Notes under the pieces: generated by a model
The model's input: the letters and a program-made list of their open reading frames with translations, nothing else
Told to the model about the DNA's origin: nothing
The model's database searches: none
Source: Pseudomonadota bacterium
Lineage (GTDB): Bacteria > Pseudomonadota > Gammaproteobacteria > Burkholderiales > Sulfuriferulaceae
Length of the DNA: 34,853 bases
Assembly: GCA_021801025.1 (NCBI GenBank)
Contig: JAJYYK010000017.1
Location: 1-34,853 of the forward strand
Reading direction: 5' to 3'
Program-made: the position numbers and the translations under genes
Shown here: one piece after another, positions 1-34,853 of the stretch
Numbering within the stretch: the stretch's first letter is position 1
Layout: each line of letters opens with the position of its first letter

Positions 1-75
1 ACTACTATTTACTATCCGCTCGTCAAGCAGCACCAATCCCTCTCAGGTTCAATACCACTCAACTTTCCGTAGCAA

Positions 76-112
76 ATACCCACTCTTATCAGTCGTCGAA
101 TTTTTAAAGATC
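76..112 (-). promoter_or_regulatory. boxA-like rRNA operon leader segment
   Basis: Read on the minus strand just after the tRNA, the sequence contains GATCTTTAAAAATTC (98-112), followed by GATAAGAGTGGGTATTTG. This resembles the boxA antitermination element and the GATAAGTGTGGG-type segment that precede rRNA genes in Beta- and Gammaproteobacteria. The 16S or 23S gene itself would lie beyond the left edge and is not seen. The placement suggests that a transcript starting upstream of the tRNA continues into an rRNA operon. The match is by recollection of typical leaders, so confidence is moderate. Confidence 0.4.
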
Positions 113-116
113 AATT

Positions 117-193
117 TGGTTGCGGGGACAGGATTTGAACCTGTGACCTTCGGGTTATGAGCCCGACGAGCTGCCAGACTGCTCCACCCCGCG
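117..193 (-). tRNA. Initiator tRNA-fMet (anticodon CAU)
   Basis: The minus strand folds as a full cloverleaf of 77 nt including an encoded CCA end (117-119 on the plus strand read TGG). The acceptor 5' strand CGCGGGG pairs with CCCCGC while C1 faces A72 unpaired, and the anticodon stem carries three consecutive G-C pairs (GGG/CCC) around loop CUCAUAA. The C1-A72 mismatch and the three G-C pairs are the two hallmarks of bacterial initiator tRNA, so this is fMet and not elongator Met or Ile2. The T arm (ACAGG-UUCAAAU-CCUGU) is perfect. Confidence 0.97.
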
Positions 194-249
194 TCCGATT
201 ATTACATCGCGCCGCACTGAAATATTACTGTGCGTCGTCGAGAGGTGAG

Positions 250-279
250 ACTATAGCAAACTCATGACTTGTCCGTCAA
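250..279 (-). promoter_or_regulatory. Strong sigma-70 promoter for the tRNA-fMet transcript
   Basis: On the minus strand TTGACG (plus 274-279) is separated by 18 bp from TATAGT (plus 250-255). Each box matches the consensus at five of six positions. Transcription would start near 243, giving a leader of about 50 nt before the mature tRNA. It is the only obvious promoter between the ferritin-like gene and the tRNA. If the boxA-like segment downstream is real, the same promoter may feed an rRNA operon. Confidence 0.65.
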
Positions 280-336
280 GCTTTAACTGAATTTAATTTG
301 GCTTGTTCTTGCAGAAGAGGGTTATTTCTGACTGGT

Positions 337-1179
337 TTAGCCTGCTGCTTCTACTTCCTGATTCAGCACTTTGCGATACAGGTTTAATTCTTTAGTATTG
401 GTCACCGGCACACCAAATAAATTGGATAACTTGGTCAGGATGGTGGTAATTACTTTGGTTTCCCAAGTTTTATCAAAACGGATTTGGGTATCCAGCCAGT
501 GTTCCAGCCATGACGGGTCTGGCAGCTGACTTTGCACCGTATCATTGGGAAATAAAGCCGCATTGACGTGCAGATTAGTCGGATGCAAAGCTCGACTGCT
601 GCGTGACGAGCTGGTCATCAGCACCCCTACCTTCGCAAACGATTTGCGTGCTTCTATACCCAATTGCTCAATAGCGCGCTGCATGTACCGAAAATACACA
701 CCGCCATGACGCGCTTCATCGCCAGACAGCAGTCCGTAAATGTGTTTGATCACCGGCTCGGTGTGCCACTGTCCGGCACAGCGATACCATTGTGTTAAAC
801 GCATTTCTCCGCAAAAATGCAGCATCAATGTGTCCATGGGCGGCGCGGGATCGAATTCGAATCGCACCGCGTGCAACTCGGCTTCAGTGGGTACCAGGTC
901 CGGACGAAACCGGCGCAAATACTCGATCAGGACTAGCGCATGCTTTTGTTCTTCGTAGAACCATATTGACATAAAAGCCGAAAAATCACTGTCATGGCGA
1001 AAATCCCGCAAAAACATTTCTGTCGCTGGCAATGCAGACCATTCCGTAATGGCGTTCATCTTGATCGTCAGCGCCTGCTCATCAGTTAACAGCTCAGGCT
1101 TAAATTCGTTCCAAGGCACATCTTTCGCCATGTCCCAACGCACGCGCTCCAAACTCGCATAAGCTTCAGGATAAATCAT
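337..1179 (-). CDS. Ferritin-like di-iron protein, acyl-ACP-desaturase-like
   Basis: A 280-residue soluble protein with no signal peptide or membrane segment. Two E-x-x-H motifs are visible, EEQKH (76-80) and DEARH (154-158). With additional glutamates at E46 or E54 and at E125, they give the carboxylate/histidine set of a four-helix ferritin-like di-iron centre. The spacing and the EEQKH...DEARH pair recall the EENRH...DEKRH motifs of soluble acyl-ACP desaturases, but overall similarity looks remote, so the substrate is not predicted. The start ATG (1177-1179) is preceded by a G-rich region (GGGGGTGGC) that could serve as ribosome binding site. The gene stands alone; its 3' end faces the tRNA-fMet gene. 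An oxygenase or rubrerythrin-like role is an equally open alternative. Confidence 0.75.
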   Translation of the reverse strand: MIYPEAYASLERVRWDMAKDVPWNEFKPELLTDEQALTIKMNAITEWSALPATEMFLRDFRHDSDFSAFMSIWFYEEQKHALVLIEYLRRFRPDLVPTEAELHAVRFEFDPAPPMDTLMLHFCGEMRLTQWYRCAGQWHTEPVIKHIYGLLSGDEARHGGVYFRYMQRAIEQLGIEARKSFAKVGVLMTSSSRSSRALHPTNLHVNAALFPNDTVQSQLPDPSWLEHWLDTQIRFDKTWETKVITTILTKLSNLFGVPVTNTKELNLYRKVLNQEVEAAG

Positions 1180-1437
1180 ACAGCCACCCCCACCCTATCC
1201 ATTACATAAATATAACGGCTATCATAACCGAGATTTTATTTTGCCACATGACAAATTGATGACTTTAAAAACCTGGTTTTATGAAAATTCAGATGCCATT
1301 CACACAAATAAACCAGAACCATCCATCAGGCTGCGAGATGATGACGAAACAATTTGCCAGACGGTTTTTTGAATTGAACGCACTTTATTTATAAGCGTTA
1401 CTTTGGGCTGTTTGTTTATGTATGCGAAATACGAGGT

Positions 1438-1464
1438 AAAAAAAAGCCCGGGCCAAGCCCGGGC
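1438..1464 (-). terminator. Intrinsic terminator of the sRNA
   Basis: On the minus strand GCCCGGG (plus 1458-1464) pairs perfectly with CCCGGGC (plus 1446-1452) across a five-base loop. Eight consecutive U residues follow (plus 1438-1445 are all A). This is a textbook intrinsic terminator and fixes both the strand and the 3' end of the small RNA. Confidence 0.85.
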
Positions 1465-1537
1465 AAAATCCTCTGTATGAAGGAGGATGGAGGAGACAAC
1501 ACCATGAACCCCTCAAAAAGGGGTCAAAATCAGCGTT
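1438..1537 (-). ncRNA. Anti-Shine-Dalgarno small RNA (betaproteobacterial toxic sRNA-like)
   Basis: The minus strand encodes a compact RNA of about 100 nt. It has a 5' hairpin (ACCCC/GGGGU, plus 1508-1524), an open stretch containing CUCCUCCAUCCUCC (plus 1482-1495), a small hairpin AUCCUC/GAGGAU whose 5' arm includes the second CCUCC, and a near-perfect terminator. CCUCC is the anti-Shine-Dalgarno sequence of 16S rRNA and is complementary to GGAGG in mRNA leaders. I recall an Rfam family named Betaproteobacteria toxic small RNA with this description; membership here is inferred from structure and motif, not from a search. A consensus -35 box lies 17 bp from a plausible -10 box upstream. Confidence 0.6.
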
Positions 1538-1543
1538 ATTAGT

Positions 1544-1572
1544 ATTTTCTAATATATTAACATTCTTGTCAA
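1544..1572 (-). promoter_or_regulatory. Sigma-70 promoter of the sRNA
   Basis: On the minus strand a perfect -35 box TTGACA (plus 1567-1572) is followed after 17 bp by GAAAAT (plus 1544-1549), which matches the -10 consensus at four of six positions. The start point would fall near 1537, just before the first hairpin of the small RNA, so promoter, RNA structure and terminator agree with each other. Confidence 0.55.
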
Positions 1573-2106
1573 CAGGTTTTTAAAACTTACCAGCGCACAC
1601 AATACCTTTCCAATTCTATTGACCCATCATTAAATCAGGAACCCTTGGTCAAAACCTCAACAACACCGACACAATAAATAAAAATAATCATATTGTTAAA
1701 AAATATATAAACAAATAATATCGTAACAAAATACGCCCGCTTACAAAACACGAACACTTGTCAACAACCACAGATCCGAAAGAAGCGTTACAAGCTTTAC
1801 AATGGCCGGGAACCTCATGGACAACAAAATTGTCTCCCAGTTCTATGGGTCACGCGTTAATTCAAACAACATTCAAAATAAATCAGCTGTCACGCACACT
1901 TACCCTCATCACTTTTATTAACCAGTTTAAAATCTGCACCCTGTCGCCACATAAACTTACAGCATAATTACTTTGTTTCATGAAGGATTTTTACGGAAAC
2001 ATGATATATTTATTCATACAAACGATCAGGAATACGTGTTGATTTGTACAACACCCGGATTAACTCAATCACTATTTTGTCAAGACAACGAAATTAAGGA
2101 ATAAAA
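1573..2106. other. AT-rich intergenic stretch without a recognisable gene
   Basis: No convincing coding region is seen. The plus strand contains TTGTTA (1693-1698) separated by 17 bp from TAATAT (1716-1721) in a very AT-rich block. This could be a promoter for the glycine-zipper gene at 2107 with a leader of about 380 nt. An open frame at 1758-1967 starts with TTG, has no ribosome binding site and encodes an unremarkable peptide, so it is not called. Confidence 0.4.
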
Positions 2107-2655
2107 ATGCGACGCGTTCAATTCGGTTATGCAATTGCCGCACTACTCTTGACAACCAACTTAACCTACGCTGATGGCAATTCTTCTTTTACTGCCCGCG
2201 CGGAAGTAATGTCTGCCATACCGATATTCCAGCAGATTAACCAACCACGTCAGGAGTGTTGGAGCGACGCGCAAGAAGGCGCCAATTCGGTGAGCAGTGA
2301 ACACAGCTATACGGGTGCAATCCTGGGTGGTTTAGCGGGTGGTCTGCTCGGGAATACCGTTGGGGGTGGGAACGGGAAAATTGCTGCGACAGCTGTCGGC
2401 GCCGCCACAGGTGCAATGGCCGGCAATTATCTGGGCAATCAAAGCACTCAACAACAACCCCAACAACATTGCGAAACTCGCGATCACTACCAACAGGTGC
2501 TGACTGGATACACGGTCACTTTTCGGTACAATGGCAAAACCATGAGCACCATCATGCAGCAAAAACCTGGTCATTTTATCGCCGTCAATGTCAACGTGGT
2601 GCCAGCCCCAGTACAATCCGCGCCCAGCAATATTTACCCGCAAAATGGCAATTAA
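2107..2655 (+). CDS. Glycine-zipper 2TM envelope protein
   Basis: A 182-residue exported protein. Residues 1-22 form a signal peptide (MRRVQF, hydrophobic AIAALLLTTNL, cleavage after TYA). Residues about 69-110 are a glycine-zipper region made of two small-residue helices (GAILGGLAGGLLGNTVGG and AATAVGAATGAMAGNYLG). This matches the 17 kDa surface antigen / glycine-zipper 2TM family found in the outer envelope of proteobacteria. The C-terminal part (CETRDHYQQVLTGYTVTFRYNGK...) is the conserved beta-rich module that often follows the zipper. There is no lipobox cysteine at the cleavage site. AAGGA lies at a suitable distance before the ATG. The precise role is unknown; members are linked to envelope integrity. 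Confidence 0.8.
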   Translation: MRRVQFGYAIAALLLTTNLTYADGNSSFTARAEVMSAIPIFQQINQPRQECWSDAQEGANSVSSEHSYTGAILGGLAGGLLGNTVGGGNGKIAATAVGAATGAMAGNYLGNQSTQQQPQQHCETRDHYQQVLTGYTVTFRYNGKTMSTIMQQKPGHFIAVNVNVVPAPVQSAPSNIYPQNGN

Positions 2656-2687
2656 TTCAATTCACCGGCTTCTCATCAAGAGAAAAG

Positions 2688-3686
2688 TTAGTGATGCTGC
2701 TCCGCCCTGGGTTCTCGACTAAGCAAGGATTCGACCGCTGCGCGCGGTGCCAGATTTTGGTGCAGCACTTGATTCACTGCTTGTGCGATAGGCATATCAA
2801 CACCTAATCCAGCCGCCAGTTTTACCACTTCGCGCGCGCTGCTGACCCCTTCGGCGACATGACCCAAATCACACAAAATATCATCCAGGGCTTCTCCGCG
2901 CGCCAATCTTAATCCCACTTGCCGGTTACGCGATTGATCGCTGGTAGCGGTAAGAATGAGATCTCCCATGCCAGTCAAACCCATGAAAGTTTCTGCCCGG
3001 CCACCCAAAGCCTGTCCCAGACGGCTCATTTCTGCCAACCCACGAGAAATGAGTGCCGCACGCGCGTTGTGCCCCAAGCCCAAGCCATCAGATATGCCTG
3101 CGGCGATGGCCATCACATTTTTTAACGCGCCGCCGACTTCTACACCAATACAATCACTACTGGTATAAACGCGCAAACTCTGGTGATGCAAAGCGCCCGC
3201 CATGTCGAGAGCGCGCTCGTGTTCACTGGCTAAAGTCAATGCCGTTGGCAATCCCCGTGCCACTTCACTGGCGAAACTTGGGCCCGATAATACGCCGCAC
3301 GGCACATCTTCACGCAAAACCTCCCGTGCAATTTGATGCGGCAAACGCATACTACCCGACTCAAAACCTTTACACACCCAAAGCACCGTCGCATCGCCAA
3401 TTTTTTCTGTAATGGCCTCAAGCAATTGACGAAAAGCGCCCGTCGGTGCGGCCAGCAAGATCAAATCGGCACCATTTACCGCCGCATCAAGATCTGCAGT
3501 CAAATGCAAGTCCCTGGGCAATTCAATGTCCGGAAGATAACGTGCATTGACATGACTGGTGCGCATCTGGGCGATTTGCGCTGGATCTCGCGACCATAAA
3601 CACACATCGTGGTGGCCGGAAAACTGTATTGCCAGCGCAGTACCCCAAGCACCAGCGCCCAAAACACCAAGCTTTAAGCGCCCCAC
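2688..3686 (-). CDS. gpsA: Glycerol-3-phosphate dehydrogenase [NAD(P)+]
   Basis: This cytoplasmic enzyme reduces dihydroxyacetone phosphate to sn-glycerol 3-phosphate for phospholipid synthesis. The N-terminal Rossmann motif LGVLGAGAWGTALA is clear. The GpsA landmarks VLSGPSFASEVARGLPTA and the catalytic-lysine region EVGGALKNVMAIAAGISDGLGLGHNARAAL follow in the right order, with GLTGMGDLILTATS near the middle of the C-terminal domain. I chose the GTG at 3684-3686, which gives a start at VGRLKLGVLGAGAWG and a length of 332 residues, usual for GpsA. Extending to the TTG at 3743 would add 19 unrelated residues inside the upstream gene. The chosen start still overlaps the end of that gene (3674-3686), suggesting translational coupling. 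Last gene of the secB operon. Confidence 0.93.
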   Translation of the reverse strand: MGRLKLGVLGAGAWGTALAIQFSGHHDVCLWSRDPAQIAQMRTSHVNARYLPDIELPRDLHLTADLDAAVNGADLILLAAPTGAFRQLLEAITEKIGDATVLWVCKGFESGSMRLPHQIAREVLREDVPCGVLSGPSFASEVARGLPTALTLASEHERALDMAGALHHQSLRVYTSSDCIGVEVGGALKNVMAIAAGISDGLGLGHNARAALISRGLAEMSRLGQALGGRAETFMGLTGMGDLILTATSDQSRNRQVGLRLARGEALDDILCDLGHVAEGVSSAREVVKLAAGLGVDMPIAQAVNQVLHQNLAPRAAVESLLSREPRAEQHH

Positions 3687-4108
3687 AGCTGATCCAGACT
3701 CACATAGGCTGTGGACTGGTTGGGCAAGGTCACTTTTGCCCAACGACCATCGACATTACCTAACCACGGCAACATCACGCCGGCGGCGACATGGGCACAA
3801 ACCGGTGCACTCGCACTTGCACCTGTATGGGCATCACCACTCACACGCATCACCACTGTGTGCGCATCGCCCACGTTATCTTTTTGTACCCACGCCATCA
3901 ACCCTGATTCGTCCCTTACTTTCACCCATTTTTCCTGACGACTAATGACCTCAAACGGGTAACCCCGATTGGTGACAAAAAGTGGTTTGGCTTGCGTTGA
4001 GGGCCCATCGTAAAGCACGGCGGTTGCCGTTTTAACCGAGAGAAAATCCAGCGCCCATGCAGGCACAGTGAACATCATCAGCGATAACACCGTAGCCAGG
4101 AATCTCAT
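3674..4108 (-). CDS. Exported SH3-domain protein
   Basis: A 144-residue protein starting at ATG 4106-4108 with a signal peptide (MRFLATVLSLMMFTVPAWA). A TTG two codons further upstream is possible, but AGGCGA is better placed for the ATG. The mature part has two bacterial SH3-like beta-barrel repeats. The first is FLSVKTATAVLYDGPSTQAKPLFVTNRGYPFEV...WVKVRDESGLMAWV; the second is weaker, ending in GRWAKVTLPNQSTAYVSLDQLW. Such domains usually bind peptidoglycan or other cell-wall ligands in the periplasm. It sits between secB and gpsA, 12 bp after secB, and overlaps gpsA, so all three are one operon. The specific function is unknown. Confidence 0.85.
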   Translation of the reverse strand: MRFLATVLSLMMFTVPAWALDFLSVKTATAVLYDGPSTQAKPLFVTNRGYPFEVISRQEKWVKVRDESGLMAWVQKDNVGDAHTVVMRVSGDAHTGASASAPVCAHVAAGVMLPWLGNVDGRWAKVTLPNQSTAYVSLDQLWGA

Positions 4109-4120
4109 AAACAATCGCCT

Positions 4121-4570
4121 TTAATGACTGGTAGCACTGCCGCTTGCAGCCTGTTGCTGCAAATACAGCCCTTCAAAATTCACCGGATTTAACAACACGG
4201 GCGGGAATCCGGCCCGACTCACCACATCCGATACCGTTTCGCGTAGATAAGGGAACACGATATTGGGGCAGCCAATTCCCAACACCGCCTCAAGCTGGTC
4301 TTCAGGCACCTGTTCGATGCGAAAAATACCGGCCTGCGCCGCCTCAACCAAAAACATTACCGATTCACCGATTTTTGCCGTCACGGTCACTTTAATAATC
4401 GTCTCATACACACCTTCACTAACGGGGGAGCTCTGGGTGGTCAGTTGCACGCCAATTTCAGGTGCATTTCGCTCAAGAAAAATTTGCGGTGCATTAGGTA
4501 CTTCAACCGATAAATCTTTGACATATAATTTTTCAATTGCAAAAACTGCTTGTGCTGGCTTTTCACTCAT
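4121..4570 (-). CDS. secB: Protein-export chaperone SecB
   Basis: A 149-residue cytosolic tetrameric chaperone that keeps preproteins unfolded and hands them to SecA. The sequence carries the SecB core: FAIEKLYVKDLSVEVPNAP, a beta-rich middle (YETIIKVTVTAKIGESVMFLVEAAQAGIF) and the SecA-contacting stretch CPNIVFPYLRETVSDVVSRAGFPPVLLNPVNF. The start was set at ATG 4568-4570 (MSEKPAQAVFAIEKLY). An upstream in-frame extension of 28 residues is not SecB-like and is discarded. The gene heads an operon with the SH3-protein and gpsA; secB-gpsA linkage is common in proteobacteria. Confidence 0.96.
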   Translation of the reverse strand: MSEKPAQAVFAIEKLYVKDLSVEVPNAPQIFLERNAPEIGVQLTTQSSPVSEGVYETIIKVTVTAKIGESVMFLVEAAQAGIFRIEQVPEDQLEAVLGIGCPNIVFPYLRETVSDVVSRAGFPPVLLNPVNFEGLYLQQQAASGSATSH

Positions 4571-4605
4571 GACTACCCCAAACTGGATCGATAAAATCAG
4601 TATTC

Positions 4606-4634
4606 TAACCCAATTCAACACCCTATTTGGGTTA
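4606..4634. repeat. Inverted repeat in the secB / glycosyltransferase divergent promoter region
   Basis: TAACCCAA (4606-4613) and TTGGGTTA (4627-4634) form an 8-bp perfect inverted repeat with a 13-bp centre, located in the 73-bp gap between the divergent starts of secB and the GT39 gene. It could be an operator or a short hairpin; no regulator is implied by the sequence alone. Confidence 0.4.
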
Positions 4635-4643
4635 AAATAAGCC

Positions 4644-6134
4644 ATGACAGCCAAAACACTCTACTTCCACATATTGTGGGTTACTTTTTTACTCAAGCTG
4701 ACCCTGGCCGCCGTTTTGCCCATGTCGGGTGATGAAGCGTATTTCATCCTGTGGGCTCAACATTTGGATTACGGGTACTACGATCATCCGCCGATGGTGG
4801 GCTGGATACTGTATTTATTGCAAAATTTAGGCCATGCGGCGTGGTTCATCAGACTTCCCGCCGTGCTATTTTCTTCATGGATAGGCATACTCATTTATCG
4901 TCTGCTTGCGCCAAGCGGTGAAAACCGCGCAGCCTTCACTGCAAGCTTATTTTTGGTCTGGCCGATTACACTCATCAACGTACTCATCACGACCGACACC
5001 CCACTGATTTTATTTGTATTTTTATCCGTGTACGCACTGGTAAAAGCTGTTCGCAGCAACCAGCAAAGGAATTTCGTGTGGTCCGGCCTGTGGCTCGGCT
5101 GCGCTTTTCTCTCCAAATATTTTGCCGTCTTGCTGGGTCTGGCCTATTTCGCCTGGTTTGTGTTTACCCAGGCAGGTCGCGCACGCTGGCGCAGCGGACT
5201 ATTATTGGTGATGACTGCGCTGCCTGCAGTGGCTCTCAACGTGTACTGGAACTATACACACTGCTGGGACAATATCCTGTTCAATTTGTACAACCGCAAT
5301 GTGGGTGCCGGGCTGTCCTGGCACGACCTCAGTTTATATCTCATCACTACTCTCTATCTGACAACACCTCCGGCATTGTGGGCATGGTGGCAGTCACGCC
5401 ACGAACCGGTTCAAGACAAACTCGCCATGCAGATTTATGGGTATGTTTTTGCGATACCCGTGTTTATTTTCTTTGTCCTGTCCTGGGGTAAAACCATAGG
5501 CCTGCATTGGGTGCTCGCATTTTACCCTTTTTACTTTCTGCTGTTAGGCAGTAAACTTCCCGAACAAAATCTGCTTCGGCTGTTCCGTTTCATGCGCGGA
5601 TTTGCATTTGTGCACGGGATACTGCTGGTAACTATTCTGTTGGCGCCAGCTGCCTGGTGGCAACATACCCGTTTCTATAGCGGCTATGTCTTGCTCACGC
5701 AACCGGCCAAGGTACTGAGCCAACTTAAGCCCTATACCCATGGCATGCTGCTCGCCACCAATGATTACTCCACTTCTGCCATCATGTCTTACCATTCGGG
5801 ACATGAATATTTCGTCTATGGTCCAGGGTCACAGCATGCACGGCAAGACGACATGAACACAGATTACCGCCAACTTGATGGGCACAACATCTTGATTTTC
5901 GACAAATCGCCCACAGACATTCAACAGTACGCACCTTATTTTTCCCGCGTGGTGCAAGAAACAATACTGGTCGATGGGGCCAAGTTTTACCTTGCCTCGG
6001 GTTATGATTTTCATTATGCCGCCTACCGGACAGGCGTGCTGGCGCGTATTCGCCAAAAATACTATCGCATCCCGGCATACCTGCCCCATGCACCTTGTTA
6101 CTTTTGCACCAAATATTTTTCTGAAGGAACCTGA
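4644..6134 (+). CDS. Glycosyltransferase family 39 (ArnT/PMT-like) membrane protein
   Basis: A 496-residue polytopic membrane protein with about ten or more hydrophobic segments in the first 360 residues and a soluble C-terminal part. The first periplasmic loop has SGDEAYFILWAQHLDYGYYDHPPMVGW. This is the acidic DE motif plus the HPP segment of ArnT-like and PMT_2 enzymes that transfer a sugar from a polyprenyl-phosphate donor to lipid A, protein or other acceptors on the periplasmic side. TTDTPLILF and LSKYFAVLLG are also family-like. The acceptor cannot be deduced; no arn genes are nearby. It is transcribed divergently from secB and starts 73 bp from it. No clear ribosome binding site precedes the ATG. 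Confidence 0.85.
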   Translation: MTAKTLYFHILWVTFLLKLTLAAVLPMSGDEAYFILWAQHLDYGYYDHPPMVGWILYLLQNLGHAAWFIRLPAVLFSSWIGILIYRLLAPSGENRAAFTASLFLVWPITLINVLITTDTPLILFVFLSVYALVKAVRSNQQRNFVWSGLWLGCAFLSKYFAVLLGLAYFAWFVFTQAGRARWRSGLLLVMTALPAVALNVYWNYTHCWDNILFNLYNRNVGAGLSWHDLSLYLITTLYLTTPPALWAWWQSRHEPVQDKLAMQIYGYVFAIPVFIFFVLSWGKTIGLHWVLAFYPFYFLLLGSKLPEQNLLRLFRFMRGFAFVHGILLVTILLAPAAWWQHTRFYSGYVLLTQPAKVLSQLKPYTHGMLLATNDYSTSAIMSYHSGHEYFVYGPGSQHARQDDMNTDYRQLDGHNILIFDKSPTDIQQYAPYFSRVVQETILVDGAKFYLASGYDFHYAAYRTGVLARIRQKYYRIPAYLPHAPCYFCTKYFSEGT

Positions 6135-6205
6135 CGTGCATGGCGACGTTGCCGCTCCAGATGATGAAACAGCACTTCGCCATGCCCGTTTCCCCTCACT
6201 CCTTG

Positions 6206-6227
6206 CTCTCTCCCCCAAGGGAGAGAG
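6206..6227. repeat. Small palindrome, REP-like or terminator stem
   Basis: CTCTCTCCC (6206-6214) pairs perfectly with GGGAGAGAG (6219-6227) across a CCAA loop, in the 275-bp gap after the GT39 gene. There is no T-run after it, so an intrinsic terminator is unlikely. Similar pyrimidine-arm palindromes are often dispersed repeats in beta- and gammaproteobacterial genomes, but a second copy is not visible in this window. The rest of the gap shows no gene. Confidence 0.4.
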
Positions 6228-6409
6228 GGATGAAGTCTCGCTGCACGAGTTTCACGCCAACTTGAACCCAGGTTTAAAAATCACCGAACGATACAATGCA
6301 TGTTTTCAAAACTTCCATCGTGGATATAGTGAAACCATGACCATATACCTGGCTTTGTGTGCGTTTATCTTAACCCCAGCGGTCGACTGCCGTTTCAGGA
6401 TGATGACAC

Positions 6410-7603
6410 ATGAACAATCATACTAAATCTACCCACTGGCTCAGCCTGTTTTTAATCTTTCTCCGGCTGGGCCTCACTGCTTTTGGCGGCCCCATTGCCC
6501 ACCTGGCCTATTTCAGGCAAGAGTTTGTCGCACGCCGCCAATGGTTGAGTGAACACGCTTACGCGGAATTGGTGGCCTTTTGTCAATTCACACCTGGTCC
6601 GGCCAGCAGCAAAGTGGGCATGTTGCTGGGCCTGTCGCGCGGCGGTTTTGCGGGTGCGCTGGCGGCATGGCTGGGATTTACCCTGCCATCGGCTGTGGCA
6701 CTGGTGTGGTTCGGCCTGGAAATTCCGACCACCAAATTGGGCGGCAGTGGATGGCATGGCTTGCAAATCGTTGCGGTGGCAGTGGTTGCGCAAGCCCTGT
6801 GGAATATGGGGAAAACCTTAACTCCCGACAAGTCACGCGCCAGCATCGCCGTGCTGGCCTGTGCATGGGTCTCTGCCATACCCTCCACGACAGGGCAAAT
6901 CGGCGCGATTGCCTTGGGTGGCTTGGCAGGCGCCATCGGACTACGCGCTTATGGCACCTTGCCGTCCAGCGAAGATTTCCCTGTTCATTATCGAAAACAC
7001 TGGGGCATATTTTTATTAAGCCTGTTTGCGTTGTTATTGCTGGGGTTGCCAATACTGAATACAACCATGCACAATGACGGTATAGAGCTATTTGATCGTT
7101 TCTACCGCGTTGGGGCGCTGGTGTTCGGCGGTGGGCATGTTGTTTTACCCTTGTTGCAAGCGCAGGTTGTGCCCTCAGGCTGGGTGTCCAATAACCGTTT
7201 TCTTGCGGGGTATGGCGCGACCCAAGCCGTACCGGGCCCGCTGTTCACCTTTGCGGCGTATTTAGGCGCAGTATCCACGCACGCGCCCGGCGGCTGGATC
7301 GGCGCAATGATCGCGCTGGTGGCTATTTTTTTGCCTTCTTTTCTTTTGGTCACCGGTATTTTGCCGTTCTGGGCTCAACTGCGTCGCCACCCCCACATGC
7401 AAGGCGCGATGAAGGGAGTCAATGCCGCAGTAGTCGGCTTATTGTTGGCAGCGTTCTATCAACCGGTGTGGCACAGCGCGGTGTTAAATGCCAAAGATTT
7501 TAGCTGGGTACTTGGCGTTTTCGCGTTGCTGGCGCTCTGGAAAACGCCGCCGTGGCTTGCGGTGATACTGGCCGTACTGGTCAGCGCATTGGGGTGGATG
7601 TAA
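6410..7603 (+). CDS. chrA: Chromate transporter ChrA
   Basis: A 397-residue integral inner-membrane protein of the CHR family, which expels chromate (or related oxyanions) from the cytoplasm. Both halves of the duplicated CHR domain are present. The first half has LRLGLTAFGGPIAHLAYFRQEFV and AELVAFCQFTPGPASSKVG. The second half has VGALVFGGGHVVLPLL and GYGATQAVPGPLFTFAAYLG. The FGGP/FGGG and PGP motifs are the family signatures. Length is normal for the long, two-domain form. AGGA lies about ten bases before the ATG. No chrB regulator is adjacent; the next gene is a hydrolase 87 bp downstream. Confidence 0.93.
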   Translation: MNNHTKSTHWLSLFLIFLRLGLTAFGGPIAHLAYFRQEFVARRQWLSEHAYAELVAFCQFTPGPASSKVGMLLGLSRGGFAGALAAWLGFTLPSAVALVWFGLEIPTTKLGGSGWHGLQIVAVAVVAQALWNMGKTLTPDKSRASIAVLACAWVSAIPSTTGQIGAIALGGLAGAIGLRAYGTLPSSEDFPVHYRKHWGIFLLSLFALLLLGLPILNTTMHNDGIELFDRFYRVGALVFGGGHVVLPLLQAQVVPSGWVSNNRFLAGYGATQAVPGPLFTFAAYLGAVSTHAPGGWIGAMIALVAIFLPSFLLVTGILPFWAQLRRHPHMQGAMKGVNAAVVGLLLAAFYQPVWHSAVLNAKDFSWVLGVFALLALWKTPPWLAVILAVLVSALGWM

Positions 7604-7690
7604 ACGCGGTTTAGCAGGTTAAATTCTGTAATTTATCTTTTGCCCTGCTGGTTTGAGCTAATTGTTTCCCTTTACTTACAAGGAGTTGAA

Positions 7691-8437
7691 ATGGCGCAGT
7701 TATGTACAAAAACCTTGGAATACCGGGCCACGGACGGCACTCTGCTGGAAGGATATGTGGCTTATCTCGACCTGCCGGGCAGGATCAGACCGGGGATACT
7801 GATCTCACATGACTGGTTGGGCGTCGGCGATTTTGTGCGCAAAAAGGCTGAGCAACTCGCCGCACTGGGCTATGTGGCTTTGGCCGCCGATGTCTACGGC
7901 AAGGACATACGCCCGACCAGTGTACCAGAAGCCTCTGGATTAACCCGGCAATACCGGGCCGATCGGCCTGCCTTACGGGGACGCATACGCGCGGCCTATG
8001 ACACATTGTGCGCACTGGATCAGACCGATGCCAAACATATCGTGGCCATGGGATACTGTTTTGGTGGCACCACCGCACTGGAACTGGCACGCAGCGGTGC
8101 TAATCTGGTGGGCACAGCCAGTTTCCATGGCGGCTTGTCAAACCCCAACCCGCAGGACACCAGGCAAATTCGGGGCAAAGTACTGATCATGCATGGTGCG
8201 GATGATCCGTTCGTGCCGCCCGAAGAAGTCATGGAATTCAAACACGCCATGCAGGAAGCCGGCATAGATATGCGTTTTATTGCTTATCCTCATGCCGTAC
8301 ACGGCTTTACCAACCCGGATGCCGACCCGAGTCAAAATAAAGGTCTGGTCTACAATGCCGAAGCCGACCAAGCCTCATGGCGGGAATTTGAGGCGTTTTT
8401 GGCGGAAGTAGCACCGCTTCCGGCTTCAATGGGATAA
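7691..8437 (+). CDS. Dienelactone hydrolase family protein
   Basis: A 248-residue cytoplasmic alpha/beta hydrolase. The nucleophile is a cysteine in GYCFGG (C123), followed by an aspartate in HGADDPFVP (D171 or D172) and the histidine in HAVHGF (H204). This Cys-Asp-His triad is typical of the dienelactone hydrolase family, which opens lactone rings such as those from chlorocatechol breakdown. Many members have other, unknown ester or lactone substrates, and no aromatic degradation genes are nearby. The start was set at the ATG 7691, directly after the strong ribosome binding site AAGGAG (7680-7685). An upstream extension to 7640 lacks family similarity. Confidence 0.88.
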   Translation: MAQLCTKTLEYRATDGTLLEGYVAYLDLPGRIRPGILISHDWLGVGDFVRKKAEQLAALGYVALAADVYGKDIRPTSVPEASGLTRQYRADRPALRGRIRAAYDTLCALDQTDAKHIVAMGYCFGGTTALELARSGANLVGTASFHGGLSNPNPQDTRQIRGKVLIMHGADDPFVPPEEVMEFKHAMQEAGIDMRFIAYPHAVHGFTNPDADPSQNKGLVYNAEADQASWREFEAFLAEVAPLPASMG

Positions 8438-8463
8438 GCCCGAAATACCACCCATTAGCCAGA

Positions 8464-8487
8464 AACCGCGCCCTTCAGGGCGGGGTT
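8464..8487. repeat. GC-rich palindrome resembling an IS200/IS605-type end
   Basis: AACCGCGCCCT (8464-8474) and AGGGCGGGGTT (8477-8487) form 11-bp arms with one mismatch and a two-base loop. Palindromes of the type ACCCCGCCCTxxAGGGCGGGGT are typical subterminal hairpins of IS200/IS605 elements and their non-autonomous derivatives. No transposase gene is present in the 147-bp gap between the hydrolase and selD, so at most a relic or a free-standing palindromic repeat is left. Confidence 0.4.
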
Positions 8488-8584
8488 CGGCGCTCCTGCC
8501 AGCCTGAAGACCGGGGTTTTAAACCAGCAAGGAAAAAGGGTAAAACAAAAATATAATTCCCGCGCAAGGGATGTCAAATCTGGA

Positions 8585-9625
8585 CTAAATCACCCGAACG
8601 CCTGCCGAGCCTTCATCCAAATGTCCAATGACACTCGTTTCGGCAAACCCGAGGCTGTGAAACAATTCCAGCACCGATGAAACCGCCGCTGGCGCGCAAC
8701 TGACCAGTAAACCGCCGCTGGTCTGCGGATCGCACAACAGATTTTTTTGCCACAGCGCCATGTTTGCGGGCAATATCACTTCCTGTCCGTAACTCAACCA
8801 GTTACGCTCCGCCGCGCCGGGTGCATAACCTTGCTGCACGAGCTCACGTGCGACGGGCAACACCGGCAACTTTGCAAAATCAATCTCCGCAGCCAAATGA
8901 GACCCCCGGCACATTTCCAGCAAATGTCCGAGCAAGCCAAAACCGGTCACATCCGTCACCGCGTGAACTTGAGACATGTCGGCCAAGGCAATACCGGGCG
9001 TGTTGAGTTGCGTGGTGGTGCGCAACATTTCGACATAGCCTTGTGCGGACAGTTCACCTTTTTTGAGTGCGGAACTCAAAATTCCCACCCCCAACGCCTT
9101 GCCCAGAATCAAGGCATCACCGGTTTGCGCCTGATTGTTGCGTTTGATTTTATCGGGATGCACCAAACCGATGACCACCAAGCCGTAGATAGGCTCTGGC
9201 GCATCAATTGAATGACCACCGGCGATGGGGATACCCGCTGCCCGGCACACCGACTCACCTCCCGCCAAAATATCCCGTATCGTGTCAGCGTCCAGTTTTC
9301 CAACCGGCATGCCGACAATAGCCAGTGCAAACAGAGGTTTTCCTCCCATGGCATACACATCTGAAATCGCATTGGTGGCGGCAATCTGACCGAATTCGTG
9401 GGCATCATCCACAATGGGCATGAAAAAATCGGTGGTAGCGACAATGGCTTGCGTGTCATTGATCTGATACACGGCGGCATCATCGCTGGTTTCCGTGCCA
9501 ACCAGAAGTTGTGGTGAGATAAAACCCGCTGGCAACCCTGCCAGCAGGTCTTGCAATACAGAAGGCGCGAGTTTGCAACCGCAACCGCCACCGTGAGAAA
9601 ATTGTGTTAACCTGACTGGATTCAT
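8585..9625 (-). CDS. selD: Selenide, water dikinase (selenophosphate synthase)
   Basis: A 346-residue cytoplasmic enzyme that makes monoselenophosphate from selenide and ATP, the activated selenium donor. The N-terminal sequence RLTQFSHGGGCGCKLAP holds the catalytic cysteine (C15) and lysine (K18). The catalytic position is Cys, not selenocysteine, so the gene can be read without a Sec system. ATP-binding aspartates occur in TSDDAAVY and TTDFFMPIVDD. GGHSIDAPEPIYGL and DVTGFGLLGHLLEM are further SelD landmarks. The start at ATG 9623-9625 fits the E. coli N-terminus. It is divergent from mnmH, whose start is only 14 bp away, and its selenophosphate presumably serves MnmH. selA and selB are not in the window. 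Confidence 0.96.
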   Translation of the reverse strand: MNPVRLTQFSHGGGCGCKLAPSVLQDLLAGLPAGFISPQLLVGTETSDDAAVYQINDTQAIVATTDFFMPIVDDAHEFGQIAATNAISDVYAMGGKPLFALAIVGMPVGKLDADTIRDILAGGESVCRAAGIPIAGGHSIDAPEPIYGLVVIGLVHPDKIKRNNQAQTGDALILGKALGVGILSSALKKGELSAQGYVEMLRTTTQLNTPGIALADMSQVHAVTDVTGFGLLGHLLEMCRGSHLAAEIDFAKLPVLPVARELVQQGYAPGAAERNWLSYGQEVILPANMALWQKNLLCDPQTSGGLLVSCAPAAVSSVLELFHSLGFAETSVIGHLDEGSAGVRVI

Positions 9626-9639
9626 GAGATCTATTTACC

Positions 9640-10710
9640 GTGACGAACCCCATTACCCTAACATACCTGTCCAGTTTTGACGAGATCATTGATGTGCGTA
9701 CACCGGATGAGTTTGCACTGGACCATGTTCCAGGTGCGCAGAATTTTCCGGTGCTCAGTAACCTCGAACGCGCGCAGATCGGCACACTCTATAAGCAAAC
9801 TTCTGAATTTGAGGCAAAAAAACTGGGGGCAGCACTGATTGCCCGCAACATTTCCGAACACTTGCAGCAGCATTTTACTAACCGCCCGAAAACCTGGCGC
9901 CCACTTGTCTATTGCTGGCGCGGTGGGATGCGCAGTGGTGCCATGCAACACATTTTGCGCCAGATCGGATGGCGCGCAGAAAAAATTCCTGGGGGGTATA
10001 AGGCCTATCGGCATGCGGTGTTTACCGATCTGGAAACCCTGCCCACACACTTTGATTTTAAGGTGATTTGTGGCTTGACGGGCTCTGGAAAAAGTCGCCT
10101 GCTCACCGCACTTGCCAAGCAAGGGGCTCAAGTGCTGGATTTGGAGCAACTCGCTCAACACCGGGGTTCGCTGTTAGGCAACCTGCCTGATTGCCCTCAG
10201 CCCGCACAAAAAATGTTTGACAGCCGGGTGTGGTGGCAATTGTCCCGCTTCAATCCTGCGCAACCGGTGTTCGTTGAAGCCGAGAGCAAGAAAATCGGCA
10301 ATTTGCGTGTGCCGGAGTCCCTCATTTTGTCCATGTGGCAACCCGGTCGCTGCCTGCGCCTGCAAACTGAAGATGCGCTACGTGTTACGCTGCTCAAACA
10401 AGAGTATGCGCACTTTCTGGCCCAACCAGAAAAGCTGTTGCATCAGTTGAATTTCTTGCTCGACCTCTATGGCCATACGCAAATTGATACCTGGGCGGCC
10501 AATATATTAAGTGGCGAGTGGGATGAATTGGTACTGAGCTTGCTGCAACAACATTATGATCGCAGCTATGAGCAGTCCATGCGCCTGCATTATCCTGATT
10601 ACGCGGACAGCCCCAGTGTACCGTTACGTGCCCTTGACGAAGCGACCCTGCGCGAACTTGCCGTGAAAATTTTAGATCGCGGAGACCAACCAGAACCTTG
10701 CACCGATTAA
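9640..10710 (+). CDS. mnmH: tRNA 2-selenouridine synthase
   Basis: A 356-residue enzyme (also called SelU or YbbB) that replaces sulfur by selenium in 2-thiouridine at the wobble position of tRNAs, using selenophosphate. Residues about 10-125 are a rhodanese domain (IIDVRTPDEFALDHVPGAQNF) with the active cysteine C92 in YCWRGGMRSG. Residues about 140-340 are a P-loop domain with GLTGSGKS (145-152). This two-domain order is diagnostic. The start is GTG 9640-9642; the IIDVR motif sits at about the same distance from the N-terminus as in E. coli, so the start is credible although no good ribosome binding site is seen. Divergent from selD, which supplies its substrate. Confidence 0.95.
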   Translation: MTNPITLTYLSSFDEIIDVRTPDEFALDHVPGAQNFPVLSNLERAQIGTLYKQTSEFEAKKLGAALIARNISEHLQQHFTNRPKTWRPLVYCWRGGMRSGAMQHILRQIGWRAEKIPGGYKAYRHAVFTDLETLPTHFDFKVICGLTGSGKSRLLTALAKQGAQVLDLEQLAQHRGSLLGNLPDCPQPAQKMFDSRVWWQLSRFNPAQPVFVEAESKKIGNLRVPESLILSMWQPGRCLRLQTEDALRVTLLKQEYAHFLAQPEKLLHQLNFLLDLYGHTQIDTWAANILSGEWDELVLSLLQQHYDRSYEQSMRLHYPDYADSPSVPLRALDEATLRELAVKILDRGDQPEPCTD

Positions 10711-10897
10711 CACATCCTCCTGTTTCTCATATGGATTTATGTACAACGGTGTGCGCAAAAAATGAATCGTTTCCAAATCCGCATCACCATGCAAACGGGT
10801 ATTACGTTATACTTTGCTGAGTTGTCCCCGCTACACAAGGCCTCAACCTTTTCATGATGAAGTCAGCAGGTATTCAACATCCAGAAAGCCAGTGAAT

Positions 10898-11884
10898 ATG
10901 ACACGCCCTACACGTTTGCTTATTGCCGCGCTTGTTTTGCTTGTTGGTGGAATGTTGCTTTGGACACCCGTCAAGAAATTACTGTTTGGTTCAACACCTG
11001 CTACACCCAGCGTTCTGGTCTCAGGAAACATTGAGGCGCACCAAAGCGTACTCAGCTTCACTGAGGTCCAGGCACCCATTTCAAGCCTGCCATTCGACGA
11101 AGGGAAAAGTGTGCAAGCGGGCACGGTACTGGCACAAGTGGATGACCGGCTTTATCGGCAACAGTTACAAATCGACCGCACGATCATGGCGGTGGCACAA
11201 AAACAGGTTGCCGTGAATGAAAGCAATCTCGCGGCAGTTCAAAATACGGTCATCAGTGACCGGCTCGATCTTGCGAATAAAGAACGGGATTTTGTGCGTG
11301 ACCAATCGCAATTAAAAATCAATGCCGTTTCTCAACAAGCCTTCGATCTGACTTCCACAGTCGTTGCGCAGGCCGCCGCCACGCTTGCGCGCGACCAGGC
11401 ACTGGTACAGGAAGCGCGTGACAACATTGATCTCGCACGCGCCAGCCTGGCATCGGACGAAGCCAAACTGGCACTGGATCAGGTCACCCTGTCTTATACG
11501 GTCTTAAAAGCACCATTCAGCGGTGTACTGGCTGTGCGCGAAGCGGAGCTGGGTGAGTTGGCAGGGCCGGGTGTTGCCATTTTTACCCTGGACGACCTCG
11601 ACCATGTCTGGCTGCGCGCCTATGTGAATGAAACCAATTTAAGCCAGGTACGCTTGGGTGAGTCCGTTACTGTCAGCACCGACACCTATCCAGGTCACCA
11701 CTATCATGGCCGGATTGGTTTTATTTCTTCAGAAGCCGAATTCACCCCCAAGACTGTTGAAACCCATGCTGAACGGGTGACACTGGTGTACCGGTTGCGC
11801 ATCGACATCGACAACCCGACGCATGAGTTACTTCCCGGCATGCCCGCTGAAGCAACCATTGCGTTATTGCCAGCAGGAAAGTAA
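10898..11884 (+). CDS. HlyD/YbhG-family membrane fusion protein
   Basis: A 328-residue periplasmic adaptor anchored by one N-terminal membrane segment (LLIAALVLLVGGMLLW, about residues 6-21). After it come a lipoyl/biotinyl-like half (VLSFTEVQAPISSLPFDEGKSVQAGTVLAQVDD), a long coiled-coil hairpin (about residues 75-185), the second lipoyl half (LSYTVLKAPFSGVLAVREAELGELAGPG) and a beta-barrel domain. I chose ATG 10898 (MTRPTRLL); the open frame extends 28 codons upstream without hydrophobic or family features. First gene of a five-gene efflux operon. Together with the ATPases and permeases it resembles E. coli YbhG-YbhFSR, a multidrug or cation/proton-linked exporter. The substrate is not predictable. 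Confidence 0.9.
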   Translation: MTRPTRLLIAALVLLVGGMLLWTPVKKLLFGSTPATPSVLVSGNIEAHQSVLSFTEVQAPISSLPFDEGKSVQAGTVLAQVDDRLYRQQLQIDRTIMAVAQKQVAVNESNLAAVQNTVISDRLDLANKERDFVRDQSQLKINAVSQQAFDLTSTVVAQAAATLARDQALVQEARDNIDLARASLASDEAKLALDQVTLSYTVLKAPFSGVLAVREAELGELAGPGVAIFTLDDLDHVWLRAYVNETNLSQVRLGESVTVSTDTYPGHHYHGRIGFISSEAEFTPKTVETHAERVTLVYRLRIDIDNPTHELLPGMPAEATIALLPAGK

Positions 11885-11886
11885 AC

Positions 11887-12885
11887 ATGGCAACCGGGGA
11901 AGTCATGGCCGGGAAATCAGACAACACAAATGTCGATGTTAAGTCTACAGACGCCGCCCCAGTGACTGTGCGGGCACACGGACTCAGCAAATCGTTTGGA
12001 GCACTCAAAGCGGTGAACAATATCGAACTTACCATTACGGCAGGGGAAATCTTCGGCCTGGTTGGCCCGGATGGGGCAGGCAAGACCACCATCATGCGTA
12101 TGTTGGCGGGTGTATTGAGCCCCGATGCTGGCAATATTGAGGTCGATGGTGTGGACGTGATTGCCGACCCGGAACAGGCCAAACTGCACTTGAGCTACAT
12201 GCCTCAACGTTTCGGTTTGTATGAAGACCTCACCGTTGCCGAAAATATCTTTTTCTATGGCGAACTGTTTTCCGTGTCCCGCGCCGACCGCCTGGCGCGC
12301 AGCCAGGAGTTGCTGAAAGCCGCTGGACTGGCAGATTTTCAAAAACGCCTGGCCGGCCAACTCTCCGGCGGTATGAAACAAAAACTTGGTCTGATCTGTG
12401 CTTTGATCCATACCCCACGGGTATTATTACTGGATGAGCCGACAACGGGCGTTGACCCTGTTTCCCGTCGTGAATTCTGGGGCATCCTGTACAACCTGCG
12501 CGAGAGTGGTGTCACCATCATCCTGTCCACCGCCTACATGGATGAGGCTGAACGCTGCTCACGCCTGGCCCTGCTGCATGCAGGCGAGATTCGCTATTGC
12601 GACACCCCTGCACGACTCAAAGCAACCATGCCGGGCGTGCTGCTTGCCATCATATCCGCCAATCCGCGCGCCCTGCGCGAAGCACTCACCGGTCAAACCG
12701 GGATATTGGGGGTTTTGCTCATGGGTGATCGTGTTCACGTGCGGGTTGACGATCCGGCACAGCGCATTCCCGAGATACGTGCCTCGCTGGCGAACCACCA
12801 TGTGGACATCACCCTTATCGAACAAGTCGTGCCCGGCATTGAAGATGTGTTCGTTGCCTTGCTTGATACGGAGAAAGTGACATGA
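11887..12885 (+). CDS. ABC transporter ATP-binding protein (YbhF N-half-like)
   Basis: A 332-residue ATPase with Walker A GPDGAGKTT, signature LSGGMKQKLGL, Walker B VLLLDEPTTGVDP and a switch histidine replaced by alanine in LSTAYMDEAE. The GLVGPDGAGKTT form of Walker A is typical of the first ATPase domain of YbhF and RbbA, where two ATPase domains are fused. Here the two halves are separate genes. The first 25 residues are a non-conserved extension; a second ATG at 11905 is possible, but ATG 11884+3 is kept because AGGAAA precedes it at good distance. It starts 2 bp after the adaptor gene and overlaps the next ATPase by 4 bp. Confidence 0.92.
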   Translation: MATGEVMAGKSDNTNVDVKSTDAAPVTVRAHGLSKSFGALKAVNNIELTITAGEIFGLVGPDGAGKTTIMRMLAGVLSPDAGNIEVDGVDVIADPEQAKLHLSYMPQRFGLYEDLTVAENIFFYGELFSVSRADRLARSQELLKAAGLADFQKRLAGQLSGGMKQKLGLICALIHTPRVLLLDEPTTGVDPVSRREFWGILYNLRESGVTIILSTAYMDEAERCSRLALLHAGEIRYCDTPARLKATMPGVLLAIISANPRALREALTGQTGILGVLLMGDRVHVRVDDPAQRIPEIRASLANHHVDITLIEQVVPGIEDVFVALLDTEKVT

Positions 12886-13850
12886 ACGCCGTTGCGCCGA
12901 TGGTTGTCGCCCACGGCCTGACCAAACATTTCCATGACTTTGTCGCGGTGGATCACCTTGATTTATCGATCAACGCTGGAGAGGTTGTCGGCTTCATCGG
13001 CCCCAATGGGGCAGGAAAATCGACCACCATTCGCATGCTGTGCGGCCTGATACAACCCAGCGAAGGTTCGGCCACGGTAGCCGGTTTCGATGTCGGAAAA
13101 CAAGCTGAAGCGGTACGCGAGCACATCGGCTACATGTCGCAAAAATTCTCGCTCTACGGCGATCTGACCGTGCGCGAAAATTTGCGCTTTTTTAGCGGCA
13201 TCTACCGCGTTCCAAGGCGGGAGATCGGCGAACGCATGGCGTTTGCCATCACCATGGCGGGGCTGGCGGGACGGGAGGACACCCTGGTGCGCACGCTGGC
13301 TGGTGGCTGGAAACAGCGTTTGGCGCTCGGCTGCGCCATCTTGCACCGTCCACCCGTGCTGTTTCTGGACGAGCCCACCTCCGGCGTCGAGCCGGAAGCG
13401 CGGCGACGTTTCTGGGATCTCATTCACGATTTGGCTGCAGAGGGTGTTACCACGCTGGTTTCCACCCACTACATGGATGAGGCGGAGTATTGTAACCGTA
13501 TCGCGCTGATCGACCGCGGCAAGCTCATCGCCCTGGGAAGCCCGAGGGAATTGCGCAACCTGCCATTGGGCGGGGAGCTGTTTGAAATTCGCTGTACGCC
13601 ACTGGGTGCAGCCCTCAAGGTCCTGATCCAAGCGCCCGGTGTGGTAGATGCCGCTATTTTTGGCGATGCCTTGCATGTGGTGCTCGGTGTCAATCACAAG
13701 GGGAAAAACACACTTAGTGCCGCTGACCTGCCCAATTTTCTTGCTCAGCAGGGCATACACGCCGAACCGGCGCAGCAGGTGCTGCCCAGCCTGGAGGATG
13801 TGTTTGTTCAACTGGTCACCCGTGGGCAGGAAGAAAGGGATATGTCATGA
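12882..13850 (+). CDS. ABC transporter ATP-binding protein (YbhF C-half-like)
   Basis: A 322-residue ATPase with Walker A GPNGAGKSTT, Q-loop MSQKFSLYGDLTV and Walker B PVLFLDEPTSGVEP, with the H-loop histidine in VSTHYMDEAEYC. The ABC signature is LAGGWKQRLALG in place of LSGG, a change also typical of the second ATPase domain of fused YbhF/RbbA proteins. It would form a heterodimer with the preceding ATPase, whose own signature is canonical but whose switch histidine is missing, so the two composite ATP sites are probably unequal. ATGA overlaps with both neighbours indicate tight translational coupling. Confidence 0.92.
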   Translation: MNAVAPMVVAHGLTKHFHDFVAVDHLDLSINAGEVVGFIGPNGAGKSTTIRMLCGLIQPSEGSATVAGFDVGKQAEAVREHIGYMSQKFSLYGDLTVRENLRFFSGIYRVPRREIGERMAFAITMAGLAGREDTLVRTLAGGWKQRLALGCAILHRPPVLFLDEPTSGVEPEARRRFWDLIHDLAAEGVTTLVSTHYMDEAEYCNRIALIDRGKLIALGSPRELRNLPLGGELFEIRCTPLGAALKVLIQAPGVVDAAIFGDALHVVLGVNHKGKNTLSAADLPNFLAQQGIHAEPAQQVLPSLEDVFVQLVTRGQEERDMS

Positions 13851-14983
13851 ATTTTCGGCGACTGTTTGCCCTGGCATACAAAGAAACACTACAAATCTGG
13901 CGCGATCCGCGCAGTCTCGCCATCGCGCTGTTGATGCCGTTGATGCAGATGGGCATCCTCGGATATGGCGTCAGCCTGGATATCAAACATGTGCCACTGT
14001 GCGTCTACGATCAGGAAAACAGCCAGCAGAGCCGAAGCCTGGTGCAAGATTTCGTCTCGTCCGGCTGGTTCTCCATCAGCCGCAGATTTGAACGTGAAGC
14101 AGATATTCGCGATGCAATGGATCGCGGCAGCTGCAATGCGGCCATTGTGGTGCCGGTCAATTTTTCACGTACGCTGGCAATGAATGGAACCGCTCCAGTG
14201 CAGGCCATTTTTGATGCCACCGATGTCAACACCACCAATATTGCTTTGGGCTATGCTCAGGGTGTGATGGCACAGGCCAGTGCAGAACTCGCAACCCGAT
14301 GGGCTGCCGCCCACGGCATCCAACCCTCACTGGTGAGCCAGATCGATCTGGAACCCAGCACGTGGTTCAATGAGACGCTGGACAGCCGTTACTTCATCAT
14401 ACCCGGTGTGGTTGCGGTGATTCTGGCGCTGGTTGGTGCCCAACTCACTTCGCTGACCATTTCGCGTGAATGGGAACGCGGCACCATGGAACAACTGATT
14501 TCAACCCCGGTGACAGCCCTTGAAGTCATGTTGGGCAAGCTCACGCCCTATTTCATGATTGGGCTGATTGACGCCGGATTTTGCCTTGCCGCAGCCATAT
14601 TCTGGTTCCACGTGCCGTTCCGGGGAAATGTCATCACCCTGTTCACCACCAGCATGCTGTTTTTGATCGTGGTACTGGGTATCGGCTATCTGATTTCCGT
14701 ACGCATTCGCAGCCAGCTCGGCGCAAGCCAGGTCGCCCTGCTGGTGACCATGCTGCCCACCAGCCTGCTTTCTGGCTACACTTTTCCAATCGACCAGATG
14801 CCTGCTGCGATTCAGGCTCTGACACTGGTCGTTTATGCGCGTTACTACGTCACGATCCTGCGTGGGATTTTCCTCAAGGGCAGCAGCCTGACCGATTTAT
14901 GGATGCCCATAGCCGGACTGTCAGTTTATGCCCTGTTGATTATCTGGCTTGCTGCGCGGGCCTTTCACAAGAGAATAAACTGA
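13847..14983 (+). CDS. ABC-2 type permease (YbhS-like)
   Basis: A 378-residue membrane protein of the ABC-2 family. One membrane segment near residue 25-45 is followed by a large periplasmic domain (about residues 50-175). Five further hydrophobic segments then occupy the C-terminal half (IPGVVAVILALVGAQLTSLTI onward). The cytoplasmic motif SREWERGTMEQLISTPVTALEVMLGK is the coupling region characteristic of YbhS/YbhR and YhhJ permeases. It overlaps the upstream ATPase by 4 bp and the next permease by 1 bp. It is expected to pair with that permease to form the transmembrane pathway. Confidence 0.92.
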   Translation: MNFRRLFALAYKETLQIWRDPRSLAIALLMPLMQMGILGYGVSLDIKHVPLCVYDQENSQQSRSLVQDFVSSGWFSISRRFEREADIRDAMDRGSCNAAIVVPVNFSRTLAMNGTAPVQAIFDATDVNTTNIALGYAQGVMAQASAELATRWAAAHGIQPSLVSQIDLEPSTWFNETLDSRYFIIPGVVAVILALVGAQLTSLTISREWERGTMEQLISTPVTALEVMLGKLTPYFMIGLIDAGFCLAAAIFWFHVPFRGNVITLFTTSMLFLIVVLGIGYLISVRIRSQLGASQVALLVTMLPTSLLSGYTFPIDQMPAAIQALTLVVYARYYVTILRGIFLKGSSLTDLWMPIAGLSVYALLIIWLAARAFHKRIN

Positions 14984-16110
14984 TGTTCGACCGCCTGTAT
15001 GTGATGCTGATGAAGGAATTTCTCGAACTCAAGCGTGACCGCTGGGCGATGTTTCGGCTCATCGTCCCGATGATCATCCAGATGCTGGTGTTTGGTTACG
15101 CCGCCACCTTCACCGTTTATCATGTCAAAACTGCGATCCTGGATCTCGATCACAGCCAGGCCAGCCGCAGCCTGATCTCGCACTTTGTCGCCACTTCCCA
15201 CTTTGATGTCGTCGATGTTGCCACCACCCAGAGTGCCATCACCCGTGACATTGACCACGATGAAGCCGTCATTGCCATTGTCATCCACGCCGGTTTTAAT
15301 CAGGATCTGGAAAATGGGCGCAGCGCACCGCTGCAAGTCATCGTTGACGGCACCAATTCCAACACCGCGTTGATTGCGCTCGGTTATATCAGTCAAATTG
15401 TGACGCAATTCTCAGCGAGCCAGGTCAGTACCTTACCTTTTCGTGGCAAGCCGTCTATTTCATTGCAAGGTATTTCCCTCCAGTATCAACCCTGGTTTAA
15501 CGAAGGTTTGAATGACCGCTGGTTTTTTATTCCCGGTGTGATCGGCACGCTGACGCTGATGCAGGTGGTCAGCCTCACCGCCTTCGCCATCGTGCGTGAA
15601 CGCGAAGTCGGCACTCTCGAACAAATCATGGTCAGCCCTATCCGGCCCTATGAATTCATTCTGGGGAAAACCATACCGTTCTTTCTTATCGGTCTGGGGG
15701 ATATCGCACTCGTGGTCGCCTTTGGCATCCTGTGGTTTCACATTCCGTTTGTCGGCAACCCCTGGATCATGCTGCTGGGCGCATCGCTGTTTTTGCTGGC
15801 GGCACTGGGCATGGGCCTACTGCTGTCCACGTTCTCGCAAACCCAACAACAGGCTTTCGCGCTGAACTTTTTTTTCGTGAACCCTTTCTTTATTCTCTCC
15901 GGCTTTGCATTTCCCATTGCCGCCATGCCCAAGTTGTTACAATGGTTTACTGTGATCAATCCCTTGCGCTATTTTCTGGTTGTCATCCGTGCCGTGTTCC
16001 TCAAAGGCGTGGGCCTGGCGGTACTCTGGCCGGACATGCTGGCGCTGACCTTGCTGGCATTGGTCATGCTCACCATCAGTGTGTTACGTTTCCGTAAATC
16101 GCTTGATTAG
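14983..16110 (+). CDS. ABC-2 type permease (YbhR-like)
   Basis: A 375-residue paralogue of the previous permease with the same plan: N-terminal membrane segment, large periplasmic domain and five C-terminal membrane segments. The coupling motif is VREREVGTLEQIMVSPIRPYEFILGK and the late segment FFFVNPFFILSGFAFPIAAMP is family-typical. The ATG (14983-14985) overlaps the preceding stop in TGATG, and the sequence MFDRLYVMLMKEFLELKRDRWAM is the normal start of this family. A longer open frame reaching back to 14581 is only the shadow of the upstream gene. Last gene of the efflux operon; the next gene converges 57 bp away and no clear terminator is seen between them. Confidence 0.92.
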   Translation: MFDRLYVMLMKEFLELKRDRWAMFRLIVPMIIQMLVFGYAATFTVYHVKTAILDLDHSQASRSLISHFVATSHFDVVDVATTQSAITRDIDHDEAVIAIVIHAGFNQDLENGRSAPLQVIVDGTNSNTALIALGYISQIVTQFSASQVSTLPFRGKPSISLQGISLQYQPWFNEGLNDRWFFIPGVIGTLTLMQVVSLTAFAIVREREVGTLEQIMVSPIRPYEFILGKTIPFFLIGLGDIALVVAFGILWFHIPFVGNPWIMLLGASLFLLAALGMGLLLSTFSQTQQQAFALNFFFVNPFFILSGFAFPIAAMPKLLQWFTVINPLRYFLVVIRAVFLKGVGLAVLWPDMLALTLLALVMLTISVLRFRKSLD

Positions 16111-16167
16111 CTGCCTGTTAACCGAAATTCAGCGCAAATTGACCTGTCTGGTCGCAAGCCGTTTTAC

Positions 16168-17349
16168 TTAGATGTATTCGCCTTTGCTCAAATCGTGCTC
16201 ACCGCGTTCCTGAATGAAATTAGCCCGTCCTACAATCAGATTGTCCACTTCGCCCACACGCTTCAGGTCTTTGCTGGTATAGGGAAGCGAGTGCAACACA
16301 TAACGCGTGGCATTGAGGCGAGCACGCTTTTTGTCATCGGATTTCACCACTGTCCACGGTGAATCGGCCGTATCGGTGTGAAAGAACATGGCTTTCTTTG
16401 CATGGGTGTAGTCGTCCCATTTATCCAGCGAGGCCATATCAATGGGCGACAGTTTCCACTGTTTGAGCGGATGCACCTGCCGCTCCTTGAAACGGCGATG
16501 TTGTTCTTCACGACTGACCGAGAACCAGAATTTAATGAGGTGAATGCCGCTGCGTACCAGGTTACGCTCAAATTCGGGTGCTTGACGCAGAAATTCAGTG
16601 TATTCCGCTTGCGTGCAAAAACCCATCACGCGCTCAACGCCAGCGCGGTTATACCAGGAACGGTCAAACAGGACAATTTCACCTGCGGCGGGCAAGTGCT
16701 GCACATAGCGCTGAAAATACCACTGACCGCGCTCAACTTCGCTGGGTTTTTCCAGTGCCACCACGCGGGCACCGCGCGGGTTAAGGTGTTCCATCACGCG
16801 CTTGATGGTGCCACCCTTGCCCGCAGCATCGCGACCTTCAAACAGAATAATCACCCGCTGATTGGTTTCCTTCACCCAGGCTTGCAGTTTAAGTAACTCA
16901 GTTTGCAAAATAAATTTTTGTTGTTCGTAATCCCGGCGCAGCATTTTATATTTGTAGGGGTAAGCACCTTTGCGCCAGTCGTCGACCAATTCGTCATTGG
17001 TATGGTGTGGTGCCGAAGCGAGGTCTCGGTTATTCAGTTCCTCCTGAACGCGCGCAGCATCATCTGGTGCATCGCCGGCGAGAATAGTCTGTACGGCCTC
17101 TTGCCTCTCGCTGAAAGAGGGCCCATTCTTAAGAACGGACTGAACTGCCACAAGTTGGGCCTGTTGCGCGGCTTCTTCTGCCTGCTCCGTCACGAAATGG
17201 CGTACGCCACTCGTGGTGAGACTGGGTGAGATATCCCCCTGCGAAACTTGATCATGCTGTGCGGGTGAGCGGCGACGCGCCGATTGGACTGCAGGCTTTT
17301 TTGTCACAGATGCGGCGCTGGTTTTGCGCGAAGCTGAAGAACTGTTCAT
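16168..17349 (-). CDS. ppk2: Polyphosphate kinase 2
   Basis: A 393-residue cytoplasmic enzyme that transfers phosphate between polyphosphate and nucleotides. Walker A EGRDAAGKGG (171-180), Walker B IVLFDRSWYNRAG (225-237) and the lid region VSREEQHRRFKERQVHPLKQWKLSP are all present. The single-domain arrangement places it with class I/III PPK2 proteins that mostly phosphorylate nucleoside diphosphates. The first 110 residues are a polar, Ser/Ala/Gln-rich extension outside the conserved core, longer than in many PPK2 proteins. The start ATG is preceded by GAGAGAGG. It is apparently monocistronic, separated by 79 bp from dut. Confidence 0.93.
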   Translation of the reverse strand: MNSSSASRKTSAASVTKKPAVQSARRRSPAQHDQVSQGDISPSLTTSGVRHFVTEQAEEAAQQAQLVAVQSVLKNGPSFSERQEAVQTILAGDAPDDAARVQEELNNRDLASAPHHTNDELVDDWRKGAYPYKYKMLRRDYEQQKFILQTELLKLQAWVKETNQRVIILFEGRDAAGKGGTIKRVMEHLNPRGARVVALEKPSEVERGQWYFQRYVQHLPAAGEIVLFDRSWYNRAGVERVMGFCTQAEYTEFLRQAPEFERNLVRSGIHLIKFWFSVSREEQHRRFKERQVHPLKQWKLSPIDMASLDKWDDYTHAKKAMFFHTDTADSPWTVVKSDDKKRARLNATRYVLHSLPYTSKDLKRVGEVDNLIVGRANFIQERGEHDLSKGEYI

Positions 17350-17427
17350 GCCGGACCTCTCTCCTGATTTAACTTATTGGTGATGCGTAGAATGAATATA
17401 CGATTTGAATCTGTGCAAGCAGAAGGG

Positions 17428-17880
17428 TTAATGCTTACCCGTACTGCCAAAACCCCCTTCACCGCGCTCTGACGCGTCAAACGATTCCACAATATGAAAC
17501 TGCGCTTGCACTACCGGCACAAACACCAATTGCGCAATGCGTTCCATCGGATTGATGGTAAAACTGGTATGGCTGCGATTCCAGACGGAAATCAACACTT
17601 GTCCCTGGTAATCCGAATCAATCAGGCCAACCAAATTGCCTAATACAATGCCATGTTTGTGCCCCAAACCGGAACGCGGCAGTACCATTGCAGCCAGATG
17701 CGCTTGCGCAATATGTATGGCCATGCCACTGGGTATCAACATGGTTTGAGAAGGTGCCAAATCAATGGGAGCTTCGATGCATGCCCGCAAATCTATCCCT
17801 GCCGATCCGGCAGTGGCATAGGCAGGGGGATGTTCTTTGAGGCGCTCATCGAGAATTTTCACTGCTATCGTGTGCATCAT
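17428..17880 (-). CDS. dut: Deoxyuridine 5'-triphosphate nucleotidohydrolase
   Basis: A 150-residue trimeric dUTPase that hydrolyses dUTP to dUMP and pyrophosphate. All five motifs are visible: [10 protein letters not shown] (motif 1), [11 protein letters not shown] (motif 2), [15 protein letters not shown] (motif 3), ERIAQLVF (motif 4) and the C-terminal [10 protein letters not shown] (motif 5). The start ATG directly follows the coaBC stop with no gap, and two adjacent ATG codons are possible. The coaBC-dut pairing is common in proteobacteria and implies co-transcription and coupled translation. Confidence 0.96.
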
Positions 17881-19071
17881 TTAACCACCATTTTTTGAGT
17901 TGAATAAATTAGCCAAATGCGCAACAAGTTGGCGCGCTAAAGTGAGTTTGTCGGCTTTGGGTAAGGGATGCACACCTTCATCATCCAGCAAGATCAATTC
18001 GTTGTCATCACTGCCCAATGCGCTCATCGCATGGTTCACGGCCAACAGCGGCAGATGTTTGCGTTGTCGCTTGGCCTCGCCATGCTCAATTAAGCGATCG
18101 GTTTCTGCAGCAAACCCAACACAAAATGGCGGTTTTTCCCGCGTTGCCACCCATTCCAGAATATCCGGGTTCGGCACCAAATCAATAGACAGCGCTTGCG
18201 TCGATTTTTTCAGTTTGTGAGTTTGAGACTGCGCGGGGCGGTAATCGGCCACAGCCGCTACACTGATAAAAATATCGGCATGTGCCACATGCGCTTTCAC
18301 GGCATTCAGCATATCGTGCGCGCTTTCAACCTGAATGGGTATGATGCCCGGCGGTGATGGCACGCAGACTGGGCCACTGATCAATGTGACCAGTGCACCG
18401 GCTTCGCGCGCAGCCTGTGCCACCGCATAGCCCATTTTCCCTGAGCTCAGATTGGTGATGGCGCGCACGGGATCCAGTTTTTCAAGGGTAGGCCCTGCCG
18501 TGATGAGCACCCGTTTCCCGCTGAGGCGCTTGGGGGAAAAGAAATCCCTCAAGCCGTCGACGATGGCTTCGGGTTCACGCATCCGTCCTGCCCCCTCTTC
18601 ACCACAGGCTTGCGCGCCCGAATCAGGTTCAATGACCCATGCGCCGTCCTGTTGAATTTGCAACACGTTGCGTTGGGTGGCCGGGTGGTGCCACATTTGA
18701 CGGTTCATCGCCGGTGCAAGCCACAAAGGACAGTCCCGCGCCAGACATGCCGCTGACAGCACATCATCCGCCAAACCATGCGCTAAACGAGCGATAAAAT
18801 TTGCGGTGGCGGGCGCAATCAACAACATATCGCAATCACGTCCCAAATGGATGTGCGCCATGCCATGCCCTTTGGCCGGGTCTGCATCTTCAATAATGAC
18901 TGGTTGGCCAGACAACGCCTGAAAAGTGAGGGGGGCCACAAACTGTGTCGCCGAATGTGTCATGGCCACCTGCACCCGCGCACCAGCTTTTACCAGCAAG
19001 CGTGTCAGTTCTGCGCTTTTGTAAGCCGCAATACCGCCTGTCACACCCAAAACGATGCGTTTATTCAGCAA
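17881..19071 (-). CDS. coaBC: Bifunctional phosphopantothenoylcysteine decarboxylase / phosphopantothenate-cysteine ligase
   Basis: A 396-residue enzyme (Dfp) that carries out two steps of coenzyme A synthesis. The N-terminal half is the FMN-dependent CoaC decarboxylase with GVTGGIAAYKSAELTRLL, the LIAPATANFIARLAHGLADD motif, PAMNRQMW and the cysteine in GAQACGEEGAGRM. The C-terminal half (from about residue 190, RVLITAGPTLEKLDPVRAITNLSSGKMG) is the CoaB ligase. The start used is TTG 19069-19071, preceded by AAGGGG; a CTG one codon later is the only close alternative. It is divergent from radC and leads directly into dut. Confidence 0.95.
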   Translation of the reverse strand: MLNKRIVLGVTGGIAAYKSAELTRLLVKAGARVQVAMTHSATQFVAPLTFQALSGQPVIIEDADPAKGHGMAHIHLGRDCDMLLIAPATANFIARLAHGLADDVLSAACLARDCPLWLAPAMNRQMWHHPATQRNVLQIQQDGAWVIEPDSGAQACGEEGAGRMREPEAIVDGLRDFFSPKRLSGKRVLITAGPTLEKLDPVRAITNLSSGKMGYAVAQAAREAGALVTLISGPVCVPSPPGIIPIQVESAHDMLNAVKAHVAHADIFISVAAVADYRPAQSQTHKLKKSTQALSIDLVPNPDILEWVATREKPPFCVGFAAETDRLIEHGEAKRQRKHLPLLAVNHAMSALGSDDNELILLDDEGVHPLPKADKLTLARQLVAHLANLFNSKNGG

Positions 19072-19206
19072 ACGTCACCCCTTGCCATTTCAAAACAGCA
19101 GTATAGCTGATTTGTACGGACAATTGCGCTGGTTGGATGATGCATCAAAGCACAAACAATATTTCATGTTACACTTATTAATAATTGATACGATATGGAA
19201 ATCGCA

Positions 19207-19881
19207 ATGGCAATTACAGAGTGGCCAGAAAATGAGCGTCCGCGCGAAAAGTTACTGACGCACGGGGCGTGTGTATTAAGTGATGCTGAATTATTGGCCA
19301 TATTTTTAAGAACAGGCATCAAGGGCCAAAGTGCCGTAGACATGGGACGTGGCTTAATCACCCAATTTGGCAGCTTGAATCGCTTGTTCTCTGCCAGCAG
19401 AATGGATTTTTGCGCCATACACGGCATGGGCAGCGCCAAATATGCACAATTGCAAGCCGTGCTGGAAATGTCCCGTCGCGCCTTAGCAGAAACCATGCGG
19501 CATGGCGACGCGATGAAGTCCCCGGGCGCGGTGCGCGACTACCTGCGGCTAAATTTGGCCAGCCGCGAGCACGAAGTATTCTGCGCCGTTTTTCTGGATA
19601 GCCAGCATCGCGTGCTCGCAGTCGAAGAATTGTTCCGGGGCACACTCAGCCAGGCCAGCGTTTATCCTCGCGAGGTCGTCAAACGGGCACTGGTACACAA
19701 TGCTGCGGCATTGATACTCGCCCATAACCACCCCTCCGGCGTCGCCGAACCCAGCATGGCAGACCAAAGCCTCACCGGCGCACTCAAAAATGCACTGGCC
19801 TTAATTGATGTCCGGGTATTGGATCATTTTGTTGTCACCCAGGATCAAGTGCTGTCATTTGCTGAACGGGGTTTGTTATAA
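19207..19881 (+). CDS. radC: RadC family (UPF0758) JAB-domain protein
   Basis: A 224-residue protein with an N-terminal helix-hairpin-helix region ([15 protein letters not shown]..., [24 protein letters not shown]) and a C-terminal JAMM/MPN metal-binding domain with [19 protein letters not shown]. The E-x(n)-H-x-H-x(10)-D ligands are complete. The start was set at ATG 19207, with GGAAA just upstream; a start four codons earlier (19195) is possible. Despite its name, a DNA-repair role for RadC is not established; members occur both as core genes and on mobile elements. This copy stands divergent to coaBC, a frequent core-genome position in Betaproteobacteria. Confidence 0.93.
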
Positions 19882-19927
19882 AACAATGTGCTGCGTGAGC
19901 GTCATATGAACTCAGGCAAAATCGAGC

Positions 19928-19955
19928 TCCCGAATTCCGGGAATTTTATTATTTT
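19928..19955 (+). terminator. Possible intrinsic terminator of radC
   Basis: TCCCG (19928-19932) pairs with CGGGA (19938-19942) across AATTC, followed by the T-rich tract ATTTTATTATTTT. The stem is short and the U-tract is interrupted, so it would be weak. It sits 46 bp after the radC stop and directly before the nitrate-unit control region. Confidence 0.35.
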
Positions 19956-19982
19956 GGTGCAAAAAATCCGCACCACGCACCA
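19954..19982. promoter_or_regulatory. Putative enhancer half-sites upstream of the nitrate-uptake unit
   Basis: TTGGTGC (19954-19960) is followed by GCACCA at 19970-19975 and again at 19977-19982. GGTGC/GCACC are the half-site words of NtrC sites, although the arms here are arranged outward and not in the canonical GCACC...GGTGC order. The same words lie at nearly the same distance from the second sigma-54 promoter of this locus (27793-27822): 162 against 160 bp for the first word and 139 against 136 bp for the last. That agreement is the main evidence for function. Confidence 0.4.
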
Positions 19983-20114
19983 TCACGATACGTCACCGCA
20001 GGCGCACAAGAAAACATTATAAAAAATTATATCGCCATTATTTTTTACACAAAAACATTAAATATAACGAGTTAGTGAATATATTCTTCATATCCAAACT
20101 TGGCATTGCAGAAT

Positions 20115-20130
20115 TGGTACATAAATTGCT
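20115..20130 (+). promoter_or_regulatory. Sigma-54 promoter of the nitrate-uptake unit
   Basis: TGGTACATAAATTGCT matches the -24/-12 consensus TGGCACG-N4-TTGCW with the invariant GG (20116-20117) and GC (20128-20129) exactly 12 bp apart. Transcription would begin near 20141, eleven bases before the first leader hairpin. A sigma-54 promoter for nitrate assimilation fits control by nitrogen limitation through NtrC. The second unit of the locus has an independent match with the same geometry. Confidence 0.7.
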
Positions 20131-20140
20131 TGCAATCAAG

Positions 20141-20274
20141 CTGTAAGCTTTCTGCCCAGTGCCGGGTGGATAAAATGAACCGCCGACAAAGACGTCGACC
20201 TGATTGAATCGCGTATTGAATGAGCACAAATTGTGTTAATTCAGTGCACGACAAAATCAGTCGACGTCTTTTTT
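20141..20274 (+). promoter_or_regulatory. NasT/ANTAR-responsive leader RNA 1
   Basis: Two hairpins with six-base loops precede a terminator. Hairpin 1 is CUGCCC[AGUGCC]GGGUGG (20152-20169). Hairpin 2 is CGAC[AAAGAC]GUCG (20184-20197). Both loops have A at position 1 and G at position 4, the hallmark of RNAs bound by ANTAR-domain antiterminators. The loop and 3' strand of hairpin 2 are also the beginning of the terminator 5' arm (from 20188), so the two structures exclude each other. NasT, encoded about 6 kb downstream in the same unit, is the expected ligand; it should favour hairpin 2 and readthrough when NasS has bound nitrate. The whole arrangement recurs at 27978-28120. Confidence 0.85.
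20188..20274 (+). terminator. Regulated intrinsic terminator in leader 1
   Basis: AAAGACGTCGACCTGATT (20188-20205) pairs with AATCAG-TCGACGTCTTT (20255-20271) with a single bulged C, followed by a run of six T ending at 20274. The closing stem is long and encloses 49 bases that themselves contain a hairpin (about 20217-20243, core GCACAAAUUGUG). The terminator lies 45 bp before the porin start codon and would block the whole uptake unit by default. Confidence 0.8.
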
Positions 20275-20319
20275 ATTGCAAATCTGAAATGCGCGCATCA
20301 AGGGAAGAGGGAGAATCAC

Positions 20320-21672
20320 ATGAAACCATCCAGATGGTCATTACTCACACTGGTATTGGGATTGGCTGGTGGCGAGCATGCCAATGCAGCCGAAGCGACG
20401 AATTTTACCGACTGGTTAAGCAATGGGGATCTATCAGGAGATGTCCGAGTATATAACTTTGGTCGTGATTATGCGGGTACAAATTCCAACAGTGGCCCAC
20501 CCAAATTTCTGGATAACAATGCATTTTCTGTCGGTGGAAAGGTGAAACTGGAAACCGCCAGTTGGGATGGCGTTTCCGCTGCTGCGGCGCTATATACCGC
20601 TTACGATGTGGGCTTGAATAATTACACGCGGGTACCAGGCAATCCTGTCAGTTACAATCAGCCCTACCTGTATTCAGCCCTGATGGGGAATAACCCCACT
20701 CTGGATACGTTGGGCGAGGCGTATCTACAGTATCAGCGATCTGGTTTTATGATACGCGGCGGCAATGAACTGATTAACAACCCATGGGTAAGTTCCAGTG
20801 ATGGATTTATGATCCCCAATCTGTTTGAGGGGGTGAGCACAAAGATGAGCTTGGGATCAACAGGAGCGCAACTGTCAATAGACCGTATTTTTCAGTATAA
20901 ACAGCGCACTGATGCCGCATTCTCACCATCAAGCATCGCTGTGTTGCCTTATGACAAATTAAGTTATTTACCACAATATGCTTCAGGGCAAAGTGGCGGG
21001 GCAACCGATGCGGGCGTAACGTATGCGGATAAAAAAATGAATCTCGCAGCGTGGCTGTATCAATGGGACAACCTGGCGCAAATGACTTATCTCGAAGGGG
21101 GTTACAACCCCAATTTTGCGGGACACACCTGGTTTATAGATGGCCAGTACGTGAATGAAATGAGTAATGGTAACGCCGAAGTCGGCAATATCAATGCCCA
21201 AGTGTACGGTTTGAAACTGGGCATGAATTTGGACCACCATTTGGGTCAGGTATTCATGGCATATAACTTATTGCCGAGTACGAGTGCAATGCATGCCAGC
21301 GTGAACGGCGCCCCATCCACTGTATACAATGGTAATTTGTTCTCCCCCTATACACAAATCTATAACACAGATCCCCTATACACCACGGTGATGAACTATG
21401 GCCTGGTGTCGGCACGGGCACCCGGCAGCGCCTGGATGCTGGGATGTACTTTACATCCTGTTGCCCGGATGGACCTCACACCCACGGTCTCGGAGTATTA
21501 CACCGAAGCAGGTATCGCACCTGTGCGGGCATACATGGTTGACGCCGCATGGCATTTCAGTGGCACACTCAAAGATTTAAGCATACGGGATCGCTTGGGC
21601 GTAGAGCATGACGCCCCATTACTGGGATCGTCATTTGTGGAAAATCGCTTTATGTTGCAATACAACTTTTGA
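20320..21672 (+). CDS. OprD-like outer-membrane porin, probably for nitrate
   Basis: A 450-residue protein with a signal peptide (MKPSRWSLLTLVLGLAGGEHANA, cleavage before AEA), a mature part rich in alternating polar/aromatic beta-strands, and a C-terminal phenylalanine (ENRFMLQYNF). These are the marks of an outer-membrane beta-barrel. The order of conserved stretches (DVRVYNFGRDY, FSVGGKVKLETASWDG, LGEAYLQYQRSGFMIRGGNE, MIPNLFEGVSTKMSL) looks like the OprD substrate-specific porin family; family assignment is from memory. The start was set at ATG 20320 after AGGGAAGAGGGAG. A longer frame from 20233 would begin inside the leader terminator and is rejected. It is the first gene after leader 1 and precedes the inner-membrane nitrate carrier, so nitrate or nitrite passage across the outer membrane is inferred. 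Confidence 0.78.
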   Translation: MKPSRWSLLTLVLGLAGGEHANAAEATNFTDWLSNGDLSGDVRVYNFGRDYAGTNSNSGPPKFLDNNAFSVGGKVKLETASWDGVSAAAALYTAYDVGLNNYTRVPGNPVSYNQPYLYSALMGNNPTLDTLGEAYLQYQRSGFMIRGGNELINNPWVSSSDGFMIPNLFEGVSTKMSLGSTGAQLSIDRIFQYKQRTDAAFSPSSIAVLPYDKLSYLPQYASGQSGGATDAGVTYADKKMNLAAWLYQWDNLAQMTYLEGGYNPNFAGHTWFIDGQYVNEMSNGNAEVGNINAQVYGLKLGMNLDHHLGQVFMAYNLLPSTSAMHASVNGAPSTVYNGNLFSPYTQIYNTDPLYTTVMNYGLVSARAPGSAWMLGCTLHPVARMDLTPTVSEYYTEAGIAPVRAYMVDAAWHFSGTLKDLSIRDRLGVEHDAPLLGSSFVENRFMLQYNF

Positions 21673-21733
21673 AGGCTTGCAGCTAAAATTTTTCCGCACG
21701 CACACTCTAATTTCCACATAAGGGAGATTCATC

Positions 21734-22948
21734 ATGGCTAAAAGCAGTTTTTTAAAGGCTGGGCACACGCCCACCTTGTTTGCAGCATTCCTCTATTTCG
21801 ACCTGGCCTTTATGGTTTGGGTTTTACTCGGACCACTTGGTGTACAAATTGCCGCCAGTTTGCACTTATCCCCGATGCAAAAAGGCATGATGGTGGCGAC
21901 GCCAATTTTATCCGGTGCAATCCTGCGGGTCGTCATGGGCTTACTGGTCGATCAGATCAAGCCGAAACTGGCTGGCGCTATCGGCCAACTGATTGTTATC
22001 GCAACACTATTTGTCGCTTGGCAAGCGGGCATACATTCCTACGACCAGGTGCTGATACTCGGCATATTCCTGGGGGTAGCTGGCGCCTCCTTTGCTGCGG
22101 CTTTGCCATTGGCTTCGCGCTGGTATCCTGCCGAACACCAGGGCACGGCCATGGGCATTGCAGGCGCAGGGAATACAGGCACCGCCTTTGCTGCATTGAT
22201 TACACCCAGCCTTGCCGTCGCTTATGGTTGGACCAATGTTTTTGGCATTGCACTCATTCCGCTTATCCCTGCCTTTGTCATCTATATGCTTTTGGCAAAA
22301 GATGCGCCAGAATCTCCAGCACCGAAATCATGGGCGGAATATCTCTCTGTATTGAAAGACAAAGATGCATGGTGGTTCATGTTTTTTTACTCGGTCACCT
22401 TTGGCGGTTTTGTAGGATTGGCCTCATCGCTGCCCATTTATTTCAATACGCAGTATGGTCTCGATGCCAAAACAGCCGGTTTCTTCACCGCAGCCTGTGT
22501 GTTTGCAGGTTCAATCGTACGCCCTGTTGGAGGTAATGTCGCTGACCGCATTGGAGGCGTAAAATCCCTTACCAGTATGTATTCGCTGGCAGCCGTTTTT
22601 ATCGCCACAGTCAGTTTTGCGCCCGGCAGCGTTTGGGGTGCATTGACCTTATTCATGCTGGCCATGTTATGTTTGGGTATGGGCAACGGCGCTGTCTTCC
22701 AGTTGGTACCACAACGTTTCCGCAAAGAAATTGGTGTCATGACAGGCTTGGTGGGTATGGCAGGTGGTATCGGCGGCTTCTATCTGGCTTCCAGTTTGGG
22801 ATTTTTCAAACAAATCACCGGTAGTTACCAGTCAGGACTTCTGATCTTTGCCGCACTGGCGGTGATCGCGCTGGCAGGATTGAGTGGCGTGAAAAAACGT
22901 TGGCGTACCACATGGGGTGCGGCACATTTGACTGCTGCAAAAATTTAA
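21734..22948 (+). CDS. NarK/NrtP-family nitrate/nitrite transporter
   Basis: A 404-residue major facilitator protein with twelve predicted membrane helices. The two nitrate signatures are visible: GAGNTGTAFAA in helix 5 and GMAGGIGGFYLASS in helix 11. The substrate-binding arginines are found in LSGAILRVVMG (helix 2) and GSIVRPVGGNVADRIGG (helix 8). This is the inner-membrane carrier for assimilatory nitrate uptake, called NasA in pseudomonads and NrtP in cyanobacteria. GGGAGA precedes the ATG at a good distance. It lies 61 bp after the porin gene and 17 bp before the kinase/phosphatase gene. Confidence 0.93.
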   Translation: MAKSSFLKAGHTPTLFAAFLYFDLAFMVWVLLGPLGVQIAASLHLSPMQKGMMVATPILSGAILRVVMGLLVDQIKPKLAGAIGQLIVIATLFVAWQAGIHSYDQVLILGIFLGVAGASFAAALPLASRWYPAEHQGTAMGIAGAGNTGTAFAALITPSLAVAYGWTNVFGIALIPLIPAFVIYMLLAKDAPESPAPKSWAEYLSVLKDKDAWWFMFFYSVTFGGFVGLASSLPIYFNTQYGLDAKTAGFFTAACVFAGSIVRPVGGNVADRIGGVKSLTSMYSLAAVFIATVSFAPGSVWGALTLFMLAMLCLGMGNGAVFQLVPQRFRKEIGVMTGLVGMAGGIGGFYLASSLGFFKQITGSYQSGLLIFAALAVIALAGLSGVKKRWRTTWGAAHLTAAKI

Positions 22949-22965
22949 TATGATGATTCTTATCA

Positions 22966-24666
22966 ATGTCCAGCCCAACTCTGCAAATTGATCTTGGCCA
23001 TGCTTCACTGGCCGGGTTGCGTCCACATAATGAAGATTATTGTGCGGGCGCAATCCCGGATGGGGCCGCGCTGGAAAACAAGGGAATAGTGCTGGCTGTG
23101 GCTGATGGCGTAGGCGGCCATGCCAATGGTCGGGAGGCTGCGGAATACTGTGTACGCAGTTTGTTGGCGGATTACTATTCTACGCCCGACACCTGGAGCA
23201 TTCCGCAATCGCTGGACAAACTTGTTACCACACTCAATCACTGGCTGTATTCACACAGTCGTCGCGCCCGTGAAACAGCTGGAATGGCCACCACGCTCTC
23301 CGCCATCGTGTTACGCGGTCGGCGCTATGTCATTGCGCATGTTGGCGACACACGGGTCTATCGTCTGCGTAACGGAAATTTGTCGTTGCTGACCAACGAT
23401 CATGTGTGGGAACACCCCGAGCTTAACAACGTGCTGTCCAGAGCCGTCGGCCTGGATGCCAATTTATCCATTGATTTTATCGATGGCAAGCTGGAAAAAG
23501 ATGATTTGTTTCTGTTGGTCAGCGATGGCGTCTGGAATGTACTGAACACTGCCCGTCTGACCCAATTGCTTGCGTCTTCCGAAAGCGCCGAGGACATGGC
23601 CGCGCGCATCACGCTGGCAGCGCTCGATGCCGGCAGCCATGATAACTGTACCGCGCTGGTAGGCAAGATTCGGCAATTGCCCCTTGAGAGCCTGCGCGAC
23701 AATGTGGCGAACATCAGTGCATTGCCTTTGCCGGCACGCTTAAAGCCTTCGCAACACCTTGACGGGCTTGAAGTGATTGAGATGATTCATGACTCGCGCG
23801 TGACAGCACTCTATCGTGTGCGCGACCCGCACAACGGTCAAAATTACGTGCTGAAGACCTTGCACGCTGATGCAGATGCAGCAGATATTGCAGCCCTTGC
23901 CTATGAAGAATGGCTGGCGCGCCGCGTTGTCAGTGCTGATTTCCCGCAAGTGATCAATTGGCCGCAACGCACTCATCTCTACTATCTGACCACCTGGCAT
24001 GAAGGTGCCACACTGGCACGTCATCTGGAAATGGGACGCAAATTTGCGCCTATTGAGGCTGTTGACCTGGCTACGCACCTGCTCCGGGCAGTGGCCATTC
24101 TGCATCGGCTCGGTATCATTCATCGGGACATTAAACCCGACAATCTGCATCTGGGCGCTGATGGACATTTGCGGGTACTTGATCTGGGTGTTGCCGCTTC
24201 CGATGGACTGGATGCAGAAGAAAGCTTTAATGAGATCAACAATCCCGGCACCCCTTCTTTTATGGCGCCGGAGCTGTTTACCGGCACGCCGGCCAATGAA
24301 TCCAGCGATCTGTATGCGACAGGCGTGACCTTGTATTATCTGCTGACGCGCAAGTATCCCTACGGTGAAATCGAAGCTTTTCAAACGCCGCGTTTTGGCG
24401 ACCCTGTCCCGCCGGCACGCTACCGTCCTGATATTCCGGATTGGCTGGAATCGGTGATGTTGAAGGCCATTGCCCGCGACCCTGTTGAGCGCTTTGAAAC
24501 CGCAGAGGAATTTTTGTTGGCACTCGAACGGGGTGCGCAACGACCGCTGCGCGTCGCGCGCCGTTCGCCGCTACTTAAGCGCGACCCAACTTTTGGGATT
24601 AAACTGGTGGCTGCGTGCTCACTGGCAATCAATATCCTCCTGCTTTTTCTATTATTGGTGAAATAA
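22966..24666 (+). CDS. Bifunctional PP2C phosphatase / Ser-Thr protein kinase, membrane anchored
   Basis: A 566-residue fusion. Residues about 1-240 are a PP2C-type phosphatase with RPHNEDYCAG, VADGVGGHANG, GDTRVYRLRNG, LVSDGVWN and HDNCTALV, which supply the metal-binding aspartates. Residues about 255-530 are a Hanks-type kinase with the ATP lysine K297 (YVLKTL), catalytic loop HRDIKPDN (386-393, D388), metal site DLG (in LRVLDLGVA) and APE (FMAPELF). A single C-terminal membrane segment (SLAINILLLFLLLV) anchors it. The glycine-rich loop is not obvious. Similar kinase genes stand beside nitrate transporter and nasST genes in Pseudomonas (PA1782 region, as I recall), so a role in controlling nitrate uptake is likely, but no target is known to me. 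Confidence 0.92.
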   Translation: MSSPTLQIDLGHASLAGLRPHNEDYCAGAIPDGAALENKGIVLAVADGVGGHANGREAAEYCVRSLLADYYSTPDTWSIPQSLDKLVTTLNHWLYSHSRRARETAGMATTLSAIVLRGRRYVIAHVGDTRVYRLRNGNLSLLTNDHVWEHPELNNVLSRAVGLDANLSIDFIDGKLEKDDLFLLVSDGVWNVLNTARLTQLLASSESAEDMAARITLAALDAGSHDNCTALVGKIRQLPLESLRDNVANISALPLPARLKPSQHLDGLEVIEMIHDSRVTALYRVRDPHNGQNYVLKTLHADADAADIAALAYEEWLARRVVSADFPQVINWPQRTHLYYLTTWHEGATLARHLEMGRKFAPIEAVDLATHLLRAVAILHRLGIIHRDIKPDNLHLGADGHLRVLDLGVAASDGLDAEESFNEINNPGTPSFMAPELFTGTPANESSDLYATGVTLYYLLTRKYPYGEIEAFQTPRFGDPVPPARYRPDIPDWLESVMLKAIARDPVERFETAEEFLLALERGAQRPLRVARRSPLLKRDPTFGIKLVAACSLAINILLLFLLLVK

Positions 24667-24742
24667 CCGGAGGGCTTCCCACAAAATGGCGAGCGCAATC
24701 ATCCTGCAAAGCACTCAACAAAAAAACTGAAGGCATTGAGTA

Positions 24743-25951
24743 ATGAATCAAGACCCTGCAATTTTAGAAACTGGCACATCTGATGCACTGGCAGCCCGAT
24801 CTGCGCCATGGACGGGCGGTTCCGATGCGCCCGAAATAAAAGAAGTCAAGGTGGGGTATATGCCATTAACTGACTGCGCCTCAGTCGTGATTGCTTCGGT
24901 GATGAAGTTCGATGAAAAATTTGGCATCAAGATTATTTTGTCAAAAGAAGCGTCATGGTCTGCTGTGCGCGACAAGCTGCTCAATGGCACGCTGCATGCG
25001 GCACATGTACTGTATGGCCTGATTTATGGCGTACACATGGGTATAGGGGGACAGAAAAAGGACATGTCCGTGCTGATGACACTGAGTCACAACGGGCAGG
25101 GCATTACCCTGTCCAATCAGCTCAGGGACAAGGGTGTGACGGAAGGCAATGCGCTTAAAAAACTTTTGGACAGCGAAAAACGGGATTATACCTTTGCGCA
25201 AACGTTTCCCACCGGCACCCATGCGATGTGGTTGTATTACTGGTTGGCAAATTATGGCATCCACCCATTGAATGACGTCAAAATGATTACCGTGCCGCCA
25301 CCACTGATGGTGGCCCAAATGCGCATGGCGCATATAGACGGCTTTTGTGTCGGCGAGCCCTGGAATAATCGTGCCATTTACGACAAAATCGGCTTTACTG
25401 CCGCAACCTCCCAGGATATTTGGCCGGATCATCCCGAAAAAGTGTTGGGTTGCACGGCCGAATTTTCGCAACAATACCCCAACACCTCCCGTGCGTTGAT
25501 CATGGCGCTACTCGAAGCATCGCGTTATATCGACGTGATGTCGAACCGGCATCAGGTATCGGAAATCATTGCTGCCAGGGCCTACCTTGACTGCCCGGTA
25601 GAGGTGATCGATCAGCGCATGGCGGGAAAATACGAAGACGGTTTGGGACGCCAATGGAATGATCCCGATCACATGAAATTTTACAACGAAGGCCTGGTGA
25701 ATTTCCCCTATTTGTCTGACGGGATGTGGTTTTTGACCCAGCACAAACGTTGGGGCTTATTGAAGGAGGATCCAGATTATCTGGCAGTTGCCCGGCAAAT
25801 TAACCAGATTGAACTATATCAACAAGCGGCTTCCCGGATCAAAGTACCTGTGCCCAAGGCGCTGATGCGCACATCCAGGTTGATGGATGGCAAAGTGTGG
25901 GATGGAAGCAATCCAAATGAATATGCCGCCAGTTTTCATATCAGCGCATGA
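24743..25951 (+). CDS. nasS: Nitrate sensor NasS
   Basis: A 402-residue protein of the NrtA/NasS nitrate-binding family (KVGYMPLTDCASVVIASVMKFDEKFGIKI, TFPTGTHAMWLYYWLANYGIHP, VPPPLMVAQMRMAHIDGFCVGEPWNNRA). Unlike the transport-linked NrtA proteins it has no signal peptide; the N-terminus is a polar stretch, so it is cytoplasmic. NasS holds NasT inactive without nitrate or nitrite and lets go when the ligand binds. It is encoded directly before nasT and downstream of the leader that NasT should act on, so the regulator is itself part of the regulon. The ATG at 24743 has only a weak GAAGG upstream. Confidence 0.93.
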   Translation: MNQDPAILETGTSDALAARSAPWTGGSDAPEIKEVKVGYMPLTDCASVVIASVMKFDEKFGIKIILSKEASWSAVRDKLLNGTLHAAHVLYGLIYGVHMGIGGQKKDMSVLMTLSHNGQGITLSNQLRDKGVTEGNALKKLLDSEKRDYTFAQTFPTGTHAMWLYYWLANYGIHPLNDVKMITVPPPLMVAQMRMAHIDGFCVGEPWNNRAIYDKIGFTAATSQDIWPDHPEKVLGCTAEFSQQYPNTSRALIMALLEASRYIDVMSNRHQVSEIIAARAYLDCPVEVIDQRMAGKYEDGLGRQWNDPDHMKFYNEGLVNFPYLSDGMWFLTQHKRWGLLKEDPDYLAVARQINQIELYQQAASRIKVPVPKALMRTSRLMDGKVWDGSNPNEYAASFHISA

Positions 25952-26025
25952 TGAAAAATATCATCCCAAAAAATCCAGTCGGGATTGTTTTACTTGCATC
26001 AAGACAAGCGAAAGTTGGGTGCTAA
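25951..26025 (+). other. 24-codon open frame bridging nasS and nasT
   Basis: The nasS stop overlaps an ATG (TGATG, 25949-25953) that opens a 24-codon frame beginning MKNIIPKNPVG and ending with TAA at 26023-26025, one base before the TTG proposed as the nasT start. This could be a coupling peptide that carries ribosomes from nasS to nasT. The alternative is that it is accidental. No family is recognised. Confidence 0.25.
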
Positions 26026-26026
26026 A

Positions 26027-26605
26027 TTGAAGCGCATACTGATCATCGACGATCTGCGTGATCGTGCCGCATGGTTGAAAGCCAGTCTTGAACTGGCCGA
26101 ATACGATGTCATTGGCGTGTTGAGCTGGGAACAAGTCGATGAACACTCCATACAGGCCGCTTCTGCCGATGTCATTATCGTGGATGCCAACGCACCAGGG
26201 CGGGACACGCTGGAACAAATCAGCCTGATGTCCAAAACCCTGGAAAAACCGGTGGTCGTACTGGGCGCACAAAAGGACAGTCAAAGCATTATGGCTGCGA
26301 TGCGCGCCGGGGTCAGTGCCTACGTGTCACACGAAGTACAAAGCGAAGACTTGAATGGAATTATTCAGGTGGCCGCTGCGCGTTTTGCCGAACATAAGCG
26401 TTTGCGTGATGAATTAAAGGAAGTAAAGAGTCAGCTGGCAGACCGGAAATTGGTGGATCAAGCCAAAGGCATTTTGATGCTGAGCCATGGTCTTGGCGAA
26501 GCGGAAGCTTATAAGCGGATGCGCAACATGGCGATGAGCAAGGGGAAGCGAATGGCTGAAATTGCTGAAGCGATTATTCTGGCGCATGAGTTGAATTCGA
26601 TGTGA
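26027..26605 (+). CDS. nasT: ANTAR-domain antiterminator NasT
   Basis: A 192-residue RNA-binding response-regulator-like protein. The N-terminal receiver domain has D8, D9 and D53 (IIVDANAPGRDTLEQI), so the phosphorylation site is kept, although NasT is thought to be controlled mainly by NasS binding. A coiled linker (RLRDELKEVKSQLADRK) leads to the C-terminal ANTAR domain (AKGILMLSHGLGEAEAYKRMRNMAMSKGKRMAEIAEAII), which binds paired hexaloop hairpins. Two matching RNAs are present at 20152-20197 and 27987-28039. I place the start at TTG 26027, where the protein aligns with known NasT N-termini (MKRILIIDD); a TTG at 25985 would add 14 residues. No clear ribosome binding site is seen. Confidence 0.92.
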   Translation: MKRILIIDDLRDRAAWLKASLELAEYDVIGVLSWEQVDEHSIQAASADVIIVDANAPGRDTLEQISLMSKTLEKPVVVLGAQKDSQSIMAAMRAGVSAYVSHEVQSEDLNGIIQVAAARFAEHKRLRDELKEVKSQLADRKLVDQAKGILMLSHGLGEAEAYKRMRNMAMSKGKRMAEIAEAIILAHELNSM

Positions 26606-26915
26606 TTGGTTCAGCCCGGTTCAACATCATTTCGACTATTTGCATTTCGGGATTGGAAATGGAAATCCATGATTCGAATTTCCTTCTTTTCGACATATTG
26701 CTCCGGGTCGGAATAAAGCGTACGTTATTGACCCCAAGCGGATGTTCGGGGTGTGTGCCCTGACAGTCCCTTGTTCGGCCTTATGGAAAGCTTTACATAA
26801 GGCCGAGCAGGAGACCATTATGTCCATCGCTGTGAATGACTGTTTCTGGCACCTTTGCTCAATACCAAATATTTAGATTAACGCCGAAAAAAAGCGGGCA
26901 ATAACTCAGTTACAT
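26606..26915. other. Intergenic stretch between nasT and the toxin gene
   Basis: No coding region is supported. The stretch holds ACCCC/GGGGT arms around 26728-26750 and the long palindrome listed separately. Between 26880 and 26915 the sequence is AT-rich with an A-run on the plus strand (T-run for the minus-strand toxin gene), but no proper terminator stem. The position suggests the junction of a small inserted segment carrying the toxin-antitoxin pair. Confidence 0.4.
26775..26806. repeat. 32-bp near-perfect palindrome downstream of nasT
   Basis: TCGGCCTTATG (26775-26785) and CATAAGGCCGA (26796-26806) are perfect inverted arms. The centre (26786-26795) continues the symmetry as AAAGCTTT with one mismatched pair flanking it, so the arms are effectively 16 bp with one mismatch. 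There is no T-run after it. It may act as a weak terminator stem for the nasST unit, or be a recombination or mobile-element remnant. Confidence 0.6.
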
Positions 26916-27200
26916 TTACCAAACTTTAGGCAATTTTCGACGAGTATGAAAAACACGCAAAACGTGGAGTTCATCGCCCACAACGCGGTATGGAACAACA
27001 AATGGATAACGGTCAACAACCAGTTCACGTGTACCCGGAACTCTGCCAGGACGCCCGGAGGATGGAAACTCGCTGAGTGCGTCAACCTTATTTTTGACGT
27101 ACACGAACATGTCTGCTGCCGCTTTCGGGTTTTCCCGTGCGATGTAATCAGCCTCAGCATCAAGATTCCTGATTGCTTTTTGCAGCCATCTAACCAGCAT
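26916..27200 (-). CDS. RelE/ParE-family toxin
   Basis: A 94-residue protein starting MLVRWLQKAIRNLDAEADYI. The pattern RWLQKAIRNLDAEADYIARENPKAAADMFVYV...LSEFPSSGRPGRVPGTRELVVDRYPFVVPYRVVGDELHVLRVFHTRRKLP is typical of ParE-type toxins: two N-terminal helices, then a GRPGR...TRELVV...PYRV beta-sheet. ParE members poison DNA gyrase; some RelE-like members cut mRNA on ribosomes, and the motif set favours ParE. The start at ATG 27198-27200 overlaps the antitoxin end by 11 bp. The upstream-extended frame is not toxin-like. Confidence 0.88.
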   Translation of the reverse strand: MLVRWLQKAIRNLDAEADYIARENPKAAADMFVYVKNKVDALSEFPSSGRPGRVPGTRELVVDRYPFVVPYRVVGDELHVLRVFHTRRKLPKVW

Positions 27201-27429
27201 TGTGCTCCCACTTTGCGCTGATGGCATACACTTCCTCATCACTGGCAAAGTCGCCTGCGTCGGCCTCGGAGATTGCCTGGGTAATTTCAGCAATCTGCCA
27301 AGATTCACGTTCGATATAGTCGCGAATAGCTTGCCCAGCCAGAAATGATTTTGTACGGCCTGTGGCAGCAGCCAGAATATCAAGCTGATTGCTCAACTCG
27401 TCCGGCAAGCGCATAGACATCATGCTCAT
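27190..27429 (-). CDS. Ribbon-helix-helix antitoxin (ParD/CopG-like)
   Basis: A 79-residue protein starting at ATG 27427-27429 after a perfect AGGAGG. Residues about 5-45 (MRLPDELSNQLDILAAATGRTKSFLAGQAIRDYIE) form a ribbon-helix-helix DNA-binding domain: a short strand, then two helices with the turn ATGRTKS. The acidic C-terminal part (QAISEADAGDFASDEEVYAISAKWEH) is the toxin-neutralising tail. Antitoxin-first order and the 11-bp overlap with the toxin are normal for parDE-type operons. The protein should repress its own promoter at the inverted repeat just upstream. Confidence 0.88.
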   Translation of the reverse strand: MSMMSMRLPDELSNQLDILAAATGRTKSFLAGQAIRDYIERESWQIAEITQAISEADAGDFASDEEVYAISAKWEHNAG

Positions 27430-27449
27430 AATGCACCTCCTGTTTTGTA

Positions 27450-27469
27450 TTACAACACTGTCATTGTAA
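27450..27469 (-). promoter_or_regulatory. Probable operator of the toxin-antitoxin operon
   Basis: TTACAA (27450-27455) and TTGTAA (27464-27469) form a perfect 6-bp inverted repeat with an 8-bp centre, 20 bp upstream of the antitoxin start codon. It overlaps a possible promoter on the minus strand (TTGATT, 16 bp, TAATAC). Autorepression by the ribbon-helix-helix antitoxin at such a palindrome is the usual arrangement. Confidence 0.5.
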
Positions 27470-27792
27470 ATCAAAATCGCGAGTATGGTAGATTTGCACA
27501 TGAATCAAAAAACCTGGTGGCTGGAATATTTTTCAGCTTGATACTGCGCTCGGCCATTCGAAAGAGCAATATTCCGCTTATGGCACTCAGTAATACGCAC
27601 CGAACGACGGCTTTCTTGCTGAATATATTACATCGCGACAGACCGCTATTGTGTCAAACAGACTACCATCTTTGTTTCGGGTCAAGTTTACAGCAATCGC
27701 TTTAACACCACACTGCTGAACCACTTTTATTCATTTTCAACCTTGAAATGCAAATAGCCATCATTTCTAACAAAAACCCGAACAGTTTAGTT
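27470..27792. other. Intergenic stretch upstream of the nirB control region
   Basis: I see no gene, tRNA or recognisable element here. The open frames present are short, lack ribosome binding sites and resemble no family I know. Together with 26606-26915 it flanks the toxin-antitoxin pair, and may contain the second junction of an insertion, but no direct repeat was found by eye. Confidence 0.4.
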
Positions 27793-27822
27793 TTGGTGCC
27801 ATCTATGTATTTCGACGCACCA
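27793..27822. promoter_or_regulatory. Putative enhancer half-sites upstream of the nitrate-reduction unit
   Basis: TTGGTGC (27793-27799) and GCACCA (27817-27822) repeat the words found at 19954-19982, at 160 and 136 bp from the GG of the sigma-54 promoter. The distance is normal for a bacterial enhancer-binding protein. The words are NtrC-like half-sites in an unusual outward arrangement. Confidence 0.4.
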
Positions 27823-27951
27823 TATCGATGCATAAGTGCAACGCACGCATGGCAAGACAGCGCGCATCACATGGCCACCGGTTTGTGCAGCCTGGAAAAT
27901 CCGATTGATTTACATAAGAAATCGCGCGAAACAGCACATCAATTATAATAT

Positions 27952-27967
27952 TGGCACGTAAAATGCT
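27952..27967 (+). promoter_or_regulatory. Sigma-54 promoter of the nitrate-reduction unit
   Basis: TGGCACGTAAAATGCT has a complete -24 element TGGCACG and a -12 element ATGCT, with GG (27953-27954) and GC (27965-27966) 12 bp apart. Only one base differs from the full consensus TGGCACG-N4-TTGCT. The start point would be near 27978, about nine bases before the first leader hairpin, as in the uptake unit. Confidence 0.78.
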
Positions 27968-27977
27968 TTTCTCCTGA

Positions 27978-28120
27978 GTGTATGCGTAAACTTCCTACCC
28001 AATGGCGGGCGGAAGTTTAACTCACCGACAAAGACGTCGACCCAGTGGAGGTATGCGTTGAAAGAACACAAACCGTGTTTTTTCAATTCACACCCCAAAC
28101 CGGGCGGCGTCTTTTTTTTT
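27978..28120 (+). promoter_or_regulatory. NasT/ANTAR-responsive leader RNA 2
   Basis: Hairpin 1 spans 27987-28019: a 9-bp outer stem (UAAACUUCC/GGAAGUUUA) and an inner CCC/GGG stem closing the hexaloop AAUGGC. Hairpin 2 is CGAC[AAAGAC]GUCG (28026-28039), identical to leader 1. Both loops have A1 and G4. The AAAGACGUCGACCC stretch from 28030 is shared between hairpin 2 and the terminator. This is the second NasT target of the locus and places nirB-nirD-nasA-moaA-moaC under nitrate-dependent antitermination. Confidence 0.88.
28030..28120 (+). terminator. Regulated intrinsic terminator in leader 2
   Basis: AAAGACGTCGACCC (28030-28043) pairs with GGGCGGCGTCTTT (28102-28114) with one bulged A and one G-U pair, followed by nine T (28112-28120). 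The enclosed part contains a 12-bp hairpin (28058-28086) with loop AAACC. The T-run ends only 11 bases before the nirB start, so the terminator and the nirB ribosome binding site almost touch. Confidence 0.85.
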
Positions 28121-28131
28121 CGAGGATGATA

Positions 28132-30591
28132 ATGATGGCTGCAAACAAAACAAGACTGGTTGTAATCGGCAATGGCATGGCGGGCATCCGCACCGTAGAA
28201 GAACTGATCAAGATGTCGCCTGACGAATACGACATCACGGTATTCGGCGCGGAACCTCAGCCCAATTACAACCGCATTCTGCTCTCGCCCGTGTTGTCAG
28301 GCGAAATGGCGTTTCAGGAAACGGTGCTCAATGACTGGGGCTGGTACCAGGAAAACAACATCACCTTGCACGCCGGAAAACCGGTGACCAAAATCCACCG
28401 CAAACAATGCGTGGTGAGTACCGATGATGGCTTGAGCGTGCCGTATGACCGTTTGTTAATCGCCACCGGCTCCAACCCTTTCATGCCCCCAATACCCGGC
28501 ATAGATTTGCCCGGCGTGGTGGCTTATCGCAACATTCAGGATGTTGAAGCGATGCTGGCTGCGGCCCAAACAGGTCAACGCGCGGTCGTGATTGGCGGGG
28601 GCCTGCTCGGTTTGGAGGCCGCCAACGGCTTGTCCCTGCGTGGCATGGATGTTTCCGTGGTTCACATCAATGATTGGTTAATGGAGCGTCAACTGGACAA
28701 AGTGGGCGGCGATTTATTGACCGCAGAACTTCAAAAACGCGGCTTGAATTTTTACCTGGCGCACCAAACGGAAGCCATCCTGGGAAAGCAGCACGTCACT
28801 GGATTACAATTCAAGAATGGGCTGGAAATTGACGCCGATTTGGTGGTCATGGCGGTGGGCATTCGCCCCAACATCGCGCTGGCCAAATCGGCCGGCATCC
28901 ATTGTGAACGTGGCATTGTGGTCAATGACACTATGCAGACCTTCGATCCAAAAATTTATTCCGTCGGTGAGTGCGTGCAACATCGCGGACAAACTTACGG
29001 TCTGGTGGCTCCATTGTTTGAGCAAGCCAAAGTGGCCGCCAATCATTTAGCGGAATTTGGGCGTATGCGTTATCAAGGCTCGCTGGTCTCAACCAAGCTC
29101 AAAGTGACCGGCATTGATTTGTTCTCGGCGGGGGATTTTCACGCCGCTGAAGGGGATGAAGAACTGTTGCTGCAAGATGCGTCGCGTGGCGTGTATAAAA
29201 AACTGATCCTGCGCAACAACAAGTTGCGTGGCGCCGTGATGTATGGCGACACCATGGACGGCCCATGGTACTTTCAAATGCTGCGCGATGGCACCGATGT
29301 TTCCGAATTCCGTGAACACATCTTGTTCGGTCAGGCGCACTTGGGTGACGCTGGACGCGCCGGCGCTTCCAGCGTGATGAATATGGCCGATAATGCCGAA
29401 ATATGCGGGTGCAATGGGATTAACAAAGGCATGATCGTTAAAGCCATTATCGAGAAAAAGCTGTTCACCATTGAAGAAGTACGCGCCCACACCAAAGCTT
29501 CCAGCTCTTGCGGTTCGTGTACCGGCCTGGTGGAAGCTTTGCTGGCCAACACCCTGGGCGGCGATTATTCTGCCCCACCCAGCAAAAAACCCATGTGTAC
29601 CTGTACTGAATTGTCGCATGACGATGTACGCGACGCCATCACCCAACACGCACTTGATTCCTTGCCACAGTTGATGCAAATGCTCAACTGGAAAACACCG
29701 GATGGTTGCGCAAGTTGCCGCCCGGCGTTGAACTTTTACCTGCTGGCCGCCGCACCAGACACCTACAAGGATGACAGCCATTCTCGCTTTATCAATGAGC
29801 GGGTTCACGCCAACATTCAAAAAGATGGCACTTACTCGGTGATACCACGCATTTGGGGCGGCGTGACTTCACCCGCCGAATTGCGCGCCATTGCCAACAT
29901 CGCGGACAAATATGAAGTTCCTACCGTCAAATTCACTGGCGGACAGCGTCTGGATTTGCTGGGCGTCACCAAAGAAAATTTGCCTAAAATGTGGGGAGAT
30001 CTGGTTGCAGCAGGCTTCGTTTCCGGTCATGCTTATGGCAAGGCGTTGCGTACGGTTAAAACCTGCGTCGGGTCGGAATGGTGCCGTTTCGGAACGCAAG
30101 ATTCAACCGGCTTGGGCATCCGGATGGAGAAAGAAACCTGGGGCTCCTGGACACCGCACAAATTTAAAATTGCCGTGTCCGGTTGCCCGCGCAATTGTGC
30201 GGAGGCCACCATCAAAGACTTTGGCGTGGTGTGTGTCGATTCCGGCTATGAGCTTCATGTCGGCGGCAATGGCGGAATCAAGGTACGCGTAACCGATTTT
30301 CTGTGTAAAGTCAGCACTGAAGCTGAAGTGCTGGAATATTGTGGAGCGTTCATGCAACTGTACCGCGAAGAAGCCCATTACCTGGAGCGCACCGCACCAT
30401 GGATAGAACGCACCGGCCTGACCCACATCAAACAGCGTGTGGTGGATGATGCGAGCATGCGTGCGGAACTGTATACCCGCTTTCTGCAATCCCAAACTTC
30501 GGCACAGATTGATCCATGGAAAGCGCGTGCCGAAGGCAAGGATGCGCTGGAATATGTACCGTTGACAGCGATTGCCGAAATGGCCAATTAA
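28132..30591 (+). CDS. nirB: Assimilatory nitrite reductase [NAD(P)H], large subunit
   Basis: An 819-residue cytoplasmic enzyme that reduces nitrite to ammonium. Domains in order: FAD site (VVIGNGMAGIRTVEEL), NAD site (VVIGGGLLGLEAANGL), two BFD-like Fe-S segments (CGCNGINKGMIVKAI...CGSCTGLV and CTCTELSHDDVRDAI...CASCRPAL), the sulfite/nitrite reductase ferredoxin-like half, and the siroheme/[4Fe-4S] site with cysteines in TCVGSEWC and SGCPRNC. The start is one of three in-frame ATG codons at 28126, 28132 and 28135. GAGG at 28122-28125 is best placed for 28132 or 28135. An extension to 28045 lies inside the leader and is rejected. First gene of the nitrate-reduction unit. Confidence 0.96.
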   Translation: MMAANKTRLVVIGNGMAGIRTVEELIKMSPDEYDITVFGAEPQPNYNRILLSPVLSGEMAFQETVLNDWGWYQENNITLHAGKPVTKIHRKQCVVSTDDGLSVPYDRLLIATGSNPFMPPIPGIDLPGVVAYRNIQDVEAMLAAAQTGQRAVVIGGGLLGLEAANGLSLRGMDVSVVHINDWLMERQLDKVGGDLLTAELQKRGLNFYLAHQTEAILGKQHVTGLQFKNGLEIDADLVVMAVGIRPNIALAKSAGIHCERGIVVNDTMQTFDPKIYSVGECVQHRGQTYGLVAPLFEQAKVAANHLAEFGRMRYQGSLVSTKLKVTGIDLFSAGDFHAAEGDEELLLQDASRGVYKKLILRNNKLRGAVMYGDTMDGPWYFQMLRDGTDVSEFREHILFGQAHLGDAGRAGASSVMNMADNAEICGCNGINKGMIVKAIIEKKLFTIEEVRAHTKASSSCGSCTGLVEALLANTLGGDYSAPPSKKPMCTCTELSHDDVRDAITQHALDSLPQLMQMLNWKTPDGCASCRPALNFYLLAAAPDTYKDDSHSRFINERVHANIQKDGTYSVIPRIWGGVTSPAELRAIANIADKYEVPTVKFTGGQRLDLLGVTKENLPKMWGDLVAAGFVSGHAYGKALRTVKTCVGSEWCRFGTQDSTGLGIRMEKETWGSWTPHKFKIAVSGCPRNCAEATIKDFGVVCVDSGYELHVGGNGGIKVRVTDFLCKVSTEAEVLEYCGAFMQLYREEAHYLERTAPWIERTGLTHIKQRVVDDASMRAELYTRFLQSQTSAQIDPWKARAEGKDALEYVPLTAIAEMAN

Positions 30592-30663
30592 ACCACGCAC
30601 CCGGATGGTACGCATCCGTACCAGGGCAGGATTACCCCGGATAAATATTGGATAAGAAATAAG

Positions 30664-30990
30664 GTGAACACATTGAACTGGATACAAATAGGGAAACTGG
30701 AAGACATTCCGCAGCAAGGCGCCAGAACCGTGACCACGCCCCACGGTGAAATCGCGGTGTTTCGCACCATAGATGATCAGGTGTTTGCGCTGGACAACCG
30801 CTGTCCGCACAAAAATGGTCCGCTGGCACAAGGCATCATACACGGCCACCGTGTCACCTGCCCTTTGCACAGCTGGGTCATCAGTCTGGAGAATGGCGAG
30901 GCAGTCGCGCCGGATGCGGGTTGCGCGCACCGCTACAACGTCAAATTGGACAATGGCGAACTGTTACTGCAACTGCCAGATAAAAAATGA
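30664..30990 (+). CDS. nirD: Nitrite reductase [NAD(P)H], small subunit with Rieske ligands
   Basis: A 108-residue Rieske-fold partner of NirB. Residues C47-x-H49 (RCPHKNGPL) and C66-x2-H69 (CPLHSW) are the [2Fe-2S] ligands of a genuine Rieske centre. The enterobacterial NirD, as I recall it, has lost them, so this small subunit probably carries a cluster. The start given is GTG 30664; a TTG at 30673 with AAGGTG six bases upstream is an alternative that would remove three residues. It lies 72 bp after nirB and overlaps nasA by 4 bp. Confidence 0.93.
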   Translation: MNTLNWIQIGKLEDIPQQGARTVTTPHGEIAVFRTIDDQVFALDNRCPHKNGPLAQGIIHGHRVTCPLHSWVISLENGEAVAPDAGCAHRYNVKLDNGELLLQLPDKK

Positions 30991-33641
30991 GCGCAACCAC
31001 TCCCTCCACACCGATACACACAATCTGCCCCTATTGTGGGGTGGGCTGCGGTGTCATCATGACGCGTATCACCAAAGGATACCAGTTAAAAGCCGATAAT
31101 CAGCACCCGGCAAATTTTGGCAAACTGTGCTCCAAAGGTGCAGCGTTGGCTGAGACACTGGATGATGGTGACCGTCTGTTGTACCCGATCACCAAAGGGA
31201 AACGCGCCACTTGGGATGCGGCCCTGTCGGAGGTTACTCACACATTTCAGCGCATCATTGCAGAACACGGCCCGGATGCTGTGGCCTTTTATGTTTCAGG
31301 GCAGCTCCTGACCGAAGATTATTATGTGGCCAACAAGCTGATGAAAGGCTTTATCGGCAGCGGCAATATCGATACCAATTCACGGCTGTGCATGTCCACT
31401 GCGGTGGCTGCGCACAAACGCGCTTTTGGTGCCGATGCGGTACCGGTCAGCTATGAAGACATGGAAGCAGCTGATTTGGTGGTACTGATCGGCTCTAACT
31501 ACGCTTGGGCACACCCCGTTCTCTATCAGCGCCTGATGGCCGCCAGGAAAATGCGGCCGGGCATGCGCGTGGTGGTCATCGACCCGCGCCGCACCGCCAC
31601 CTGCGACATTGCCGATTTGCATCTGGCCATATCACCGGGGTCAGATGGCTTTCTGTTCAATGGCCTATTAAATTATTTGCGTCGGGAAGACGCACTGAAC
31701 CTCTCTTATATCGAAGCTCACGTCGAGGGGTTTTCTGCCGCATTACACACCGCAAGACTGGCGGGCAGCATTCCTGAAGTGGCACTCAATTGCGGTGTGC
31801 CGGAAGCGCAGATCAGCGAATTTTTTCACCTTTTTTTACGCACCGAACGCACGGTCAGTATTTTTTCCCAGGGCATCAATCAATCTTCCAGCGGTGTCGA
31901 CAAGGCCAATGCCCTGATTAACCTGCATCTGGCAACCGGGCGCATCGGCAAGCCGGGCATGGGACCATTTTCAGTCACCGGACAACCCAATGCCATGGGT
32001 GGTCGCGAAGTGGGAGGGCTGGCCAATCAACTGGCTGCGCACATGGATTTTACTGATCCGGGACACATCGACACCGTATCAAGATTCTGGAACGCGCCAC
32101 ACATTGCACAGAAGCCCGGGCTTAAGGCGGTTGAAATGTTCCAGGCCATTGCCGACGGAAAAATCAGGGCTGTGTGGATTATGGGCACCAATCCGGCAGT
32201 CAGCCTGCCCGATGCCGACCGGGTACGACAGGCCTTGCAAGCCTGCGAATGCGTGGTGGTGTCCGATTGCGTGCGCCACACAGACACCACCGCCTGTGCC
32301 GATATTTTGCTGCCTGCGATGGGTTGGGGCGAAAAAGACGGCACGGTGACCAATTCAGAACGCCGTATTTCACGCCAACGCGCTTTTTTACCTCCGGCAG
32401 GCGAAGCTCAGCCAGACTGGTGGATCATCACCCAGGTAGCGCAACGCATGGGCTGGGCTGCGGAGTTTTCTTACACGCGTGCGGCGCAGATTTTCCGCGA
32501 ACACGCCAGCCTGTCCGGTTTTGAGAATCTCACCCAACGCGCCTTTGACATCAGCGCCTTCGCTGACTTGAGCGACAACGATTACGAAACGTTACAGCCG
32601 GTACAATGGCCAGTGAATGCAGCACATCCGCAAGGTAGCCAACGCTTGTTTACGGACGGAAAATTTTTTACCCCCAGCGGTAAAGCTCAAATGTGGCCCA
32701 TTACGCCACGTATGCCCGCACAAACCACCGATGCCGAGTTTCCTTTTGTGCTGAATACCGGGCGCATACGCGATCAGTGGCACACCATGACACGCACTGG
32801 AAAAGTGCCACGTTTAAACACGCACTATCCGGAACCGTTTATCGAAATTCATGTAACGGATGCCTTGGTTCACCACTTGGCCAACGGCAGTTTGGCCGAA
32901 TTACGCAGTCGCCATGGCAAAATGCTGGCGCGGGTGCAAATTAATGAAGATCAACGACCCGGCTCTTTATTCGTCCCCATGCACTGGAGCGATGTTTTTG
33001 CACAAGCCGCACGGGTGGATGCGTTAGTGGCACCGATTACTGACCCCATTTCCGGTCAGCCGGAATCCAAACACACCCCGGTGTGCATCACCCCCTTACA
33101 CCCAACGTGGCAAGGCTTCGTGCTCAGCCGGACCGCCTTACACTTTGACGACACCCGCTATTGCGCTGCAGCATGCTGCGGTACATACTGGCGTTACGAA
33201 TTGGCTGGCGATCACCGGCCTTCGGTATGGAGCGATTGGGCACATGACATTTTAGGTCTTTCCGCCGACTGGTCAGAATACCGCGACGATGCATCAGGCC
33301 GTTATCGTGCAGCCTGTTTGGTTGATGGACAATTGCAAGCAGTATTCTTTGTCGCTGCCGACCACCATCTACCCGCGCGTGAATGGCTGGCCAGCCTGTT
33401 TAAATCCGGGCAACTCACCGCCAGTGAGCGTACGCACTTGTTGTCTGCCCGACCAGCCCGAGGCAGTGCGGATCCCGGACGAATAATTTGCGCCTGTCAT
33501 GGCGTAGGTGAAAAAACCATCTTGAATGCAATACACCAAAACAAACTCACCAGCATCGAAGCCATCGGACTCCGCACCCAGGCCGGCACGGGTTGTGGCT
33601 CATGTGTGGCAGAGTTGCGTCGTATTCTGGAGCGTGCATGA
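30987..33641 (+). CDS. nasA: Assimilatory nitrate reductase catalytic subunit
   Basis: An 884-residue cytoplasmic molybdoenzyme reducing nitrate to nitrite. The N-terminal [4Fe-4S] ligands are C14, C17, C21 and C48 (ICPYCGVGCGV...KLCSKG). The molybdopterin domains follow; the region NSRLCMSTAVAAHKRAFGAD has a cysteine, not selenocysteine. IGSNYAWAHPVLYQRL, ATGRIGKPGMGPFSVTGQPNAMGGREVG and MGTNPAVSLPD are family hallmarks. A C-terminal BFD-like [2Fe-2S] module (CACHGVGEKTILNAI...GCGSCVAELRRIL) receives electrons, as in Klebsiella NasA. ATGA overlap with nirD and with moaA shows strict coupling. The gene is called nasC or narB in other bacteria. Confidence 0.96.
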   Translation: MSATTPSTPIHTICPYCGVGCGVIMTRITKGYQLKADNQHPANFGKLCSKGAALAETLDDGDRLLYPITKGKRATWDAALSEVTHTFQRIIAEHGPDAVAFYVSGQLLTEDYYVANKLMKGFIGSGNIDTNSRLCMSTAVAAHKRAFGADAVPVSYEDMEAADLVVLIGSNYAWAHPVLYQRLMAARKMRPGMRVVVIDPRRTATCDIADLHLAISPGSDGFLFNGLLNYLRREDALNLSYIEAHVEGFSAALHTARLAGSIPEVALNCGVPEAQISEFFHLFLRTERTVSIFSQGINQSSSGVDKANALINLHLATGRIGKPGMGPFSVTGQPNAMGGREVGGLANQLAAHMDFTDPGHIDTVSRFWNAPHIAQKPGLKAVEMFQAIADGKIRAVWIMGTNPAVSLPDADRVRQALQACECVVVSDCVRHTDTTACADILLPAMGWGEKDGTVTNSERRISRQRAFLPPAGEAQPDWWIITQVAQRMGWAAEFSYTRAAQIFREHASLSGFENLTQRAFDISAFADLSDNDYETLQPVQWPVNAAHPQGSQRLFTDGKFFTPSGKAQMWPITPRMPAQTTDAEFPFVLNTGRIRDQWHTMTRTGKVPRLNTHYPEPFIEIHVTDALVHHLANGSLAELRSRHGKMLARVQINEDQRPGSLFVPMHWSDVFAQAARVDALVAPITDPISGQPESKHTPVCITPLHPTWQGFVLSRTALHFDDTRYCAAACCGTYWRYELAGDHRPSVWSDWAHDILGLSADWSEYRDDASGRYRAACLVDGQLQAVFFVAADHHLPAREWLASLFKSGQLTASERTHLLSARPARGSADPGRIICACHGVGEKTILNAIHQNKLTSIEAIGLRTQAGTGCGSCVAELRRILERA

Positions 33642-34687
33642 ACATCATCCCCATCCACTTCCGCCCACAGCAGGCGACGCCATCCATCGCGGATGGGTTT
33701 GGACGAAAAATCAGTTATTTGCGCATTTCTGTGGTGGACCGTTGTAATCTGCGCTGCACATATTGCCGCCCCAACGGCGATGATTTCCACGCGGTTGAAC
33801 GAGAGCAATTGCTCACTTTTGAAGAAATTGAGCGCGTCGTGCGCATGATGACCCAGCTTGGGGTAGAAAAAATTCGGTTGACGGGTGGTGAACCCCTGGT
33901 GCGTAAAGGCTTGGTGGATGCTATTGCGCGCATCGCCGCTGTCCCCGGCATCCGGGATTTGGCTTTAAGCACCAATGCGGTATTACTGGATAAATTTGCT
34001 CGCCCGCTGCGGGAAGCTGGGCTGCACCGTGTCAATATCAGCCTGGACAGTTTAAATCCACAGACTTTCGAGCAATTAACCGGCGGGCGTTTAAATGAAG
34101 TACTGGCCGGCATTCACGCCGCACAGGATGCGGGTTTCACGCCGATTCGCATCAACGCTGTGCTCATGCGCGGCATTAACGACCACGAGGCGGCATCGCT
34201 CATCGACTGGAGCATTCGTGAACAGCTTGAACTGCGTTTTATTGAACTCATGCCGATGTGTGAAGGCATGGACTGGCAACGTCATTATTACCCTTTTTCC
34301 GAACTGCTGGCGCAAAGTGCCATCATCGAACGCCTGGACCTCGACACTTCGCTCCGGCAAGGTTCTTCAGCCGCCCGGTACGTGTCAGTGCGGGGGATGC
34401 ATGAACATCCTCTGCGCCACACCCCAAGCATGGTGGGATTCATTGAACCCATGTCCAACCATTTTTGCGAAAGCTGCAATCGTTTGCGTTTGATGTCCGA
34501 CGGGAAATTGCGTCCATGTTTGTCTGCCGACCACGAGATTGATTTGCGCTCTGCCTTGCGTGACGGATGCAGCGACGAAACCCTGCTGGACCTGATTCGC
34601 CTTGCCAGCACGAAAAAACAGGAATACAGTACTTATACGTTTGAAAGCATAGGCAGACAGCGTTCGATGATTGCCATAGGAGGTTAA
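33638..34687 (+). CDS. moaA: GTP 3',8-cyclase (molybdenum cofactor synthesis)
   Basis: A 349-residue radical SAM enzyme that starts molybdopterin synthesis from GTP. The N-terminal cluster motif is CNLRCTYC ([19 protein letters not shown]), followed by [13 protein letters not shown] and STNAVLL. The second C-terminal [4Fe-4S] site is in [20 protein letters not shown]. The protein ends in Gly-Gly, the conserved tail needed for catalysis. ATG 33638 overlaps the nasA stop (ATGA); the frame upstream of it is not MoaA. Its place directly after nasA provides the cofactor of the nitrate reductase in the same transcript. Confidence 0.96.
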
Positions 34688-34688
34688 T

Positions 34689-34853
34689 ATGCCCACAGCT
34701 TCTGATTCCTCACTCACTCATTTCAGCGAAACGGGCCGTGCGCGCATGGTGGATGTTTCGGAAAAATCCGGTACGCATCGCACAGCGATTGCCAGCGGTG
34801 TGCTGCGCATGCGACCCACCACTCTGGCACGCATTCACGATGGCACCATTGCA
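34689..34853 (+). CDS. moaC: Cyclic pyranopterin monophosphate synthase, N-terminal part
   Basis: The first 55 codons of moaC are present; the gene runs off the window end. The sequence [33 protein letters not shown] is the conserved MoaC N-terminus (LTHxxxxGxAxMVDVxxKxxTxRxAxAxGxVxM). A perfect AGGAGG (34678-34683) precedes the ATG, one base after the moaA stop. MoaC works with MoaA to form cyclic pyranopterin monophosphate. Confidence 0.93.

Follow-up and report, generated by a model that had tools for sequence, protein, structure and literature searches.

We consider it highly likely that positions 27978-28120 of the window (the whole stretch of DNA that was analysed, 34,853 nucleotides) form the control leader of the nirB-nirD-nasA-moaA-moaC genes, and that this leader, hereafter leader 2, works with two keys in series, the first being nitrogen shortage and the second nitrate. 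By analogy with studied relatives, it is very probably a NasT/ANTAR antitermination leader, and it is a further example of a known switch type and not a new type. The leader has the anatomy of such a switch, is conserved with covariation among relatives, and is unique in the genome together with its counterpart, leader 1. Two adjacent hairpins with A1/G4 hexaloops, a terminator overlapping the second, covariation, and an ANTAR protein in the genome mark it as a probable ANTAR dual-hexaloop target. In addition, nasT adjoins a signal-less, NrtA-like nasS and the leader precedes nitrate/nitrite assimilation genes, as in a NasS-NasT regulon, while a GG-N10-GC element in a genome with both RpoN and NtrC constitutes a predicted sigma-54/NtrC promoter. 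The features are as follows (L013 is a locus from close kin).

20116-20274, + strand: leader 1, with a sigma-54 element (20116-20129), P1 (20151-20170), P2 (20184-20197) and a terminator whose T-run reaches about 20274
24743-25951, + strand: nasS-like nitrate-binding protein without a signal peptide, the proposed sensor (NMT1_2, 327 bits)
25985-26605, + strand: nasT, receiver plus ANTAR, the proposed RNA-binding regulator (ANTAR 69.7 bits; Response_reg)
27793-27831, + strand: NtrC-like enhancer site (TTGGTGC ... GCACC-N5-GATGC, NtrC-type half-sites)
27951-27968, + strand: predicted sigma-54 -24/-12 promoter TTGGCACGTAAAATGCTT (GG-N10-GC, element 27953-27966), from sequence and conservation in kin
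27987-28019, + strand: hairpin 1 (P1), hexaloop AAUGGC at 28001-28006, from folding and covariation across relatives
28026-28039, + strand: hairpin 2 (P2), CGAC[AAAGAC]GUCG with the hexaloop at 28030-28035, the candidate ANTAR/antiterminator hairpin, identical in leader 1
28030-28120, + strand: intrinsic terminator, 5' arm 28030-28043 overlapping P2, 3' arm 28102-28114, nine T at 28112-28120
28122-28125, + strand: Shine-Dalgarno-like GAGG for nirB, from sequence, kept in L013
28132-30591, + strand: nirB, nitrite reductase large subunit (start 28132 or 28135; TIGR02374, 952 bits)
30664-30990, + strand: nirD, nitrite reductase small subunit, Rieske (TIGR02378, above cut-off)
30987-33641, + strand: nasA, assimilatory nitrate reductase with a C-terminal [2Fe-2S] domain (Molybdopterin, Molydop_binding and Fer2_BFD domains)
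33638-34687, + strand: moaA, GTP 3',8-cyclase (TIGR02666, 358 bits)
34689-34853, + strand: moaC, truncated where contig C1, which is exactly the window, ends (its 55 remaining residues are matched by moaC models)

The proposed mechanism runs as follows, with NasT binding, nitrate release and read-through modelled on studied relatives. When nitrogen is short, NtrC bound near 27824 would, as the sequence suggests, activate sigma-54 polymerase at 27951-27968. The RNA would start at about 27978, and hairpin 1 would fold first and hairpin 2 next as the RNA emerges. Without nitrate, the nitrate-binding partner (24743-25951) would hold NasT, the 3' arm would open P2, the terminator would form and the RNA would end at about 28120. 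With nitrate, free NasT would grip both A1/G4 hexaloops through its ANTAR domain and P2 would stay closed, which would let polymerase read into nirB, whose ribosome site follows directly. The window would thereby hold a complete two-key switch, nitrogen shortage and then nitrate, whose whole detectable regulon is two operons.

Anatomy and folding of leader 2

Read directly, the two hexaloops of 27978-28120 are AAUGGC and AAAGAC, both with A1 and G4, and the available part of PMC3369931 describes two such A1/G4 hexaloop hairpins together with terminator overlap as the mark of ANTAR targets. P1 reads UAAACUUCC-ua-CCC[AAUGGC]GGG-c-GGAAGUUUA, and both reading and folding bear out the 9-bp outer stem around the CCC[AAUGGC]GGG core that had been predicted, the inner stem having 3 bp. 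The terminator pairs its 5' arm AAAGACGUCGACCC (28030-28043) with GGGCGGCGUCUUU (28102-28114) and ends, just as had been claimed, in nine T, with 11 bases (28121-28131) between this run and the nirB ATG at 28132; an ATG at 28126 is out of frame in L013 through a 1-nt deletion there. P2 (28026-28039) and the terminator (28030-28120) have bases in common and are mutually exclusive.

The stretch 27978-28128 has a folding energy of -60.9 kcal/mol, its shuffles averaging -37.9 (z -6.0), and leader 1 folds 7.7 standard deviations below its shuffles (z -7.7). The terminator state of leader 2 reaches -60.0 kcal/mol against -49.1 with P2 forced, which puts the cost of forcing P2 at 10.9 kcal/mol. In prefix folds taken at 6-nt steps, P2 was present from 66 to 126 nt and absent at 132, once the 3' arm had emerged.

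When the terminator is folded, the 5' strand of P2 becomes free and forms a short, weak helix with 28120-28122 and 28125-28126, taking in two GAGG bases. Since this weak helix touches the ribosome site, some effect on translation is possible, and it might be argued that NasT binds the leader and acts mainly on the nirB translation start or on RNA stability; the T-run ends only two bases before GAGG, and the available part of PMC3369931 proposes translational ANTAR targets. We regard this reading as very improbable: the GAGG helix is short and weak, whereas the long stem with nine T is a standard intrinsic terminator, and a terminator with a T-run is kept in all 27 leaders examined, at nirB, nrtA and porin genes alike. 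The 5' terminator arm that pairs best begins, in each of the same 27 leaders, at the A1 of the P2 loop. Termination opposed by NasT, as set out above, is the reading that we follow.

Promoter, operon and regulon

The original prediction had overlooked the sigma-54 element, the NtrC-like site and the confinement of identity between the two leaders to the hairpin-2 segment. All 18 bases of the leader 2 promoter are the same in L013, and a count from the -12 element predicts a transcription start at about 27978; leader 1 carries the element TTGGTACATAAATTGCTT. Among 26 leader places that had been found without reference to the promoter, 20 have a sigma-54 element upstream, compared with 2.7% of random 120-nt stretches from the same loci (GG[CT]A[CT]-N6-TGC within 120 nt upstream in both cases). 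The other six comprise two Devosia places and four nirB leaders of nrtA-type relatives (L014 14067-14137, L016 14112-14182, L017 14086-14149 and L026 9941-10004); because these four have no such element within the 120 nt, they may operate within a longer RNA that starts at the nrtA promoter. The genome encodes both NtrC (690 bits) and RpoN (471 bits). The upstream regions of four leaders, 1 and 2 of the window and both of L013, have TTGGTGC and GCACCAT-N2-CG without variation, and these motifs are consistent with putative NtrC sites. The site at 27793-27831 agrees at 9 of 10 positions with the NtrC consensus, which is a loose match to a frequent pattern, matches of at least 8 of 10 numbering 34 on the + strand of the window against a shuffled mean of 16. 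Predicted sigma-54 promoters at NasT-type genes appear in the available part of PMC12316311.

The position of the leader also bears on whether its terminator is a fixed attenuator, deaf to NasT, that damps read-through from upstream and carries its hairpins incidentally. The terminator is strong by itself, and nasT lies upstream on the same strand, so that some read-through is possible. We nevertheless give this explanation a slim chance: it has no need of P1 and the A1/G4 hexaloops, yet these are kept in relatives beside nasT; the site has a sigma-54 element on one side and its own operon on the other, with 11 bases left to the start codon; and the nearest upstream genes, a toxin-antitoxin pair, are on the opposite strand. 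A switch responsive to NasT remains our preferred reading.

The contents of the gap that separates nasT from leader 2 suggest a hot spot for insertions. In the window this gap holds a ParE/RHH toxin-antitoxin pair on the minus strand (26906-27501, the RHH match falling just under the Pfam cut-off); in L013 the same gap (7193-10500) contains an MqsA-like antitoxin, a RES/Xre pair, HxlR and a short-chain dehydrogenase, and in genome G005 the leader follows nasT by about 330 bp, part of this interval being masked.

Downstream of the leader, nirD shares ATGA with nasA, as does nasA with moaA, and the start of moaC is 1 nt beyond the moaA stop, which makes a single operon very likely. The best NCBIfam matches of nasA fall below their cut-offs. 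A scan of 26500-34853 for internal sigma-70 promoters and terminators found 4 and 11 against 6.9 and 12.1 in shuffles, the terminator scan also missing the terminator of leader 2, whose loop is too long for it. It had been proposed that the molybdenum cofactor genes moaA and moaC are drawn into nitrate control; given the gene overlaps, this stands for the present copy and fails for the complete pathway. Another moaA, which shares 80% identity with that of the window, lies on a different contig (C13; loci L258 and L262) at the end of a narGHJI operon, so that molybdenum cofactor synthesis is not wholly under the NasT switch. The order on that contig is narG-narH-narJ-narI-isomerase-porin and then the second moaA; the end of narG was confirmed by Pfam, narH, narJ, narI and the isomerase were named from sequence by eye, and the porin scored 23.4 bits against OprD, just below the cut-off of 25. 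The assimilatory cluster and the respiratory narGHJI operon each have their own moaA and OprD-like porin. moaA is also on the nas contig in the genomes G004 and G005.

The original prediction took leader 2 for a NasT target and the two units for a local NasT regulon, and both proposals gained support, the second becoming sharper. nasT lies 1.4 kb upstream of leader 2 and is the sole ANTAR match in the genome, the leader has the anatomy expected, and similar leaders occur in 16 of 19 close NasT loci. Two covariance models, one with and one without the promoter, scored the leaders at 54.3 and 50.4 bits and at 51.1 and 46.6 bits, leaders 1 and 2 being among the training rows of both; the next matches in the genome reached 16.2 and 13.1 bits, respectively. 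Neither model found a third leader in the genome, nor was one present among the matches listed in a pattern search of the genome with up to 3 mismatches. The genome (2.38 Mb) contains the 14-mer of P2 at exactly two places, both of them in the window. A script that looked for two A1/G4 hexaloops and a terminator starting in the second, with limits set after the leaders had been seen, returned exactly two places on both strands of the window, namely leaders 1 and 2. Neither the 60 order-1 shuffles of one strand nor the 51 control loci, which amount to 1.74 million strand-bases, yielded any such place. An earlier run of the script gave two chance-looking places in the Devosia loci L033 and L035; its background is therefore low, not zero. 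At gathering score, a tRNA was the sole Rfam match in the window; microRNA and sRNA matches below gathering scores look like chance and were rejected.

Given that neither model recovered any leader besides 1 and 2, and that NasT is the one ANTAR protein of the genome, the two units (porin-narK-kinase/phosphatase-nasS-nasT and nirB-nirD-nasA-moaA-moaC) would make up the whole NasT regulon as far as these models see. Leader 1 stands before the porin-narK-kinase-nasS-nasT genes, whose short gaps suggest a single operon from porin to nasT, and this would place the regulator within its own target unit; NasT thus probably feeds its own synthesis.

Between narK and nasS, at 22966-24666, lies a PP2C phosphatase fused to a Ser/Thr kinase, and a PP2C phosphatase-Ser/Thr kinase also stands beside narK in L013, L022, L027, L030 and L031.

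Leaders in relatives and the Rfam narK RNA

The 19 closest NasT loci (77-94% identity) belong to metagenome assemblies, the majority of which carry the label Gallionellaceae, Gallionella, Sideroxydans or Nitrosomonadales; from these labels we judge the lineage of the window to be Gallionellaceae-like. The 16 loci with leaders were counted with model R2, which most of those leaders had trained; no leader was found with R2 in L023, L025 and L028, of which L023 and L025 are short contigs. The first matched gene after 24 leaders, the two of the window included, was nrtA/nasS in 11 cases, nirB in 8, oprD in 2 and narK in 1. Two leaders had no matched gene within 1.2 kb, that of L015, at a contig end, and the L031 leader at 9561, which precedes a frame with an outer-membrane-protein-like start. 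nirB leaders recur in L013, L014, L016, L017, L026, L027, L031 and G005. Model R1, run on 30 other loci, gave a best match of 21.9 bits (E 0.003) in a Devosia NasT locus, and 10 of its 12 matches up to E 1 were in Devosia.

Aligned with nasT-linked leaders of relatives, the hairpins are kept and show compensatory changes. Selection by the sigma-54 element and P2 gave 47 rows, 45 of which have a hairpin 1 with an A1/G4 loop and a stem of at least 3, a count in which some are expected by chance since the best of many positions was taken. Removal of nine rows (two without hairpin 1 and seven with long or odd spacing) left 38, in which 93.3% of cells are paired and 81 two-sided changes occur against 23.7 in shuffles; none of 500 shuffles was as high, and every slid version fell well short. 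Counted as pairs with a two-sided change, the result for these 38 rows was unexceptional, 76 of 500 shuffles being as high. Of the 38 rows, 14 came from an Rfam search with a model that itself contains P1; among 27 rows without any Rfam-search sequence, 96.3% of cells are paired, with 42 two-sided changes against 16.9. In both sets, many rows had been chosen by scripts requiring hairpin 1. The inner three pairs of P2 were fixed by the search pattern and are uninformative for covariation, and the outer pair, which was free, is GC in 21 of the 38 rows, CG in 9, AU in 4 and unpaired in 4.

The two leaders of the window had been called nearly identical. This description fits the hairpin-2 segment CCGACAAAGACGUCGACC, which is the same letter for letter (the base before it is A in leader 2 and G in leader 1), and does not fit the whole leader RNA, in which 94 of 144 columns are equal (65%). 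Such divergence outside one short segment could suggest that NasT uses leader 1 only, that leader 2 is a decaying copy and that nirB is under NtrC alone, an explanation to which we give next to no chance. Leader 2 has every element and outscores leader 1 in both covariance models. It is also better conserved in L013 than the DNA upstream of it (96.5% identity from P1 to P2 and 94.8% in the remaining terminator against 80% upstream), and nirB leaders recur in relatives; in L013 the outer P1 stem lacks one pair. We therefore continue to treat leader 2 as a probable NasT target.

The same element seems to be partly described in Rfam as narK RNA (RF03032), the source paper of which is reportedly that of Weinberg in 2017. 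The RF03032 model consists of GGCAC...UUGCU, one hairpin and then CGACAAAGACGUCG; both window leaders align with the model over its full length, whereas their scores of 25.2 and 23.0 bits lie below the gathering score of 43.2, so that at this threshold neither belongs to the family. Judged from the sequence, the first part of the model can be read as the sigma-54 element, that is, promoter DNA upstream of the RNA, and CGACAAAGACGUCG corresponds to hairpin 2, which Rfam marks as unpaired. Under strict filters, 34 of 300 genomes of the order have a match to RF03032 at E <=0.001 and 3 have one above the gathering score. A nasT relative occurs within about 1.5 kb (3-kb locus) in 22 of the 30 best loci, and 29 of the 30 hold some gene of the nitrate set of the window, one of them only the porin. 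At gathering score, Rfam gave nothing in 20 short loci around nasT relatives. The narK RNA family thus looks like a partial description of the NasT target element, promoter included, and if this reading holds, an Rfam family is tied to a known regulator, NasT. A literature search for narK RNA, narK motif and RF03032, to which the source paper of the family was external, found no mention.

The nitrate sensor and known NasT systems

The NasS-like protein is the sole NMT1_2 match in the genome, and its closest solved structure is NrtA (2g29, E 4e-76). It has no signal peptide, and stop codons just upstream leave no space for one. Its identity is about 78% with the NrtA that relatives export by Tat (including L014 10848-12143) and 27-31% with the homologues next to nasT in Devosia, which are signal-less as well. 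A tree was built from 71 proteins, without 11 of 82 rows (near-copies and parts) and with one homologue missing from each of L036, L037 and L040; in it the NasS-like protein falls among the NrtA proteins of Gallionellaceae and related taxa (a 10-row set with support 99/95, the bootstrap not having settled and long branches meeting in this tree). By its identity and nesting, it looks like an NrtA whose Tat signal has been lost. The presence or absence of Tat, which was called by pattern and is doubtful for L022, L035 and L210, needs 6 changes on the tree, at least 5 of them forced by supported branches. Genome G041, which is rated 100% complete and contains the same contig as L016, has NasT and leaders, and its single NMT1_2 protein is an exported NrtA; an NMT1_2 profile search found no NasS there. 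A normal NasS should have been seen, because the same Pfam model catches the Devosia NasS-like protein (225 bits).

These observations bear on a broader proposal, to which we assign even chances: that narK RNA is the betaproteobacterial NasT dual-hexaloop target with the sigma-54 promoter modelled in, and that the sensor has been remade from NrtA, with Tat lost several times, alongside the replacement of the ABC transporter by NarK. Among the literature matches listed for NasS/NrtA conversion and nitrate control in Gallionella, nothing concerned such a conversion. The NrtA/NasS reading makes two questions testable, namely how a transporter binding protein becomes a sensor and what senses nitrate in genomes that yield no NasS match.

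NasS-NasT control of nirBD-PA1779-cobA in Pseudomonas aeruginosa is reportedly the subject of a 2012 study by Romeo. In Paracoccus, according to the available part of PMC3795266, nitrate splits NasS-NasT and NasT binds the nas leader RNA; the available part of PMC5424462 also treats this system. In Bradyrhizobium, the available part of PMC6759348 reports that narK and bjgb have predicted NasT hairpins and that narK-bjgb-flp is raised in a nasT mutant, from which it follows that a hairpin alone is no proof of positive control; most of the NasT-affected genes described there lack such a hairpin (PMC6759348).

The nas system of Paracoccus denitrificans and the nirBD-PA1779-cobA system of P. aeruginosa share with the window the receiver-ANTAR NasT, a signal-less NasS, leader hairpins and downstream reductase genes. 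Unlike these systems, the window has two leader-bearing operons, one ending in moaA-moaC, and a sensor nearer to exported NrtA (about 78%) than to the signal-less homologue of Devosia (27-31%). The eut leaders of Enterococcus (EutV) and the nasF leader of Klebsiella (NasR) have the same two six-base A1/G4 loops, with the second hairpin overlapping the terminator, but the window differs from both in its regulator, NasT, in its sigma-54-like promoter and in the extra 9-bp outer stem of P1 over a bulge.
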